From the NCBI RefSeq assembly GCF_900099995.1, contig NZ_FNCZ01000012.1, positions 55,653 to 119,652 of the forward strand: a DNA stretch of 64,000 bases, given 5' to 3'. The stretch's first letter is position 1. Every line of letters begins with the position of its first letter. The stretch is from Winogradskyella thalassocola. Lineage in GTDB: Bacteria > Bacteroidota > Bacteroidia > Flavobacteriales > Flavobacteriaceae. Below are positions 1-64,000 of the stretch, in pieces. The position numbers and the translations under genes were made by a program. The notes under the pieces were generated by a model. That model saw only the letters and a program-made list of their open reading frames with translations. It made no database searches and was not told where the DNA came from.

Positions 1-108
1 CTGGTGAAACTGGACCTGCGGGACCTGCTGGCGAAACTGGAGCTACTGGACCTACTGGTGAAACTGGACCTGCGGGACCTGCTGGTGAAACTGGACCTGC
101 GGGACCAA
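1..108 (+). repeat. 27-bp tandem DNA repeat encoding [13 protein letters not shown] triplets
   Basis: Near-identical 27-bp units begin at about 1, 55 and 82 with a diverged unit between. Each encodes nine residues of Gly-X-Y. GC content is clearly higher than the surroundings because of Gly, Pro and Ala codons. The array continues upstream of the window. Confidence 0.8.
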
Positions 109-437
109 TGGGACCTGCGGGAGCTAATGGTATTAATGGAGCAACTGGACCTGCTGGTGCCGATGGAGGAGGTTTAGCAATAACTGTCTTAAACTCAACC
201 GCAACATTGAACACAACAAATCAAGTCGTTATAACAACTGGCACAATGACATTGCGTTTACCTCCTGCGCCTGTGCATGGACAAATTTTATATATTTATT
301 ATGAAAACGGTACAACCTTAGATCCCAATGGCAAAAACTTAAAAGCTGGAAGCAATACAATTACAAGTCCAATTACTCTATCTGGAGGATCAGGTCTTCA
401 TCTGGTTTACGTTACAAACTCATGGTATGCTTTATAA
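3..437 (+). CDS. Collagen-like Gly-X-Y repeat protein, C-terminal part (5' cut by window edge)
   Basis: The frame is open from the first bases, so the gene starts outside the window; 144 residues are visible. The first ~55 residues are uninterrupted Gly-X-Y triplets ([12 protein letters not shown]), the hallmark of bacterial collagen-like proteins, which form triple-helical stalks on the surface or in secreted appendages. About 85 residues of non-collagenous C-terminal domain follow, rich in T, N, G and L, possibly a small beta-structured trimerisation or head domain; I do not recognise a named family. The DNA of the repeat is itself a tandem repeat, so repeat number may vary. A strong hairpin terminator follows. 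An ATG at 108 lies inside the repeat and is unlikely to be the true start. Confidence 0.8.
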
Positions 438-469
438 TCTAGCATTCAATCTCTAAACCACACTAAAAA

Positions 470-500
470 AAAGATGTATAGCCTAAAACTATACATCTTT
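470..500. terminator. Bidirectional hairpin terminator between the collagen-like gene and purC
   Basis: Perfect 12-bp arms at 470-481 and 489-500 with a 7-base loop, an A-run before and a T-run after. It lies between the 3' ends of two convergent genes, so it can serve both. Confidence 0.85.
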
Positions 501-533
501 TTCATTTATATAATAAACTTTAAAATTTCAACT

Positions 534-1481
534 TTAAGATTTCAAATACTCCAAAACATTAGCCTCAATCCTATTTTGAATATCACTAACATCACCTTTT
601 ACAAACGTATCTCCTGTAATATTCTCATACAACTCAATGTAACGTTCGCTTACAGATTGAATATACTCATCAGTCATAATAGGAACGGTTTGTCCTTCTA
701 GGCCTTGAAAATCATTAGCAATCAGCCATTGTCTCACAAATTCCTTAGACAATTGCTTTTGAGCCTCTCCTCTATCCTGACGTTCTTGATAACCATCTGC
801 ATAAAAATAACGTGAAGAGTCTGGAGTATGAATTTCATCTATTAAAACAATTTTACCGTCTTTAGTTTTTCCAAACTCGTATTTTGTATCTACTAAAATT
901 AACCCACGATCAGCAGCAATTTCTGTCCCGCGTTGAAATAATTTTCGCGTATAATCTTCAAGAACTATATAATCGTCTTCTGAAACGATTCCCTTTTTAA
1001 GAATATCTTCTCTAGAGATATCTTCATCATGATCTCCCATTTCAGCTTTTGTTGCAGGTGTAATAATTGGAGCTGGAAACTTATCGTTTTCCTTCATGCC
1101 GTCTGGCATTTCAACTCCACACAACATACGTTTTCCTGCTTTATATTCTCTAGCAGCATGGCCAGACATATAACCACGAATTACCATTTCCACTTTAAAA
1201 GGCTCACACAAATGACCAACAGCAACATTAGGATCTGGTGTAGCCACCAACCAATTAGGTACCAAATCTTCCGTCTCCTTCATCATTTTGGTCGCAATCT
1301 GATTTAAGATTTGGCCTTTATACGGAATCCCTTTTGGCATCACCACATCAAAAGCACTTAAACGATCTGTAGCAACCATAACCAATTGCTCATCGTTAAT
1401 ATTATAAACGGCTCTTACTTTTCCTTTATAAAAACTCTTTTGGTTTGGAAAATTGAAATTGGTGTCTATTATGGTGTTCAT
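534..1481 (-). CDS. purC: Phosphoribosylaminoimidazole-succinocarboxamide synthase
   Basis: SAICAR synthetase joins CAIR and aspartate with ATP in de novo purine synthesis in the cytoplasm. The 315-residue product matches the longer form usual in Bacteroidota. Visible family features are the N-terminal YKGKVRAVY segment, the [13 protein letters not shown] motif, the [10 protein letters not shown] segment and the signature [12 protein letters not shown]. The ATG at 1481 gives the expected N-terminus. It stands alone, with a terminator downstream and a separate minus-strand gene upstream, and is not in a pur operon here. Confidence 0.96.
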
Positions 1482-1550
1482 TTGATAATCATTTATTGTG
1501 AACTACAAATGTAATTTCTTTACTTGGGTCAAACAATAAACTCAATAAAA

Positions 1551-1573
1551 AAGGAGAAATAAAATTTCTCCTT
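1551..1573 (-). terminator. Hairpin terminator of the small outer-membrane protein gene
   Basis: Perfect 10-bp arms at 1551-1560 and 1564-1573 with a 3-base loop; on the minus strand a T-run follows. It sits 28 bp past the stop codon of the gene ending at 1601. Confidence 0.8.
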
Positions 1574-1600
1574 CTTTAAATTAAATTATATTCTTTTAAC

Positions 1601-2116
1601 TTATTTAAACCTAATGTTATAAGTTGCACCAACACCTACAGACTGAACATCTATATCGTTCTCTGCAAAAGTGTTTTGATAGTAAGCATAAATATTCCAA
1701 TCGCGATTATGGTAACCTATTTGTGGATTAACATAAAGTCCACCTTCGTTGTCATCTACTCCAGTTAAAAATCCGTAACCTAAATCTGTTCCGAAGAACA
1801 AACCATCAGGCGTAAAATAATAACGAATAAATCCTGCAAGAGGAACGATCCCGAAATCATCATTTTCATCTTTCCCAAAATAATTGGTATAACCAGAAGC
1901 TAAACCAATTCCTAAATTAGGGTTAAACAAGTATTGTCCTCTCAAATCTAAACCTAAAGCAAAAGATGACGCATCATCGGCATCCCCAACTGGTATACCC
2001 GCTGTTAAACCTGCTTTTAGCCAAGAATTGTCTGCATTTAAATCTATGTCATCTTCTTGAGCAAATAATGGACTTAATCCTAATGATATTCCGATAATCA
2101 AAAATACTTTTTTCAT
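1601..2116 (-). CDS. Small outer-membrane beta-barrel protein
   Basis: I chose the start at 2116 because it gives a clean signal peptide (MKKVFLIIGISLGLSPLFAQ) and a 171-residue precursor; an upstream in-frame ATG at 2218 would add 34 residues that do not look like a leader. The mature part has alternating hydrophobic strands (LGLDLRGQYLF, GIGLASGYTNYFG, PLAGFIRYYF, FGTDLGYGFL) and ends in YNIRFK, typical of an eight-stranded outer-membrane beta-barrel of the OmpX/PorT-like kind common in Flavobacteriia. No specific function is visible. It is monocistronic with its own terminator. Confidence 0.8.
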   Translation of the reverse strand: MKKVFLIIGISLGLSPLFAQEDDIDLNADNSWLKAGLTAGIPVGDADDASSFALGLDLRGQYLFNPNLGIGLASGYTNYFGKDENDDFGIVPLAGFIRYYFTPDGLFFGTDLGYGFLTGVDDNEGGLYVNPQIGYHNRDWNIYAYYQNTFAENDIDVQSVGVGATYNIRFK

Positions 2117-2248
2117 AATGTTGTAAGTTTTAGTTATACCGGCAAATTTATACAGTATTGCGCCTAAAATATTTATATGATTTCGCTTTAATCTTATATA
2201 ATTTAAAGCCAAAAACACCTAAAAACCTAACCTACAGGACTTTCAACA

Positions 2249-3202
2249 TTACTCTCTATTTTCAATACTTTTATACGCTGCGATGACCTTCTTCACTAAC
2301 TTATGGCGAATCACATCTTTTTCATCTAAATATATCATACCAATACCTTCCACATTTTGCAATACTAAAAGTGCTTCTTTCAATCCAGAAATCGTACGAC
2401 GCGGCAAATCCACTTGCCCAGGATCACCTGTTAAAAGGAACTTTGCATTCTTTCCCATTCGGGTTAAGAACATTTTCATTTGGGCATGTGTCGTGTTCTG
2501 TCCCTCATCTAAAATCACAAAGGCATTATCTAAAGTACGACCACGCATAAACGCTAAAGGAGCGATTTGTATGACGCCTTTTTCTACGTAGCTTTCTAAT
2601 TTTTCATGTGGAATCATATCTCGCAACGCATCATACAACGGTTGCATATAAGGATCTAATTTCTCCTTTAAATCTCCTGGTAAAAACCCTAAATTCTCAC
2701 CTGCCTCAACTGCAGGACGTGTTAAGATAATACGTTTAACTTCCTTATTTTTCAATGCTCTAACGGCCAATGCGACTCCTGTATAGGTTTTTCCTGTCCC
2801 TGCTGGACCAATAGCAAAAACCATATCATTTTTTCGCATACTTTCTACCAACTTGCGTTGGTTTGCGGTTTGCGCCTTAATTAGTTTGCCTCCAACACCA
2901 TGAACTAAAACTTCATCACTTTTAGCCGATGTTGAGTAATCATCGCTACTTTGACTTGTTAATACGCGTTCTATAACATTTTCATCAAGCTTATTATATT
3001 TTGCAAAATGCTTCATTAGCATGGTCATTCGTCGATCAAACTCTTCGAGTAAATCTTCATCGCCATAAGCTTTCAATTTATTGCCTCTAGCAACTATTTT
3101 AAGTTTAGGAAAGTATTTTTTTAAAAGTTCAATATTTGCATTTTGCGCTCCGAAGAATTCCTTTGGAGATATTTCTTCGAGTTCTAGGATAAGTTCATTC
3201 AA
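2249..3202 (-). CDS. phoH: PhoH family ATPase
   Basis: PhoH/YbeZ-type cytoplasmic P-loop NTPase, linked in other bacteria to RNA metabolism and rRNA maturation. The 317-residue product has an N-terminal region resembling the KH-like part of the family, Walker A (GPAGTGKTYTG, about residue 138), the ILTRPAVEAGENLGFLPGDL segment and Walker B (VILDEGQNTT). No ATG fits: the best N-terminus (MNELILELEEISPKEFFG) uses a TTG at 3202; another in-frame TTG at 3208 adds two residues. It is divergent from the SAM hydrolase gene across a ~120-bp promoter region. Confidence 0.93.
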   Translation of the reverse strand: MNELILELEEISPKEFFGAQNANIELLKKYFPKLKIVARGNKLKAYGDEDLLEEFDRRMTMLMKHFAKYNKLDENVIERVLTSQSSDDYSTSAKSDEVLVHGVGGKLIKAQTANQRKLVESMRKNDMVFAIGPAGTGKTYTGVALAVRALKNKEVKRIILTRPAVEAGENLGFLPGDLKEKLDPYMQPLYDALRDMIPHEKLESYVEKGVIQIAPLAFMRGRTLDNAFVILDEGQNTTHAQMKMFLTRMGKNAKFLLTGDPGQVDLPRRTISGLKEALLVLQNVEGIGMIYLDEKDVIRHKLVKKVIAAYKSIENRE

Positions 3203-3323
3203 AAGCAAGGTCTATTTAGTGTGTTAATCTGTTTTCTTTTCTTAATTTTGTAATTCTTGTGTATACACACAAAGCTAGTAATTTTACAACCATAAATCTT
3301 AAAAAAATATCAACAATTAATCC
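3203..3323. promoter_or_regulatory. Divergent promoter region between phoH and the SAM hydrolase gene
   Basis: A Bacteroidota-type -7 element (TAnnTTTG) can be read in each direction: TAATTTTG at 3243-3250 on plus and TAGCTTTG at 3270-3277 on minus. Between them is a perfect 12-bp palindrome, TGTGTATACACA (3258-3269). No convincing -33 TTG at normal spacing was found for either, so the promoter calls are tentative; the palindrome is directly visible. Confidence 0.4.
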
Positions 3324-4160
3324 ATGGCGATAATCACTTTAACGACTGATTTTGGAGAAAAAGACCACTTTGCAGGCGCCATAAAAGGAGCTATTTATAG
3401 CGAGCTTGAAGAGGTTAGAATTGTGGATATTTCGCATTCAATATCCCCTTTTAATATTTCTGAAGCTGCTTATATTATTCAGAATGCGTATAGCAGTTTC
3501 CCTAAAGGAACGATTCATTTAATAGGTATTGATTCTGAATTAAGTCCTGAAAATAAGCACATTGCCATAAAGCTAGATGACCATTACTTTATATGTGCCA
3601 ACAACGGTATTATGAGTATGATTTGTAATGATATTGCTGCAGAAAAAATAGTGGAGATTAATATACATGATAAGGTTGAAACTAATTTTCCTGTACTAGA
3701 CATTTTTGTAAAAGTAGCATGCCATATTGCACGTGGAGGAACTTTGGACGTCGTTGGAAAAGTTATTAACACTATTAAGCCGATTAAAAATTTAGTTCCA
3801 TTTATTAACGATGAGCATAACCAAATTATTGGCAGTGTTATTTACATTGACAATTATGGAAATGTCGTAACTAATATTAAGCGCAAATTTTTTGAAAATG
3901 TTCAGAAAACGAGACCTTATGAAGTTTCAGCACGTAACTATAAATTTGAAAAAATACATAATAAATATAGCGATATCATAGATTTTGACATTGAAGAATC
4001 TAAACGAAACGTTGATGGCAAAGGCTTAGTCGTTTTTAATTCTTCGGGATATTTAGAAATTGCCGTTTATAAAAGTAACTGTACTTCAGTTGGAGGTGCT
4101 TCTACTTTAATGGGCTTAAAAACTATGGACACAGTAACCGTTAATTTCATAAACCCATAA
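3324..4160 (+). CDS. SAM hydroxide adenosyltransferase (DUF62 family)
   Basis: The family hydrolyses S-adenosylmethionine to adenosine and methionine and is related to fluorinase and chlorinase. The 278-residue product begins with the family hallmark ITLTTDFGEKDHFAGAIKG and has the C-terminal-domain motif YIDNYGNVVTNI near residue 172. Length is normal. Most bacterial homologues use water rather than halide, so the hydrolase assignment is the default. Three bases separate it from the next gene, so the two are probably co-transcribed. Confidence 0.9.
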   Translation: MAIITLTTDFGEKDHFAGAIKGAIYSELEEVRIVDISHSISPFNISEAAYIIQNAYSSFPKGTIHLIGIDSELSPENKHIAIKLDDHYFICANNGIMSMICNDIAAEKIVEINIHDKVETNFPVLDIFVKVACHIARGGTLDVVGKVINTIKPIKNLVPFINDEHNQIIGSVIYIDNYGNVVTNIKRKFFENVQKTRPYEVSARNYKFEKIHNKYSDIIDFDIEESKRNVDGKGLVVFNSSGYLEIAVYKSNCTSVGGASTLMGLKTMDTVTVNFINP

Positions 4161-4163
4161 GCT

Positions 4164-4460
4164 TTGTTAGTAAGAATTGTAAAAATGAGTTTCGAACCTA
4201 CTAAGATTGAAGAATTCTTGGCTAATTTTGAAACAGTTAAGGAGAAGATTCGAAATTTTGAAGGTTGTAATTTTTTAGAACTGTACCGCGATCAGAATAC
4301 AACAAATATTTTTTTCACCTATAGTTATTGGAATTCTGAAGACGATTTGAATAATTATAGACATTCTGATTTATTTAATAGCGTTTGGGCAAAAACTAAA
4401 CCAATGTTTAATGCAAAACCTGAAGCTTGGAGTGTAGATAAAATCGCTTCGCTTAAGTAG
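4164..4460 (+). CDS. Antibiotic biosynthesis monooxygenase (ABM) domain protein
   Basis: A 98-residue single-domain protein of the dimeric alpha/beta-barrel ABM type. The N-terminal strand (LVRIVKMSF), FEGCNFLELYRDQ and the TYSYWNSEDDLNNYRHS segment fit flavobacterial homologues often annotated this way. The start is a TTG at 4164, which preserves the first beta strand; the first ATG, at 4185, would remove it. Substrate unknown; many family members are not antibiotic enzymes. Probably co-transcribed with the preceding SAM hydrolase gene. Confidence 0.75.
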   Translation: MLVRIVKMSFEPTKIEEFLANFETVKEKIRNFEGCNFLELYRDQNTTNIFFTYSYWNSEDDLNNYRHSDLFNSVWAKTKPMFNAKPEAWSVDKIASLK

Positions 4461-4651
4461 GCAGTTGCAGTTGGCAGTCTTTTTGAGTAAAAAATAATAT
4501 TTAAAAACAAAAAAGAAACAAATTATTACGTCACGCAAAAAGACGAGTTGTAACAAGGAGGCAACGATATAACACCCTCGCTAAGTCGCTGAGAAAATGA
4601 AATTAAAAACTAAATAATTCAAACGTTTTACTTTACACTGAACACTAATCT

Positions 4652-5374
4652 ATGCTAGCAATACTAAAAAAAGAAATAAACACCTTCTTCGCCTCACCGA
4701 TTGGTTATTTGGTTATTGGTGTTTTTTTATTACTCAATGGATTATTTCTATGGGTTTTTAAAGGAGAATTCAATATTTTAGATAATGGACATGCTAGTTT
4801 AGCATCCTTCTTTTTGCTAGCTCCTTGGATTCTTATTTTTTTGGTACCAGCAGTGACTATGCGTAGTTTTAGTGACGAGAAAAAACAAGGGACTCTAGAA
4901 TTATTAGTAACCAAACCTATTTCACATTTTCAGATTGTATTAGGGAAATATCTTGGTGCTTTTGCGCTGATTTTAATGGCTTTAATCCCAACTTTATTAT
5001 ATGTTTATAGCATTTCTCAATTAGGAAGTCCAGAAGGCAATCTCGATATGGGAAGTACCATCGGTTCCTATTTTGGATTACTGTTTTTAGTGGGTGCTTA
5101 TACTGCGATTGGAGTATTTGCCTCTACCCTTTCCGATAACCAAATTGTAGCTTTCATTATTGCCGTATTTATCTGCTTCTTTTTCTATTTTGGATTTGAA
5201 GGTCTTTCAAATTATAACATTTTTGACAACCTTGTTTATATGGAAAACCTAGGGATGTCTGCTCATTATAACAGCATGAGTCGTGGCGTTATTGACACTA
5301 GAGATTTAGTCTATTTTATAAGTATAGCATTAGCCTTTTTATTATTCACAAAACTTAGAATTCAAAAACAATAA
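4652..5374 (+). CDS. gldF: Gliding motility ABC transporter permease GldF
   Basis: Membrane permease of the GldAFG ABC transporter, needed for gliding motility in Flavobacteriia. The 240-residue protein begins MLAILKKEINTFFASPIGY, a near-signature for GldF, and has about six membrane helices plus the SDEKKQGTLELLVTKP cytoplasmic coupling loop of ABC-2 permeases. It is followed after one base by a small membrane protein and then gldG, forming one operon. The ATPase gldA is not in the window. Confidence 0.93.
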   Translation: MLAILKKEINTFFASPIGYLVIGVFLLLNGLFLWVFKGEFNILDNGHASLASFFLLAPWILIFLVPAVTMRSFSDEKKQGTLELLVTKPISHFQIVLGKYLGAFALILMALIPTLLYVYSISQLGSPEGNLDMGSTIGSYFGLLFLVGAYTAIGVFASTLSDNQIVAFIIAVFICFFFYFGFEGLSNYNIFDNLVYMENLGMSAHYNSMSRGVIDTRDLVYFISIALAFLLFTKLRIQKQ

Positions 5375-5375
5375 T

Positions 5376-5873
5376 ATGATCATTACACCTTTATTAGTCA
5401 TATTCTTAATCATCGTTTTTGTACTCCTGTTTTTATTTTTAAACACAGTTGATAAACGCAAATGGCTATCTGGCTTAATCAGTTTGGCATTAACACCTCT
5501 TGTGTTTTTCTTTATGTTTTATCCGTTCCTTAATATTATAAGTAGCTACCATCATCAGAAATATTTTGACAGTGATGCTTGGACAGAAAAACCAGCACTA
5601 CGTTATGAGATGATTGACAATACCATTAAATCTGACACCTTAATTGATGCTTCAAAAGAACAGATTACATCGCTTTTGGGTAAAGCCGAATGGTTAACAT
5701 GGGATGAAGCTAAAAAAGCGCACGACACCAATAAATGGAATTACGGACTTGGCATAGAACCAGGTGCCTTTACCAGCGAAAGAGAATGTGTTGAAATCAC
5801 ATTTCAGAACGATAAAGTCATCGCTTTAAAAACATATCAAGAAGACATAACTTTCGAGAATGAAAAAGAATAA
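5376..5873 (+). CDS. Membrane-anchored protein of unknown function between gldF and gldG
   Basis: A 165-residue protein with two N-terminal hydrophobic helices (about residues 4-24 and 33-55) and a soluble C-terminal part. The latter contains ITSLLGKAEW, WNYGLGIEPG and ITFQNDKVIALKTY, reminiscent of small lipoprotein-like SmpA/BamE-type folds. That resemblance is by eye only. It starts one base after gldF and overlaps gldG by 14 bases, so translation is probably coupled. In the flavobacterial operons I know, gldF and gldG are adjacent, so this gene is an unusual insertion. Confidence 0.8.
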   Translation: MIITPLLVIFLIIVFVLLFLFLNTVDKRKWLSGLISLALTPLVFFFMFYPFLNIISSYHHQKYFDSDAWTEKPALRYEMIDNTIKSDTLIDASKEQITSLLGKAEWLTWDEAKKAHDTNKWNYGLGIEPGAFTSERECVEITFQNDKVIALKTYQEDITFENEKE

Positions 5874-7530
5874 ATCCATATTATATATTGTTGCTATTAT
5901 TGCAGGACTCGTAATCGTTAATGCGATTTCAAGTTCGGTATATCAACGTTTCGATTTAACAAAAGATCATCGTTATACGCTTTCGGATGTTTCCAAAAAC
6001 TTGATTAGCGACTTAGATTCCCCTTTAATAATTGATGTGTTTTTGGAAGGTGATTTCCCTTCGGAATTTAGATTACTTCAAACGGAAGTGAAACAAATTA
6101 TAGATGAATTTCAACTTGAAACGAATCAGATATTTGTCAACTACATTAACCCTATTGAAGACGAAACCACACGCCAACAATATATTGAACAATTAACAAA
6201 CGCAGGCTTAGAGCCATTTATTAATACGGATAATAGTACCGGGAAAGTCACTCAAGACATTATTTTTCCATGGGCTTTTGCGAGTTACAAAGATCAAACA
6301 CTAAAAATTCCGCTTCTAAAAAAAAGCATTACACAAGGGTTGCCTGAGCAAATAAATAACTCTGTACAAGCTTTAGAATATGCTTTTGCAGATGGTTTTA
6401 GCAAGCTTGTAAAGGCTAAAGCAAAAAAGATTGCCATTTTAAAAGGAAATGGAGAATTAGATGATTTATATATCGCTGATTTTCTAAAAACAGTAAAACC
6501 GTATTATAATTTAGCGCAATTTACTTTGGATAGCGTCACTACAAATCCACAAGGCACTTTAGATAATCTTACATATTACGATTTAATTATTGCAGCAAAA
6601 CCAAGTATTCCTTTCACCGAAAATGAAAAGTTAGTTTTAGATCAATATACCATGAATGGCGGAAAAAGTCTTTGGCTTACGGAATCTGTAGTTATGGATA
6701 AAGACAGTTTGCTAAATGAAGCTGGTACGGGTGTTTCAATTATGCGCGATTTACGAATGAATGATTTCTTCTTCAAATATGGTGTAAGAGTGAATCCAAC
6801 TTTAGTAAAAGACCTCTACTCTGCTCCAATTATGTTATCGATTGGAGAAGGTAGTCAGGCGCAAATGCAACCTATACAATGGCAATATTCGCCTTTGGCT
6901 GCATCCAACCCTAACCATTCGATTACCAAAAACTTAAACTTGGTAAAATTTGATTTTGCTAGTCCGATTGACACTTTAAAAAACGGTATTAAAAAATCTA
7001 TTTTATTACAGAGTTCACCAAAATCGAAACTAGAAGGTGCTCCAACCACCATTTCGTTAGCTAATGTCACCAACTCTCCAAATGAAGAAAGTTACAATCT
7101 TGGCCCACAAAATTTAGCCGTTCTTTTAGAAGGCGAATTCTCTTCGGTATATGATCAGCGTGTTTTACCTTTCAAAGTAAAAAACTTTAAATCTAAAAGT
7201 ACAGCTACTAAAATGGTCGTAATTTCTGATGGAGACCTTATAAAAAACGAAGTCATTAGAAACAGACCACAAGAATTAGGCTTTGATCAACTCACCGGAA
7301 AATCATTTGGGAATAAAGAATTTCTGCTAAATTCCGTGAATTACCTATTGGACGATTCTGGACTTATAAACATAAGATCTAAAGAAATAAATGTGGCTTT
7401 TTTAGATGCTGAAAAAATAAAAGATAGCAAATCGACATGGCAATTTATTAATATTGCTTTGCCACTCATACTTTTAGGCCTATTTGGTTTTGTGTTTAAT
7501 TATTTAAGAAAACGCAAATATGCTTCTTAA
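5860..7530 (+). CDS. gldG: Gliding motility ABC transporter accessory protein GldG
   Basis: Substrate-binding-like or auxiliary subunit of the Gld ABC transporter. The 556-residue protein has an N-terminal membrane anchor (LYIVAIIAGLVIVNAISSSVY), a large extracytoplasmic region with the conserved YQRFDLTKDHRYTLS segment, and a C-terminal helix (FINIALPLILLGLFGFVFNY) followed by a basic tail. This two-anchor layout is that of GldG. It overlaps the preceding unknown gene and ends the operon. Confidence 0.93.
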   Translation: MKKNKSILYIVAIIAGLVIVNAISSSVYQRFDLTKDHRYTLSDVSKNLISDLDSPLIIDVFLEGDFPSEFRLLQTEVKQIIDEFQLETNQIFVNYINPIEDETTRQQYIEQLTNAGLEPFINTDNSTGKVTQDIIFPWAFASYKDQTLKIPLLKKSITQGLPEQINNSVQALEYAFADGFSKLVKAKAKKIAILKGNGELDDLYIADFLKTVKPYYNLAQFTLDSVTTNPQGTLDNLTYYDLIIAAKPSIPFTENEKLVLDQYTMNGGKSLWLTESVVMDKDSLLNEAGTGVSIMRDLRMNDFFFKYGVRVNPTLVKDLYSAPIMLSIGEGSQAQMQPIQWQYSPLAASNPNHSITKNLNLVKFDFASPIDTLKNGIKKSILLQSSPKSKLEGAPTTISLANVTNSPNEESYNLGPQNLAVLLEGEFSSVYDQRVLPFKVKNFKSKSTATKMVVISDGDLIKNEVIRNRPQELGFDQLTGKSFGNKEFLLNSVNYLLDDSGLINIRSKEINVAFLDAEKIKDSKSTWQFINIALPLILLGLFGFVFNYLRKRKYAS

Positions 7531-7667
7531 ATTTATGTCATTTACGTAATTGAATTTCGACCTCAAAGCACATAATTTGTTAATAAGTTTGTTTTAAAAA
7601 ACCCTTCTATTAGGATATATTTGTAATACCAATTAAAAGTATAAAACACATCTATTCAGCATGAAAC

Positions 7668-7695
7668 ATCTAACCAAATACGGTTAGGTTTTATC
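7668..7695 (+). terminator. Weak hairpin in the gldG-dnaN spacer
   Basis: CTAACC at 7670-7675 pairs with GGTTAG at 7682-7687 and is followed by a T-rich tract. It may end the gld transcript. It lies downstream of a TATATTTG (-7-like) element at 7616-7623, so it could instead be part of the dnaN leader. Confidence 0.35.
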
Positions 7696-7754
7696 TTAAA
7701 AATTCAATTTAAGATGTTACATATGTCGAATAAAAAACAATTAAGATATAACAC

Positions 7755-8873
7755 ATGAAATTCATTGTTTCAAGCACCTATTTATTAAAACAACTCCAAG
7801 TATTAGGAGGGGTTATTAATAACAGTAACACACTACCTATTTTAGATAATTTCTTATTTGAACTAAGCCTTTCAAAATTAACGATTTCGGCTAGTGATTT
7901 AGAAACGACGATGTCTGCAACAATAGATGTTGAAAGTGATTCTGAAGGCAGCATAGCACTACCTGCAAGATTACTTTTAGATACCTTAAAGACATTTCCT
8001 GAGCAACCTTTAACCTTTGTTGTTGAAGAAAACAATACGGTAGAAATTAGCTCTAATCATGGTAAATACGCTTTAGCTTATGCTGATGGTGCAGAATTTC
8101 CAAATGCTGTATCTATTGAAGATGCTAGTACAACAACCATTATGGGAGACATCTTAGCAACGGCTATTAGCAAAACAATCTTTGCTGCTGGTAATGATGA
8201 CTTAAGACCTGTAATGAGCGGTGTATTTTTTCAGTTTTCTCAAGATAATTTAACCTTTGTAGCAACTGATGCTCATAAATTGGTAAAATATACTAGAAAT
8301 GATGTGAGTGCAACTGAAACGGCAGAATTCATTATGCCTAAGAAACCTTTAAATCTCTTAAAAGGTATTTTATCAGGAAGTGATGATGATGTATTAGTAG
8401 AATACAACGAATCTAATGCCAAGTTTACATTTGAAAATTCAGTATTAATCTGTCGTTTAATCGATGGAAAATATCCTAATTACGAAGCGGTAATTCCTAA
8501 AGAGAACCCGAATAAATTAGTAATTGACAGAACACAATTTTTAAACTCTGTACGTCGTGTTAGTATTTTCTCTAACAAAACAACACATCAAATTCGTTTA
8601 AAAATTGCAGGTGCAGAATTAAACATCTCTGCAGAAGATATTGATTACTCAAACAAAGCTGAAGAGCGTTTAACATGTGATTACCAAGGTGACGACATGC
8701 AAATTGGTTTTAACTCGCGCTTCTTAACAGAAATGATAAATAACTTAAACTCAGATAACGTTCAGTTAGAAATGAGTTTACCAAATAGAGCTGGTATCTT
8801 AACACCAATCGATGGTTTAGATGAAGGTGAGCATGTAACAATGCTTGTAATGCCTGTAATGCTAAACAATTAA
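7755..8873 (+). CDS. dnaN: DNA polymerase III subunit beta (sliding clamp)
   Basis: The ring-shaped processivity factor of the replicative polymerase. The 372-residue length is normal and three clamp repeats are visible; the N-terminus MKFIVSSTYLLKQLQVLGG and C-terminal MLVMPVMLNN (clamp family end M-P-M) are typical. It is monocistronic with a strong terminator after it. No dnaA or origin features are nearby, in keeping with the scattered arrangement in Bacteroidota. Confidence 0.97.
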   Translation: MKFIVSSTYLLKQLQVLGGVINNSNTLPILDNFLFELSLSKLTISASDLETTMSATIDVESDSEGSIALPARLLLDTLKTFPEQPLTFVVEENNTVEISSNHGKYALAYADGAEFPNAVSIEDASTTTIMGDILATAISKTIFAAGNDDLRPVMSGVFFQFSQDNLTFVATDAHKLVKYTRNDVSATETAEFIMPKKPLNLLKGILSGSDDDVLVEYNESNAKFTFENSVLICRLIDGKYPNYEAVIPKENPNKLVIDRTQFLNSVRRVSIFSNKTTHQIRLKIAGAELNISAEDIDYSNKAEERLTCDYQGDDMQIGFNSRFLTEMINNLNSDNVQLEMSLPNRAGILTPIDGLDEGEHVTMLVMPVMLNN

Positions 8874-8901
8874 GATTTTTTTTGCAAATTAATTCAATAA
8901 A

Positions 8902-8933
8902 AAAAGGCTCACCAAGTTTTAGGTGAGCCTTTT
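8902..8933. terminator. Strong hairpin terminator of dnaN and the convergent DUF4870 gene
   Basis: Twelve-base arms at 8902-8913 and 8922-8933, GC-rich core (GGCTCACC), A-run before and T-run after; placed between two convergent genes. Confidence 0.9.
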
Positions 8934-8954
8934 CTATTCCATTACTATTAATGA

Positions 8955-9317
8955 TTAACTAATAAAATTAAGAGACAATGGATAGCTAGGTAATTCTCCA
9001 TTACCAGCCTTTATAGCGTTTATTATTGGCATTACAAATGCCAAAATTGCTACTAATATTAAAGTTAAGATTCCCAATCCAACTACAAAGATTAACGGAA
9101 TACTAATTATAGAATAGATAAGCATACTTAATTGAAAATTCAAAATAGATTTTCCATGCGCATCCATACCATCAACTTGTTCTTTTTGAGTTGCCCAAAT
9201 AATTAAAGGTGCTAAGAGCCCTCCAAAACCTGTAACATAAGTTAATAATTGCGATAAATGTGTTATAACTAATAATTGATTGTCTGTGCGTTTAAGCGTG
9301 TGATAATTTGATTCCAT
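8955..9317 (-). CDS. DUF4870 domain membrane protein
   Basis: About 120 residues from the ATG at 9317, chosen because MESNYHTLKRTDNQL fits the family's N-terminus; an upstream ATG at 9347 would add ten residues. Features of DUF4870 are the LSQLLTYVTGFGGLLAPLIIW helix, the polar loop ending in KSILNFQLSMLIY and two further helices with PIINAIKAGNGE. These are small integral membrane proteins of unknown role. Confidence 0.85.
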   Translation of the reverse strand: MESNYHTLKRTDNQLLVITHLSQLLTYVTGFGGLLAPLIIWATQKEQVDGMDAHGKSILNFQLSMLIYSIISIPLIFVVGLGILTLILVAILAFVMPIINAIKAGNGELPSYPLSLNFIS

Positions 9318-9381
9318 AATTGATGATTTTACACTAATAAGACGCAAATTGATTTAATTTGTTACACTACATTATACAAAA

Positions 9382-9591
9382 TTAACAAGACGAACAACTT
9401 CCACCCTCTTTCTTAACCCCTAATTTCACTAAAATAGTTTCTAACAAACACCATTTGGTGAATGCAGACTGAATTAAGTTGACACCAATAAATACCGTAA
9501 ACCACATCCAATTTGGACTCACGTAAACCGAAAGTAACACACTTAATAATACCATGGTACCCACTATAACTCTAAAATACTTGTTTAACAT
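9382..9591 (-). CDS. DUF2892 family small membrane protein with Cys tail
   Basis: A 69-residue protein with two predicted helices (about 10-25 and 28-45), resembling the DUF2892 domain found alone or fused to rhodaneses (YgaP-type). The segment FTKWCLLETILVKLG and the CSSC tail are typical of stand-alone flavobacterial members. It lies 18 bp after the PII-like gene and is probably the last gene of the RND efflux operon. The Cys residues suggest sulfur or metal chemistry, but this is inference. Confidence 0.75.
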   Translation of the reverse strand: MLNKYFRVIVGTMVLLSVLLSVYVSPNWMWFTVFIGVNLIQSAFTKWCLLETILVKLGVKKEGGSCSSC

Positions 9592-9609
9592 TTCTTCTAA
9601 ATTTTAAGT

Positions 9610-9915
9610 TTATATAAATCTTTCTATCGGAACCACAACCGCTTTGATCGGATTGTCAGTTTCTAAATTTTTATTGAATTCTTTAATTAAAGTGAATAGT
9701 TCATCAATATTTTCTTCTTCTGTAAAGGAAAAAAACAATTCAGAATCTGCACCAGTATGCTCACTTGCAAACCAATTAGAACTCAATTTTACAGTTGCAC
9801 TGGTTTTAAACCCCTCAATGTCTGATTCACTGAAATTATTGATTTGAGCTTGCTTAAATAATTTTATAATATCCTTTTTGTAGTAATCCACTACGGTAAC
9901 TATGACTAATTTCAT
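9610..9915 (-). CDS. PII-like small protein at the end of the RND efflux operon
   Basis: 101 residues from the ATG at 9915; an ATG three codons upstream (9924) is possible, and longer versions would translate through a palindromic repeat. MKLVIVTVVDYYKKDIIKLF followed by a beta-alpha-beta pattern and a terminal PIKAVVVPIERFI strand resembles trimeric PII/CutA-like ferredoxin folds, which are often encoded beside heavy-metal or drug RND pumps. I cannot place it in a named family with certainty. No T-loop of classical GlnB is seen. Confidence 0.65.
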   Translation of the reverse strand: MKLVIVTVVDYYKKDIIKLFKQAQINNFSESDIEGFKTSATVKLSSNWFASEHTGADSELFFSFTEEENIDELFTLIKEFNKNLETDNPIKAVVVPIERFI

Positions 9916-9935
9916 GATTTCCATTTTTTTTGCAA

Positions 9936-9962
9936 CCTGCAAGGTTTTAGAAGCCTTGCAGG
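9936..9962. repeat. Intergenic palindrome, CCTGCAAGG family copy 1
   Basis: Nine-base inverted arms at 9936-9944 and 9954-9962 with a TTTTAGAAG centre. Related copies occur at 14279-14305, 23559-23585 and 26093-26120, always in minus-strand operon spacers. Confidence 0.75.
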
Positions 9963-9972
9963 ACATACAACA

Positions 9973-12900
9973 TTATTTATAATTCTTCTTCTCTATCATA
10001 TAATACACTAATGGCACCACCAATAATGTTAATACTGTTGACACAATCGTTCCGCCCATTAATGAAATGGCTAAACCTTGGAAAATTGGGTCAAACAAAA
10101 TCACAAAGGCTCCAATTACAACTGTTCCTGCTGTTAATAAAATTGGTGTTGTTCTCACAGCTCCAGCTTCAATACAAGCTTGTTTTAACGGTACTCCTTC
10201 TGCTGTTCTTAAGTTGATAAAGTCAATCAGTAATACTGAGTTTCTCACCATGATTCCTGCTAAAGCAATCATTCCAATAAAAGAAGTTGCTGTAAAGAAT
10301 GCTCCCATGAGCCAATGTCCCAGAATAATTCCGATTAAGGATAATGGAATCGCAACCATCATAACAATCGGTGCTTTAAAGTTTTGAAACCATCCTACGA
10401 TTAATATATAAATCAAAATAATAGCTCCTAAAAAGGCAATACCTAAATCTCTAAAAACTTCTAAAGTAATTTGCCATTCACCATCCCATTTTACGGTATA
10501 ATTATCTTCAAACTCTGGCTGACCTAAATACATTTCATTAATCTCAAAGCCTTGTGGTAATGGAATTTCTTTCAATTTTTCTTCCATACCAAGAATAGCA
10601 TACGCAGGACTTTCTAAGTCTCCAGCCATATCTGCCATCACATAAACCACTCGTTTTTGATTTTTATGGTAAATGCTTTTTGCTGCAATATTTTGAGATA
10701 TATCAACCAAATCTGAAATTGGTACCATGTTACCTTGTTTCGATTTCACCTTCAATTGTGAAATATCTGTAATAGTAGATTTCTCTTTTTCATCTAAAGC
10801 TAACACCAAACCAATTTGGTTAACAGCATCTTCATCGTACAAATTAGTAATCGCTCTATTAGATAACGCCATATTCATAGTGTACGCAATTTGCTGTGGC
10901 GCCACTCCATACAACATGGCTTTCTCTTTATTGATATCAAATTGATATTCAATTTGGTCGTCTTCAACCATCCAATCAATATCAACCACATCGGCTGTAT
11001 TTTTTAAGATATCCTGAACGTGGTTTGCAACTTTAATTTGTTCTCCATAATCAGGTCCATAAATTTCGGCAACGATAGTAGATAATACTGGTGGTCCTGG
11101 TGGCACTTCTACCAACTTCACATTGGCATTATATTTCGCTGCAATTTTCTGAATATCTGGACGCATTAATTTCGCGATATCATGACTCTGCGCTGAACGG
11201 TCTTCTTTGGCTAATAAATTCACTTGAATATCTGCCATATTAGATCCACCACGCAAATCGTAGTGACGGACTAAACCATTAAACGTAATTGGTGCAGACG
11301 TCCCAACATAGTTTTGATAATTGACCACTTCTGGTCTGTTTGATAAGTATTGTGAAATCTCTTGAGCGACAACACCAGTACGTTCTAGGGTGGTGCCTTC
11401 TGGCATATCAATTACCACTTGAAACTCATTCTTGTTATCAAAAGGCAACATTTTTACAGCTACTGAATTGGTAAAAAACAGAACCATGGTTCCCATTAAA
11501 ATCACAAATGTTCCACCTAAAAACAACCAACGTTTGCCTTTACTTTCTAAAAGTGGTCTTTCAAACTTGTTGTAAATTCTATAAATAAGCGTGTCTTCAA
11601 CAGCTTTTTCAGGCTTCTCTTCTGCTCCTTTCTTGTCTTTTTCTCTTAAGAAAATATACCCTAAATAAGGTGTTATTGTTAAGGCTACAAATAAAGATAA
11701 TATCATGGCAATAGATGCTCCAATTGGCATCGGTGCCATATATGGTCCCATTAATCCAGATACAAACGCCATTGGTAATACAGATGCAATGACTGTAAAT
11801 GTTGCTAAAATGGTTGGGTTACCAACTTCGTTAATAGCGTATAAAGCAGCTTGTTTAAATGGCAAGCGTTTCATTTTAAAATGCCTGTGCATGTTTTCGG
11901 CAATAATAATTGAGTCATCGACGACGATTCCTGTTACGAATACTAACGCGAAAAGTGTGATTCGGTTTAGCGTGTAATCCATCATATAATAACTCAACAA
12001 CGTTAACGCAAACGTAATTGGTACTGATAAAAATACAACCAATCCACCTCGCCAACCCATGGCTAGCATTACAACAATAGTAACTGCAAAGATAGAACCA
12101 ATAAGGTGTAACAGTAATTCTGACACTTTATGAGATGCTGTTTCTCCGTAGTTTCTTGTAATTTCTACATGCACATCATCTGGAATTAACGTACTACGTA
12201 AATGGTCTACTTTATCAATAATCACTTCCGCAATTTTCATGGCATCTGCACCTTTTCGTTTGGCAACAGAAATAGTAACTGCAGGATATTCAGATTTGTA
12301 CTCAGCTGATTTTTCTCCTCCTTTTCCAAAACCTAAACTCACGTAATTCTGTGGTACTTCTGGACCATCAATAATCTTCGCCACTTGCTTCAAATAAATC
12401 GGTTGATTTTGTTGTACACCAACCACTAAATTTTCAACATCTGTTACAGATGCTAAGAATTTACCTGTATTTACCAAAAATTCAGTATCACCTTTATCAA
12501 AACTTCCAGCACTTAATTGACTGTTGTTGGCCTTAATCATTTCTGAAACAGACAAGAAATCTAATCCACTCGCTGCCAATTTATCCTTATCTAAAACTAC
12601 TCGCAATTGACGGTCTCTTCCTCCAATTTTGTGTGTAATAGCTACGTCATTTACCTTTTTAATTTCAGCCTCTAATTCTTGAGCCATTTGGTTTAACTGG
12701 TAATCGTCATAATTCTCACTCCACAAGGTTAAACCCAACATAGGTACATCATCAATAGCACGCGTTTTCACCAACGGAAACGTTACACCAGCTGGCATTT
12801 GGTCCATGTGCTTATTGATTTCGTTGTACATTTTTACAAACGAACGCTCAATATCTTCGCCCACATAAAACTGAACAATCACCATGCCTTGTTCCTTCAT

Positions 12901-13167
12901 AGACGTTGAATACACATATTCTACACCTTTAATATTCGATATTAATTGCTCTAAAGGTTTAATGACACGCGATTCTACTTCCGTAGGACTTGCGCCAGGA
13001 TAACCTACAAAAATGTCTGCCATTGGCACATCGATTTGTGGTTCTTCTTCACGTGGAATTAAAAACGAACTATAAACACCAACCACCATAAACACAATCA
13101 TTAAAAGCACGGTGAGCTTAGATTGCATAAAGACTTTGGCTATTTTACCTGCGATTCCTTCTTTCAT
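9973..13167 (-). CDS. RND efflux transporter, HAE1-type inner-membrane pump
   Basis: A 1064-residue AcrB/AcrD/AcrF-family proton antiporter of the inner membrane, forming a tripartite pump with the adaptor and TolC genes just upstream. The N-terminal helix is followed by the porter-domain motif GYPGASPTEVESRV; the second large loop and the C-terminal helix bundle are complete. The TM4 segment GIVVDDSIIIAEN carries the paired Asp residues of the proton relay, which points to drug-type (HAE1) rather than CusA-type metal pumps. It lies 10 bp downstream of the adaptor gene. Confidence 0.95.
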   Translation of the reverse strand: MKEGIAGKIAKVFMQSKLTVLLMIVFMVVGVYSSFLIPREEEPQIDVPMADIFVGYPGASPTEVESRVIKPLEQLISNIKGVEYVYSTSMKEQGMVIVQFYVGEDIERSFVKMYNEINKHMDQMPAGVTFPLVKTRAIDDVPMLGLTLWSENYDDYQLNQMAQELEAEIKKVNDVAITHKIGGRDRQLRVVLDKDKLAASGLDFLSVSEMIKANNSQLSAGSFDKGDTEFLVNTGKFLASVTDVENLVVGVQQNQPIYLKQVAKIIDGPEVPQNYVSLGFGKGGEKSAEYKSEYPAVTISVAKRKGADAMKIAEVIIDKVDHLRSTLIPDDVHVEITRNYGETASHKVSELLLHLIGSIFAVTIVVMLAMGWRGGLVVFLSVPITFALTLLSYYMMDYTLNRITLFALVFVTGIVVDDSIIIAENMHRHFKMKRLPFKQAALYAINEVGNPTILATFTVIASVLPMAFVSGLMGPYMAPMPIGASIAMILSLFVALTITPYLGYIFLREKDKKGAEEKPEKAVEDTLIYRIYNKFERPLLESKGKRWLFLGGTFVILMGTMVLFFTNSVAVKMLPFDNKNEFQVVIDMPEGTTLERTGVVAQEISQYLSNRPEVVNYQNYVGTSAPITFNGLVRHYDLRGGSNMADIQVNLLAKEDRSAQSHDIAKLMRPDIQKIAAKYNANVKLVEVPPGPPVLSTIVAEIYGPDYGEQIKVANHVQDILKNTADVVDIDWMVEDDQIEYQFDINKEKAMLYGVAPQQIAYTMNMALSNRAITNLYDEDAVNQIGLVLALDEKEKSTITDISQLKVKSKQGNMVPISDLVDISQNIAAKSIYHKNQKRVVYVMADMAGDLESPAYAILGMEEKLKEIPLPQGFEINEMYLGQPEFEDNYTVKWDGEWQITLEVFRDLGIAFLGAIILIYILIVGWFQNFKAPIVMMVAIPLSLIGIILGHWLMGAFFTATSFIGMIALAGIMVRNSVLLIDFINLRTAEGVPLKQACIEAGAVRTTPILLTAGTVVIGAFVILFDPIFQGLAISLMGGTIVSTVLTLLVVPLVYYMIEKKNYK

Positions 13168-13177
13168 AATAATCTAA

Positions 13178-14257
13178 TTATTGAATTGAAATTTTTGCAC
13201 CATTGTAAAGCTTTCCTTCTGCTGATACGATATACGCTTCATCTGCATTTAAACCCGATAATACTTCTACTTGGTCTCCAAAGGTTCTTCCTAAACGCAA
13301 CCATCTTAATAATGCTGTATTACTTTGACTTACGGTGTAAACCCCAGACAATTGTCCGTTTGTTACAATAGCATCCGTTGGAATTAAAACCATTGCTGTC
13401 GCTGCTTTTCTTTCTACTGGAAATTGCACTGTTGTAAACATGCCAGATAAAATATTAGCTTCTGTTTTGTCTAAATCTATTTTTACTAAATATTGTCCAC
13501 CTGTGTTTTTAGCAGATGTACTTACTTCGGCTACTTTTCCTTTTAAGGTTTGATTAATTGATTTAACCAATACATCAACAGTAGTTCCTTTTTTAATTGC
13601 AGAAATTTCAGATTCTGGTACCATAGCCATCACTTCAAAATGTCCTGGCGTTTCAATGCTTATTAATGGTGCTCCTGGATTTGCCATATCACCAGCTTCT
13701 ACATTTTTACTTGTAATGGTTCCACTAAAAGGCGCTGTAATATTACTATACGTAAATTGAGCATTAATTTCGTTTTTCATTTGATTGGCCGATTCTAAAC
13801 GCGCTTTAGCCATTTCAAAATTAGCCGTCATATCATCCATTTCTTTTTGAGAAGCACTTTGCTCTGCAAACAAATTTTTAAAACGATTATAATCTTTTTG
13901 TGCATTATTAAAAGCAGCAGTTGCCTCTGATATGCCTGCATTTACTTGTGCACGTTTGGCTTGTAAATCGGTATTATTAATAGACACTAATAATTGTCCT
14001 TTACGTACCTTATCGCCAACATTAACATGAACTTTATTAACGTAACCCATCATTCTAGTACTTAAATCAGCACTATTTACAGCTTGAATTTTTCCACTGA
14101 CCGCCAAAAATGGACTATTAGTATTAGCTTCTACCTGACTCGTTTTCACAACAATTGCTGGCGAATTATCTTCAACTACTTTTTTGTCTTCGCTTCCACA
14201 ACTTGTTACAAAAAATGCTGTTGCTGTAAGCGTTAGTATGTAAATATATTTTTTCAT
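13178..14257 (-). CDS. RND efflux periplasmic adaptor (membrane fusion protein)
   Basis: 359 residues. The N-terminus has a lipoprotein signal with a lipobox-like TSCGS, so it is probably lipid-anchored. Visible are the biotinyl-lipoyl-like segment GYVNKVHVNVGDKVRKGQLL, a coiled-coil hairpin (about 95-165), the second lipoyl half ITAPFSGTITSKNVEAGDM and a beta-barrel domain. It bridges the RND pump encoded 10 bp downstream and the TolC protein encoded upstream. Confidence 0.94.
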   Translation of the reverse strand: MKKYIYILTLTATAFFVTSCGSEDKKVVEDNSPAIVVKTSQVEANTNSPFLAVSGKIQAVNSADLSTRMMGYVNKVHVNVGDKVRKGQLLVSINNTDLQAKRAQVNAGISEATAAFNNAQKDYNRFKNLFAEQSASQKEMDDMTANFEMAKARLESANQMKNEINAQFTYSNITAPFSGTITSKNVEAGDMANPGAPLISIETPGHFEVMAMVPESEISAIKKGTTVDVLVKSINQTLKGKVAEVSTSAKNTGGQYLVKIDLDKTEANILSGMFTTVQFPVERKAATAMVLIPTDAIVTNGQLSGVYTVSQSNTALLRWLRLGRTFGDQVEVLSGLNADEAYIVSAEGKLYNGAKISIQ

Positions 14258-14278
14258 GTTTATTGTTTTATGTTGATA

Positions 14279-14305
14279 CCTATAAGGTTTTAGAAACCTT
14301 GCAGG
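14279..14305. repeat. Intergenic palindrome, CCTGCAAGG family copy 2
   Basis: CCTATAAGGTTT at 14279-14290 faces AAACCTTGCAGG at 14294-14305 with two mismatches. It lies between the TolC and adaptor genes. Confidence 0.75.
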
Positions 14306-14310
14306 AAAAA

Positions 14311-15621
14311 TTATTCTTTAGTTAAAAATTGTAAGTATGCTTGTGCGTAATTGTATTCGAAAATGGTTTGATAATATTCTAATTGTTTTTGAGCAAATTG
14401 TGTATCTGCCATTAATAAATCAGATGTTTTTTCTAATCCTTCTTTAAATCTATTAGTTCTAATTCTTAAAGACTCTTCAGATTGTTCTAAAGCTAAAGCT
14501 GTTAATTTCAATTTATTCTCTGCATCAATAAACGCACGTTTTGCTTTGTTTAATTCCAAATTACTTTGAGACACATATTGTTTGTATTCTAATTTTGATT
14601 TTTCGAATTCTGATTTACTTTTTTGTGCTTTCCCAAATCGCTTAGACCCTTGAAAAATATCCCAGCTTAATTGTGCTCCAAACAAATACCCACTGGCATC
14701 TGCTTGAAAAATTTGGTCATCATATAACTCGTAACTTCCAAAAGCATTTAATCTTGGTAAGAATGCCATTTTATCAGCCTTATTCATGGCTTCATAAGCA
14801 TTTGAAGCGAGTTCCATGGCTTTAATATCCGAACGATTTTCAGATATAGATTTATCTTCCATTTCAAAAGTTGAAACCGTTAATTCGTCTGTTGGTGTGT
14901 AAACCACATACGTCTCATCATTCATTAAAAACGATAAGTAATTAGAGGCATTTTGCACATTACTTTTTGCCGATTGTAATTGATTTTGAACTTCAGTTAC
15001 TCGTACTTCAACATTCAACACATCTGAACGTTGCAAATAGCCTTGTTTAAAACTGTTATCTGCTAATTTTTTATTGGCATTTGCCGCTTCTAATGCTTTA
15101 TCTAAAACATCAACCGCTTTATAGGCCAATTGTAATTGCATGTATGCTTTTTCAACTTCAAAAACTAAATAGTCTTGTGTACGTTCTGTTTTTAATGCCA
15201 TCGCTTCCATTTTAGATTTGGCTGCTTTTCGTTGAAACATGCCATCCATATTAATTAATGGTTGTTGAATTTCAAACTTGGTTGCATAATTTTCAATCTG
15301 CGAAGGATCATTTAATAATGCAGGATTAAAATCATTTTGCGTTAAAATTTCTTGATTCAATTTAGAACCAAAAGCCATTAACGGATTTGTGGTTGCTATA
15401 GCTGTATGACTTGCTGTAATATTTGGTAAGAACACCGCATTGGTTTGTCTAAAATCGGATTTCGCTTGTTTAAACTCCTCTTCAGAAATCTTAATACTTG
15501 TATTATTTTCTGAAACTCTACTTAAGACCTCTGTTTTTGTTATAGACACTGCATCTTGTGCCTTCACGAACATCGTAAACGCTAAAAGTAATAGTGGTAT
15601 ATAAATATGTTTTTTCATCAA
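14311..15621 (-). CDS. TolC family outer-membrane efflux protein
   Basis: 436 residues with a signal peptide ending near FVKAQ. Two alpha-helical repeats typical of TolC are seen (YATKFEIQQPLINMDGM and FGAQLSWDIFQGSKRFGKA), with long heptad-rich helices. It forms the outer-membrane channel of the adjacent RND pump. A GTAAC-N4-GTTAC palindrome lies 53 bp upstream of the start, inside the 3' end of the preceding DUF4405 gene, so it may have its own regulated promoter although only 3 bp separate the genes. Confidence 0.93.
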   Translation of the reverse strand: MMKKHIYIPLLLLAFTMFVKAQDAVSITKTEVLSRVSENNTSIKISEEEFKQAKSDFRQTNAVFLPNITASHTAIATTNPLMAFGSKLNQEILTQNDFNPALLNDPSQIENYATKFEIQQPLINMDGMFQRKAAKSKMEAMALKTERTQDYLVFEVEKAYMQLQLAYKAVDVLDKALEAANANKKLADNSFKQGYLQRSDVLNVEVRVTEVQNQLQSAKSNVQNASNYLSFLMNDETYVVYTPTDELTVSTFEMEDKSISENRSDIKAMELASNAYEAMNKADKMAFLPRLNAFGSYELYDDQIFQADASGYLFGAQLSWDIFQGSKRFGKAQKSKSEFEKSKLEYKQYVSQSNLELNKAKRAFIDAENKLKLTALALEQSEESLRIRTNRFKEGLEKTSDLLMADTQFAQKQLEYYQTIFEYNYAQAYLQFLTKE

Positions 15622-15624
15622 TTA

Positions 15625-16101
15625 TTAATTTATACTACAAAAGTAATTGAATGTATTATTGAAGTCTGTAACCAATGTTACTTGGCGTCCGTTTCCTTTT
15701 TCAATTGGTTCTAGTTTAGGCTTGATAAAAAATGGAACAAATACTAACAAAGCGCATACTATTGCGAAACTAAAAGCAATTATCCGCTTAGTAAATTGCA
15801 CTTTAATAATTTTTTGGTAAACGGCCGTGACGACTTTCCAATGCAGAAAAACATGTATCATCAGCAAACCAATTAAGACAAAACTTAATATAAGATGAAT
15901 TGTCCCCCATTGATGTCTGTCCATATCAAGAAAATACAATTCTACATTCTGGCCATAAACCTCCTTTCGGTCTTGACCAGATAAAAGTGTGTACTTAATT
16001 AGAAAACCAATACCAATAATTGCAGACATACATAAAGTCATAGTCGCATTTAGTATAAAATTCCAAGTGGATTTTCGCATGGCTTTGACAGACTTTTTCA
16101 T
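15625..16101 (-). CDS. DUF4405 domain membrane protein
   Basis: 158 residues with about four helices. The layout (NFILNATMTLCMSAIIGIGFLI, then DRHQWGTIHLILSFVLIGLLMIHVFLHW) matches DUF4405, which resembles the four-helix haem-binding cytochrome b core; the His residues in HQW, IHL, IHVFLHW are candidate haem ligands. It is the first gene of the minus-strand efflux operon, 3 bp before tolC. The last ~25 residues are poorly conserved-looking and overlap a probable regulatory palindrome. Confidence 0.8.
   Translation of the reverse strand: MKKSVKAMRKSTWNFILNATMTLCMSAIIGIGFLIKYTLLSGQDRKEVYGQNVELYFLDMDRHQWGTIHLILSFVLIGLLMIHVFLHWKVVTAVYQKIIKVQFTKRIIAFSFAIVCALLVFVPFFIKPKLEPIEKGNGRQVTLVTDFNNTFNYFCSIN
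15668..15681. promoter_or_regulatory. GTAAC-N4-GTTAC palindrome upstream of the TolC/RND operon
   Basis: Perfect 5+5 palindrome with CAAT centre. Its centre is 53.5 bp from the TolC start codon. It overlaps the 3' coding part of the DUF4405 gene. One of six related sites in the window; see findings. Confidence 0.6.
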
Positions 16102-16163
16102 TGTATTAATACTTTTATGAATTAATTGTAATTAAAAGTATCGATTAGGAAGAAGTGCCACAA

Positions 16164-16175
16164 TGACTTAGGTCA
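16164..16175. promoter_or_regulatory. TGAC-N4-GTCA palindrome upstream of the DUF4405 gene
   Basis: TGACTTAGGTCA, centre 68.5 bp upstream of the start at 16101 and preceded by CAA. Similar CAATGAY-N4-RTCA sites occur at 17981-17992 and 36732-36743. Fnr/Crp-like in spacing; binding factor unknown. Confidence 0.45.
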
Positions 16176-16300
16176 GATAACGAAGAAAATAACCCTATTT
16201 TCAAAAATAAAGAATACATACATTTTATCAAATAACGTTATCCTTATTCTAGATATTCACTATTAATCTGTAGTTAGTAAATTATTAAGAAAATCTTCTT

Positions 16301-17200
16301 TCAAAACCTATGCGCCACTCCAACCATCCAATAAAAAGTATTTTCTAAATCTTCTTCAAAAACAACATCATCTACTGTTAATGTTGCTGGATTTTGAGGC
16401 AATACATAGGTTGGCAAAACTGAAAACACCCATGGTTCATTAACATACCACATTGGTAAACTAAATTCAATTGCCATGAGTCCAAACTTTTCACTTTCTT
16501 CAAATTCAATATCAGTAGCTTGTATCATATTTATAATCGTCTGACCACCTTGTCCTCCTTGTTGACCTCTTCCATTACCAAAACGATTGTTGATATAATA
16601 TTGCTCATAAAAATTTTGTGAGCCTAAATACACACCTACTGTTGGTGATATTTGAAATTTTTCGTTTCTGGAAACAAAATCATGACTTATTTCTGAAGAC
16701 AAAAAGATATCAGAATTACTATCAGAATTGAGATAAACGCTTGTTGCTATTCCTAAATTAACAACATTGAAATCGTATATCAATTGCGCTGTTATATCTG
16801 CTTCAACTTGAGAAATCACATTATAACTATCTTCATTGAAAATATATTTTGTTACAGATATATCACCATCAAGTTTTTTTAAGGTAAAGTCAAAACCTCC
16901 TGTTAACACAAACAAATCTATTCGACCTTCGTCAGCTCTAGTAAGATATGACACCGAGCCTGTAGCATAAAACCCAGATTTATGATGGTAGGTAATTGAA
17001 GAACATAAATACGGACTTGAAATAGAATCTTTTCGTCCCATAAAAACAGCATCACTTATATAATTTAAGTCTAATGATATATAGGATGAGTCATTAACTT
17101 TTTCAATATTTTCAATCACTTCGTCACTTTGGCTCATAACTAGATTACAAAACAAAATCAATGCTATTTTTAATATTGAATTATAACTGGAATGTTTCAT
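16301..17200 (-). CDS. Putative outer-membrane protein of unknown function
   Basis: 299 residues from the ATG at 17200, chosen because MKHSSYNSILKIALILF starts a signal peptide ending at VMSQ. The rest is rich in alternating strands (SSYISLDLNYISDAVFMG, GFYATGSVSYLTRADE) with a terminal VGVAHRF, suggesting a beta-barrel. A Gly/Gln-rich loop GRGQQGGQGGQ lies near residue 215. No family recognised. It lies downstream of the DUF6799 gene with a terminator between. Confidence 0.7.
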   Translation of the reverse strand: MKHSSYNSILKIALILFCNLVMSQSDEVIENIEKVNDSSYISLDLNYISDAVFMGRKDSISSPYLCSSITYHHKSGFYATGSVSYLTRADEGRIDLFVLTGGFDFTLKKLDGDISVTKYIFNEDSYNVISQVEADITAQLIYDFNVVNLGIATSVYLNSDSNSDIFLSSEISHDFVSRNEKFQISPTVGVYLGSQNFYEQYYINNRFGNGRGQQGGQGGQTIINMIQATDIEFEESEKFGLMAIEFSLPMWYVNEPWVFSVLPTYVLPQNPATLTVDDVVFEEDLENTFYWMVGVAHRF

Positions 17201-17223
17201 GGTCTTAAATTTTAAAATAAACA

Positions 17224-17247
17224 AGGGCTTTTATGTTTTAAAGCCCT
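17224..17247 (-). terminator. Hairpin terminator of the DUF6799 gene
   Basis: Eight-base arms AGGGCTTT at 17224-17231 and AAAGCCCT at 17240-17247; T-rich on the minus strand afterwards; 19 bp past the stop at 17266. Confidence 0.75.
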
Positions 17248-17265
17248 CATTTAATAATACATTAA

Positions 17266-17922
17266 TTACCCTTTTTTATTGACCTTTTTTTGAACTTTGG
17301 GCTTTTTTTGATTTTTTTTCTTCAATGTTGTTTTCTTATTCACCATTTTACGATGTTGATAGGTGTTTTTAAACATTTCACCATCCATATTTAAACACTC
17401 ACCATCTTTAAGTCGTAATTGTTTACGATCTTTTGTTTGGTATGTACCATCTGAATTTATCGTAGTTCCATTACTAAGATTAAGTTTTTGTTGTAATCTA
17501 TTTTGCGACTGGTTTCTAATTTGTACCATTTCACCATCAACCAACATATAATGAACTCTGTTTTGGTTTCTCTCTTGAGCTTGAGCTTGAGATAAACCTT
17601 TATTCTCTTGCTGAACTTTGTATCTGTATTGATATTCGTTACGATATTTTATTCCATCTTTATCTAAACACTCACCATCCTTTAAACGCAACTGGTCACG
17701 ATCTCTAGTTTGATAAGTCCCATTTGGATTTACTACTGTACCATCATTTAAAGTAACTTTGTCTTTTAAACGTATTTGATCACGGTCTCTAATTTGAAGT
17801 ACGTCACCATCAACCAACATAATGCGATCTTGATCCTGAATCCTATCTTGATCTCTCTCTTGCGCGATTATAGCCGCTGCTCCTAAAGCAACAAAAGCTA
17901 TAGTTAATACCATTTTTCTCAT
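17266..17922 (-). CDS. DUF6799 protein with two tandem repeats and a lysine-rich tail
   Basis: 218 residues. A signal peptide (MRKMVLTIAFVALGAAAIIAQ) is followed by an Arg/Asp/Gln-rich spacer, then two copies of a ~60-residue unit that each begin MLVDG, contain a QIR-n-RDQIRLKDK-type segment, an N-G-T-Y-QT segment and RLKDGECL. The C-terminal ~25 residues are almost all Lys, Asn, Gln, Val, a strongly basic tail. DUF6799 is a common exported flavobacterial family of unknown role. A TGAC-N4-ATCA site lies 64.5 bp upstream. Confidence 0.8.
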   Translation of the reverse strand: MRKMVLTIAFVALGAAAIIAQERDQDRIQDQDRIMLVDGDVLQIRDRDQIRLKDKVTLNDGTVVNPNGTYQTRDRDQLRLKDGECLDKDGIKYRNEYQYRYKVQQENKGLSQAQAQERNQNRVHYMLVDGEMVQIRNQSQNRLQQKLNLSNGTTINSDGTYQTKDRKQLRLKDGECLNMDGEMFKNTYQHRKMVNKKTTLKKKNQKKPKVQKKVNKKG

Positions 17923-17980
17923 TTTATTAGAATTTAATTAATAATGTTATGAAAGTATTAAACTATTCTACTTTTCACAA

Positions 17981-17992
17981 TGACCTGCATCA
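17981..17992. promoter_or_regulatory. TGAC-N4-ATCA site upstream of the DUF6799 gene
   Basis: TGACCTGCATCA, preceded by CAA as in the site at 16164, centre 64.5 bp from the start codon at 17922. A half-site GTTAC also occurs at 18017-18021. Confidence 0.4.
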
Positions 17993-18086
17993 TTCTTAAA
18001 ACCTTATGCAAATTATGTTACTCAAAAAAATCTTGTGTATTTTTTAGAAAATTTTTGAATAAAAACTCAATTCTATAAAGTGAGAA

Positions 18087-18122
18087 AAAAAGGCATCTAT
18101 AATAACTTATAAATGCCTTTTT
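18087..18122 (-). terminator. Terminator after small-protein copy 1
   Basis: Ten-base arms 18087-18096 and 18113-18122 with A- and T-runs. A second small hairpin, ACTGAT/ATCAGT with AACCAC loop, lies between it and the ORF, and is also duplicated beside copy 2. Confidence 0.75.
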
Positions 18123-18152
18123 ACTAACCAACCAAAAAAACTGATAACCACA

Positions 18153-18347
18153 TCAGTTAAACTTTCTTGTGCCTCCATGCCCTCCAGCAACAACAAGCAT
18201 TATTTTTATACTTAAATAAATAAACTTGAAGAACTGAATGACAGGATTCATCATTTTAAATCTTTGATATTTTGAAATTCTTTCCGTCATATTGATGCTC
18301 TCGTAATTATTGAAATCAACTCTAAAATTCTCATTAAAGTCGAACAA
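18153..18347 (-). CDS. Conserved small protein with GGHGGTRK tail, copy 1
   Basis: 64 residues from the ATG at 18347, or 45 from an ATG at 18290. The 45-residue core has a near-identical copy at 20723-20860: a basic N-terminal RISKYQRFKMMNPVIQ, an amphipathic or short hydrophobic helix FFKFIYLSIKIMLVVA, and GGHGGTRKFN at the C-terminus. Seven of ten base differences between copies are synonymous, so the protein is under selection. The upstream start is favoured slightly because it puts the start codon 54 bp from a GTAAC-N4-GTTAC site, the same spacing as other sites. Function unknown. Confidence 0.75.
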   Translation of the reverse strand: MFDFNENFRVDFNNYESINMTERISKYQRFKMMNPVIQFFKFIYLSIKIMLVVAGGHGGTRKFN

Positions 18348-18394
18348 AAAAACACTAGCTACAACAAAAATAAATCAACATATAATAACACTCA

Positions 18395-18408
18395 GTAACT
18401 AATGTTAC
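18395..18408. promoter_or_regulatory. GTAAC-N4-GTTAC palindrome upstream of small-protein copy 1
   Basis: Perfect palindrome with TAAT centre, centre 54.5 bp from the ATG at 18347. It could alternatively act on pncB on the other strand (start 18591, ~190 bp away), which fits the common spacing less well. Confidence 0.6.
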
Positions 18409-18590
18409 TCAACAAAAGTGAATTATATTAAAACTGCTCTTTTTTTAAATAAACAAACACAATCTTTCTTGCGTCTTCGTTCTCCGAGTGGCAAAATATG
18501 CTTAAATTTATTGGCTTTATTTTTTTTAAAATTCTCAACAAGACATCTTTTTATTTTTGGATCTCTTCTAGAGATATAATCCAAATTCTA

Positions 18591-19988
18591 ATGAATATTA
18601 CAGCTGCATATACCGACCTCTATCAAATCACAATGGCTCAAGTTTATTTTGGTACAAAACCAGATGGACGAGCGGTCTTTGATTATTATTTTAGACATAA
18701 TCCCTTTAAAAGTGGCTATTCCATTTTTGCAGGATTAAAAGATGTCTTAGATATTCTTGAAACTCTTGAGTTCTCATCATCAGATATTTCATATTTAGAA
18801 CAAAAGGGATTTGAAAGTGATTTTTTAGAGTATTTAAAGAATTTCCGTTTTAAAGGAAACATTTATTCGAGTAAAGAAGGTGATGTTGTATTTCCTAACC
18901 GACCAATATTACAAGTAGAAGCCAATATTATAGAAGCTCAGATTATTGAGACGCTTTTACTAAACATTCTTAATTTTCAGACCTTAATTGCTACAAAAGC
19001 AAGCAGAATAAAATTTAGTGCTAAAGACGGCATTCTCTTAGATATGGGCTTACGTCGTGCACATGCTACAGGTGGCTATTATGCCTCTAGAGCTGCAGCC
19101 ATTGGTGGTTTTGACAGTACAAGTAATGTTAAAGCTGCCGAAGATTACGACATTCCTTCCACAGGTACTATGGCACATTCTTTTATTCAAAGTTATGATG
19201 AAGAACTGCAAGCTTTTAGAGATTTTGCTAAAATGCGACCGGAGAATTGCGTCTTCTTAATAGATACTTACAATACCCTTAAAAGTGGACTGCCAAATGC
19301 TATTACTGTAGCCAAAGAAATGGAAAAACGAGGCGACCGTCTGTTAGGTGTGCGTTTAGACAGTGGTGATTTAGCCTATTTATCTAAAAAAACGCGCGCT
19401 ATACTTGACGATGCCAATTTGAGTTATGTAAAAATTGTAGCATCTAACCAATTGGACGAGTATGTTATAAAAAGTTTGAAAGAACAAGGTGCGTCCATTG
19501 ACATTTTTGGTGTTGGTACAAACCTAGTCACAGGAAAACCAGATGCTGCATTAGATGGCGTTTATAAATTAGCAGAATATAATGATACACCAAGAATTAA
19601 ACTTTCTGAAAATATTATTAAAATCTCGCTTCCTTTTAAAAAGCAAGTTTACCGAATGGTAGACGACAATGGAATGTTCTACGGAGCAGATGCCATTGCT
19701 CTTTTTTCTGAAGGTAATGTTACGCTAATGGAACATCCTTTTGATACCACAAAAAGTTTAGAGCTCAATTCATTTAAGCATGAGCCTTTACTTGAACTGG
19801 TGATGAAAAACGGAAAAAGAGTACTTCCTTCTCGTTCGGTTACTGAAATTTCGAAATATTCGCAATCACGTTTAAAACAACTTCCTAATGAATACAAACG
19901 TTTTCAGAATCCACATATCTATAAAATTGGACTGAGTTCAACACTTAAGAAAGAACGTGACACTTTAATTAATAAGCATAAATTCTAA
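18591..19988 (+). CDS. pncB: Nicotinate phosphoribosyltransferase
   Basis: Converts nicotinate and PRPP to nicotinate mononucleotide in NAD salvage. 465 residues from the ATG at 18591; an upstream in-frame ATG at 18498 would add 31 hydrophobic residues that do not belong to the family. MNITAAYTDLYQITMAQVYF is the typical N-terminus; also seen are STGTMAHSFIQSYD around the phosphoribosylated His region and GVRLDSGDLAYLSKKTR. It lies 43 bp upstream of pncA on the same strand, giving a two-gene nicotinamide-to-NaMN unit. Confidence 0.95.
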   Translation: MNITAAYTDLYQITMAQVYFGTKPDGRAVFDYYFRHNPFKSGYSIFAGLKDVLDILETLEFSSSDISYLEQKGFESDFLEYLKNFRFKGNIYSSKEGDVVFPNRPILQVEANIIEAQIIETLLLNILNFQTLIATKASRIKFSAKDGILLDMGLRRAHATGGYYASRAAAIGGFDSTSNVKAAEDYDIPSTGTMAHSFIQSYDEELQAFRDFAKMRPENCVFLIDTYNTLKSGLPNAITVAKEMEKRGDRLLGVRLDSGDLAYLSKKTRAILDDANLSYVKIVASNQLDEYVIKSLKEQGASIDIFGVGTNLVTGKPDAALDGVYKLAEYNDTPRIKLSENIIKISLPFKKQVYRMVDDNGMFYGADAIALFSEGNVTLMEHPFDTTKSLELNSFKHEPLLELVMKNGKRVLPSRSVTEISKYSQSRLKQLPNEYKRFQNPHIYKIGLSSTLKKERDTLINKHKF

Positions 19989-20031
19989 ACTAAGCGATGT
20001 TAAAAATTAGATTCAAAATTAAATTCTACTC

Positions 20032-20637
20032 ATGAAAACGCTATTAATCATTGATGTGCAGAACGATTTTATACCAAACGGTTCTCTTCCTGTTCCCAAC
20101 GGCAATCAAATTATTCCAGTAATTAATAAGATTCAAGATAAATTTGATTTAATCATTGGCACACAAGATTGGCATCCTAAAGACCATATCAGTTTTGCTA
20201 GTAATCATGATGAAAAATCTGTCTTTGATGAAATTGAAATTCATGGGCAACCACAAACTTTATGGCCAGATCACTGTGTTCAAGGCACAGAAGGCGCAGC
20301 ATTTCATCCAGACTTAAATACTGAAAAATTTGAAGCTATTTTTAGAAAAGGAACAGATAAAACTATTGATAGTTACAGTGCTTTTTATGATAATGGCCAT
20401 TTAAAATCAACTGGATTAGCAGGCTATTTAAAGGAAAAACGAACTTCCCAATTGTATGTTTGTGGTTTAGCTGCAGATATCTGTGTTTATTTTTCAATAA
20501 TTGATGCTTTAAACGAAGGATTTGATTGCTTTTTTATTGATGATGCTTCAAAGTCATTAGATATTAAAGAATTTGAAACGCTTAAAAAGGAAATGATTGC
20601 TAAAGGAATTCAAATTGTAACATCTAGATCTGTTTAG
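20032..20637 (+). CDS. pncA: Nicotinamidase
   Basis: Hydrolyses nicotinamide to nicotinate, feeding PncB encoded just upstream. The 201-residue isochorismatase-fold protein has LLIIDVQNDFIPNGSLPVP with the catalytic Asp, the metal-binding region GTQDWHPKDHISF, a catalytic Lys region FRKGTD and the nucleophile Cys in YVCGLAADICV. All key residues are present. A strong terminator follows at 20659-20690. Confidence 0.95.
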   Translation: MKTLLIIDVQNDFIPNGSLPVPNGNQIIPVINKIQDKFDLIIGTQDWHPKDHISFASNHDEKSVFDEIEIHGQPQTLWPDHCVQGTEGAAFHPDLNTEKFEAIFRKGTDKTIDSYSAFYDNGHLKSTGLAGYLKEKRTSQLYVCGLAADICVYFSIIDALNEGFDCFFIDDASKSLDIKEFETLKKEMIAKGIQIVTSRSV

Positions 20638-20658
20638 TACCAATAAAATATAGCACTA

Positions 20659-20690
20659 AAAAAAGCATTCACTGTAACATGAATGCTTTT
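20659..20690. terminator. Terminator after pncA and small-protein copy 2
   Basis: AAAAAAGCATTC and GAATGCTTTT arms around a 10-base loop, with a T-run. It lies between pncA (plus) and the small ORF (minus) and can act in both directions. The following bases to 20722 repeat those beside copy 1. Confidence 0.85.
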
Positions 20691-20860
20691 TACTAACCAA
20701 CCAAAAAAAACTGATAACCACATCAGTTAACCTTTCTTGTTCCTCCATGTCCTCCAGCTACAATAAGCATTATTTTTATACTTAAATAAATGAATTTGAA
20801 AAACTGAATGACAGGATTCATCATTTTAAATCTTTGATATTTTGAAATTCTTTGTGTCAT
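20687..20860. repeat. ~172-bp duplicated unit (partner at 18119-18290)
   Basis: Identity covers the small ORF, a short ACTGAT/ATCAGT hairpin after its stop and the 3' end of the terminator, and stops abruptly at the start codon. About eleven differences and one 1-bp indel separate the copies. Upstream sequences are unrelated. Confidence 0.8.
20723..20860 (-). CDS. Conserved small protein with GGHGGTRK tail, copy 2
   Basis: 45 residues, ATG at 20860, TGA at 20723. It matches the core of copy 1 (18153-18290) with only three substitutions (E to Q at residue 3, V to I, F to V). The basic N-terminal half, hydrophobic FFKFIYLSIKIMLIVA and GGHGGTRKVN tail are kept. It starts 12 bp after the stop of the SQR-like gene, so it is probably co-transcribed with it and thus falls under the same upstream palindrome. 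A short membrane-associated role is likely; nothing more can be said. Confidence 0.75.
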   Translation of the reverse strand: MTQRISKYQRFKMMNPVIQFFKFIYLSIKIMLIVAGGHGGTRKVN

Positions 20861-20872
20861 AATATTTTGTTT

Positions 20873-22330
20873 TTATTCTGGAATCAACCACCAAAATGGT
20901 CGCATCTTAGCTTTATAAATGAAGGCATAGTGTAAGGCTAATTTTAGCCAATGACCTGCCAACCCTATTTCTCCAAAGGTTTTCCCTAACTGTCTTCCCT
21001 GTGTTTTTGGGTATTTCTCATAGTCAGGAACAATTGGAAACGTTGTGATACTTACTCCACTTCCTTTTGTTAATCCGTAACCAGCGGAAGCAATACAAGC
21101 CGCCCCCATATTTCCCATAGAACCTTTATGGTGTAAAGATTCTTTACCGTTTTTAATCGTATCAATAATATTATCTGCTACTAACTTCGCCGTGATACCA
21201 GATGGCATTCCTGTACGTGGAGGTGCAGGTGAAATATCGGTTCCGTTTCTGCTTTTTCTAGGTTTAGAAATGGCATGTGGTGGTGCAAAGGCAATTCCTG
21301 GCGCAAATATGTTTTTATAAGTCGGATTCTGATACGTTTCTGGCCAATCTTTAACCGACCATTCTTCATACGGTTTTGGAGTATAATCTGCATCCACTAA
21401 CATAAACCCTTTGAAAAGCTTTTCTGTAATATCGTTTTCATTTTTATCATAGGCTTTAAACCCATGTCCAGAAAACGCAGGAATTAGCATCGCAAAATCA
21501 TAACTTTCTGTTTTATAATCCCCTTCTAAAGTTTCGTAATGCGCTAAACCATCTTCAATCTTGTTAACTCCTGCCCCAATGATCCATTTAATGTCTCTAT
21601 CTTCAAAAATCATCTCTACCATTTCACTCGATTTCATAGTCATACCACCATAACTTAATAGCATACCATCCATTCCGAAATCGCCCAATTTATGTTCGTT
21701 TGCAATCCAAGTGACTTCTGCCATATCACGCACATTATGGCGACACAATTCTTGTTCTACATTTAATATATATTCAAAAGCAGCACCTTGACAGGTTGAT
21801 TTTGCATGACCTGTTCCAATTAAAATTTTAGCTTTTTTACCAGCTTTCATTTCTTCAATTAGTGCTTTTAAACCTTCCCAAGCATGATCTGCATGAGTAT
21901 ATGTACATACAGAATAGGCTTTATTTTCACCAGGAATTAAGCCTTCAGTGGCTTCAAAATTTAGTTTTGGTCCTGTGGCATTAATCAAATAATCATAAGT
22001 TATTTTTTCTTGTTGTCCTTTGTTATCGCCTAGTACATATTCAGACAACACATAAGGCTTGTTCTCGTTTTTATCTCCTTCAGGAAAAAACGAAATGGCT
22101 TTAGATTGTTTGAATTCTATGTTCTTCTTTTTATATAACGGCGCTAAAGGAAATAAGATTTTTTCAGATTTCATTCTGCCAATTCCCACCCAAATATTAG
22201 ACGGAATCCATTGGTAATTACTGTTAGGCGAGACGACTACAACCTCGTGTTCTTTTGATAGTTTTCTACGTAAATGTGTTGCAGCGACGTGTCCGGAAAT
22301 ACCAGCACCTAAAATGACAATTTTAGCCAT
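20873..22330 (-). CDS. Sulfide:quinone oxidoreductase-like FAD enzyme
   Basis: 485 residues from the ATG at 22330 (MAKIVILGAGISGHVAATHL, dinucleotide-binding fold); an ATG five codons upstream is possible. Three Cys sit in SQR-like contexts: KAYSVCTYTHADHAWE, GHAKSTCQGAAFEY and GAACIASAG, matching the catalytic Cys positions of sulfide:quinone oxidoreductases, which pass sulfide electrons to quinone at the inner membrane. A C-terminal basic, hydrophobic segment (LALHYAFIYKAKMRPFWWL) may bind the membrane. It is larger than classical SQR. The small protein copy 2 follows 12 bp later. Confidence 0.85.
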   Translation of the reverse strand: MAKIVILGAGISGHVAATHLRRKLSKEHEVVVVSPNSNYQWIPSNIWVGIGRMKSEKILFPLAPLYKKKNIEFKQSKAISFFPEGDKNENKPYVLSEYVLGDNKGQQEKITYDYLINATGPKLNFEATEGLIPGENKAYSVCTYTHADHAWEGLKALIEEMKAGKKAKILIGTGHAKSTCQGAAFEYILNVEQELCRHNVRDMAEVTWIANEHKLGDFGMDGMLLSYGGMTMKSSEMVEMIFEDRDIKWIIGAGVNKIEDGLAHYETLEGDYKTESYDFAMLIPAFSGHGFKAYDKNENDITEKLFKGFMLVDADYTPKPYEEWSVKDWPETYQNPTYKNIFAPGIAFAPPHAISKPRKSRNGTDISPAPPRTGMPSGITAKLVADNIIDTIKNGKESLHHKGSMGNMGAACIASAGYGLTKGSGVSITTFPIVPDYEKYPKTQGRQLGKTFGEIGLAGHWLKLALHYAFIYKAKMRPFWWLIPE

Positions 22331-22375
22331 GACCTTAATTTTCATTAAAGGTAATTCGCTTTTTACAACTGGAGC

Positions 22376-22389
22376 GTAACTTTGGTTAC
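22376..22389. promoter_or_regulatory. GTAAC-N4-GTTAC palindrome upstream of the SQR-like gene
   Basis: Perfect palindrome with TTTG centre, centre 52.5 bp from the start at 22330, in the 66-bp spacer after the ABC permease gene. Confidence 0.65.
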
Positions 22390-22396
22390 ATAAGGT

Positions 22397-23518
22397 TTAT
22401 GTCGTTTTCTTGTAGCTCCAAACAGCCAAGCCATTCATAATAAAAGCATAGAGTGCTGTTTTATATAATTGAGGAAGTATATCATTAAAGCCAGACCCTT
22501 TAAGCATTACCATACGCATGACTTCTACAAAGTATTTCACTGGGTTAAATTCTGTAACAATTTGTGCCCATTTTGGCATGCTTTCTATTGGTGTAAACAA
22601 ACCACTCATTAAAATAAAAATAACAACAAAAAACCAAGAGATAAACATCGCTTGTTGCTGTGTATCGGTAAAGTTAGAAATGAATAAACCAATACCCAAA
22701 ATCACTAAAATATAAATGGAGGTATAGAAATACATGAGAGCCAAACTACCAATCATAGGGATATTGAATATCAATTTGGCTAAAATCAATCCAACCGTTA
22801 ATAAAGCCATACCAATAACCCAAAATGGAAAAAGTTTCCCAATTATAAATTGACTTTTTTTAATGGGTGTCACGTTGATTTGCTCTAAAGTTCCTATTTC
22901 TTTTTCGCGTACGATATTCATACCCGAAAGAAATAACGTAATCATTGTAACCAATAAAACTAAAATACCAGGAACCATAAAGGTTTTATAGTTTAAAGTT
23001 TCGTTATACCAAAATAGAGGAATGGTTTCAATCATTATAGGTTGAATTTGTTTATCGGAAACCTGTAATAAATCGACCTTTAAATTCTGATTGAAGTTTT
23101 GTACTATTTGCGTGACATATACATTTTATACTCCTGCGGCTGCGCCATCTATGGCGTTGATCGTTATGCCTAAACTATTGTGTTTTTCTTTTTGTAAATC
23201 GCGTTCAAAATGTTGTGGGATTTCTAATAGCACATCTACGTCTCCTTTTAACATCGACGCACTTGCCAATGCTTCTGATGGAAAATCGGTTAATACATTA
23301 AAATACGTCGATGCATTAAATTTTTCAACTAATGCTCGCGACGTTGACGTATGATCGTTATCTATATACCCGAATTTAATATTCTTAACTTCAAAAGTCG
23401 CTGCGTTTGATAAAATAACGAGTTGTAATAATGGCAAAACAAAAATGATAGGAAGCATGCCTTTATTTCTAAAGATTTGCTTGAACTCTTTTTGAATGAT
23501 GTATAGAATTGTTTTCAT
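22397..23518 (-). pseudogene. ABC-2 type permease gene with an in-frame TAA stop
   Basis: Codons from 23518 to 22397 form one frame of 374 codons, the size of an ABC-2 permease (the neighbour has 368 residues). A single TAA at 23126-23128 interrupts it after DGAAAGV; translation then continues in the same frame with NVYVTQIVQNFNQNLK, the extracytoplasmic loop, and a complete C-terminal membrane half with KEIGTLEQINVTPIKKSQF. The stop could come from CAA (Gln) by one transition. Either the gene is recently inactivated, or the two halves are made separately from a later ATG (23035), or it is a sequencing error. It is the last gene of the ABC export operon. Confidence 0.85.
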
Positions 23519-23523
23519 ATCAC

Positions 23524-23541
23524 TTCCTGCGTAGGCAGGAA
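23524..23541. repeat. Small palindrome TTCCTGC-GCAGGAA
   Basis: Seven-base arms at 23524-23530 and 23535-23541, followed by a T-run. A related copy is at 24711-24730. Both lie before permease genes of the same operon. Confidence 0.6.
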
Positions 23542-23558
23542 TCTTTTTTTGATTTATA

Positions 23559-23585
23559 CCTACAAGGTTTTTAAAACCTTGTAGG
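23559..23585. repeat. Intergenic palindrome, CCTACAAGG family copy 3 (perfect)
   Basis: Perfect 13-base arms at 23559-23571 and 23573-23585 between the two permease genes; best example of the family also found at 9936, 14279 and 26093. Confidence 0.85.
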
Positions 23586-23598
23586 ATGACTAACTTAT

Positions 23599-24705
23599 TT
23601 ACTCTAATCTAATTTTATATTTTTTCACACTTAAGCCAATAAAAAAGATGGTCATTCCAACTAAAATCAAGGTTTCTTTCCATACATATTGTAATCCAAC
23701 ACCTTTTAGCATAATACCTTTAATAATGATGATAAACCATTTAGCAGGAATAATATTGCAAATCACTTGCAATGGTTGAGGCATACTTGAAATAGGAAAA
23801 ATAAAACCTGATAATAATATTACAGGAAGCATTAATCCCATTAGCGAAATCATCATTGCCGTTTGTTGCGTGGCTGAAATCGTTGAAATTAATATCCCTA
23901 AAGCTAAGGAGGTAATTATGAATAATACGCTTTCTAAACCTAACAAAAACAAGCTGCCTTGTACTGGCATTTTAAAAATAAATATGCTTAGCAAGACGAT
24001 AACTACGGCATTAATTATAGATAGAAAAATATATGGAAATACTTTACCTACAATAACTTGAATGGGCTTTAAGGGAGAGACCAAAAGAATCTCCATAGTT
24101 CCTAATTCCTTTTCTCTAGTTATAGAAATGGAGGTCATCATTGCAGAAACTAACATTAAAATAATGGTCATAACACCAGGAACAAACATATACACACTTT
24201 TTAATTCTGGATTATAAACCATTCTTGTTTGTGGTACAATTTGATTGGCGACTGTGATGTCTTTGTTTAAGTCTTTTTGATATTTCTGAAGAATAGCATT
24301 TACATAATTACTAATAGTATTTGCGGTATTTGGATCTGTGGCATCTGTGATAATTTGAATTGTTGCTTTATTACTTTTTATGAGGTTTTTACTGAAGTCT
24401 TTTTCGAAATTTAAAACTGCTTTTACGTGACCTTTTTGAAAAACCGAAGCAATATCTGCTTCACAGGTTATCATTTGTTTAATACTGAAATATTTTGATG
24501 CTGAAATTTTAATGATAATCTCTTTGGTGGAGGCATCGTTTGAATGGTCAAAAATGGCAATATCTACATTATTGATCTCATTGGTAATGGCAAAACCGAA
24601 TAGCATAATTTGGGCAATAGGCATTCCGAAGAGTATAAACAATGAGCGTCTATCTCTAAAAATGTGGTAGAATTCCTTTTTTATGAAGCCTATGAATCTT
24701 TTCAT
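23599..24705 (-). CDS. ABC-2 type transporter permease
   Basis: 368 residues. An N-terminal helix (SLFILFGMPIAQIMLFGFAI) is followed by a large extracytoplasmic loop and five C-terminal helices, the layout of YhhJ/YbhS-type permeases. The coupling segment REKELGTMEILLVSPLKP is intact. With the paralogous permease downstream and the two ATPases, HlyD and TolC proteins upstream, it forms a tripartite exporter of the YbhFSR type. The substrate is unknown. Confidence 0.93.
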   Translation of the reverse strand: MKRFIGFIKKEFYHIFRDRRSLFILFGMPIAQIMLFGFAITNEINNVDIAIFDHSNDASTKEIIIKISASKYFSIKQMITCEADIASVFQKGHVKAVLNFEKDFSKNLIKSNKATIQIITDATDPNTANTISNYVNAILQKYQKDLNKDITVANQIVPQTRMVYNPELKSVYMFVPGVMTIILMLVSAMMTSISITREKELGTMEILLVSPLKPIQVIVGKVFPYIFLSIINAVVIVLLSIFIFKMPVQGSLFLLGLESVLFIITSLALGILISTISATQQTAMMISLMGLMLPVILLSGFIFPISSMPQPLQVICNIIPAKWFIIIIKGIMLKGVGLQYVWKETLILVGMTIFFIGLSVKKYKIRLE

Positions 24706-24710
24706 AATAT

Positions 24711-24730
24711 ATTCCTGCCAAAGCGGGAAT
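24711..24730. repeat. Small palindrome ATTCCTGC-GCGGGAAT
   Basis: Eight-base arms at 24711-24718 and 24723-24730 (one mismatch), followed by CTTTTT, as in the copy at 23524-23541. It lies 6 bp upstream of a permease start codon. Confidence 0.6.
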
Positions 24731-24780
24731 CTTTTTAGTTATTAATATTTGTTTTCCTTTGTAGATAATCTCTATTTGTT

Positions 24781-24852
24781 TCCCGCGGATTCCGCAGATA
24801 ATCATAGATTTTTTCTGTTACATTTTTGCGCAAATCTGTGAAATCTGCGGGA
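24781..24852. repeat. Palindromic repeat flanking the GxxExxY gene, downstream copy
   Basis: TCCCGCGGATT at 24781-24791 faces AATCTGCGGGA at 24842-24852 (one mismatch); internal GCAGAT/ATCTG words repeat the pattern. It begins 7 bp after the stop of the GxxExxY gene. It is in direct orientation to the copy at 25264-25345. Confidence 0.8.
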
Positions 24853-24859
24853 AGTTATT

Positions 24860-25246
24860 TTATAATCCGTTTACTTTTCTGAAAATTCCTTTTGTAATAT
24901 CATCTACATTAAAATTTACTAAAATGCCAAGTTTTAATCCTGACATTTTTAAATAGGTTAGAACTTGTTTATGATGCACTTTTGCTAAAGTTTCAACAGA
25001 TTTAATTTCTATTATTACTTTATTATTTACTACTAAATCTAACCTAAAGCCTGTTTCTAATTCAATATCATCATAAAAAATTGGCAATCCCAATTGCCGT
25101 TTAACTGACAGCCCTTCTTTTTCTAATTCATAACTTAAAACAGTTTCATAAACAGATTCCAATAAACCTGGACCTAATTCATTATAGACTTTAAAAATTG
25201 CTCCTCTGATTAGATATGAAATTTCATTTTCTGTTTTTTCTTTCAT
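24860..25246 (-). CDS. GxxExxY family protein (PD-(D/E)XK-like)
   Basis: 128 residues. The family motif is seen in GPGLLESVYETVL (G-x-x-E-x-x-Y). A nuclease-like core follows: FRLDLVVNNKVIIEIKSVE, with Asp and E-x-K as in PD-(D/E)XK folds. Members of this small family are widespread and their function is unknown. The gene sits between an ATPase and a permease gene of an export operon, where it has no evident place, and palindromic repeats hug it within 8 bp and 7 bp of the neighbouring stop codons. It looks like a mobile or selfish insertion. Confidence 0.9.
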   Translation of the reverse strand: MKEKTENEISYLIRGAIFKVYNELGPGLLESVYETVLSYELEKEGLSVKRQLGLPIFYDDIELETGFRLDLVVNNKVIIEIKSVETLAKVHHKQVLTYLKMSGLKLGILVNFNVDDITKGIFRKVNGL

Positions 25247-25263
25247 AATTAATTAATTTTATG

Positions 25264-25345
25264 CCCGCAGATTACGCTGATAATCGCAGATTTTTAAACG
25301 TTATAATTTTAGTTTATTCTGCGTAAATCTGTGAAATCTGTGGGA
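25264..25345. repeat. Palindromic repeat flanking the GxxExxY gene, upstream copy
   Basis: CCCGCAGATT at 25264-25273 faces AATCTGTGGG at 25335-25344 (one G-T mismatch, which pairs in RNA), with further internal CGCAGAT and GTAAATCTGTG words. It begins 8 bp after the stop of the ATPase gene and is a direct, diverged copy of 24781-24852. Confidence 0.8.
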
Positions 25346-25352
25346 TATTTAA

Positions 25353-26081
25353 TCATCCTCTTGCTAATTTTAAAAACACATCATTCATATTATCCACTTT
25401 AAACTGCTCTTTTAATTTTTTCGGTGTATCCAAAGCTTCTATTTTCCCATTAACCATAATGGAAACGCGGTCGCAATATTCTGCTTCGTCCATGTAGTGA
25501 GTCGTTACAAAAACGGTTGTCCCTTGATTGGCTGCTTTATAAATCATTTCCCAAAACTGACGTCTCGTTATGGGATCGACTCCACCTGTTGGCTCATCTA
25601 AAAACACAATCTTAGGATCGTGAAGTAAAGACACCGAAAAGGATAGTTTTTGTTTCCAGCCTAATGGTAATGACCCAACTAACTTATTTGCGACATCTTC
25701 TAGTCTTAATTCTTCAATTAAAACTGCTGATTTTTCTTTGATTCGTTGTCTAGATAAACCATAAATACCTCCAAAAAATGTAATATTTTCTTTAACCGTT
25801 AAATCATCATATAATGCAAATTTTTGGCTCATATAACCAATGTTCTTCTTGATATCTTCTGCATTAGTAAACACATCAAACCCTGCTACTTTAGCATCGC
25901 CAGAAGTTGGTTTAGAAATACCGATTAACATTTTCATAGCTGTAGTTTTTCCTGCGCCATTGGCTCCTAAAAAACCAAATATTTCGCCTTTTTCGACTTC
26001 AAATGTTATAGCATTTACAGCTGCAAAATCCCCAAACATTTTGGTTAACCCTTCTATGTGTATGACGTTGTTATTTTTCAT
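25353..26081 (-). CDS. ABC transporter ATP-binding protein
   Basis: 242 residues. Walker A (GANGAGKTTAMKML), a Q-loop region, an ABC signature in the form LPLGWKQKLSFSVSLLHDP (non-canonical, LxxGxKQ) and Walker B (KIVFLDEPTGGVDP) are visible. It is the second ATPase of the exporter and energises the two ABC-2 permeases. The preceding ATPase gene is 46 bp upstream across a palindrome. Confidence 0.95.
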   Translation of the reverse strand: MKNNNVIHIEGLTKMFGDFAAVNAITFEVEKGEIFGFLGANGAGKTTAMKMLIGISKPTSGDAKVAGFDVFTNAEDIKKNIGYMSQKFALYDDLTVKENITFFGGIYGLSRQRIKEKSAVLIEELRLEDVANKLVGSLPLGWKQKLSFSVSLLHDPKIVFLDEPTGGVDPITRRQFWEMIYKAANQGTTVFVTTHYMDEAEYCDRVSIMVNGKIEALDTPKKLKEQFKVDNMNDVFLKLARG

Positions 26082-26092
26082 TTTTCTTTAAG

Positions 26093-26120
26093 ACCTACAG
26101 GTTCTAAAAGCCTGAGAGGT
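26093..26120. repeat. Intergenic palindrome, CCTACAAGG family copy 4 (degenerate)
   Basis: ACCTACAGG at 26093-26101 faces CCTGAGAGGT at 26111-26120 with mismatches; it lies between the two ATPase genes. Confidence 0.5.
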
Positions 26121-26127
26121 ATATTTT

Positions 26128-27030
26128 TTATTTTGCTAATTCCATAAACGTATCTTCAATAGTTGCAACTGTTTTATCAATGTGAATGTTCGATAAATTT
26201 TTAGTTTCTAAATACCTAATTAAATCTTTGGGATTAAAATTGGTTCTACTATCTGTGTAATGTACAAACTCGCCAAAAGGATACACACTATGGTTATACT
26301 CGTAATCTTTTAAACTGTTTATCAGTTTGTACATATTGTTAGCTCGTACATTATAAATTTGTTTAGGATAATGTTTTACAATCGCTTCAGGTGTATCTAT
26401 TTCTAAGATTTTACCATCTTGAATTAATGCAATTCTATCGCACAAAGCAGCTTCATCCATATATGGCGTAGACACCAAAATAGTGATATCTTTTTGTTGC
26501 AAACGCTTTAGCATTTCCCAAAATTCTTTCCGAGAAACGGGGTCAACTCCTGTTGTAGGCTCGTCTAAAAACAACACTTGTGGTTTGTGAATTAAGGCAC
26601 AACATAAAGCGAGTTTTTGCTTCATTCCGCCAGATAATTTTCCTGCTCTACGATCTTTAAATGGTGCTATCTGAACATAAATATCCTTGATTAAATCGTA
26701 GTTTTCTTCAATGGTTGTTCCGAAAATGGTCGCAAAAAAGGTTAGATTTTCTTCAACAGTTAAATCTTGATACAATGAAAATTTACCAGGCATATAGCCA
26801 ACACAATTTCGAATTTTTTTATAATCGTTAACCACATCATAATCCATAACCTTAGCCACTCCTTCATCTGGAAATAATAAGGTTGTTAAAACTCTAAACA
26901 ACGTCGTTTTACCTGCACCATCTGGACCAATAAGTCCGAAAATTTCATTTGGTTTTACTTCAAATGAAATGTCTTGTAAGGCTTTAACTTTTTTATAAGA
27001 TTTACTGATATGGCTAACGGAAATACTCAC
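26128..27030 (-). CDS. ABC transporter ATP-binding protein
   Basis: 300 residues. Walker A (GPDGAGKTTLFRVLTTLL), signature LSGGMKQKLALCCALIH and Walker B (VLFLDEPTTGVDPVSRKEF) are intact. A C-terminal ~75-residue extension follows the nucleotide-binding domain. It pairs with the ATPase encoded just downstream, as in YbhF-like systems where two ATPase domains serve two permeases. The OsmC gene lies 6 bp upstream. Confidence 0.95.
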   Translation of the reverse strand: MSISVSHISKSYKKVKALQDISFEVKPNEIFGLIGPDGAGKTTLFRVLTTLLFPDEGVAKVMDYDVVNDYKKIRNCVGYMPGKFSLYQDLTVEENLTFFATIFGTTIEENYDLIKDIYVQIAPFKDRRAGKLSGGMKQKLALCCALIHKPQVLFLDEPTTGVDPVSRKEFWEMLKRLQQKDITILVSTPYMDEAALCDRIALIQDGKILEIDTPEAIVKHYPKQIYNVRANNMYKLINSLKDYEYNHSVYPFGEFVHYTDSRTNFNPKDLIRYLETKNLSNIHIDKTVATIEDTFMELAK

Positions 27031-27036
27031 TACACT

Positions 27037-27495
27037 TTAGTTTTTAACTATGATTTTTGTTTCCATTGTAATTTTTGAGGAAATAGAATTTGAAATTAAA
27101 CAGGCTTTTTCAGCCTTTTCAACAATGCGCGCTGTACGTTCTCTTTTGGACTCCTCTGAGATTACAACTTCAGGAAATAATAACACTTCACTCATTACAA
27201 ACTTGCCATCTACTTTTTCTAAAATACCCTTAGAGCCACATTTAAAACTGATGAATTCTAATTTTGAAAATTCAGCTATCGCTAAAAATGTTGTCATTAA
27301 ACAACTACTGACTGCTGCCGTAAACAAATGTTCTGGTGACCAAATGTTTGGCATTCCTCCAGGAAATTCTATCGGTGTTGCTACTTCTACACAATTTAAT
27401 TCTTGTGTGTCATTATTTTTTAATTCTGGTGAACACATGGTTCCTTTTCTGTCTTGCGTCCAATTGATATCGACGTTATAAATATGTTTATCCAT
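27037..27495 (-). CDS. OsmC family protein
   Basis: 152 residues of the OsmC/Ohr fold. The N-terminal strand is followed by PGGMPNIWSPEHLFTAAVSSCLMTTFLAIAE with a helix-start Cys, and a second partner Cys appears in KAEKACLISNSISS; these are the redox pair of peroxide-reducing OsmC/Ohr proteins. Its place inside an exporter operon suggests the operon answers a toxic or oxidising compound. The ATPase gene follows after 6 bp and the HlyD gene precedes by 13 bp. Confidence 0.88.
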   Translation of the reverse strand: MDKHIYNVDINWTQDRKGTMCSPELKNNDTQELNCVEVATPIEFPGGMPNIWSPEHLFTAAVSSCLMTTFLAIAEFSKLEFISFKCGSKGILEKVDGKFVMSEVLLFPEVVISEESKRERTARIVEKAEKACLISNSISSKITMETKIIVKN

Positions 27496-27508
27496 TTTAT
27501 TATAATTA

Positions 27509-28414
27509 TTAATTATTTACTTCTGAATTGTTTACCCACATTTCTGCTGGCATTCCTATTTTTAAACTTCCGTCGTTTATGACGTCTACTTTTACGGCAT
27601 ATACTAAAGCTACGCGTTCTTCTTTGGTTTGAATTATTTTTGGAGTAAATTCAGCTTCCGACGCTATCCAAGTCACAGTTCCTTTATATGATTTCATGCT
27701 ATCTGAATCATCAATTTTAACAGTTACTTCCTGTCCTATTTTGATATTTGCTAATTCTGTTTCACTGATATAAACACGTAGTTGCATGGTGTTTAAATCT
27801 GCAATTTTGTACAATGGTTTTCCAAAAGCCGTTATCTCGTTTGGTTCCGCATATTTGGTTAAAACTGTTCCATTTACAGGATTTATAATTTTGCTTTTTT
27901 GTATTTGGTCATCTATTTGTTTTATCTGTACATCAATAGTTTTTAGCTCGTTAACCACAGGTGCATTCTGAATTTCAACACTTCTCATCTGGTTTCTAAT
28001 CACATCGATTTCTCCGGTTACATCGTCCAATTGTTTTTGTGTTCCTGCGTTATCTTTAATCAGATTTTCAACCCTAGATTTATTAGTATTAGCAGTTTTT
28101 AATCTAGAGTTCAAAACAGCTATTTGCGATAATACCCCTTTAGATTTTGAACTGATAACAGCTTTAGAAACTTCTAATTGTTCTCGTTGCAATGCCAATG
28201 GAATCGTGTCGATGTAACCTATAAATTGATCTTGTTTAAGCAGGTCTCCTTCTTCAAGCTTAAACTGTATTAATTTTCCATTGTTTTCAGCTGAAATAGT
28301 GATTTCCGTAGCTTCAAAATTTCCATAACCATCTGCTTTGCCGTTATTGTCACCGCAGGAAAATAAACCAAATACTATGACGCTTATTCCTAATATATAA
28401 TTGTAGTTTTTCAT
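27509..28414 (-). CDS. HlyD family periplasmic adaptor
   Basis: 301 residues with a lipoprotein signal (VIVFGLFSCGDN). The split lipoyl segments (EGDLLKQDQFIGYID and NPVNGTVLTKYAEPNE), a coiled-coil hairpin (about 75-165) and a beta-barrel (LRVYISETELANIKIGQEV) are visible. It links the ABC permeases with the TolC protein encoded 9 bp upstream. Confidence 0.93.
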   Translation of the reverse strand: MKNYNYILGISVIVFGLFSCGDNNGKADGYGNFEATEITISAENNGKLIQFKLEEGDLLKQDQFIGYIDTIPLALQREQLEVSKAVISSKSKGVLSQIAVLNSRLKTANTNKSRVENLIKDNAGTQKQLDDVTGEIDVIRNQMRSVEIQNAPVVNELKTIDVQIKQIDDQIQKSKIINPVNGTVLTKYAEPNEITAFGKPLYKIADLNTMQLRVYISETELANIKIGQEVTVKIDDSDSMKSYKGTVTWIASEAEFTPKIIQTKEERVALVYAVKVDVINDGSLKIGMPAEMWVNNSEVNN

Positions 28415-28423
28415 CTGTCTTAT

Positions 28424-29674
28424 TTATTGCCCTTTTATGATATTATAATTTGCTTTTGCGAGTTGTAACTGAATTTTATGTTTTACTAACACATTTTGAT
28501 CTTCATATAAATTCGTCAGTTCTGTAATGTAAGCTGATGATGTAATTACACCATTTTTAAGTTGCGAATCTGCTGATTTCAGCACTTCTTTTCTCAGGTT
28601 AATAATCTCTAAATCTGACGCCATAAAACCTTCAATCTTAGCAATGTCTTTTTGTTGCTGATTCAGTTCTATATTAGTATTTAATTTAAAAGTTTCAGTC
28701 TCTGTATCTATTACATCTTTGTTTATGGCTAAGGATTGACGTTGTTTTTTATTGGAATCCCAATCAAACACATTCCAATTCAACTTCACACCAGCAGTAT
28801 AAAATGTTTGGAAGGAATTATCTAACATATTTAACCCTGGATTACCATAGCCACCAGTTGCAAAACCTAAAAGCTTAGGATAATTTTGTTTCGCTATTAA
28901 ACTTTCAGAATGTTCTATTTCCTCTTTTTTGAATTGAAACAACTCTAACTCAGGTCGTGTTAATTCTGAATCTAGTTTCGTTTCAACAAGAGGATTCTGA
29001 AATTCGGTTTCGACATTTAAGGGTTGATTTATTAAGCTCGAAAGTGTTTCAATAAGTATTATTCTATTTGATTCTAATTCTTGGAATTGCTGACTTAATT
29101 TCAGTAATTCGGCTTCTAGAACTTTATCTGAAGACGGTAAAACTACTCCATATTTAATTCCTGATTTTACTTCTTTCAGTTTAGCCTCTAACTGAGTCTG
29201 TTTTGCGTTTAATAACAATTTGGATTCTTGTGCCAATAAAATTGAGAAATAGAGTTGGTTGATTTGCTGTTTAAGATGATATAAATTGACGTCTACTTGT
29301 TTCTGTTTGGTTTTTAGTTGAGCCGATTTTAAATTTAAAGATGCCTCGGTTAATCCGCCATTATAAATTAGTTGATTTACTGAAAGTGTCGCACGATATT
29401 GGTCTTTATTTAATGGTTCTATTCCAGACATTGCAAGCGGAAATTCTATTACATCGGATTGATAAGTGGCTTGAGCATCTAAACTCAACTGTGGTAATTT
29501 TGCAGTGTTTACCACCTCTTCATCTAATTTGTTTTGAGCACCCAATAGCTGCGATTGTTTTGCTAATGGATAATTATCCTTCACTAATTGGTAACACTCT
29601 TCTAATGTGATGCTGTTTTGAGCAACACTTGGCAAGGTTAATAAGATTGCGAAAATGACTATGAACTGTTTCAT
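28424..29674 (-). CDS. TolC family outer-membrane protein
   Basis: 416 residues with a signal peptide ending at PSVAQ. It has the TolC duplicated helix layout, with AGVKLNWNVFDWDSNKKQRQ as the second repeat's strand-helix junction and long coiled helices. It is the outer-membrane channel of the ABC exporter and starts 1 bp after the tetR stop. It is a paralogue of, but distinct from, the TolC at 14311-15621. Confidence 0.93.
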   Translation of the reverse strand: MKQFIVIFAILLTLPSVAQNSITLEECYQLVKDNYPLAKQSQLLGAQNKLDEEVVNTAKLPQLSLDAQATYQSDVIEFPLAMSGIEPLNKDQYRATLSVNQLIYNGGLTEASLNLKSAQLKTKQKQVDVNLYHLKQQINQLYFSILLAQESKLLLNAKQTQLEAKLKEVKSGIKYGVVLPSSDKVLEAELLKLSQQFQELESNRIILIETLSSLINQPLNVETEFQNPLVETKLDSELTRPELELFQFKKEEIEHSESLIAKQNYPKLLGFATGGYGNPGLNMLDNSFQTFYTAGVKLNWNVFDWDSNKKQRQSLAINKDVIDTETETFKLNTNIELNQQQKDIAKIEGFMASDLEIINLRKEVLKSADSQLKNGVITSSAYITELTNLYEDQNVLVKHKIQLQLAKANYNIIKGQ

Positions 29675-29675
29675 T

Positions 29676-30290
29676 TTATGAATTCTTTATGGAATTAATT
29701 ATAAAGTTGGCAACTTCCGTTTTACGATCTTCCATGAGTTGTTGATAATGTTTATCATTTGCACTTGTAAATGCCATAATCAATGGTTTAGCGACAAAAG
29801 GAAAAATATTCAGAGCCATTATATTAATAAATAATTGTTCTGCACTAATCGGCTTTATAACTCCTTTGGCAACTTCATCATCAACTTGAATCTTAAACTT
29901 TTCAATATTTGGAAACGCTGGATTGTCTTTCATTTTTAAAATAAAATCCGGATTTCTATTGAGTTCTTGAATAATGAAATTTGGCAAATAAGGATGCTTA
30001 ACAATGAATGTTATATAATTTGAAGTGAAATTTTTAATCTTATCTTCAATTGAAGAATCATCATTTAAGACAGCATTTAATTGTGGGGCTAATAATGAAA
30101 ATGCATTTTTAAAAACCGCTTCAAACAATAGCTGCTTATTTCTGTAATAATAATGAAGCATCGCTTTATTTATTCCGGCTTTATCTGCAATTTCTTGCAT
30201 TCGCGCTCCATCCATTCCCTTCGTTTGGAATACGTTTTTAGCGGCAACTAATATTTGCTCTTCTGTATTTTCGTCTTTTGCTTTTTTCAT
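29676..30290 (-). CDS. TetR family transcriptional regulator
   Basis: 204 residues. The N-terminal helix-turn-helix domain is clear: ILVAAKNVFQTKGMDGARM and IADKAGINKAMLHYYYRNKQLLFEAVF. The C-terminal ligand domain is less conserved and resembles CecR-like regulators. It is the first gene of the ABC exporter operon, so it probably autoregulates the whole operon through the perfect palindrome 15 bp upstream of its start codon. Confidence 0.93.
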   Translation of the reverse strand: MKKAKDENTEEQILVAAKNVFQTKGMDGARMQEIADKAGINKAMLHYYYRNKQLLFEAVFKNAFSLLAPQLNAVLNDDSSIEDKIKNFTSNYITFIVKHPYLPNFIIQELNRNPDFILKMKDNPAFPNIEKFKIQVDDEVAKGVIKPISAEQLFINIMALNIFPFVAKPLIMAFTSANDKHYQQLMEDRKTEVANFIINSIKNS

Positions 30291-30304
30291 TTCAACTATA
30301 TGGT

Positions 30305-30320
30305 TTAACCAAATGGTTAA
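30305..30320. promoter_or_regulatory. Probable TetR operator
   Basis: Sixteen-base palindrome TTAACCA-AA-TGGTTAA, perfect in its seven-base arms, at 15 bp from the tetR start codon. Size and place fit a TetR-family operator. Confidence 0.65.
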
Positions 30321-30330
30321 TAACTTTACA

Positions 30331-30366
30331 AAAAATAATCAAACGAAGTTCGATTTGATTATTTTT
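30331..30366. terminator. Hairpin terminator after the cydAB-associated operon
   Basis: Thirteen-base arms at 30331-30343 and 30354-30366, A/T runs on both sides. It ends the minus-strand transcript whose last gene stops at 30385. Confidence 0.8.
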
Positions 30367-30384
30367 TAACTTTTGAGCATCATT

Positions 30385-30690
30385 TTATGAGCGCTCTTTA
30401 TTCATTTTTATGTAAATCTTTTTCGCAATTATAAGTCCTAAAACGCCACCAAAGGCCGACACAATCATGTTGATAATTAATCTTAGTCCATCAAAATCCC
30501 CATCATTCATTATAGACCAAGGATCAAAACCTAATCTCCCAAAAGTTTTGATTAATAAAATGCTTCCAAAAACACCAACTAAAGTATTCCCCTTAAAACC
30601 AAACGTGTATACTCTCTTATAACGGCCAAATAGATTGGCACTAACAATGCCTATTAGAATACTAATTAATGAAATTAAAGTGCCTGTCAT
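30385..30690 (-). CDS. Small GlsB/YeaQ-like membrane protein
   Basis: 101 residues with three or four helices. The Gly-rich repeats (TLISLISILIGIVSANLFG and NMIVSAFGGVLGLIIAKK) resemble GlsB/YeaQ/YmgE small stress-response membrane proteins; the assignment is by pattern only. It follows cydB by 15 bp and is likely the last gene of the cydAB transcript. Confidence 0.65.
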   Translation of the reverse strand: MTGTLISLISILIGIVSANLFGRYKRVYTFGFKGNTLVGVFGSILLIKTFGRLGFDPWSIMNDGDFDGLRLIINMIVSAFGGVLGLIIAKKIYIKMNKERS

Positions 30691-30705
30691 AGTAACATCG
30701 TTTTA

Positions 30706-31779
30706 TTAATGTCCATAATCCATGTGATCTACCTTCCCTCCCATTAATCTTTTTTGAACTATGAAGTAAACAATTAAAAGAATAAAACCAATAATAGCCC
30801 AATTTAAAGCTACTGATAGACCATAGCTTTCTGCAGCTGTATTGTAAATAGTTAAATGCTCATGAGTATCATTTACAGAAGGCAATATAACCGGAAATAA
30901 TGATGCTAAAGACGATGTAATTCCTCCAACAATTATTAAGGTTGATAATACAAATGCATGACTGTCTTTTTTGATTTTATTTATAAAAAATAATCCGATT
31001 AATCCTGTAAAATAAATAAGAGGAAATACCATCAGATAAGGTTTATCACTAAAATTATCTAACGAGTTAGGATTCACTTTCTGCCATACGAATAAAGAAA
31101 ATAAGGTAAGTACAGCAAGCGTAATATTCAATTTAAAAATTACACCTTTTAGCTTGCTATTTATCGATGAATTAGTTTTTAATATCACCCAATTAGCACC
31201 GTGAATTGCTAAGGTTACCACAGCTATTAATCCTATAATAATTGTAAACCAATCTATAACGCCAGGGTGCTCAGTTAAAGGACTAAAACTACTATCCCAT
31301 AAGGGCAAGAAAAAATAATGACCTTCATGAGCAGAAACTCCATTTTCTACACCACCTAAATTAACGCCTCTAACAATATTACCTAAAGCGATACCAAAAA
31401 ACAAGGCTAATAATAAGCTAGAAACTCCGAATGATACGTCCCAAATATCTTTCCACATTTGATATTTAAACTGCCCTCTAAATTCTAGTCCAATAGCTCT
31501 AAAAACGATTAGCCACAAAACGATTATTAAAGGCAAATAGAAACCACTAAAAACGGACGCATAAAAGGTTGGAAACGCCATAAAAAGCATTCCGCCAGCA
31601 GCAACCAACCACACTTCGTTGGAATCCCAAAATAAACCTGCAGATTTAGTAATGACTTCTTTATCTTTCTCCTTTTTTGCAAAAAACAAATGAATGATTC
31701 CTGTGCCAAAATCATAACCATCTAAAACAAAAAATACTGTTAGAACAATTCCTATTGCGATGTACCAAAATATTTCCAT
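30706..31779 (-). CDS. cydB: Cytochrome bd ubiquinol oxidase subunit II
   Basis: 357 residues with about nine helices. The N-terminus FWYIAIGIVLTVFFVLDGYDFG is typical. It forms the bd oxidase with CydA, encoded 2 bp upstream, reducing oxygen with quinol at the inner membrane with high affinity. No cydX-like gene is visible; the GlsB-like gene follows. Confidence 0.95.
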   Translation of the reverse strand: MEIFWYIAIGIVLTVFFVLDGYDFGTGIIHLFFAKKEKDKEVITKSAGLFWDSNEVWLVAAGGMLFMAFPTFYASVFSGFYLPLIIVLWLIVFRAIGLEFRGQFKYQMWKDIWDVSFGVSSLLLALFFGIALGNIVRGVNLGGVENGVSAHEGHYFFLPLWDSSFSPLTEHPGVIDWFTIIIGLIAVVTLAIHGANWVILKTNSSINSKLKGVIFKLNITLAVLTLFSLFVWQKVNPNSLDNFSDKPYLMVFPLIYFTGLIGLFFINKIKKDSHAFVLSTLIIVGGITSSLASLFPVILPSVNDTHEHLTIYNTAAESYGLSVALNWAIIGFILLIVYFIVQKRLMGGKVDHMDYGH

Positions 31780-31781
31780 AA

Positions 31782-33113
31782 TTAATGTTTTTGAGGCGTT
31801 GGACCTTGGTTAATTGTTTTACCAACTAGGATTAAAAATAATAAGCCTAGTAGCATATATAAAGCCACAAACCCTAATAAAGTAAATAGGGTATTCCCAG
31901 ATGATACTGTAGGCGAAATACCATCGCTTGTTCTTAATAAGCCGTAAACTAAATACGGTTGCCTGCCCAGTTCTGTTGTGTACCAACCCGTAATGTTTGC
32001 GATATATGGAAAGGGCACTAAAAACATAATCGTCCAAAGTAATGGCTTGATATTGTAGAGTTTTTTTCGCCATAAAAAGAACAGCGCTAAAGCCATAACA
32101 CCAATAAATATAGTTCCTAGACCTACCATTATGTGATACGAATAATATAAGGCAGGAATATTATCTGGCAATTCATCGGCATCAAACTGATCCATACCAG
32201 GGATTTGTTTGTCCCATTCTTGATAGGTCAAAAAGCTTAATATATTAGGAACTGCAATCTTATTATCTAACTTTTTTTCAACCATGTTAGGCTGTCCAAT
32301 TAGAACAATTTCGGCTCCTGCTTCTTCGGTTTCAAAAATACCTTCCATAGCCGCAAATGTTCCTGGTTGGTATTTTGCGACGTTTTTAGCATTCCAATCT
32401 CCTGTCGGAAAAGCAACTAACACACTAGAAATTAATCCGAATACCACACCTGTTTTTAGAAACAGTTTACCGTATTCTGAATGCTTATCTCTTAAAATAT
32501 AAAACGCCCCTATACTAGCCATCACAAAAGCAGAGGTCACAACAGACGCCATTTGATTATGTAAAAAAGCTGGCAGTAACCAAGGATTGGTAAAAAGAGC
32601 AGAAAAGTTTTCTAATACAAATTTACCATTATCTAAAATTTCGTAGCCAACAGGATGTTGCATCCAAGCATTGGTGGCTAAAATAAACCAACCACTTGCC
32701 CAAGAGCCCAAGAATACTAAAAAGCCAGTTAAAAAGTGTAGCTTCTGTCCCATTAACTTCTCTCCAAAAATAAATAGGGCTAAAAATGAAGATTCTAGAA
32801 AGAATGAGAACATGCCTTCCATAGCTAAAGTCTGACCAATAATGCCACCCGTAAGTTCTGAGAACTTTGCCCAATTGGTACCAAATTGAAATTCCATAGG
32901 AATTCCTGTCACCACTCCCATAGTAAAATTAATAGCAAAGATTTTCATGAAAAACTTTGCAGCATTGTTATATTTTTCAACTTGAGTTCTGAGGAATTTC
33001 CACTTAAAATAGACGATCATTAATGATAATCCCATGGTTAATTGTGGAAATATGTAGTGGAATGTGATAGTAAATGCAAATTGCAATCTATCGTAAAAGA
33101 TCATGTCTTCCAT
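31782..33113 (-). CDS. cydA: Cytochrome bd ubiquinol oxidase subunit I
   Basis: 443 residues, the haem-carrying subunit. The N-terminal haem-ligand region FAFTITFHYIFPQLTMG, the short Q-loop (YQEWDKQIPGMDQF) and the helix with GRQPYLVYGLLRT are visible. The usual GRQPW motif reads GRQPY here. The length and short Q-loop place it in the short-loop subfamily. A near-palindromic GTTAC-N4-GTTAC site lies 57 bp upstream. Confidence 0.95.
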   Translation of the reverse strand: MEDMIFYDRLQFAFTITFHYIFPQLTMGLSLMIVYFKWKFLRTQVEKYNNAAKFFMKIFAINFTMGVVTGIPMEFQFGTNWAKFSELTGGIIGQTLAMEGMFSFFLESSFLALFIFGEKLMGQKLHFLTGFLVFLGSWASGWFILATNAWMQHPVGYEILDNGKFVLENFSALFTNPWLLPAFLHNQMASVVTSAFVMASIGAFYILRDKHSEYGKLFLKTGVVFGLISSVLVAFPTGDWNAKNVAKYQPGTFAAMEGIFETEEAGAEIVLIGQPNMVEKKLDNKIAVPNILSFLTYQEWDKQIPGMDQFDADELPDNIPALYYSYHIMVGLGTIFIGVMALALFFLWRKKLYNIKPLLWTIMFLVPFPYIANITGWYTTELGRQPYLVYGLLRTSDGISPTVSSGNTLFTLLGFVALYMLLGLLFLILVGKTINQGPTPQKH

Positions 33114-33163
33114 ATATCTAATTTTGGATTTTACAAAGTTATGCTTTTTGACAAGCTCCCTAT

Positions 33164-33177
33164 GTTACAAGAGTTAC
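33164..33177. promoter_or_regulatory. Near-match to the GTAAC-N4-GTTAC palindrome upstream of cydA
   Basis: GTTAC-AAGA-GTTAC, one base off the palindrome, centre 57.5 bp from the cydA start. Confidence 0.5.
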
Positions 33178-33253
33178 AAATTTGGACTCTTTTTAAAAAA
33201 AAATGAGGATAAAATAAATCAATACCTAAGATCATATAATCTTAACTACGCTA

Positions 33254-33859
33254 TTATTTTTTTACACCAATACATCTTATGACTTGAGCCTTACCTTTGT
33301 GATAATTCCCTTCTGAGAGTTCTATTGTTTTTTCTTCTAATATTTTAAAATCTAATCCGGTAAATTCTTGCTTAACTTCATCTAATTAAAATAGCATAGC
33401 CTCATTTTTAGGTCCACCAGAATCGTTATTCAATTGGGCTTTTGCAAACGCTTCAAAAATAATTGTTCCGCCTTTTTTTAATAGTTGTAACATTTGTTTA
33501 TGCGCTGTTTTTCGGGTATCAATTGGAAAATGAGTGTAGCAAAATGCAATGACATCAAATTGTTTATGGCTTGTATAATCTAACACACTTGCAATTTCAT
33601 AGCTGATGTTAACCTTGTGCTGCTTAGCTAAAAGCATTGCTTTTTCTCTTCCTTGTTCACTGATATCAAAAGCAGAAACTTCCCAACCTTGAGAGGCTGC
33701 ATATACAGCATTACGACCTTCACCCTCGGCAGGTAAAAGCAACGTTCCTGTTTCTAATTTGTCTAGCTGTTCTTTAAAAAAAATGTTAGGTTCTGTGCCA
33801 TAAATAAATTCTTCTCTCCCAAAACGCTCGTTCCAAAAATCTGCTGGATTGTTCTTCAT
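33254..33859 (-). pseudogene. Class I SAM-dependent methyltransferase gene with an in-frame TAA stop
   Basis: The frame from ATG 33859 encodes a TehB-like methyltransferase with the motif I segment LLPAEGEGRNAVYAASQGW and VSAFDISEQG. A TAA at 33386-33388 stops it after residue 157 (NEAMLF). The same frame continues for 43 codons (LDEVKQEFTGLDFKILEEKT to CIGVKK) to a second stop at 33254, which is the expected family C-terminus. One base change (TCA to TAA) would explain it. The truncated product may still fold, since the SAM-binding core is before the stop. Confidence 0.82.
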
Positions 33860-33868
33860 AATTTGCTA

Positions 33869-34324
33869 TTAAATAAATCGTCTAGTTTGTTGTTTATAGT
33901 CTGAATACTGTGGGAATTTCTCAACTAACAATTGCTCTTCATAGATTGATTTGAAATAAAAAAGCCACCATAACGCTAAGCATATTATAAATTTAAAAAG
34001 CGATGCGTCGAATACTGCGTATCCTAAAGTCATAGCTATAACGCTCGTGTAAATGGGATGTCTGGCAATTGAAAAAGCACCATTGGTTATTAATTGACTC
34101 TTCGATACGGGTGTAGGAAATGGTGAAATCTTAGTATTTATTTGTATTAATGCCATGATTCCTAAAACCAGACCTAAAATTGCTAAAACTAAACCTGAAT
34201 ACCTCAACCATTCTGCAAAATGTAAAACCCATAATTCAACTGGTAAAGCATAAACTAAAAACAACACAAGTTGAATACTTACATATAGATAATCCTTTAT
34301 AGTTGGCTTTCCGAGTTTATTCAA
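33869..34324 (-). CDS. Isoprenylcysteine carboxyl methyltransferase-like membrane protein
   Basis: 151 residues with about four helices and the ICMT/PEMT C-terminal pattern: NGAFSIARHPIYTSVIAMTLG (RHPxY) and EEQLLVEKFPQYSDYKQQTRRF. The family methylates prenylcysteines or phospholipids in eukaryotes; bacterial substrates are mostly unknown. It lies 17 bp downstream of the persulfide dioxygenase gene and may be co-transcribed. Confidence 0.85.
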   Translation of the reverse strand: MNKLGKPTIKDYLYVSIQLVLFLVYALPVELWVLHFAEWLRYSGLVLAILGLVLGIMALIQINTKISPFPTPVSKSQLITNGAFSIARHPIYTSVIAMTLGYAVFDASLFKFIICLALWWLFYFKSIYEEQLLVEKFPQYSDYKQQTRRFI

Positions 34325-34341
34325 TGGGTTAATACTTATAA

Positions 34342-35688
34342 TTATTTTTTAAATTTAGTGACCTCATCACCTAAATCATAAACCGGAACGTTTTCGACTA
34401 GATTACTAATTATACTTCGTCCTGCAGCACTTCTATAACCACCAGCACAATGCACTACAATAGGTTTGTTTGTTGGTATCTGCGCTTTACTTTCTCTTAA
34501 CTCATTTAAAGGAATAGAAATCGCAGTTTCAAAAAATTTCCCTTCTTCTACTTCACTTTTATTTCTAATATCAATAATGGTATAATTCTCTAAATGACCT
34601 TCAAACTCATTAGGCTTAAGCTCTTCTGATTGTTCAAAATTCACAGCGTCTAAAGTTATTATACCTTGCAGTTGCTTTTCGTAACCTATTTTAGCAACAC
34701 GATTTAACATATCATCTCTATTATCAATAGATGTTATAACAAGATAAAACGATTCCTCTGGATTTACTATAGACCCTAACCAAGTTTCGAATTTATCATC
34801 GTCAGTTTCCGCAATAATATTAATACTGTTTGGGATATGGTTGTTATTAAACTCTTCTTTTGGTCGTGTATCAACAACTAAAGCATTTTCTAAATTAGAA
34901 TTATCTATCTTAAATTTAAATATTGGTTTTGCAATACTAGTTTGAAGATTTTCTGCTCCATTTTTATTGATATCTACATTAAAGCCAAAATACGAAGGAA
35001 TAAAAGGTTGGTCTTTTAATATATGGTTTACAAACTGTTCTTCTGTAAGATTTTTAAAAGCCCAATTTTCTTTTCGCTCTCTTCCCAAAGTGCTCTGAGA
35101 ATCGGTACTCATATTTTTACCACATAACGAACCTGCACCATGCGCTGGATAAACGATTGTTGCGTTTGGTAAATAATTAAATTTATGCTGCATTGTATGA
35201 TACATACTTTGTGCTAATTCTTCTCTTTTCGCTTTCATGTTACCCGCTTTTTCTCTCAAATCTGGTCTTCCTACATCACCAATAAATAAGGTGTCTCCTG
35301 AGAACATGGCATGATTATTTTCTTCATCTACAGCAATCACTGTAATACTATCTGGCGAGTGTCCAGGTGAATTTATGGCAGAAAATATAGTCTTTCCTAT
35401 TGTTACAGAGTTACCGTCATCAAAAGCTTCATGTGGATAATTGGCTCCTACCAATCTACTTACGTAAATTGTTGCGCTTGTTTCTTTATGTATTTGCAAA
35501 TGACTACTTACAAAATCGGCATGCGGATGCGTCTCAAAAACGGCTTTAATTTTTGCTTTATGTTTTTCTGCTAATTGATAATAAGGTTTAGGGTCTCTTG
35601 CTGGATCTACTAAAGCCATTTCATTACCACTAATAATAGCGTATGAATAATGTGCTAATGGTTTGTCTTCAAACTGTATAACTTTCAT
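34342..35688 (-). CDS. CstB-like persulfide dioxygenase-rhodanese fusion
   Basis: 448 residues. An N-terminal metallo-beta-lactamase domain of ETHE1 type has ETHPHADFVSSHLQIH, SPGHSPDS and VYPAHGAGSLCG metal-ligand motifs. Two rhodanese domains follow: the first (about 255-335) has no catalytic Cys, the second (about 350-448) has VVHCAGGYRSA with the active Cys. This order, with an inactive then an active rhodanese, is that of staphylococcal CstB, which oxidises persulfides to thiosulfate in the cytoplasm. With the SQR-like enzyme at 20873-22330 it completes a sulfide-oxidation path. Confidence 0.9.
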   Translation of the reverse strand: MKVIQFEDKPLAHYSYAIISGNEMALVDPARDPKPYYQLAEKHKAKIKAVFETHPHADFVSSHLQIHKETSATIYVSRLVGANYPHEAFDDGNSVTIGKTIFSAINSPGHSPDSITVIAVDEENNHAMFSGDTLFIGDVGRPDLREKAGNMKAKREELAQSMYHTMQHKFNYLPNATIVYPAHGAGSLCGKNMSTDSQSTLGRERKENWAFKNLTEEQFVNHILKDQPFIPSYFGFNVDINKNGAENLQTSIAKPIFKFKIDNSNLENALVVDTRPKEEFNNNHIPNSINIIAETDDDKFETWLGSIVNPEESFYLVITSIDNRDDMLNRVAKIGYEKQLQGIITLDAVNFEQSEELKPNEFEGHLENYTIIDIRNKSEVEEGKFFETAISIPLNELRESKAQIPTNKPIVVHCAGGYRSAAGRSIISNLVENVPVYDLGDEVTKFKK

Positions 35689-35820
35689 AATTTTTCTCTT
35701 AATATTGAACTTTATGATAAACTATTCAAAACACTTATAAATTTAAAACTAAAAATTTGAACCATTCTTGTATTTATCAATTTTAGGCCAGAATTAACAA
35801 TCCATAATGACTTAAATTAC

Positions 35821-35849
35821 AAAAAGAGCCTCAATTAGAGGCTCTTTTT
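35821..35849. terminator. Strong terminator of the peroxiredoxin gene
   Basis: Twelve-base arms at 35821-35832 and 35838-35849 with A- and T-runs; 14 bp past the stop at 35863. Confidence 0.9.
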
Positions 35850-35862
35850 AATTGAAATCATA

Positions 35863-36588
35863 TTACTTCTTTAAGATTGAATCTAATACTAAATCTTTAT
35901 CTAATTTTTTAGTACAGAAAAACCAATCTTTACAGTCTAAACCTTCTGTAGAACTCATGCGTTCTTCTGCCACACCACAAGATCCTGCAGGAGAAACAAT
36001 AACATCATCTCCCGGATTCCAATCGGCAGGTGTTGCAACGTTAAATTTATCTGCTGTTTGCATGGCAATTAAGGCTCTGTATAGCTCATCGAAATTACGA
36101 CCTAAACTTAATGGGTAATAAATAATGGCTCTAACTATTTCATTTGGATCAACAAAAAAGACAGCTCTAACGGCTTGAGTTTTGCTTTCTCCTGGTTGAA
36201 TCATACCATACTTTTTGGCAACTTCCATAGAAATATCCTCAATTAAAGGAAACTTTACTTCTATGTTTTTCATACCATTAAACTCAATCTTATCCTTAAT
36301 AGTTCTTAACCATGCAATATGACTGTAAAGACCATCAATAGATAAACCAATAAGGCTACAATTGGCCTTTTCAAATTTTTCTTCCAAATGCGCAAATGTC
36401 ATAAACTCAGATGTACAAACTGGTGTAAAATCTGCTGGATGACTAAATAGTATGGACCATTTCCCTTTATAATCTGAAGGGTAATTAATGCCTCCTTGTG
36501 TTGTTACCGCTTTAAATTCTGGTGCTTTGTCACCAATTCTTGGCATTGTAAATGTTTGCTCTTCTTTTATAGTTTCTGTAGTATTCAT
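35863..36588 (-). CDS. Peroxiredoxin (Prx6/AhpC-like)
   Basis: 241 residues. The peroxidatic Cys is in HPADFTPVCTSEFMTFA. The C-terminal region carries further Cys residues (SPAGSCGVAEERM, GLDCKDWFFC), one of which could resolve the sulfenic acid. The enzyme reduces hydrogen peroxide or organic peroxides in the cytoplasm. It is monocistronic with a strong terminator, and a GTAAC-N4-GTTAC palindrome lies 64 bp upstream. Confidence 0.95.
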   Translation of the reverse strand: MNTTETIKEEQTFTMPRIGDKAPEFKAVTTQGGINYPSDYKGKWSILFSHPADFTPVCTSEFMTFAHLEEKFEKANCSLIGLSIDGLYSHIAWLRTIKDKIEFNGMKNIEVKFPLIEDISMEVAKKYGMIQPGESKTQAVRAVFFVDPNEIVRAIIYYPLSLGRNFDELYRALIAMQTADKFNVATPADWNPGDDVIVSPAGSCGVAEERMSSTEGLDCKDWFFCTKKLDKDLVLDSILKK

Positions 36589-36645
36589 AATTACAAGTAT
36601 TTAATTAATTTATAACAAATGTAGTTTTTAATAGTTTTTAACTAT

Positions 36646-36659
36646 GTAACCTATGTTAC
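36646..36659. promoter_or_regulatory. GTAAC-N4-GTTAC palindrome upstream of the peroxiredoxin gene
   Basis: Perfect palindrome with CTAT centre, centre 64.5 bp from the start codon at 36588. Confidence 0.65.
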
Positions 36660-36731
36660 CATATCAAGACTTTTTTTTTGTGAACTTTGATATTAGATAC
36701 TAAAATTAGTTTCTATTATAATTATAGGCAA

Positions 36732-36743
36732 TGATTTGGATCA
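36732..36743. promoter_or_regulatory. TGAT-N4-ATCA (Fnr-like) palindrome upstream of the copper-type TonB operon
   Basis: TGATTTGGATCA, preceded by CAA like the sites at 16164 and 17981; centre 41.5 bp from the ATG at 36779. The core resembles the Fnr half-sites of Proteobacteria. Confidence 0.45.
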
Positions 36744-36778
36744 GTACCATAATTAAAGGGCTATTCTATAGTTTATAA

Positions 36779-37159
36779 ATGGAGATACACAAACATGTTT
36801 TTGTTCTATTATTTTTATTATTGATTATTTTCAATAGTACTAAAGCATCCTTGACTTATGCTTATTACGAATTAGACCCAATAGGATTTATAGAAAACCT
36901 ATGTGAGAACAAAGACAAACCCGAATTACAGTGTAACGGGAAATGCCAATTAATGAAAGTTGCTGAATCTCAAAATAGTGATCAAAATACTCCAGAAAGC
37001 ATAATTGACTTTAAAGAACTTATTTTATACCTAAGTCCTAATACTTCTTTTCAATTAACTCAATACACACCAATTAGAAGACAATACTTTTCATCGCATT
37101 ACCTTAACTTATATACTTTTAATAATACTAACGACTGTTTTCATCCACCTAGAGTTTAA
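36779..37159 (+). CDS. Small exported Cys-motif protein before the TonB receptor
   Basis: 126 residues with an N-terminal signal peptide (VFVLLFLLLIIFNSTKASLT). The conserved-looking core YYELDPIGFIENLCENK followed by LQCNGKCQLMK has a C-(x)n-CNGKC arrangement suitable for metal binding. Small proteins of this kind, I believe, often precede TonB receptors in Flavobacteriia. It lies 67 bp upstream of a copper-type receptor gene. Copper or another soft metal is an inferred ligand. Confidence 0.75.
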   Translation: MEIHKHVFVLLFLLLIIFNSTKASLTYAYYELDPIGFIENLCENKDKPELQCNGKCQLMKVAESQNSDQNTPESIIDFKELILYLSPNTSFQLTQYTPIRRQYFSSHYLNLYTFNNTNDCFHPPRV

Positions 37160-37226
37160 TTTTTATTTACTGATTGATAGCGATTGCTATCACAATTATT
37201 TGATTTAAATAAAATAGAACTATACT

Positions 37227-39329
37227 ATGAAAACATTATACAGTGTGCTTTTATGTGCACTAATCACAGCTGTATCTTATGGCCAAGAACAAAAAGAGAC
37301 CAAAAAAGATACTACGAAACAAAAAACAACTAAACTTACAGAAGTCATTGTTACCGGAAATTTAAAAACTGACCCTGTACTTACTATTGTTTCTAATAAA
37401 TATGACGAAAAAATTGTGCAACCTAAAAACGTTGCCGATTTATTCAACAACATCAATGGCTTTTCGGTTATAAAAAGAGGAAATTATGCTATAGACCCAT
37501 CATTTAGAGGCGCACAATATGAGCAACTCAATATTCAATACGATGGTGGCACAAAAGCGATGCATGCTTGTCCTAACCGAATGGATCCTATAACTACACA
37601 TATTATTCCTGAAGAAATTTCAAAAATTGAAATTATAAAAGGACCATACACAGTACGATATGGTGCTACTTTTGGCGGTATTGTAAATCTTGTCACTCAA
37701 AAACCAGACTTTGAGGATTATGGCTTACATGGTAAAGTTTCTGGAGGCTATGAAAGCAATGGAAATTCTTTGGTTAATCTTATACAGTTACAATACATTA
37801 AAGATAAATACGATATTGTTGCTAATGCAGGATACAGAGATTTTGGAAATTATGAAGATGGAGATGGCATAGAAATCCCTTCGTCATTTAGAAGCACAGA
37901 TTATGGTGTTAGAATAGGTTATAATTTTTCTGAAGACCAACGCTTACAAGCCCATTGGAGACAATCTTTTGGTCGTGATGTGTTGCATGCCGCATTACCA
38001 ATGGATACGGAATATGATAATAGCAGTATTATTTCTTTAGATTACTCATTAGATAATATTGGCAAAACCGTAAAGTCATTAACTGCTAAAGCGTATTATA
38101 GTTACGTAGATCACTTAATGACCAATACCAACAGACCTTCTTTTAGAATGATGGAAGCTGCCTCTGGCGTTGATGCAATAACAGCAGGAGGAAAAATAGA
38201 ACTCAACTGGAAACCTTTTGAGAAATTGAATATTTTTTCTGGATTAGATGCCATGTATATTGCTAGAGATGGAAAACGAACACGATTAGTAAAAGTGATG
38301 AATGGTAATCCATTACCAACACCTGTGGAGTTTAATGATAAAGTTTGGCAAGATTCTTATATTACAGATATAGGCGTATTTACAGAAGCCAAATATAGTT
38401 TAGGTGCTAATACTTTTTTTGCTGCTGGATTGCGATATGATAATGTGACTTCAGACATACAAGATCCTGAAGCCGATTTTGAAGCCATGTACGACCTTGA
38501 AAAACGAACAGAACATAACATCAGTGGCACTGTTTCTGTTAAAAAAAGAGTGTCAGATAAATTCACTTTAGAAACTGCTTATGGTCGTGGGGTACGCTCT
38601 GCTAATATGATAGAACGTTTTATTAATCACTTTACGGTAGGCCAAGATCCTTATGAATATATAGGTAACCCAGATTTAAAGGCTGAAGTTAATAATCAGT
38701 TCGAAATTGGCTTTAAAAGCAATGAACCACTAAAAAACGGCTTTAATAGTTTTAGATATGAAACCTCTTTCTACTATTCATTTTTCGAAAACTATATTGT
38801 TGGTATTGTAGATGAAACGCTAACACGAAAGTTTAACCCTATGGCAGAGCCTAGAAATCCTAAAGTATTTAGAAACCTTGATGAAGCTTATAAAACTGGA
38901 TTTGAAACCATGGCGCGAATTGATTTTTTAGATCATTATTATTTTAAATCTGAATTTTCTTATGTGTATGCTAAAAACAAGGATTTAGGAGAATCGCTTC
39001 CGCTTACACCTCCATTTACAACAAGAGTATCTATTGGAATAAATAAAACCAAATATTGGGCAAATATTCAATACAATATGGTCTCTAAGCAAGATAACAT
39101 TTCAAGAAGTTTCGGTGAAACAGAAACAGATGGTTACCAAACCTTAGATATTAGATTAGGAGTTAAACCAATTAAGAATATTACGTTAGGAGTCGCTGTA
39201 ATTAACGCTTTAGATGAAGCTTACAATAATCATTTAAACTTCTCTTTTACCAACCAAGCAGATTTTGGAAGCACACCAATTACTGAACCTGGTAGAAATT
39301 TTTCAGCATTTTTACAATATAAATTTTAG
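37227..39329 (+). CDS. TonB-dependent receptor, OprC/copper type
   Basis: 700 residues with a signal peptide (MKTLYSVLLCALITAVSYG), plug domain (TEVIVTGNLKTDP, VADLFNNINGFSVIKRG, IEIIKGPYTVRYGATFGGIVNL) and a 22-strand barrel ending in a terminal aromatic (FLQYKF). The plug has MHACPNRMDPITTHI, which resembles the OprC copper-receptor sequence with Met/Cys ligands, so the substrate is probably copper. There is no CarboxypepD-like N-terminal domain as in SusC. The upstream Cys-motif protein fits metal uptake. Confidence 0.9.
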   Translation: MKTLYSVLLCALITAVSYGQEQKETKKDTTKQKTTKLTEVIVTGNLKTDPVLTIVSNKYDEKIVQPKNVADLFNNINGFSVIKRGNYAIDPSFRGAQYEQLNIQYDGGTKAMHACPNRMDPITTHIIPEEISKIEIIKGPYTVRYGATFGGIVNLVTQKPDFEDYGLHGKVSGGYESNGNSLVNLIQLQYIKDKYDIVANAGYRDFGNYEDGDGIEIPSSFRSTDYGVRIGYNFSEDQRLQAHWRQSFGRDVLHAALPMDTEYDNSSIISLDYSLDNIGKTVKSLTAKAYYSYVDHLMTNTNRPSFRMMEAASGVDAITAGGKIELNWKPFEKLNIFSGLDAMYIARDGKRTRLVKVMNGNPLPTPVEFNDKVWQDSYITDIGVFTEAKYSLGANTFFAAGLRYDNVTSDIQDPEADFEAMYDLEKRTEHNISGTVSVKKRVSDKFTLETAYGRGVRSANMIERFINHFTVGQDPYEYIGNPDLKAEVNNQFEIGFKSNEPLKNGFNSFRYETSFYYSFFENYIVGIVDETLTRKFNPMAEPRNPKVFRNLDEAYKTGFETMARIDFLDHYYFKSEFSYVYAKNKDLGESLPLTPPFTTRVSIGINKTKYWANIQYNMVSKQDNISRSFGETETDGYQTLDIRLGVKPIKNITLGVAVINALDEAYNNHLNFSFTNQADFGSTPITEPGRNFSAFLQYKF

Positions 39330-39342
39330 TATCACTACACAA

Positions 39343-39379
39343 AAAAAGAGGGTAGTTAATTATTGACTACCCTCTTTTT
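39343..39379. terminator. Bidirectional terminator after the TonB receptor gene
   Basis: Fourteen-base arms at 39343-39356 and 39366-39379 with A- and T-runs, between the receptor gene and the convergent 56-residue gene. Confidence 0.9.
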
Positions 39380-39400
39380 AAATATATAATTTATTTAAAG

Positions 39401-39571
39401 TTAATTTTCTATATTATCATCTTCACTTATATGATCAGACTCATCATTCTTTTTTCCTGTTGACATAAAATTAATAAGAATGCCAACTAAAGTTATACAT
39501 ACTACTGCGAAGATTGCAATCATTACAACTCCATTTGTCCAACTATACAATGCTATTGAAGAATTAATCAT
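39401..39571 (-). CDS. Small single-helix membrane protein (56 residues)
   Basis: ATG at 39571, TAA at 39401. One membrane helix (GVVMIAIFAVVCITLVGIL) is followed by a short basic segment (STGKKND) and a strongly acidic tail (ESDHISEDDNIEN). Topology by the positive-inside rule puts the tail in the cytoplasm. It is too short for many ORF callers; the clean stop next to a bidirectional terminator and clear helix-charge layout support it. No family recognised; the layout resembles small cytochrome-oxidase accessory subunits but without motif evidence. Confidence 0.6.
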   Translation of the reverse strand: MINSSIALYSWTNGVVMIAIFAVVCITLVGILINFMSTGKKNDESDHISEDDNIEN

Positions 39572-39674
39572 ATAAATTATCTGTTTTTTTTCTAGGTGTA
39601 AATTTAGCTACTTATATTTTTAATAAATATGATATTTGTCATCTAAAAAAAATAGCAAATAATTCTTCTAAAAA

Positions 39675-39971
39675 TTAATGAGATGATTTTATTACATTTA
39701 TAATATCATCCTTTTGGAGCACACCAGACTGTCTCCATACTTGTTTGCCATTTTTAAATAACAGCATGGTTGGCACCCCTCTAACTTGGTACTTTGAAGC
39801 TAAAGCTTGATTTTTATCAACATCTATTTTTATGATGCTGATATCCTCACCCATAGTCTCTTTTACTTGTTTTAAAATTGGACTCAACATTTTACATGGG
39901 CCACACCAATCTGCAAAAAAATCAACTAAAACGGGTTGATCTTGATTTATTATTTCTGAAAATTTGCTCAT
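39675..39971 (-). CDS. trxA: Thioredoxin
   Basis: 98 residues from the ATG at 39971 (MSKFSEIINQDQPVLVDF); an upstream ATG at 39995 would overlap the previous gene. The active site is WCGPCKMLSP and the cis-Pro loop is RGVPTMLLF, both intact. A cytoplasmic disulfide reductase. It lies 13 bp downstream of the cytochrome c/DUF3365 gene and is probably co-transcribed. Confidence 0.94.
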   Translation of the reverse strand: MSKFSEIINQDQPVLVDFFADWCGPCKMLSPILKQVKETMGEDISIIKIDVDKNQALASKYQVRGVPTMLLFKNGKQVWRQSGVLQKDDIINVIKSSH

Positions 39972-39984
39972 ACCTGACTTGAAT

Positions 39985-40983
39985 TTATTTATCAAAAGTA
40001 ATGCTCCAAATGCCTCTTACTTCATTACTATTATAACCTATAGCTTTATCTAATGGATATAGACTCTTAATTCGTGTTAATGTTGTGTTTTCTAAAGTTT
40101 CATTCAGTTTTCCGTGGCATTGAAGACACATTGTGTTTGTCGTAATTGGATAATAAACCCTTACTTTATTATCTAATTCTTTTACAATTGGACTTGCCTC
40201 TTCATTATTAGCGATAACCTTTTTAAATGTATTTATATAATCTAATTCTTCTGAATTTGCATTATTTTTAGGGTTTCTTGGCTTATCTGAAACACGTTTT
40301 ATAATCACATTATGCACCACTGACATACTATCCGTTAAAGGATACGCGCGTTCATTACAAAATGTTAAGGCTTCTAACACTCCTTTTTTCTGAATAGTAC
40401 CCATCAAATTTTTACCTAAAACCGCTTTTGTAGCTAAAGCATATTTTAAACCTCTCTCTCCATAAGATAAGTCTTCAAAATTAGTTTGGGCTTGTTGCAT
40501 ACCATGCTTTTTACCTTGACCATTTCCCATGCCTTTGCCTCTTTCTTCATTGAAGTGCTCTTGAAACCATTCTGGTTGTTCTATATGATTATCGTACATA
40601 TAATCTGCAATCTGTTCTATAGTTTTCTCTGCAAATGCCTGTTTAGGCATCACACCAAATCGTTTTACAGCTCCATACATTTTAGCATCAACTGCATTTG
40701 GATTTTTAATCCAAGCTTGCATTGAAGCAATAAAGTCTTCTTTACTAGTTTCACTATTAATATAATGTTTTTTAATGGCAATCATTGGAGGACCAATTCT
40801 ATCGGCTTGAGTTGCCGTAGGACTATGACAAACATAACAATTGGTTTCCATTAATTTTTTGCCAGGATGCTCTTTAGTAACGGTAACTTGGTTAACTTTA
40901 CTATAAGCCGTATTATCTTTACTGTTGGAGTTACAACTCACAACTATTAACGCTAAAACAATTAATACAATATTATTTTTCAT
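39985..40983 (-). CDS. Cytochrome c / DUF3365 haem lipoprotein
   Basis: 332 residues with a lipoprotein signal (LALIVVSCNSN). The N-terminal c-type domain has a CYVCH haem-binding motif (about residue 48) and FGVMPKQAF with an axial Met candidate. The C-terminal half matches DUF3365 (Tll0287-like): ALTFCNERAYPLTDSMS, a VSDKPRNPKN segment and a second haem motif CLQCH. It is therefore probably a dihaem periplasmic or outer-membrane redox/sensor protein. A perfect GTAAC-N4-GTTAC site lies 54 bp upstream. Confidence 0.87.
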   Translation of the reverse strand: MKNNIVLIVLALIVVSCNSNSKDNTAYSKVNQVTVTKEHPGKKLMETNCYVCHSPTATQADRIGPPMIAIKKHYINSETSKEDFIASMQAWIKNPNAVDAKMYGAVKRFGVMPKQAFAEKTIEQIADYMYDNHIEQPEWFQEHFNEERGKGMGNGQGKKHGMQQAQTNFEDLSYGERGLKYALATKAVLGKNLMGTIQKKGVLEALTFCNERAYPLTDSMSVVHNVIIKRVSDKPRNPKNNANSEELDYINTFKKVIANNEEASPIVKELDNKVRVYYPITTNTMCLQCHGKLNETLENTTLTRIKSLYPLDKAIGYNSNEVRGIWSITFDK

Positions 40984-41030
40984 TCGGAACGAAGTTTGAA
41001 TAAAATTAAGATGATTAATTCAGATAAAAG

Positions 41031-41044
41031 GTAACATATGTTAC
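41031..41044. promoter_or_regulatory. GTAAC-N4-GTTAC palindrome upstream of the cytochrome c gene
   Basis: The whole 14 bases are a perfect palindrome (ATAT centre), centre 54.5 bp from the start at 40983, in the 66-bp spacer after the PPTase gene. Confidence 0.65.
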
Positions 41045-41049
41045 AATCC

Positions 41050-41829
41050 CTAGACTTTAAGTAAGGTTATTAATGCTTCAGGTTTTGGTGGTGGATAAAA
41101 GTGCAATATTTTATATTGTTCTGTAATAGCTATTGAACCAATATAACTAGCATTTAAATTGAAGCTATAAACATTGACATTTTTAAAATCTTGAACCAAT
41201 GAAGAGGATACTAAATGGGATCCATCTCTAACAGGTATTTTCAAAAATTCGTCATCAATACCTTTTCCTGTTGCCTTTACAATAGCTTCTTTTCTTGTCC
41301 AGAATTTATAAAATGTATGTCTTTGAAATTCAGAATTATGAATGAAATTTATTTCTTCAGCACTAAACACTATTGGCAGGATTTCTTCATATTCGAATTG
41401 AGGATTTATATACTCAACATCAACACCTAACTCACAATTACCAATTGCGATTAGAGCAAAATCACCTGCATGAGAAACGTTAAAAAACAAAGCTTTATCA
41501 GCTTTAAGATAGGGTTTATGATTGCTATTCTTTTCGAATTGGACTTCTGAAATATGTATTTGTTTTTCCTTAGCTAATACATATTTTAGGATACTACGAC
41601 AAATGACAAATCTCTTTTTGTCTTTAACGTCTCGATATCTTTCTGCTCTTTGAATCTCAGAAATAGTTAATCTTTTTAATAAAATATCGACAATTCCATA
41701 ATACTTAGATAATTCAATTTTGAATAATTTAATATATGAATCGGTATTATTTTCTTCGTCTATATTAAAATCAAAGATTTCAGAAGTTTTACTAAAAATG
41801 TTACATTTGGAATTATTATTCTCCATCAC
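41050..41829 (-). CDS. 4'-phosphopantetheinyl transferase (Sfp type)
   Basis: 259 residues. Family motifs are visible: NSNHKPYLKADKALFFNVSH, GVDVEYINPQ (Mg-binding Asp) and FYKFWTRKEAIVKATGKGI. It transfers phosphopantetheine from CoA to the carrier-domain Ser of the NRPS and PKS encoded upstream, making them active. The gene overlaps the NRPS gene by 14 bases and is the last of the four-gene synthase operon. Confidence 0.94.
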   Translation of the reverse strand: MMENNNSKCNIFSKTSEIFDFNIDEENNTDSYIKLFKIELSKYYGIVDILLKRLTISEIQRAERYRDVKDKKRFVICRSILKYVLAKEKQIHISEVQFEKNSNHKPYLKADKALFFNVSHAGDFALIAIGNCELGVDVEYINPQFEYEEILPIVFSAEEINFIHNSEFQRHTFYKFWTRKEAIVKATGKGIDDEFLKIPVRDGSHLVSSSLVQDFKNVNVYSFNLNASYIGSIAITEQYKILHFYPPPKPEALITLLKV

Positions 41830-44800
41830 TTAACACGCTTTCTAATAGTTCACTCACCTCATCAACTGCAGGTGGTAAAAACATTTCTGAATGATTTCCA
41901 GGAATCATGTGCTTACGAATTCCTCCCTTCGCGATTTTTTTCCAACCTAAATTCTTATAATCGTGAGTGAAATAAATATCTTCAGTTGATCTAAACAAAT
42001 CTACTTGTATATCTTGTGGAATTAAATTGTAACGTAGAAATGCCACGGCGTGCATCTCGTCAATCTTAGAGGTGCGATTGAATTGTAATTGATATTGTTT
42101 TTCTCTTCCATATTTTAATCTTAAATATAATCCTGAAAAACTTATTTTAAGTAATTCAACCCTACGTTTAAAATTCTTAACACTACTAAACATGTTAAAG
42201 AGCATGAAAAAAAGTTGACCCATATTATAAAGACGAGCAATTGTCCGTTTTACTGCAGGATTTGAATAGGAATAATGAGGATAAGCATAACTATCAAAGA
42301 GTGCTAAATTTTTCACTTCTTTTCCTTCAGCCTTTAGTTGTTTTGCCATTTCAAAGGCTACAATACCTCCAAACGAAAATCCTCCTATGGCATAAGGTCC
42401 ATCAGGATTTATAGTCTTAATTTCTGATATATAATGAGCTGCCATTGCTTCTACAGAATCATGAGGTTCAATATCACCGCTAAGACCTTTAGCTTGTAGG
42501 GCATAAATAGGGTGTTTACCACCTAATATTTCTGATAAATTCTTAAAAACCAACACATTATGATTTGCTCCGTGAACAATAAATATTGGTATTTTATGGC
42601 CATTAGTTTTTAAGGGTACTAACGAATCCCAGGTAATATATTTCTTATCCAAATATGCTGCCAGTTTCTTAATTGTTGGTTGCTCCAATAACGCAGCAAG
42701 CGGTAACCTATTTCCAGTCTCTTTTTCTAACCGAGTCATAACTTTGACTGCGATGAGAGAATGGCCCCCTAATTCAAAAAAGTTACTATCAACATCTATT
42801 TTATCAATTCCAAGAGATTCTTGCCAAATCGTAGCAACAAGTTGTTCTGAATTACTTTGAGCAAAAGTTAAAATTGCTTTTTGTGAATTTATTGATGCCG
42901 AAGTGATCAAACTTTTGCGATCTATTTTCCCATTTAAAGTCGTAGGAAATTTATCTAAAGTAATCATTTCCTGAGGCACCATATATAATGGAAGTCGTTC
43001 TTTTAAATACGCCTTCCAATTTTGTTCTAAGACCTGAGTTGCATTTTTTAAATTATTAGTAATGACAAATGTTTTTAAACGATCTTCATCTATTATTACT
43101 ACAGAGGACTCTATTCCGTCTATTGTATTTATAGCTTCTTCTATTTCTCCAAGCTCTATACGGTGACCACGAATTTTAACTTGTTGATCAATACGACCTA
43201 AACATTGAATTTCTCCAGTAGGTAATAATTTACCCAAATCTCCTGTTCTATAAATAAAGGCGTTTTCATCTATATTAAAAGTGTTTTTCAGAAATTTTTC
43301 AGCTGTTAAGTCCGGACGCTTCCAATATCCCTTTGCTACACCATCTCCTGCTATGCACAATTCTCCAATCTTACCAGGTACCACTAATGCACCGTTTTCA
43401 TCAAGTATGTATAATTGCGTATTTGCAATGGGATGCCCAATAGTTATTAACTCATCATCTGGCATAATTTGCTTTACAGCAGACCAAATAGTAGTTTCAG
43501 TAGGACCATACATATTCCAAACTTCATCAACTCTTTTGAATAGTTTAGTGGCTAAGCTCAATGGCAGTGCCTCACCTCCACAAAGTGCTTTTAGAGGTAA
43601 GCGGTTTTGCCAACCTGCATCAAGCAACATTTGCCACGTAGTTGGTGTTGCTTGCAACATTGTTATACGTTCTTCTTTAAGAACATCTAACATTAAACGA
43701 GGATCTTTAGCTACCTCATCCCTAGCAACGACCAACGTTGCTCCTTTTAACAATGGCAAAAATAACTCGAGTCCAGCTATATCAAAAGAAATCGTTGTTA
43801 TGGATAAAAGTCTATCTGCTTCTTCTATACCAGGCTCTTTTAACATACCATATAAAAAATTAACAAGATTCTTGTGAGTTACTTGAACACCTTTTGGTTT
43901 ACCTGTTGAGCCAGAAGTATAAAGCAAATAGACCATATCGTCTAAAGCTATTGAAATATTTAATGGTGATAACGAGTATTTTGATAGACCTAAAAATAGA
44001 TCTTCAAGCATTAGTATCTTCGGAATTGACTCTGATGATAGCGTAAATTCATTAGATGAAATTAAAACCTCAGCTTGTGAATCTTCTATCATAAAATCTA
44101 ATCGCTGCTGAGGATAACTCGGATCTAAAGGTAAATAGGCTGCCCCACACTGCATTATAGCCAGTAAGCTCACAACAAGCTCTATAGAACGCGGCAAAGC
44201 CACCGCTACAACATGACCAGGATTTATACCTTCTTCTTTTAAACGATGTGCTAATTGATTAACTTGTTTTTCTAAATCGTGATAAGAAATTTCAGATTCT
44301 CCATATTTTAAAGCTTGTTTTTCTGGTGAAGCTTGGGCTTGCCTTGATATAAGTTGATGCAAAGTTGATTGCGGATAATCTACTTTAGTACTATTTAAAG
44401 TATTATACTGGGAATCATCTACTTTTACAATATCACCAATTTTAATATCAGGATTGTCAACAACAGTTGCGATGATATCTTGAAAAGAAGTCATCATATT
44501 TTGAATTGTTTCCGATTTAAATAGATTTGAATTATAGGACCATTCTAAAACAAGTTCTTTTTCTGATCCCGAAGCATTCAAAAAAAGCTCAAATATTTCA
44601 TAAGCTCTAGGATTGCTTTTTAAGACATAATCCAAACCCGAAAAGGAAACATCATTGTCCATTCCCATATCAATATTAAAAACAACAGGTACTAATGGAA
44701 CTCTTGATGGGTCTCTTGCAATAGATAGCTTTTGTAATAATTCTCCAAAACTAAATTTTTGATGTTCATAGGCATCAAATAGTTGAAATTTACGTTGTTT

Positions 44801-45838
44801 AAGGTAATTACTGAAACTAATATTTGAATCAATTTTACTACGTAAAGGCAATAAATTTACACAATGTCCAATCATTTGGGTTTTATCACTTGCTGCTTGG
44901 TCAGCTGATGGCAATCCCAAAACAATGTTGCCTTGCTCTGTTTGTGTGTATAGAAAAATCTCAAATGTCGATAATAGCGTCGTTACAAAACTAGAACCAG
45001 CTTTTACCCCTGTTTTTTTAAGGGCATCCACCAGATCCATTGGCATTGGCAAATCGAGACGTTCGCTTTTGAACGTTCTAAATTGAGGTCTTGGAAAATC
45101 CGTGGGTAAAGTCAGTTGAGGAACAGCATCTTGAAACTGATTGAGCCAATAATTTTCATTGATGGTATGTGCATTACTCGCTAAATATTTATGTTGTTCA
45201 TCTGCATAAGCAGAAAAGCTTTCTGGCTTTGGTAAATTGTGAGCGGTATTATTAACGTTTGAAGAATAGAGGCTTCCCAATTCTTGAAGCATAATCCCTA
45301 AAGACCAACCATCGCAAACGATATGGTGTCCTGTGAGGATCAAATGATGCTCCGTTTCCGACTTCTTAATTAATCCAACTTTTAAAAGCGGACCTTTTAA
45401 TAAATCAAAAATATAATTAGCTTCTGAGGATAAATAACCTTTTATAAATTTATCTTTTTCTACATCATTTGATTTCGATACATCATGATAATCAACTGTA
45501 AGTGACAGTTGCTTAAAGATGCTCATAAATTTACCATCTGTACTAAAAACAGCTCGCAACGCTTCGTGACGATCGACTAAACTTTGGATAGCGTTTTCAA
45601 GTGCAGACTTATTTAAACCGCCTGTTAATATTAGGGATATGGATTCATTATACGCTCTGTTTGCATCTTTATCTCCTAGCTTACACGCAATCCAAATTTC
45701 TGCCTGTGGTTGAGTGGTATAAATTACCCGTTCTATTACGGGTCCGCTAAATGGGTTAAAATTATCCGTAGTATTTAATAAAGTAGTGTCTTTCATCAAT
45801 TTGATTTCAAAAAACTGCATATTAGGCAGTATCATCAT
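41816..45838 (-). CDS. NRPS module C-A-PCP-TE, predicted glycine-activating
   Basis: 1340 residues. The condensation domain (about 30-460) has active HHIVCDGWS with His171. The adenylation domain (about 490-980) has LYTSGSTGKPKG, YGPTETT and the A10 Lys in NGKIDRK. The eight-to-ten pocket residues read by eye as DILQLGMIWK, close to the known glycine code DILQLGLIWK. PCP has LGGHSL with Ser1027. The C-terminal thioesterase (about 1095-1340) has GGFSFGG with Ser1155 and a terminal PGNHSEM His. It accepts an upstream acyl chain, adds an amino acid and releases the product. An ATG at 45796 is a plausible alternative start. Confidence 0.95.
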   Translation of the reverse strand: MMILPNMQFFEIKLMKDTTLLNTTDNFNPFSGPVIERVIYTTQPQAEIWIACKLGDKDANRAYNESISLILTGGLNKSALENAIQSLVDRHEALRAVFSTDGKFMSIFKQLSLTVDYHDVSKSNDVEKDKFIKGYLSSEANYIFDLLKGPLLKVGLIKKSETEHHLILTGHHIVCDGWSLGIMLQELGSLYSSNVNNTAHNLPKPESFSAYADEQHKYLASNAHTINENYWLNQFQDAVPQLTLPTDFPRPQFRTFKSERLDLPMPMDLVDALKKTGVKAGSSFVTTLLSTFEIFLYTQTEQGNIVLGLPSADQAASDKTQMIGHCVNLLPLRSKIDSNISFSNYLKQRKFQLFDAYEHQKFSFGELLQKLSIARDPSRVPLVPVVFNIDMGMDNDVSFSGLDYVLKSNPRAYEIFELFLNASGSEKELVLEWSYNSNLFKSETIQNMMTSFQDIIATVVDNPDIKIGDIVKVDDSQYNTLNSTKVDYPQSTLHQLISRQAQASPEKQALKYGESEISYHDLEKQVNQLAHRLKEEGINPGHVVAVALPRSIELVVSLLAIMQCGAAYLPLDPSYPQQRLDFMIEDSQAEVLISSNEFTLSSESIPKILMLEDLFLGLSKYSLSPLNISIALDDMVYLLYTSGSTGKPKGVQVTHKNLVNFLYGMLKEPGIEEADRLLSITTISFDIAGLELFLPLLKGATLVVARDEVAKDPRLMLDVLKEERITMLQATPTTWQMLLDAGWQNRLPLKALCGGEALPLSLATKLFKRVDEVWNMYGPTETTIWSAVKQIMPDDELITIGHPIANTQLYILDENGALVVPGKIGELCIAGDGVAKGYWKRPDLTAEKFLKNTFNIDENAFIYRTGDLGKLLPTGEIQCLGRIDQQVKIRGHRIELGEIEEAINTIDGIESSVVIIDEDRLKTFVITNNLKNATQVLEQNWKAYLKERLPLYMVPQEMITLDKFPTTLNGKIDRKSLITSASINSQKAILTFAQSNSEQLVATIWQESLGIDKIDVDSNFFELGGHSLIAVKVMTRLEKETGNRLPLAALLEQPTIKKLAAYLDKKYITWDSLVPLKTNGHKIPIFIVHGANHNVLVFKNLSEILGGKHPIYALQAKGLSGDIEPHDSVEAMAAHYISEIKTINPDGPYAIGGFSFGGIVAFEMAKQLKAEGKEVKNLALFDSYAYPHYSYSNPAVKRTIARLYNMGQLFFMLFNMFSSVKNFKRRVELLKISFSGLYLRLKYGREKQYQLQFNRTSKIDEMHAVAFLRYNLIPQDIQVDLFRSTEDIYFTHDYKNLGWKKIAKGGIRKHMIPGNHSEMFLPPAVDEVSELLESVLSDGE

Positions 45839-45865
45839 TTAATTCACTCTAGAGTAAAATTCTTT

Positions 45866-46744
45866 TTATCTTTGAGAAGCCCCTAACAAACTTCCTACTA
45901 CTGAGAGATAAGGCTTGGTCATTTTTGCAATGACATTACTTTTTTTCGCAACCTTTGTATACACCTCTGCAGTAAATCTATTCCAATTAGAAGCATTTAA
46001 TGAATCTTGTGCAACAGATATTGTACTGGTTAAAGAATGGGCTGTATGCCACCATCCATTAGGAATGAATAATGTTTCTCCTGGACCAACGCTAAAAGTA
46101 ATTGGAGTGGCCTTAGCACTTAATGGAAATTTTTCTAAATCGATGTTCTTAATATCTGGTATGTCGGAAACCCATGTGTTATTTTTCTTAGGATAAACAT
46201 ATGGCGTTTGATCTGGAGGAAGAACTGTAAACTCCTTGATTCCATACAATTGCGTAATATACGCATGAAGTCCCATATAATCATAATGCACATAAGGAAA
46301 TTGCCCTCCAGGACTACCCAAGAAAATTTCATATGTATCTGCACCTCTTAAAAATGGCTTAAGCAAAGTATTATGGCTCCAGTCGGGATTTGCAAATGCG
46401 AATCGAGGATTAATATCAGGTAGTAATTCTGAATAATCTCTGTCAATTTGCAGCTTACAAGGATATGGAGCAGGGTTGTCAAGTGTAGCAATCTCCATCA
46501 TATCAATAAAGTCCCCAAGTTTATATTGGTTCCCCTGAATTTCAACCATTCTATTACCATACTTCGATTTAAAAAATTCAGGTGTAAACTTGTCTTTTGC
46601 TGACCAATCTTTACAAGCATCTCCTATAACGACAGGGTAATTGGCAAAAAGGTGATCATTGGCAAATTCTTCATACGACATTCCATATTTTTTCTCTACA
46701 GAAATGCTTCCGTTGTTAACTAATTCTATAACTTTTGTAGCCAT
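45866..46744 (-). CDS. Cupin_8/JmjC-like Fe(II)/2-oxoglutarate oxygenase, cluster copy 1
   Basis: 292 residues. The iron triad is seen as HYD in YVHYDYMGLHAY (HxD) and the distal His in NGWWHTAHSL; the YPKKNNTWVSDIP segment between is usual in this group. Such enzymes hydroxylate amino-acid residues or carrier-bound intermediates. It lies between the hybrid synthase (14 bp) and the NRPS (27 bp) in the same operon, so tailoring of the assembly-line product is likely. The second cupin gene at 55134-55997 is a paralogue. Confidence 0.88.
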   Translation of the reverse strand: MATKVIELVNNGSISVEKKYGMSYEEFANDHLFANYPVVIGDACKDWSAKDKFTPEFFKSKYGNRMVEIQGNQYKLGDFIDMMEIATLDNPAPYPCKLQIDRDYSELLPDINPRFAFANPDWSHNTLLKPFLRGADTYEIFLGSPGGQFPYVHYDYMGLHAYITQLYGIKEFTVLPPDQTPYVYPKKNNTWVSDIPDIKNIDLEKFPLSAKATPITFSVGPGETLFIPNGWWHTAHSLTSTISVAQDSLNASNWNRFTAEVYTKVAKKSNVIAKMTKPYLSVVGSLLGASQR

Positions 46745-46758
46745 AATTACGTTTTATT

Positions 46759-49700
46759 TTATAAATCTATTTTTACAAATTTACCCGCTTGTTTAGCATC
46801 TGAAACGAACCAAGCAGGATTACCTGATTCATCCATACCTAAACGCGCTCCTGAAACTGGAGGTTGATTCAAATCTTCAGAAGCTTTTATATTTGCATCT
46901 ACAATATCATCTGTATTCATTTCTGATTTAAAAATACCTGCGCCAATAAGCTCTTCAACACACTCGATAAAGGTATTAATTAAATGCGTAACATCTTCAT
47001 CCTTAAACGCTGTTGTCATAAAACATGGAAAACCATCCCAGATATGAATTCCTTTTAATCTCATTAGAACAAAAACCAATTCAGAATAAGGAACTTCCTC
47101 TAAAAAAGACAATCTCCATAACGATTTAAAATGATTGATTTGAATAGGTAAACTCTGTTTTTTGAAGTAAATATTCAATTCTGTTGCAAAACGATCTGTC
47201 ATAGCCGCCAAATCATCTTGAAGTTTTGGCCCATTTTCCCTTAAATGAATTAATGACGCTTTTGAAGCTGCTAAAGCTAAGGGATGACGGACAAAAGTTC
47301 CAGCAAAATACGTAACTCCAACTTCTGGAAAGGAATCATCTCCAAACTGCCAATGCCCACCATCGAGTGCATCCATATATTTTGAACTACCCACTATGGC
47401 CCCAATAGACAATCCACCACCTATAACTTTGCCGTAAGTCGCTAAATCAGCCTTTACTCCGTAGATCCCTTGCATACCTTGAGGCCCCATACGGAAACCT
47501 GTAATAACTTCATCAAAAATTATTGCAGTATTAGAAGATCTAGTAATCTTACTAACTTCCTTTACAAACTCTACAGGTTGAAATTCTGGTCTTCTACTTT
47601 GGACAGGTTCAATGAGAACAGCTGCCAATTCGTGAGCTCTATCCCGTATAATCTGTAAGCTTTCTTCAGTTCCATAATCCAATATCAGCATATTTTTAAC
47701 CGCTTCTGGCATAATACCTGGAGCCGCAGGGAAAGATTTCTTCATTCGAGAACCTCTTACTAAAACCTCATCAGTAATGCCATGATAGGATCTTGAAAAA
47801 GCAACAATTAAAGATCTTCCAGTAACTGTCCTTGCGATACGCATCGCTCCTAAAACGGCTTCTGATCCTGTATTACATAATGCGGCACGATCGTGTTGTG
47901 TGGACTCGCAAAGTAATTGGCAAACTTCACCTGCTAAAGGGTGTTGAGGCCCAACCTCATAACCTTTTTCTATTTGTTCATGTAATGCTTCTTTTATGAA
48001 GTCGGGTTGATGACCAAACAAACTAGAACCAAAACCATTTAATACATCTATATATTCGTTACCATCTATATCCCAAAGTTTATTTCCTGAAGACTTACCA
48101 ACGACCAAAGGGTATACCAATTCTTTTGTTAAAGGTTTAAAACCAGAGACCACTCTTGGATCTGACATATGTGAGCGATGTTTTTGGGCATAAGCCTTAC
48201 TTCCTGCTGTTTTCTTATTATAGGTAAGAATTAAATTATCTAAAAATGTTTTTTGATTAGTGTTTAATCCTGTTGATTTTCTTTCAATTTTTGGCGATGC
48301 ACCAAATGGTTTTTGATGCTCTTTCTTTTCATCTTCAGATAAATCCTCTGTTGAAGCTACAACTGGTGCTGATGCCATTATAGGTTTACTTTCCTGAGCC
48401 ATAGTCATTGGTGCAGCAACATTACCTGTTCCCTGAAGTAACTCCATTTGTTGCCCTAATAATTGTAATTGCTGAGCTATTAAGCTTAATGCCGTATTTT
48501 GTGTCTGGTTATTGACAACGTTTACAGATTGTTGAGCAGGTCTATTTGGCAAAGCATTACTTAGAGGTGCCTGTGTATGGACGTGGTTAACTGTTGGTGC
48601 AGGTGCATAAAATTCTTTAGGTATCACTTTATCTAAATGATCTGCTAATAAGTTTGGAGACCCAAATTCATCATTCAGCTGTCTAAATGTAATAGGTGTA
48701 TCGAATTCTTTTTTAAATGTTATTGCCATTTGAGTTAACACTAAAGAGTCTAAACCAAGTTCTAAGAAACTTAGATTAAAATCATTAGCGTCAATTTCAA
48801 CTCCAGAGTTCTCTTCTATGATCTCTGATATTTTATTAAGAATTATAGGTTTTCTCATAAACTTGGTATTGATGTTAGGTAAAGGATCAATATATTGATC
48901 TTCTATATATTCTGTTTTGTTGATAAGGTTACTAATTGTTGGTTCTACCGTTAAAGGCTCTACCCAGCATGGCTTGCGATCAAACACATAGGATGGCAAC
49001 CATAATTTCTCTCTAATTTGATCTCCGTAAAACGTTTTCCAATCGGGTTCTACACCGTTTAACCATAAATCACCAAGTGCTGATAATGCGGTATGGTATG
49101 CACTTTCATTTTCCTTAGGATATGATAAACTTGCAATAGAGGCCAAAGATTTTAGACCTTTTTTCTGCATTGATAAAGTTGTTAAAGCACGACCAGGCCC
49201 TATTTCTAGTAACACTGGATCTTCTAAACCTAAAACGGTTTCCATTGCGCCAGAAAAATTTACGGTTGATCTTAAATGATTTGTCCAGTATTTAGAACTC
49301 GTTGCTTCTGCATCAGTAAGAAAATCGCCAGTTACTGTGGATACTATAGGTAAGCGAGGCACATTCAATGTAACTTTATTAACTTCGGCTTCAAAAACCT
49401 CTAATACAGGATCCATCATAGTTGAATGAAAAGCATGACTAGTCAGTAGAATCTTGTTTGCAATGGTCTCTTTATCTAAGACTTTTACGAAATTTTCAAC
49501 ATCATTATCAGGTCCTGAAACTACTATTAAATTATCTGAGTTGATAGCTGCAATGGATAGTTCTTCTGGAATTAAATTCTTTAGGTCATTTATAGTTGTC
49601 CGAACAGATAACATACTTCCACCTGGTAATTCACTTACTAGTTTACCACGCATTGTAATCAAATGTAAGGCGTCTTCTAAAGTAAATACACCAGCTAAAT

Positions 49701-52700
49701 GCGCTGCTACAAACTCGCCAATACTATGACCACATAATAATGTCGGTTTTATGCCCCAACTCATCCATAGTTGTGAAAGTGCGTATTCAATAATAAATAA
49801 TGCTGGTTGCGTATATTGGGTATCTTTTAATTTACTTTCTGCTTCTGTTGAATTTTCTTCAGGATAAATTATAGCTCTTATATCTAATTTTAAGTCAGAT
49901 TTTAATAATTCCGCACATTGATCTACAGCATCTCTAAATACTTTTTCACCATCATATAGCGCTTTACCCATTTGAAGGTATTGTGAACCCTGCCCTGGAA
50001 ATAAAAATGCCAATTCACTTGGTACCAACTTCAACACATTAGATTTAATACCTTTACTATCTGTAGACAATAATTTTTCTTTAGCTTCAACGACATCTTT
50101 GGATACAGCAAAACTTCTATGTGCAAAAGCTTCTCGAGTACTACTTAAAGAGTGCGCGACATCTGCAAGCAAAAGGTTAGTAGATGAATCTAAATAGTTC
50201 GCTAATGCTTTTTGGTAGCCAACCAAACTATTTTCTTTTTTGGCAGACCACGTTAAAAGCTGAACAGGGCGTCCTTCATCTGAAATTCTCTGCTGATTTT
50301 CATATTCTTCAACTACGATATGAACATTTGTTCCACCAACACCAAACGAACTAATTCCTGCTTTTCTGGTGCTTTTAGAGTTCCAAGGAGACAATTTATT
50401 ATTGACATAAAATGGACTGTTTTCAAAATCGATTGAAGGATTTGGTTTTACAAAACCTAAAGACGGAGGGATTTGGCGATTTTTAAGTGATAGTACCGTC
50501 TTAATTACACCTGTAACACCTGCTGCTGCTGTAAGATGTCCCATATTACTTTTAATAGAACCAATAGCACAATAACCGTTGACAGCTTGTTTTCCAAAGG
50601 CCAGTTTAAGTCCTTCTATTTCAATAGGATCTCCAACAGGTGTTGCTGTTCCATGAGTTTCTATATAACTTATATCAGATGGATCAATATCTGCATCAAA
50701 TAATGCATTAGCAATTGCGCCAGCTTGCCCTTCTATGCTGGGAGCTGTAAAACTTCCTTTATCACCACCATCATTATTAATACCAACACCTTTAATAATA
50801 CCATGAATGATATCACCATCTCGTTTTGCATCTTCTAGATTCTTAAGCAATAAAACACCAGCCCCATCACTAAAAACAGTTCCTTTCGCATTTTCATCAA
50901 AAGAACGACAATGCCCATCTGGACTCATCATTGAACCTTCTTCATACAAATGTCCACTATTAATAGGAGTTGTAATACTAGAGCCTCCGGCCAAAGCGAT
51001 ATCACAGCGACCATGTCTAATCGCATCTGCTGCTTCCGCAATAGCAAGTAAGGATGTGGAGCATGCAGAATGCACACTTACTGCTGGTCCTTTAAGGTTT
51101 AAATGATAAGCTGTTCGTGTTGAAATATAATCTTTCTCATTAACTGTACTAGCTTGGAAAGCACCTATTCTATCTATAAGGTCTTTATTAGGAAGTATAT
51201 TACTCTTGAAATAAGTGTTCATTCCTGTACCTGCATATACACCAATACTTCCATCAAAATGTACCGGTAAATGACCGGATTGCTCCAATACTTCCCAAGC
51301 TATTTCTAAGAATAATCGTTGCTGAGGATCCATCGCTTCTGCAACTTTTGGATTGATTCCGAAGAATGCAGCATCAAACTCTTTTACAGAAGGCACAACA
51401 CCACGCGCGCCAACATAAAGCGGATCGTTACGGAGTGCTTCAGGAATAGAAGGATCTAGTTCATCTGGTGTGAAGAATGAAATCGTTTCCTTACCATCTC
51501 TTAAAACTTCCCAGAGTTCTTGAATAGAATTGGCACCAGGAAATCGTCCTGCCATTCCAATAATTGCAACATCAGAAGTTCCATTTTTTCGTTTTTTAGT
51601 TACACTAGGTTTAAACTTAGATTCTTTTAGAGGTTCTAAATAATTGGATAATTCTGAAATTGTAGGATGTTGATATAGCTTTATAATAGGTATTTCATAA
51701 TTATAATTTTGTCGTAAAGTTGCAACCGTTTTTTGAGCTAATAACGACGTACCACCCATTTCGAAAAAATTATCTAAAATGCCAATTTCAGGAATTCGTA
51801 ATAGATCAGCCCAAACTTTAGTTATATTTTTCTGTATTTCAGTTACTGGTTTCTTAAACAATGGAGCTGTGCTTGGCCTATTATATTCAGGTAATGGCAA
51901 TAGCTTCTTGTTAATTTTACCACTTGATGTTTTAGCAAAGTCTGTTACCCAAATATAATAGGCTGGCAACATATAATCAGGCAATACAGCACTAACCTGT
52001 TCTTTAAAACTTGTATTGTCCTCTGGTGGATTATCCGATTGCAAATATGCTATTAACTGTGATTGATCTGACAAATGATTACTAGCTATTACTACGGCTT
52101 GCTGAATATTAGGTAATTTATTAAGCGCTAATTCTACTTCGCCAAGTTCTATTCTATGACCACTAATCTTTACTTGTTCATCTTCACGACCTAGAAATTC
52201 AATGTTACCATCTGGCAAGTAGCGCGCGATATCCCCAGTACGGTACATTCGGGTTTCACCTTTATCTGAAAGTTCTATAAATGAAAATTTTTCGTTTGTT
52301 AGAGCTTCATTTCCTAAATATCCTTCTGCTAAACATACACCAGCGATACAAAGTTCTCCAAGTTTACCTTTTGGCACTTCTTGTTGTTTTTTATCTAATA
52401 TATATATAGTTGTATTATCAATTGGTTTTCCTATTGTAGGCAATGCTGGCCAATCATCAGGATCCCCTTCAAGTTTTAATTCTGTAACAACATGACATTC
52501 TGTAGGACCATATTGGTTAAACAGTTTACAGTTATCTAGTGCATTAAAAAACGTACGTAACTGATTGGTGATTTTTAATTGCTCACCAGCCGTCATTATC
52601 TCTTTTAAACACGATGGGAAGAGCGCCAAACTTACTGCTGCCTCTGCTAAAGCTTGTAATGCCACAAAAGGAAGAAAAAGTCGATTGACAGCATGTTTCT

Positions 52701-53388
52701 CTATTAATCTTATAAGAGCGAACATATCTAATCGTTGATCATCGCGAATTAAAACAAGTGTTCCTCCTGTGCTTAAGGTTGACATAATCTCTTGAAATGA
52801 GACATCAAAACTTAATGGTGCAAATTGCAAGGTGCGTGAACCATTTTTACATGTTGAATTTTTATTCTGCCAATTAATAAGATTAACCATGGCTTTTTCA
52901 CCCATACAGACCCCTTTTGGTTCACCTGTAGAACCTGAAGTATACAATATATAAGTAGCTGTATTTTTAGAACTTGACTCATTTACCCCTTTATCGATAG
53001 ATTGTTTAAGTCCATTAATTAATGGTTTAAGTCCAATTGCTATCACTTTACTTTCATCCGCCTTTGTTGTTAAACAAAATGAAAGTTTTGAATTAGAAAT
53101 AATTCCTTCAAGCCTTTTTTTAGGATATCCGAAATCAATTGGTAGATAGGCTTTACCTGATTTTAAAATTGCTAATACGAAGATTATTTGTTCAACACAA
53201 CGTGTTGTAGGTACACCAATAATTTCTTCATCTTTAGCATGACTCAAAATTGTATTATAAATTTTTGAGACCGCTTCCTCTGTTTGTCTATAGGTTAGCT
53301 TATCTGTTTCTGTTATTATACAAATATCATCTGGATAAGATTTCGCTGCCTTTTCAAAAAGTAGATAAACTTGGCTATGGTTACTCAT
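46759..53388 (-). CDS. Hybrid synthase A-PCP-KS-AT-ACP-aminotransferase
   Basis: 2209 residues. Domain order: adenylation (about 10-495; LYTSGSTGEPKG, SFDVSFQE, YGPTE, GKINKK), PCP (Ser548 in GGTSLL), ketosynthase (about 605-1030; Cys776 in SACSTSL, HGTATPVGDP, KSNMGHL), acyltransferase (about 1135-1420; Ser1222 in GHSIGE, HAFH at 1318-1321 indicating malonyl-CoA), ACP (Ser1548 in GLDSLV), Gln-rich linker (about 1580-1680) and a class III, GSA-type aminotransferase (about 1690-2180; IIFDEVITGF, PLP Lys1987 in TYGKVIGGG). No KR, DH or ER. The A pocket reads DVQFMAQVVK, proline-like. It loads an amino acid, extends it once and converts the beta-keto group to an amine, as in iturin/mycosubtilin and microcystin synthases. 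Confidence 0.94.
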   Translation of the reverse strand: MSNHSQVYLLFEKAAKSYPDDICIITETDKLTYRQTEEAVSKIYNTILSHAKDEEIIGVPTTRCVEQIIFVLAILKSGKAYLPIDFGYPKKRLEGIISNSKLSFCLTTKADESKVIAIGLKPLINGLKQSIDKGVNESSSKNTATYILYTSGSTGEPKGVCMGEKAMVNLINWQNKNSTCKNGSRTLQFAPLSFDVSFQEIMSTLSTGGTLVLIRDDQRLDMFALIRLIEKHAVNRLFLPFVALQALAEAAVSLALFPSCLKEIMTAGEQLKITNQLRTFFNALDNCKLFNQYGPTECHVVTELKLEGDPDDWPALPTIGKPIDNTTIYILDKKQQEVPKGKLGELCIAGVCLAEGYLGNEALTNEKFSFIELSDKGETRMYRTGDIARYLPDGNIEFLGREDEQVKISGHRIELGEVELALNKLPNIQQAVVIASNHLSDQSQLIAYLQSDNPPEDNTSFKEQVSAVLPDYMLPAYYIWVTDFAKTSSGKINKKLLPLPEYNRPSTAPLFKKPVTEIQKNITKVWADLLRIPEIGILDNFFEMGGTSLLAQKTVATLRQNYNYEIPIIKLYQHPTISELSNYLEPLKESKFKPSVTKKRKNGTSDVAIIGMAGRFPGANSIQELWEVLRDGKETISFFTPDELDPSIPEALRNDPLYVGARGVVPSVKEFDAAFFGINPKVAEAMDPQQRLFLEIAWEVLEQSGHLPVHFDGSIGVYAGTGMNTYFKSNILPNKDLIDRIGAFQASTVNEKDYISTRTAYHLNLKGPAVSVHSACSTSLLAIAEAADAIRHGRCDIALAGGSSITTPINSGHLYEEGSMMSPDGHCRSFDENAKGTVFSDGAGVLLLKNLEDAKRDGDIIHGIIKGVGINNDGGDKGSFTAPSIEGQAGAIANALFDADIDPSDISYIETHGTATPVGDPIEIEGLKLAFGKQAVNGYCAIGSIKSNMGHLTAAAGVTGVIKTVLSLKNRQIPPSLGFVKPNPSIDFENSPFYVNNKLSPWNSKSTRKAGISSFGVGGTNVHIVVEEYENQQRISDEGRPVQLLTWSAKKENSLVGYQKALANYLDSSTNLLLADVAHSLSSTREAFAHRSFAVSKDVVEAKEKLLSTDSKGIKSNVLKLVPSELAFLFPGQGSQYLQMGKALYDGEKVFRDAVDQCAELLKSDLKLDIRAIIYPEENSTEAESKLKDTQYTQPALFIIEYALSQLWMSWGIKPTLLCGHSIGEFVAAHLAGVFTLEDALHLITMRGKLVSELPGGSMLSVRTTINDLKNLIPEELSIAAINSDNLIVVSGPDNDVENFVKVLDKETIANKILLTSHAFHSTMMDPVLEVFEAEVNKVTLNVPRLPIVSTVTGDFLTDAEATSSKYWTNHLRSTVNFSGAMETVLGLEDPVLLEIGPGRALTTLSMQKKGLKSLASIASLSYPKENESAYHTALSALGDLWLNGVEPDWKTFYGDQIREKLWLPSYVFDRKPCWVEPLTVEPTISNLINKTEYIEDQYIDPLPNINTKFMRKPIILNKISEIIEENSGVEIDANDFNLSFLELGLDSLVLTQMAITFKKEFDTPITFRQLNDEFGSPNLLADHLDKVIPKEFYAPAPTVNHVHTQAPLSNALPNRPAQQSVNVVNNQTQNTALSLIAQQLQLLGQQMELLQGTGNVAAPMTMAQESKPIMASAPVVASTEDLSEDEKKEHQKPFGASPKIERKSTGLNTNQKTFLDNLILTYNKKTAGSKAYAQKHRSHMSDPRVVSGFKPLTKELVYPLVVGKSSGNKLWDIDGNEYIDVLNGFGSSLFGHQPDFIKEALHEQIEKGYEVGPQHPLAGEVCQLLCESTQHDRAALCNTGSEAVLGAMRIARTVTGRSLIVAFSRSYHGITDEVLVRGSRMKKSFPAAPGIMPEAVKNMLILDYGTEESLQIIRDRAHELAAVLIEPVQSRRPEFQPVEFVKEVSKITRSSNTAIIFDEVITGFRMGPQGMQGIYGVKADLATYGKVIGGGLSIGAIVGSSKYMDALDGGHWQFGDDSFPEVGVTYFAGTFVRHPLALAASKASLIHLRENGPKLQDDLAAMTDRFATELNIYFKKQSLPIQINHFKSLWRLSFLEEVPYSELVFVLMRLKGIHIWDGFPCFMTTAFKDEDVTHLINTFIECVEELIGAGIFKSEMNTDDIVDANIKASEDLNQPPVSGARLGMDESGNPAWFVSDAKQAGKFVKIDL

Positions 53389-54213
53389 TTTCTTCCAATT
53401 TAATTATTGTAAATATTAAAATACTTCTACTACACTTTTATGCAATTTATTGTTTCTTAAGTACGATATAATATTTTTAATATTAACTACGCTTTTATTA
53501 GTCTTAGAATCAAGGGAAAAGACTAGACTGTAATTAGTTAAATTTTGAGGGGAAATTTTTCGAAATTTAAAAAAACTTTTAAACCTACATAACAAATATT
53601 AGATAAATCGTTTCTTTTGTCGTTCAAAACCAATAAAATTCATCAATATCAAAAACCTCTTGAATTTTTGCCATTAAAACATCAAACATAAGTTAAAATA
53701 TAATCTCTTTTACAAAACAAATAGGTTTTATTATTAAAAATTACAGTTCATAAAACAAACAAAATCAATATCTAACACCATAAATGTACATATCGCTATT
53801 AGATTAGTCTCCGATAGAAAAATAGTTGGTTAAGGCTTAAATAATAAACTATTAGAAATTTTAATTCATAAAATTCCACTAACCGTTAGTATATCTAAAA
53901 TTAGTCAAAAGCAATAATTATAAACCATTACAGCTTTATAACATCAATGAAGATTGATATTATATACTACAGCAGTGCGATTGTATACTTCAGAGGTAAG
54001 AACAAATCTATTACGTTCGCTTCAAACAATTCATAAATCAAAATCTCACATAAAATGAAATTTCTGCAATCATCTACTAAAGTCATTCAAATTTATGATA
54101 ATTGAAAAGCTTTTTTCGGTCTTGGAAGTACAACGATATATCCTAAGTAACGGGCTAGTTTTTCAATGAATTTAGATTTTAGCTAATACCATATATAAAA
54201 AGTTATTAATTTT
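53389..54213. other. 825-bp AT-rich spacer upstream of the synthase operon
   Basis: No convincing gene on either strand. It must hold the promoter of the hybrid synthase operon (minus strand, start 53388), but no clear TTG / TAnnTTTG pair was found. It is more AT-rich and stop-dense than other spacers in the window. No inverted repeats of note. Confidence 0.6.
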
Positions 54214-55017
54214 TTAGTGTTCAATCCCCTGTATTAATTCTTTGTTTTTGATTGTTGTAATTAGAAACTCCATACCCCATATTCCTAACATCGTTAGAAA
54301 ATATATGATAGCAAAGGTAATGTATGTAGGGGTGCCTCCAGTTGTTGGCATTATTGGTAGTGATACGGCAGTATAATTTACCATTGTCTGTAATAGAAGA
54401 ACACACAGGCCACTTTTAGTATGTTTGTAGACAAAAGCGCACATACCAGCAAGTCCCATAAAAAATATAAATGCAGGTAAAATTGGGATTTCAGGAAATG
54501 TCCCCTCCCCAAGAAGTATTATGGGAATAAACCATAAAGTCCAAAAAACAGCAATAATTTGACTTGCATAAAATGGCTTCACGAATTTTGACAATTGCCG
54601 AATACAATAACTGACCCAAACAACTTCTCCTAGGAAAGCCCAAACTAAATTGGCCATATAACCTCTAAAGGTTGTAGTAATGAGAACAAAAAACGTAGAA
54701 TATTCAACATCAAAATAAAGAGCCTTTAATAGTAATGTAATACTAGCTATAGTTGTAGGAAAAATTAAACACAAAAAAATCCATTTTGGATGCACTTTCC
54801 AAGTTAGCATGGGCTTAAATAAATCTCTAATGCCCTTATTGCCTCTAGTAAATTTTATTATACAAATTAATATAAACAATAGAAGAATAAATCGACCTGT
54901 ATTGTATATAGAACGAGACATCATATCGTTGATCCTAGCCTGAACAAAAATTAAATTGGATAGAGGGCCAAGTACTAGAAAGATCCAAATCTCATATTTT
55001 CTAATAAAAACGCGCAT
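54214..55017 (-). CDS. CPBP-like membrane protein with degenerate catalytic motifs
   Basis: 267 residues and about seven or eight membrane helices. The region LGEVVWVSYCIRQL aligns by eye with the CPBP glutamic-protease motif (G-E-E-x-x-W-R) but lacks the second Glu and the Arg; AVFWTLWFIPIILLG matches motif 2 with the usual His replaced by Phe. MVNYTA keeps the third-motif Asn. It is thus probably not an active protease. Such proteins occur beside bacteriocin and natural-product genes, sometimes as immunity factors; that role is inference. Placed between cluster genes. Confidence 0.7.
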   Translation of the reverse strand: MRVFIRKYEIWIFLVLGPLSNLIFVQARINDMMSRSIYNTGRFILLLFILICIIKFTRGNKGIRDLFKPMLTWKVHPKWIFLCLIFPTTIASITLLLKALYFDVEYSTFFVLITTTFRGYMANLVWAFLGEVVWVSYCIRQLSKFVKPFYASQIIAVFWTLWFIPIILLGEGTFPEIPILPAFIFFMGLAGMCAFVYKHTKSGLCVLLLQTMVNYTAVSLPIMPTTGGTPTYITFAIIYFLTMLGIWGMEFLITTIKNKELIQGIEH

Positions 55018-55133
55018 AATTAAAATAGTTTCAACGAATATATTTTTTTTTTGTATATAAGAACAGCTGTTCCTAAAAAAAATCAGGAACTGTCATATTT
55101 TTTTATAAAGAATGTGGTAAAATTATGATCGAC

Positions 55134-55997
55134 TCAATTAACTAAAGACTCCTTAAGATTGAATATTTTTGACATGACCACTTTATAAACCTTAACCATC
55201 CATGCTAGTTTAGGATAATGGATTTTCGTGTTTAAATATAATTCATCCATAAAGAAATTCCAATTAAATGCGTTTACATGAGAGACTGCTACGGTAAGAT
55301 TAAAATCATGCATATAAGTTGTATGCCACCAACCTGCAGGTACAAATAAGGTTTCTCCGGGTTTTAGTGTCGTTTTTATAGCTTTTGCGTTCTTGAATAA
55401 TGGGAATTTGTCATAATCAGGATTCACTATATCGACTGGGCTGCGATGGTGGTGTCTTTTATCTGGATAAAAATAAGGGGTCTGGTCGGGTGAATATAAG
55501 ATAACATCTTTCTCTCCTTTTATTTGTGTAATTTGAGAATGTACTCCGAGCCAATCAAAATGCACGGTTGGAAAGGAACATCCATATCCACCAAAAAACA
55601 ATTCATGTTTATTAGTGTGTTTGGCAAAAAAATTACTTAAAAGACGACTATTTAGTCTATTTGATTTGCCAAATAATATTTCTGGTAAACCGCCAAAGTT
55701 TTCAGAGAAATCTTTAAGAGCATCAAAAGTAATTGGATACGGAGCTTTATTTTCTGGCGTTGACGCTTTACATAAATCAATTATTTCTGATAATGAATAG
55801 ATTTTTCCGTCTATGGTTTTAGATAAGTGGTTGTAATTAGACTTCAAATACTCGGGTGTGAACTTTTCTGATGATGTCCATTCAGCTTTATCAGTAATTA
55901 CAACAGGTAATGAAGATTTTACATAATTATTATAAAATGCTTTTTTAGACAGACCACTACATCTATCTATTTTGGATATATTAGTACGAAATTTCAT
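55134..55997 (-). CDS. Cupin_8/JmjC-like Fe(II)/2-oxoglutarate oxygenase, cluster copy 2
   Basis: 287 residues. The metal motif HFD in TVHFDWLGVHSQI and the distal His in AGWWHTTYMHDFN are intact. The general layout (KAEWTSSEKFTPEYLKSNY at the N-terminus; QTPYFYPDKRHHHRSP in the middle) follows copy 1 at 45866-46744, so the two are paralogues. It stands alone in AT-rich DNA about 1.7 kb upstream of the synthase operon and probably also tailors the product. Confidence 0.86.
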   Translation of the reverse strand: MKFRTNISKIDRCSGLSKKAFYNNYVKSSLPVVITDKAEWTSSEKFTPEYLKSNYNHLSKTIDGKIYSLSEIIDLCKASTPENKAPYPITFDALKDFSENFGGLPEILFGKSNRLNSRLLSNFFAKHTNKHELFFGGYGCSFPTVHFDWLGVHSQITQIKGEKDVILYSPDQTPYFYPDKRHHHRSPVDIVNPDYDKFPLFKNAKAIKTTLKPGETLFVPAGWWHTTYMHDFNLTVAVSHVNAFNWNFFMDELYLNTKIHYPKLAWMVKVYKVVMSKIFNLKESLVN

Positions 55998-56637
55998 TTT
56001 TATAAGTTTTTAATTATACAAAAAAATTAACCTTTTAACATAATTACTACCCTATTAACATCATTAATAATAAGGTAATGCTTTAGAATGATTCGCTACT
56101 AATCGTTACTGATTCAAACATAGTCAATTAAATTTAATTAAATTGACTTTTTAACAAATAAACAGTTAACAGACAGCACTTTACATACGGATTTTAATTA
56201 ATTGTGTTTTAAATTTCTTACATTATCGAATTCTTATTTTTTCAATCAATACAAATAACTCATAATGATTTTAAAGAAAACCAGACATATTTTCTGACGT
56301 TTTCAAGAGTATATAAAACTGAAAATTATTTGCTATTAATAAAAAAGGAAATAGATTATTTGGTAGCTATCCAAGAGATTTTCGAACATTCACAGAAGCT
56401 AATTGGTTATAAACCATGCTGAATACATTTAAAATTAGTATTCTAATATTTAAAGTTAAATAATAGATATCAAAAAGCAGCTATCATTATAGAAACACTT
56501 TGATACAAGATCATGACTTCTAACCTAAAACTAGAATAGAATTGCCCATTATCTGTTCTTATCAAGCTTAATGAGCTCAATACTTGAAATGAAATTATAT
56601 TAACTTGGAAGCAAAAAAAACCAAAATTATCGAATTT
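55998..56637. other. 640-bp AT-rich spacer without genes
   Basis: No supported gene. Short minus-strand open frames near 56.6 kb are extensions of the methyltransferase antisense frames and have no coding features. May contain the promoter of the second cupin gene. Confidence 0.6.
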
Positions 56638-57498
56638 CTAACATGAATATTTTGCTCCAATAAAAGTTTGAGTACCACCTTTAGATACTGGCTTTTGTGA
56701 GAAATGCCATAAATTAAATCCTGCGTTTTTAAAAAGCTTAGGATAGTTATGCGAAAATGAAGGCTCATTTCCATAAAGCTGCGAGTTAGGGTTTGTTTCA
56801 AAATTATGATCGCTACCATTAGGTTCTATCGCTATAAAGATAGTTTTGTTCAATCGGTTTATTTCGTTAAAAAATTCCTGTAAATTTGGTTCTAAAAAAT
56901 ATTCTAAGACATCTCTCGTCACAAAAATGGTATTACCCTGACCGTGTCTTTTAATCCAATCTAATGCATCTGAAGCTACAAACTCGAGCTTTTTGTTAGA
57001 GCTGAATTTTTTATTATTCTTTTCTACCTGTTTCTCACTAAGGTCAATACCTACAAAACGATTAATTTTAGGAAATTCTGAGGATAAATAATTCAAAACA
57101 TATCCATTACCTGTTCCTATTTCTACTAAGGTATTAAACTCTACTGATTGACTAGATAACTCTTCTTTAAGTAAATCAAATATAAATGTACAATTCGGTA
57201 AAAAGTGAGTCTCAAATAAATCTTCCGTTTCTACAAATAATTCTGTAGCTTTATTATTACGCCAAAAATCAACGTTCAATTTTGCTATTGTTTCATGATC
57301 TTGTATTTTCTCAAGTTTATTTACAAGTACATAACGCATTAACCTTTCCTGAGTGGTCAAATTCTTTTTATTCATATGTACTAGCGTTATTCTATTTTCT
57401 GATAGTTCGCGTGCCTTTTTTGGTCGAAGAAATACAAGTACATCACCTAACGTTCTAGCAATCTGCTGAATAATTTTTGATTTAGTATTAATACTCAT
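56638..57498 (-). CDS. Class I SAM-dependent methyltransferase near the NRPS/PKS cluster
   Basis: 286 residues from the ATG at 57498; a TTG three codons upstream is possible. The motif I region VEIGTGNGYVLNYLSSEF and the following acidic VGIDLSEKQVEKN define a Rossmann methyltransferase, preceded by ~140 residues of uncharacterised N-terminal sequence. FVASDALDWIKRHG is motif III-like. The substrate is unknown. It is 640 bp upstream of the second cupin gene, same strand, in similarly AT-rich DNA, so membership of the biosynthetic cluster is plausible but not proven. Confidence 0.82.
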   Translation of the reverse strand: MSINTKSKIIQQIARTLGDVLVFLRPKKARELSENRITLVHMNKKNLTTQERLMRYVLVNKLEKIQDHETIAKLNVDFWRNNKATELFVETEDLFETHFLPNCTFIFDLLKEELSSQSVEFNTLVEIGTGNGYVLNYLSSEFPKINRFVGIDLSEKQVEKNNKKFSSNKKLEFVASDALDWIKRHGQGNTIFVTRDVLEYFLEPNLQEFFNEINRLNKTIFIAIEPNGSDHNFETNPNSQLYGNEPSFSHNYPKLFKNAGFNLWHFSQKPVSKGGTQTFIGAKYSC

Positions 57499-57795
57499 AT
57501 GTAACAATTTTATTATATCAGTTAAATTTAAAAGACTAAGTTACACTTATAACTTAAAGACGAAAATATCAAATTATAAAAATCTATTTATATGAAAAGA
57601 GCATTGCAATTCTATAAAAAAAAATAGCATGCTTAGTTTTTATCCTACGAAAGACAAATATTTATGTTTAAAAGTTTACTATGACGCCTTATATTGTAAA
57701 ATTAATTCTTAAAAAGAATAATTTATTGATTTTTTTAAGTATTACAATTTATCTATTGAAACATTACTTTCTAAATCTTACTTTTACTTCCCAAT

Positions 57796-58794
57796 ATGGA
57801 TTCACTTACACAAATCATTTTAGGAGCTGCCGTAGGCGAAGCTGTCTTAGGTAGAAAAGTTGGCTATAAAGCCATTTTATACGGAGCTATTGCTGGTACG
57901 ATACCTGATTTAGATATTTTTGCGTCGTATTTTACGGATACCATTTCTGCATTAGCCATTCATCGCGGCTTTACCCATTCTATTGTGTTTTCAGTACTTT
58001 TTGCTCCCATTTTTGGTTGGCTCGTATCTCGATATGAAAGCTATAAAAATTTTAAAGGTTGGAGTTGGTTATTTTTCTGGGCTTTAATTACACACCCTAT
58101 GTTAGATGCCCATACCACATGGGGAACACAACTCTTTTGGCCTTTGGATTTAAGATTGGCGTTTAAAACCATTTTTGTAATTGACCCACTATATACACTA
58201 CCTTTTTTGGTGTTTTTAATTTTAGCAATGTGTCAAAAGCGTACTTCACAAAAACGTCGTTTGTATAATGGTATTGGCCTTACGATTAGTACCGCGTATT
58301 TAGCGTTAACGTTCATATTAAAAGACGTCGCATTAACACAATTTGAAGACGAATTACTAATGCAAAATATTAATTACAAAGACATAGACACGCGACCATC
58401 TCCACTTAATACCATATTATGGAATGCGAATGTGGAAACTAAAAACGCCTATTTATTAGGAACCTATTCTTTTTTTGATACTAAGGACATTACGTTTGAA
58501 ACGTATCCTAAGAATCATGAATTATTAGGAGACTTAATCAAGAATGAAAAAGTAAAACGCATGATTGCGATTTCTGAAGGATGGTACACTATAAATAAAA
58601 TTGACGACCAATTATACTTTAACGATCTTCGTTTTGGATTACTAAGTATGGCACCTCAATCTCAAAATTTTGTGTTTAAATATTTAATTGAAGTAGATCC
58701 CTCAGGAAATGTGAGCTTTATTGAACAAGAAAAAACACAGCGAGACGGTAAACAACTCATGTTAGATTTATGGCAACGTGTTAAAGGAAATTAA
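57796..58794 (+). CDS. YdjM-like membrane-bound metal-dependent hydrolase
   Basis: 332 residues. The N-terminus MDSLTQIILGAAVGEAVLG, GAIAGTIPDLDIFASYF, the HRGFTHSIVFS motif and THPMLDAHTTWGTQLFWP are the hallmarks of the YdjM (PF04307) family, with about four or five helices and a C-terminal soluble part. The biological role is unclear; a metal-dependent hydrolase activity is predicted from the His/Asp motifs. It is on its own and opposes the cluster methyltransferase. Confidence 0.9.
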   Translation: MDSLTQIILGAAVGEAVLGRKVGYKAILYGAIAGTIPDLDIFASYFTDTISALAIHRGFTHSIVFSVLFAPIFGWLVSRYESYKNFKGWSWLFFWALITHPMLDAHTTWGTQLFWPLDLRLAFKTIFVIDPLYTLPFLVFLILAMCQKRTSQKRRLYNGIGLTISTAYLALTFILKDVALTQFEDELLMQNINYKDIDTRPSPLNTILWNANVETKNAYLLGTYSFFDTKDITFETYPKNHELLGDLIKNEKVKRMIAISEGWYTINKIDDQLYFNDLRFGLLSMAPQSQNFVFKYLIEVDPSGNVSFIEQEKTQRDGKQLMLDLWQRVKGN

Positions 58795-58805
58795 TCACTT
58801 CTCAT

Positions 58806-59672
58806 TTACTTTTTTCTACCGTTAAACCACCTAAACTCATTAGTCCTAATAACATAACCTATTCTAATCATACTCTGTGATTGCTGATAATTGAGCAAAC
58901 CTTCAGCTTGACCAACATACCATTCTAACATTAAATATTGATTTGAGATGTTATTACCAAACGGATTATAATAAACGCGTGCTCTAACAGATCCTTTACC
59001 TTCAAAATTCAAACCTTTACGCAACCTTAAATCAAATATCAATTTATCAGGTTGATACGTATGAGACACATTAATTTGACCTAATCCAACGTATTCTAAA
59101 AGATCTGGGTTACCTTCTTTATAGGAAAATGGTAACCAAGCTTTAAAACTAGCTACTGTATTTTTATAAATACCAGTAGTGTATTCTAAATTTATACGGT
59201 TCCAACTACGCGATGCAATACTATCTCTACCATTAGACTCATGCTCAAAAGATAGCGTCCCTACTCCTTTTAAACGATTCTCTTTATCATAGAAAAACTT
59301 ACCTATCGCTATAGAAGGATTAAAATTAATATCCTTAAATGGAAACGAATCTTCATAGATATTCCAAAATGACTTTTGGGTATAGGTTAAAAACAAATAG
59401 GTGTCTAATGGTAACTTACTTCGCGTCAAGATTTGCTTAAAACTTATTTGGTATTTCGCATTAGCTGTAGCACTATTAATGGCTTTATTCGTAGGTACAC
59501 CTGAAACTAAAAAGTTGTCTTTGTGAATGGAAAAATAAGGCTGCGTAGCAATAGAATCTTGAAGCTCTTCTTTCGTATAAGCTTGTGAATAAACTGTAGC
59601 TGTTGTAAAAGTCACTAAAATAAAAAGAGTAACTATTTTCAGTATTTTAAAGTTGTGTATAAATCTAGTCAT
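58806..59672 (-). CDS. pldA: Outer-membrane phospholipase A (OMPLA)
   Basis: 288 residues from the ATG at 59672 (MTRFIHNFKILKIVTLFIL, signal peptide ending at VYSQ); an upstream ATG at 59762 would add 30 non-signal residues. The catalytic signature is intact: SFEHESNGRDSIASRSWNR with the His, Ser and Asn triad of OMPLA, followed by beta strands and a terminal FRWFNGRKK. It cleaves phospholipids in the outer membrane and keeps lipid asymmetry. It is convergent with the YdjM-like gene. Confidence 0.92.
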   Translation of the reverse strand: MTRFIHNFKILKIVTLFILVTFTTATVYSQAYTKEELQDSIATQPYFSIHKDNFLVSGVPTNKAINSATANAKYQISFKQILTRSKLPLDTYLFLTYTQKSFWNIYEDSFPFKDINFNPSIAIGKFFYDKENRLKGVGTLSFEHESNGRDSIASRSWNRINLEYTTGIYKNTVASFKAWLPFSYKEGNPDLLEYVGLGQINVSHTYQPDKLIFDLRLRKGLNFEGKGSVRARVYYNPFGNNISNQYLMLEWYVGQAEGLLNYQQSQSMIRIGYVIRTNEFRWFNGRKK

Positions 59673-59884
59673 AAGAAGTTGCAATATTTCAGGTCGTATT
59701 AAATTCTGAAAACAAAGATGATTAATTGTAATCAGCTTAATTAACTCATATACACTTAACACTAATCTAGAACAAAAAAATAAGGTTCTATTTTTTTTAG
59801 AATGTAATAAGAGTAATCTAAATTCTAAATGAGCACCACTTCTATTCTTTCTATAATTACATTTATATGATATCTTAAAAATCT

Positions 59885-61690
59885 ATGGAGCTCTCAATCA
59901 TTTTAGTCTTTATCATCATTGGTGTAAGCATTCTACTTTTTATCACAGAGCTCTTTCCTGTTGATAAAATTGCGTTTTTTATAATTGTAGCCTTGGTCTT
60001 GTTGCAGTTAACAACACCAGAAGAAGCCATTAGTGGTTTTGCCAATCCGGCTACAATTACAATTTTAGCCTTAATGATATTAGCCGTAGGACTTGAAGAA
60101 AATGGAGTAATTCAATTACTCTCAGATGGTATTAAAAAACTAAAAATATTACCGCTCATATTATTAACTCCTGCATTTATGCTGATATCTGCAAGTATAT
60201 CGGCATTCATCAGCACTACCGCTGTGGTTATTATTTTTATAAAAATTGTAACAAGATTATCAGAAAAATATGGGTTCTCATCATCCCGTTTATTAATGCC
60301 CATTTCATTTGCTGGCATACTTGGCGGGAGTTGTACATTAATGGGAACATCTACCAACCTAATTGTAAATGCCATTGCTAAAAAACATGGTGTAGAGGCG
60401 TTTAGCTTTTTCGAATTCACTTGGTATGGCATTGTCTTTTTTCTAATCGGATTAGTTATTATGACCTTTGCTTCACGATTTTTGCCTAAGACCCCAAAAA
60501 GAAACCTATCTAGTGATTATAAAACTGAATCTTATGTGTTTACTGTTAAAGTAACTGAAGACTCTCCATTGATTGGTAAGCGATTCGGCGAAATTGAATT
60601 TTTAAACCAAGAAGACTCTAAGTTACTGAAATTAATTAGAGACAATCAAGTTATCAATGACCCAGGAAAGTATATAAAGCTTATGGCTAAAGATAATCTA
60701 GTATTGATGAGTGATTTAGATAATTTCCAAGCTCTAATGAAGGAAAACGGTTTTGTTTTAAATGAAGAACGGCAAAAAAAACAACTTGAAAACTTAAGCG
60801 ACATCGATGGAGATAAAGATCTAACCTATATTGAAACGCTTATCTTACCAGGCTCTAATCTCATAGGAAAAACCCTAAAAGGTTTACGTCGTATGTCATT
60901 TGAAGGGGCGTTTCCTATCGCTATTAAAAAGAGAAGAAACTTAAGAAACACTAAAGAACGACTGTTAAGAAAAAACATAGATGACATTAATATAAAACCT
61001 GGAGATCGAGTATTATTAGAGATGCAAGAGCATAAAATTTCAGACTTATATAATATTGAAAATATTGCCATTTTAAATGAGCATGAATTTAAGCCTAATG
61101 TCTCAAAATCTAAAAGGATGATTGCGCTTTTAATTTTATTGGGGGTTATTGCTCTCGCAGCGACAAGTGTGATTAGCATTTTAACAGCATCGCTCGTTGG
61201 TGTTTCTGCCATGTTACTAACCAATATTATTCAGCTAGAGAGTGTGTATCAAAAGGTCAATTGGCAAATCGTTTTTTTACTTGCTGGTATGATTCCTTTG
61301 GGAATTGCGATGACTAATAGTGGAGCTGATATTTGGTTGTCAAAACATTTACTGAATATAATGAGTAACCAAGATCCAACCATTGTTTTAGGATTACTCT
61401 TTGGTATCACCATAATTTTGTCTGGGGTTATTTCTAATAATGCTACTGCAATTATTATGGCACCAATTGCTATTGCTGTTGCGAGTGGCTTAAACTTAGA
61501 CATAAAGCCATTTTTATTGGCTGTAATGTTCGGCTCTAATTTTAGCTTTTTCACACCTGTAGGTTACCAAACCAATACATTGATTTATGGCACTGGTGCT
61601 TATAAATTTAAGCACTTCTTAATCATTGGAGGTATTTTATCTATAACACTTTGGATTGTTGGCACGCTCTTACTATCAAGTAATTTGTAG
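59885..61690 (+). CDS. SLC13/DASS family anion transporter with TrkA_C domains
   Basis: 601 residues. Two halves of membrane helices surround a central cytoplasmic region (about 210-400) with two TrkA_C-type domains (ESYVFTVKVTEDSPLIGKRFG and ETLILPGSNLIGKTLKGLRRM). The GGSCTLMGTSTNLIVNAIA motif and the second SNNATAIIMAP are the substrate/sodium signature sites of SLC13 (divalent anion/Na+ symporters). The substrate, for example sulfate or a dicarboxylate, cannot be read from the sequence. Confidence 0.92.
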   Translation: MELSIILVFIIIGVSILLFITELFPVDKIAFFIIVALVLLQLTTPEEAISGFANPATITILALMILAVGLEENGVIQLLSDGIKKLKILPLILLTPAFMLISASISAFISTTAVVIIFIKIVTRLSEKYGFSSSRLLMPISFAGILGGSCTLMGTSTNLIVNAIAKKHGVEAFSFFEFTWYGIVFFLIGLVIMTFASRFLPKTPKRNLSSDYKTESYVFTVKVTEDSPLIGKRFGEIEFLNQEDSKLLKLIRDNQVINDPGKYIKLMAKDNLVLMSDLDNFQALMKENGFVLNEERQKKQLENLSDIDGDKDLTYIETLILPGSNLIGKTLKGLRRMSFEGAFPIAIKKRRNLRNTKERLLRKNIDDINIKPGDRVLLEMQEHKISDLYNIENIAILNEHEFKPNVSKSKRMIALLILLGVIALAATSVISILTASLVGVSAMLLTNIIQLESVYQKVNWQIVFLLAGMIPLGIAMTNSGADIWLSKHLLNIMSNQDPTIVLGLLFGITIILSGVISNNATAIIMAPIAIAVASGLNLDIKPFLLAVMFGSNFSFFTPVGYQTNTLIYGTGAYKFKHFLIIGGILSITLWIVGTLLLSSNL

Positions 61691-61725
61691 CGTATTAAAC
61701 AGCCAAAAGCTAGGCACAAGGGCTA

Positions 61726-62658
61726 TCACTTTTCAACGATATTGCCTTTGTCCATTTCTTTCCGTATTTGTTTGATGGTCAATGTACTGCCATCATGACT
61801 CCAACCTGGAGGTCCAAATATATACATCAACTTGTGATACCAATTCTTAGACTTTTTCATGTCCTCCCAAATATTTTTGTATTCGTGGGTAAGAATAACG
61901 TATAAGTTGTAAGAATTTGGAGGTGTTGACACTCCGTATTCAATGTCAATAGTTTCGTCTAATTCTTTCCATGTTCCAAAAATCCTATCAAAAATATTTA
62001 GAAAACCACCGTGGTTTTTGTCCATATATTCAATATTTCTGGCATGATGCACTTGGTGCATTGTATGGGTATTAACAAACTTCTCAATAAAACCCATTTT
62101 CTTAATATACTGTGTATGCAACTGAAATTGCCATAAGGCTTCAATACCTAAACACACTACAAGCATCTCTGGTGGAAAACCAATCATTACAATCCAAACA
62201 TAAAAGAATGGTTTATAAAAAATAGTAAACCAACCGTTTCTCACCGCTGTTCCTAAATTAAAATTATCTGAAGAATGGTGCACTATATGTGCTGCCCAGA
62301 AAAACCGAACCATATGATTTTGTCGGTGAAACCAATAATACGTAAAATCATCTAAAAGCATACAAATTCCCCAAATATACCAAGCATATCCAAAAGATTC
62401 GTATCCCATAATATTTGTTCTAACACCATCAACAAGGGGATTAAAAATATCATAGGCAAAATTAAAAACCACGACGATAGAAACGGTTTTTATTAACGCA
62501 GCAAGCACAGCAGATCCAACACCAAGTGATACACTCGACAGTAAATCTTTCCATTTGTAAAGATCCTTATTATCTAAAACCTTGCTATATGTAAGCTCTA
62601 AAGCAATAAGACCTAAAAAACACGGAACACCGTAAACTAAAGGGTTTGTAAAATCCAT
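61726..62658 (-). CDS. Sterol desaturase / fatty acid hydroxylase family protein
   Basis: 310 residues, about five or six helices, and the di-iron His boxes: YYWFHRQNH (HxxxH), HIVHHSSDNFN (HxxHH) and MHQVHHARN (HxxHH). The C-terminal ~60 residues are an added soluble segment. The family hydroxylates or desaturates lipid substrates in the membrane; in Flavobacteriia the substrate is unknown. It is convergent with the SLC13 gene. Confidence 0.92.
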   Translation of the reverse strand: MDFTNPLVYGVPCFLGLIALELTYSKVLDNKDLYKWKDLLSSVSLGVGSAVLAALIKTVSIVVVFNFAYDIFNPLVDGVRTNIMGYESFGYAWYIWGICMLLDDFTYYWFHRQNHMVRFFWAAHIVHHSSDNFNLGTAVRNGWFTIFYKPFFYVWIVMIGFPPEMLVVCLGIEALWQFQLHTQYIKKMGFIEKFVNTHTMHQVHHARNIEYMDKNHGGFLNIFDRIFGTWKELDETIDIEYGVSTPPNSYNLYVILTHEYKNIWEDMKKSKNWYHKLMYIFGPPGWSHDGSTLTIKQIRKEMDKGNIVEK

Positions 62659-63093
62659 GTACTACTAATTTTAAAAATTTGGGTTGTTTATAAAAGTCTA
62701 AATTCTGAAGAAAATAATTCGCTAATACCTTTCATTAAAATCCGATAAAAATGATTAACAAAAACAATCAACGTCGTGATACTAAAAATTAATTTGTGAA
62801 TATACATCAACATGACTAAAAATCCGAATTTTTCAATCTTGGTTTTTTAAATTTTAAGAATAAACTCGAAAAATCAGTATGAATATATAGAAGTAACTGT
62901 TTTAACCGGGTTTTATTTTAAATAAATAGCGATTGTTTACAACACTACGAAATCAATAATTAGGAAAGAGAATTAGCAACTACAGTTTCCTTCAATAAGA
63001 ACTATAAAAACACAAAAAAGCCCTAAAAAAAAGGGCTTTAAAAGTGATAATATCGCAATTAAGATTCTAGTATTTCTCATTTGCTTAATCAGC
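62659..63093. other. 435-bp intergenic region, with terminator
   Basis: Holds the upstream region of the sterol desaturase gene (minus strand) and the 3' end and terminator of the heavy-metal-binding gene. No gene seen. Confidence 0.7.
63017..63039 (-). terminator. Hairpin terminator of the DUF3347-HMA operon
   Basis: Seven-base arms AAAGCCC (63017-63023) and GGGCTTT (63033-63039); on the minus strand a T-run follows. Confidence 0.75.
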
Positions 63094-63492
63094 CTATTGA
63101 TTCATTGCCATGTCGTGGTCATATTTACAACAACCAGGTAAACCCTCATAGGCTTCTAAATCACCTGCCACTTTTTCTGTATCATAACCTGAAGCTGCAA
63201 TGGCTTTATGAATTGCCATTTCATCTGTTTTAGAATCGTCAAATGACACCGCTATTTTCTTTTTTTCAACATTCCAAGTTGCGTTTTCAACACCATCAAC
63301 AGCATTAACTGCTTTTTCAATGGTAGACTTACACATTCCACAGTTACCTCTTACTCCAAAAGAAATATCGGCCATTGCTATGTCTTTCGATGCTTCCGTT
63401 GTCGTTGTCTCTGGATCTTGTTTGGTTTCGTTTTTACAACTTGTGAAACCTAAAGCAAAAATTACAGCGACACTTAAAATTGTTTTCTTCAT
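63094..63492 (-). CDS. Exported heavy-metal-associated (HMA) domain protein
   Basis: 132 residues from the ATG at 63492, which gives a lipoprotein signal (MKKTILSVAVIFALGFTSC). The HMA domain carries FGVRGNCGMCKSTIEKA with the CxxC metal site, then DGVENATWNVEKKKIAV and IAASGYDTEKV. It should bind Cu(I) or another soft metal in the periplasm or on the outer membrane. The C-terminal GCCKYDHDMAMNQ has more Cys, His and Met. It follows the DUF3347 gene by 35 bp. Confidence 0.88.
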   Translation of the reverse strand: MKKTILSVAVIFALGFTSCKNETKQDPETTTTEASKDIAMADISFGVRGNCGMCKSTIEKAVNAVDGVENATWNVEKKKIAVSFDDSKTDEMAIHKAIAASGYDTEKVAGDLEAYEGLPGCCKYDHDMAMNQ

Positions 63493-63527
63493 TTTTAAAA
63501 ATTTAATTGTTATTAATGGATTTATGT

Positions 63528-63995
63528 TTATTCTATTATTTGTTTCACTTCTCCGCAAGTCAGCATTTCTCCTCCAAAATAAGGGTTGACGACATTTTCT
63601 TCTTTACTCAACCAATAGGCTCCTTTGTTATCATCTCCCATTGGGCAAAATTGATGATACACTTTTTCATTGATTCCAAATACTTCAATGGCATTTGTTA
63701 AGTGAGACGAAAGACTTTTAAAATAGCGACGTTGATCTTCTATTTTAGAGCTCTTTGATAGTGAAGTCGCATCAGCTTTTATCTTTTTTTCAATATCCAT
63801 CCAATGCTTATGCGTCTCTTTATCTGTTAATAATGCCATATCTACGTTAGATAAATTAGTCAATAGTTGTTTTGATGCTACCACAACATTCTTTAAATCA
63901 TCTTTTACCAAAACATCTTTTAATTTGATATAATCATTAAAAACTACTTTTAGTTGCTTTTGAAATTCTTTAGACACTTCCACTCTTTCATTCAT
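63528..63995 (-). CDS. DUF3347 protein, possibly 5' truncated by the window edge
   Basis: 155 residues visible; the frame is still open at the window end, so the true start and signal peptide may lie outside. The C-terminal DUF3347 signature is clear: YHQFCPMGDDNKGAYWLSKE and NPYFGGEMLTCGEVKQ with Cys and Met ligands. DUF3347 often accompanies CusB-type copper efflux adaptors, and the next gene is an HMA protein, so copper handling is likely. Confidence 0.85.
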   Translation of the reverse strand: MNERVEVSKEFQKQLKVVFNDYIKLKDVLVKDDLKNVVVASKQLLTNLSNVDMALLTDKETHKHWMDIEKKIKADATSLSKSSKIEDQRRYFKSLSSHLTNAIEVFGINEKVYHQFCPMGDDNKGAYWLSKEENVVNPYFGGEMLTCGEVKQIIE

Positions 63996-64000
63996 ATTAG

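Follow-up and report, generated by a model that had tools for sequence, protein, structure and literature searches.

An accessory NRPS/PKS island in Winogradskyella thalassocola with a cis-aminotransferase synthase, an exchanged loading didomain and a predicted diamino product

The window analysed was a stretch of 64,000 nucleotides from the marine flavobacterium Winogradskyella thalassocola (contig NZ_FNCZ01000012.1). Open reading frames and Pfam matches between positions 41050 and 57498, all on the minus strand, revealed a group of four genes with three more upstream. The four comprised an Sfp-type PPTase gene (41050..41829; Pfam ACPS, E 3e-14), a C-A-PCP-TE gene (41816..45838; 1340 aa), a gene for a Cupin_8/JmjC-like oxygenase (oxygenase A, 45866..46744; PDB kin JMJD6 and JMJD5) lying between the two synthase genes, and a hybrid synthase gene encoding A-PCP-KS-AT-ACP and an aminotransferase (AMT) (46759..53388; 2209 aa). 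Since they were separated by gaps of only 14 and 27 bp and one 14-bp overlap, they likely form an operon, of which the PPTase gene is the last. The three upstream genes were set apart by 825, 116 and 640 bp. They encoded a CPBP-like membrane protein (54214..55017), a second Cupin_8/JmjC-like oxygenase (oxygenase B, 55134..55997; PDB kin JMJD5 and FIH) and a SAM methyltransferase of class I that is extended by helices at its N-terminus (56638..57498; Pfam, and fold matches of a model with pLDDT 88). The methyltransferase reading frame spanned 56638-57507, and its ATG at 57498 gives the end adopted in an earlier, sequence-only reading of this DNA, which had the gene and domain layout right.

Eight genomes of the same genus had an empty site, in which the flanking genes were 108–209 bp apart. 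Homology of these sites to the window extended at most to 41049 on the left and restarted at 57773 at the earliest on the right. Because eight genomes show the empty site, the interval 41050-57498 is a real unit. The whole island (41050..57772, no strand assigned) started at the stop codon of the PPTase gene and was flanked by a cytochrome c/Tll0287 gene (39985-40983) on the left and a YdjM gene (57796-58794) on the right. The synthase was encoded by 15 of 60 genomes of the genus, with the accessory island at one site. The island is a self-contained accessory unit at one chromosomal site.

The synthase matched the Pfam profiles for A (E 3.7e-63), KS (3.3e-70), AT (2.1e-54) and Aminotran_3, aminotransferase class III (4.7e-47), and it had two carrier domains. 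KR, DH, ER and methyltransferase domains had no match in the 2209-aa protein (Pfam, E 0.01), which bore out the earlier claim that a KR is absent. The AT carried a malonyl-type motif (HAFH in 69/69 aligned rows). The AMT domain with its short tail (46759..48300, minus strand) contained the PLP lysine, K1987. From 78 fetched loci, 68 relatives were aligned; 67 had the AMT and kept this lysine, and the sole deviating row, L070 on a cyanobacterial contig, was without any AMT. The nearest PDB match of the AMT was that of the mycosubtilin synthase MycA (6kfm, E 2e-113), with the next kind at 1.6e-45. KS-AT-ACP and a subsequent class III AMT with its PLP lysine are joined in one protein, as in the cis-AMT PKS/NRPS class. 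The C-A-PCP-TE protein had the HHxxxDG motif, the PCP serine and the Ser/Asp/His of the TE. Loss of catalytic residues in KS, AT, AMT or TE had been named beforehand as fatal to the sequence-only reading; a residue alignment found those of KS, AT, ACP and AMT intact, as were those of the TE.

The N-terminal domain of the synthase (first 500 aa, 51889..53388, minus strand) scored 367.7 bits against TIGR01733 (cut-off 317.4), as an A domain for amino acids. Its pocket code, DVQFMAQVVK, fits the proline kind DVQ-(F/Y/L)-x-A-(H/Q)-V-V-K. In a pocket-only search, modules of gramicidin S synthase 2 (GrsB) and tyrocidine synthase 2 (TycB) ranked first, which we take to be proline-activating. The parts consulted of one source print the proline codes DVQFVAQVVK and DVQYIAHVVK (PMC9113097), from each of which the window code deviates by at least one residue. 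The starter, which the earlier reading had not named, thus reads as proline by code and pocket search, and this agrees with the option of a neighbouring ring nitrogen offered earlier. The A domain of C-A-PCP-TE had the code DILQLGMIWK, presumably a glycine-type code, which suits the glycine earlier proposed for the last module.

The CPBP-like protein had an Rce1-like Pfam match of 21.1 bits, slightly below the cut-off of 22.4. CPBP intramembrane proteases have the motifs Glu-Glu/Arg, His and His/Asn; these catalytic positions were replaced in 26/26 aligned copies, and the protein falls outside the CPBP proteases. A second methyltransferase gene has decayed to an N-terminal remnant (about 54036..54182, minus strand; tblastn E 1.9e-7) not mentioned in the earlier reading; it stands where Psychroserpens relatives (L001, L007) keep an intact methyltransferase gene. 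The remnant, the long non-coding gaps and the missing protease residues might be taken as signs of a cluster in decay that has no product. We consider this scarcely credible: the large frames are open, the catalytic residues are present, another methyltransferase gene is still intact, and the CPBP substitutions, being common to all aligned copies, are a stable trait. A proline-type code occurred in 9/10 rows with a cupin in the locus versus 15/59 without (Fisher p 1.8e-4), although this link lost its significance after correction for relatedness (sign test, median p 0.25), and 15 of the 24 proline-type rows had no cupin in the locus.

The sequence-only reading knew of no described flavobacterial pathway with exactly this layout and proposed searching other Bacteroidota for the same A-PCP-KS-AT-ACP-AMT protein. 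The search showed that the layout recurs widely in the phylum and is no isolated oddity. The sequence-level features of that reading stand. The family is very likely among the PKS/NRPS hybrid families of a survey that covered 2,680 genomes of Flavobacteriaceae and Weeksellaceae; its architecture, substrate, island site and product were not found described in the parts of the survey consulted. A described product for this layout was not found in the literature searched.

Among the 15 genomes of the genus, the A-PCP loading didomain had six code types at one site, and pockets outside the proline type were 28–36% identical to that of the window. Despite these differing didomains, the KS-AT-ACP-AMT core was 64–83% identical. 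Between the window and L020, identity was 23–44% by segment in the A domain and 47% in the PCP, versus 84% in the KS, 81% in the AT, 86% in the ACP and 72% in the AMT. The A-PCP didomain has been exchanged as a block at the PCP/KS junction, probably by recombination, with the putative amine-installing core conserved; sequence comparison points to starter swapping in nature. As the exchange is at one site, the products of sister species would be homologues, each built on a different amino acid. One core with six kinds of loading didomain in congeneric species at one site amounts to a natural experiment in assembly-line engineering and marks the PCP/KS linker as a junction used by evolution. The match between an ornithine-like code and an ornithine-racemase-like gene corresponded to a single change on the tree.

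We think it probable that the island encodes a small NRPS/PKS line that combines proline, a C2 unit, an amine and glycine, with a starter that is swappable by didomain recombination. In the pathway that we infer from the genes, the first A domain would activate proline and load its own PCP. The KS would join the prolyl group and AT-supplied malonate to 3-oxo-3-(pyrrolidin-2-yl)propanoyl-ACP, whose keto group would be kept for want of a KR. With an amine taken from an external donor in place of the beta-keto oxygen, the cis AMT would turn this intermediate into a vicinal diamine, 3-amino-3-(pyrrolidin-2-yl)propanoyl-ACP. The C-A-PCP-TE protein would couple glycine, so that the predicted core is 3-amino-3-(pyrrolidin-2-yl)propanoyl-glycine, freed by the TE as the acid C9H17N3O3 ([M+H]+ 216.134) or as a lactam (198.124). 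The two Cupin_8 enzymes are probably hydroxylases of the part that stems from proline, the methyltransferase would add one methyl group, and the carriers would be served by the island PPTase. Cyclisation or decarboxylation of the beta-keto-gamma-amine could occur in competition with amination.

The last domain of the synthase is HemL-like and might instead be an aminomutase, moving the amine of a 4-amino-3-oxoacyl-ACP from C4 to C3 with no external donor. Primary amino acid starters would then pass through a diamine intermediate to a 3-amino-4-oxo product. The wider family is that of glutamate-1-semialdehyde aminomutase (NCBIfam, below cut-off; PDB), whose substrate likewise has an amine next to a carbonyl, and the starters of the synthase family resemble alpha-amino acids by code. 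However, the domain is nearest to the mycosubtilin AMT, a transaminase, and an aminomutase fits the window badly because the nitrogen that proline has at this place is a secondary amine within the ring and cannot leave in this way; we regard it as very unlikely.

Vicinal diamines bind copper and nickel, and a product with a vicinal diamine, an amide and a carboxylate might act as a chelator, taken up by a nearby TonB receptor. The receptor gene at 37227-39329, 1.7 kb past the island, matched TIGR01778 TonB-copper with 253 bits (cut-off 472). It lies, however, outside the island, with the genes for cytochrome c and thioredoxin in between, and in seven loci with the same flank (L003, L005, L012, L014, L018, L022 and L043) the thioredoxin gene was not followed by a receptor gene. 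Exporter, reductase and regulator were absent among the seven scanned island genes, and a role as metallophore seems improbable.

In relatives, the synthase was sometimes located inside capsule-making gene clusters. It is conceivable, though we doubt it, that the line makes no free small molecule and that its diamino acyl unit, or the dipeptide, serves as a building block for a surface polysaccharide (exopolysaccharide or O-antigen), in which an amino sugar would carry it. At least two of 11 polysaccharide marker families were present in 10-kb flanks or between the genes in 28 of the 78 loci (L001-L078), although the families, each named from one representative, were picked after the loci had been viewed and the count covers synthase loci alone. 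The marker state changed at least eight times on the KS-AT tree, markers were found in 6/8 other rows of the window's 99-supported set, and the marker Poly_export had 0–4 matches per genus genome among the matches listed. A possible analogy is provided by the acyl R-groups of the Flavobacterium psychrophilum O-polysaccharide, for which the parts consulted of one source give 3,5-dihydroxyhexanoyl on Qui2NAc4N, with a predicted ACP origin (PMC6519341). In contrast, none of the window genes scanned was a polysaccharide gene, and the synthase line has its own TE. Among the matches listed, the three Poly_export matches of the window genome were on other contigs, and none was within 50 kb of the synthase in the 15 synthase-bearing genus genomes. 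More speculatively, and with still less likelihood, short lines across the phylum may make undescribed beta,gamma-diamino acyl peptides ('amino-statines') with loading cassettes exchanged at the PCP/KS junction, so that each species has its own starter at the one chromosomal site, the product residing on surface polysaccharide in several lineages. If true, starter swapping on surface polysaccharide would mean antigen or phage-receptor variation. The recurrent location in capsule clusters suggests an idea that can be tested, namely that bacteria use NRPS/PKS chemistry on their surface glycans.

Among known systems, the probable proline–C2–amine–glycine line may be compared with MycA, in which a class III AMT in cis after an ACP aminates a beta-keto thioester formed from a fatty acid starter. 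The window shares with mycosubtilin and iturin synthases the ACP followed by a cis class III AMT, whose nearest solved relative is that of MycA. In contrast, its loading A-PCP would select an amino acid, and because the starter is not a fatty acid, the new amine would be beside an existing one. The acyl-ligase loading of iturin and mycosubtilin synthases is absent, and in place of their long NRPS the island has a single further module of the glycine type, with a TE that ends the chain. In McyE of the microcystin synthase, polyketide extension and an aminotransferase give a beta-amino acid that is passed to an NRPS. The parts consulted of one source describe the same sequence of steps for tychonamide, pahayokolide and nostophycin (PMC13252402). 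Unlike McyE and these cyanobacterial beta-amino polyketides, the window line appears to start from an amino acid, has no C-methyltransferase or monooxygenase domain (no Pfam match for a C-methyltransferase between AT and ACP in the 2209-aa protein) and consists of two proteins, not many modules. In statine and detoxinine units, malonate lengthens an amino acid by a single C2 unit and a KR reduces the product before further peptide bonds are formed. The window line likewise would extend an amino acid by one C2 unit, but no KR match follows its KS-AT. If an assembly line makes vicinal diamino acids, these would be new units from which to build enzyme inhibitors or metal ligands. With an AMT in place of the KR, an amine would stand where statine and detoxinine types carry a hydroxyl, and the predicted core is an amino analogue of these units.

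The window carries a real, intact and widespread cluster, a variant of cis-aminotransferase PKS/NRPS chemistry that would start from amino acids and whose loading didomain is exchanged in nature. ORF calling and Pfam searches recovered the gene content and order described in the sequence-only reading at the same place. Four minus-strand genes probably form one operon: the synthase, a 2209-aa A-PCP-KS-AT-ACP-aminotransferase (46759–53388), a Cupin_8 oxygenase (cupin A, 45866–46744), a 1340-aa C-A-PCP-TE NRPS (41816–45838) and an Sfp-type PPTase (41050–41829). Upstream, on the same strand, lie genes for a CPBP-like membrane protein (54214–55017), a second Cupin_8 protein (cupin B, 55134–55997) and a methyltransferase (56638–57498). 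A stop-riddled N-terminal remnant of a second methyltransferase copy was seen at 54036–54182 (minus strand), where Psychroserpens relatives have an intact gene; it was not found in the tested segments of seven other loci. The W. thalassocola genome (4.57 Mb, 29 contigs) contains one condensation domain, that of this cluster.

The synthase was aligned with one protein from each of 68 related loci (69 proteins, 1900–2600 aa). The serine of the first PCP, the KS Cys/His/His, the AT serine and the AT motif HAFH, which we take to mark the malonyl type, were present in 69/69 synthases, and the ACP serine and the Lys, Asp and His of the aminotransferase domain (AMT) in 68, including the window's. The sole exception, L070 from a cyanobacterial contig, lacked the AMT and the ACP serine; in the other aligned synthases the AMT was at least 62% identical to the window's. 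Among 63 aligned NRPS proteins of 1200–1500 aa (the window's and 62 others, encoded at 56 loci), all carried the C motif HHxxxDG and the PCP serine, and 61 carried the TE serine. Every catalytic residue checked in these alignments was present in the window's synthase and NRPS, and the sequence-only reading survives its own search for catalytic-residue loss. Protease motifs were missing from the CPBP-like protein in 26/26 aligned copies, so its "degenerate" state is a stable shared trait.

A-domain codes were read at positions set by motifs, on what we take to be GrsA numbering. The A domain of the NRPS (A2) has the code DILQLGMIWK, of a type presumably specific for glycine; when its pocket was searched against solved structures, the names of the leading chains were silent on substrate. 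The loading A domain (A1) has the code DVQFMAQVVK. Its pocket region alone (171 aa) best matched, among solved structures, gramicidin S synthase 2 and tyrocidine synthase 2, whose matched modules we take to activate proline. The codes DVQFVAQVVK, DVQFVSQVMK and DVQYIAHVVK are tabulated as Pro codes in PMC9113097. Pfam gave no match to KR in the synthase, as had been claimed from the sequence. Among solved chains, the AMT was closest to the mycosubtilin AMT (E 2e-113), followed by glutamate-1-semialdehyde aminomutases (1.6e-45). This closeness and the missing KR point to amination by the AMT of the beta-ketone left by the KS. A proline starter would then give a 3-amino-3-(pyrrolidin-2-yl)propanoate unit, a vicinal diamine, which with glycine would yield a predicted C9H17N3O3 (215.127, hand arithmetic). 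In a literature search on vicinal-diamine and amino-statine units, none of the papers listed was recognisable as describing one made by such a route.

The synthase belongs to a family rather than standing alone. When the AMT part was used as a protein query, at least 7789 proteins were returned at E ≤ 1e-30, of at least 7995 candidates scored; among the 120 matches listed (window counted), the adenylation domain was absent from the precomputed Pfam list in three (P0020, P0085 and P0090). The proposed search for the same synthase in other Bacteroidota was run on genome contigs, where 401 stretches were confirmed as relatives and 78 distinct loci kept. These were mostly from Bacteroidota (Winogradskyella, Gelidibacter, Psychroserpens, Maribacter, Flavobacterium, Spirosoma, Pedobacter, Hymenobacter and others), with a few outside this group or cut (e.g. 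L059, L070 and L076). One contig whose title names a Klebsiella pneumoniae MAG (L052, CALPPA020000082.1) carries a synthase relative otherwise seen in Bacteroidota, possibly a binning error. An NRPS of >1200 aa occurred in 62/78 loci, in 61 at ≤2.5 kb from the synthase; other recurrent neighbours were the PPTase (49), the methyltransferase (38) and the CPBP-like protein (25, in 23 cases alongside the methyltransferase). Since the survey PMC10734526 counts hybrid clusters special to Winogradskyella, earlier tallies have very likely included members of this family without describing them. Six Maribacter loci (L021, L024, L029, L039, L055 and L063) have a rearranged cluster adjoining capsule genes, with the NRPS gene ahead of the synthase and, in 5/6, the methyltransferase on the opposite strand; their synthase is ~2460 aa long with ~250 added N-terminal residues, and the similar proteins P0113 and P0117 match Condensation. 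In L001, L006, L015 and L017, the NRPS partner is a two-module protein of ~2420 aa whose one additional A domain has a presumably Thr- or Asn-like code, so a longer peptide is expected from some members.

The window's Pro-type A1 code was shared by 23 of 74 relatives with a complete code; the remainder had 25 other eight-letter codes, including what we take to be Thr-, Ser-, Val- and Gly-like ones. A quick KS-AT tree implies at least 28 changes of the A1 code and at least 10 of the Pro type. When the window was compared with Algibacter lectus (L020), identity was 23–44% by segment in the A domain and 47% in the PCP, versus 84% in KS, 81% in AT, 86% in ACP and 72% in AMT, a pattern also seen in two Flavobacterium pairs (L032/L034 and L035/L038). 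The identity step fell between residues 580 and 600–640, i.e. between PCP and KS (three rows scanned). Judged by these identities, a change of A1 code is a block exchange, and the window's copy is itself a mosaic. Among the loci compared, W. marina (L003) was the nearest for residues 1–180 of the synthase, cupin B (88%), the CPBP-like protein (86%) and the NRPS (81%), and L049 the nearest for cupin A (89%); over most of residues 180–1680, the synthase was closer to those of W. epiphytica (L005) and Psychroserpens (L007). Six A1 codes occur at one site in 15 genomes of the genus: the Pro type (3), DAENVGAVTK (7), DAEHIGEVTK (2) and, once each, DAESVGEVTK, DAEHVAKVAK and DILQLGMIWK. The 12 non-Pro genomes were 28–36% identical to the window in the pocket, 74–78% in KS, 66–83% in AT, 64–80% in ACP and 72–80% in AMT.

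Seven loci with the code DAENVGAV contain an ornithine-racemase-like gene (one representative: NF040742, 265 bits, below the 480 cut-off) and a GNAT gene; the racemase-like gene cluster was absent from all other fetched loci. This fits an ornithine starter, but the match reflects one evolutionary change. Cupin_8 genes were found in 10/69 rows, 9 of them Pro type, versus 15 of 59 rows without a cupin (Fisher p 1.8e-4). Among independent pairs, an average of 3.2 agreed with this direction and 0.3 ran against it, which was not significant; the cupins may act on the proline-derived part. The structure model of the methyltransferase (pLDDT 88) was that of a class I enzyme, with N-methyltransferases heading the fold list, tied with others.

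The cluster is an accessory island at a fixed chromosomal site in the window's genus. The synthase was present in 15/60 genomes of the genus and in 4/149 sampled genomes of the family (window's counted in both; for the latter, last 813 aa, E ≤ 1e-150). A YdjM or cytochrome c gene lay ≤12.5 kb from the synthase on the same contig in 15/15 genomes, and both in 7/15 (coordinates, by hand). In eight genomes without the synthase, these two genes were separated by 108–209 bp, and homology of the window to the empty sites reached at furthest 41049 and 57773. A ninth such genome (G187, L103/L104) has ~26 kb of other DNA between them, without island protein matches in the stretches read, which makes the site a possible insertion hotspot. 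Elsewhere in the window, an export cassette was found (23599–29674, minus strand: TolC-like protein, HlyD-like adaptor, two ABC ATPases and an ABC-2 permease matching RbbA parts). Cytochrome bd oxidase subunits I and II are encoded at 30706–33113 (minus strand), and their gene clusters also occur next to the island in several Winogradskyella loci. A TonB-dependent receptor of the copper/heme kind (37227–39329, plus strand; TIGR01778, 253 bits, below cut-off) and a 126-aa ORF without family match (36779–37159, plus strand) sit side by side between a thioredoxin gene and a conserved 241-aa gene; both were absent from L003, L005, L012, L014, L018, L022 and L043, all with the same flank.

At least two of 11 polysaccharide marker families (glycosyltransferases, Wza, Wzc-like, Wzx, Wzy-like, sugar transferase and dehydratase, one representative of each identified) were found in the same stretch in 28/78 loci, which are related and from which the markers were chosen after viewing. 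Marker-bearing loci, including Psychroserpens and Maribacter, make up six of the other eight rows grouped with the window on the KS-AT tree (support 99); no such setting was seen among the window's genes scanned. With 0–4 Poly_export copies per genome in the genus, few such stretches would hold one by chance, a comparison made with related loci and post hoc markers. Unusual acyl groups on flavobacterial glycans have precedent (PMC6519341), although the prediction there is synthesis by type II enzymes.
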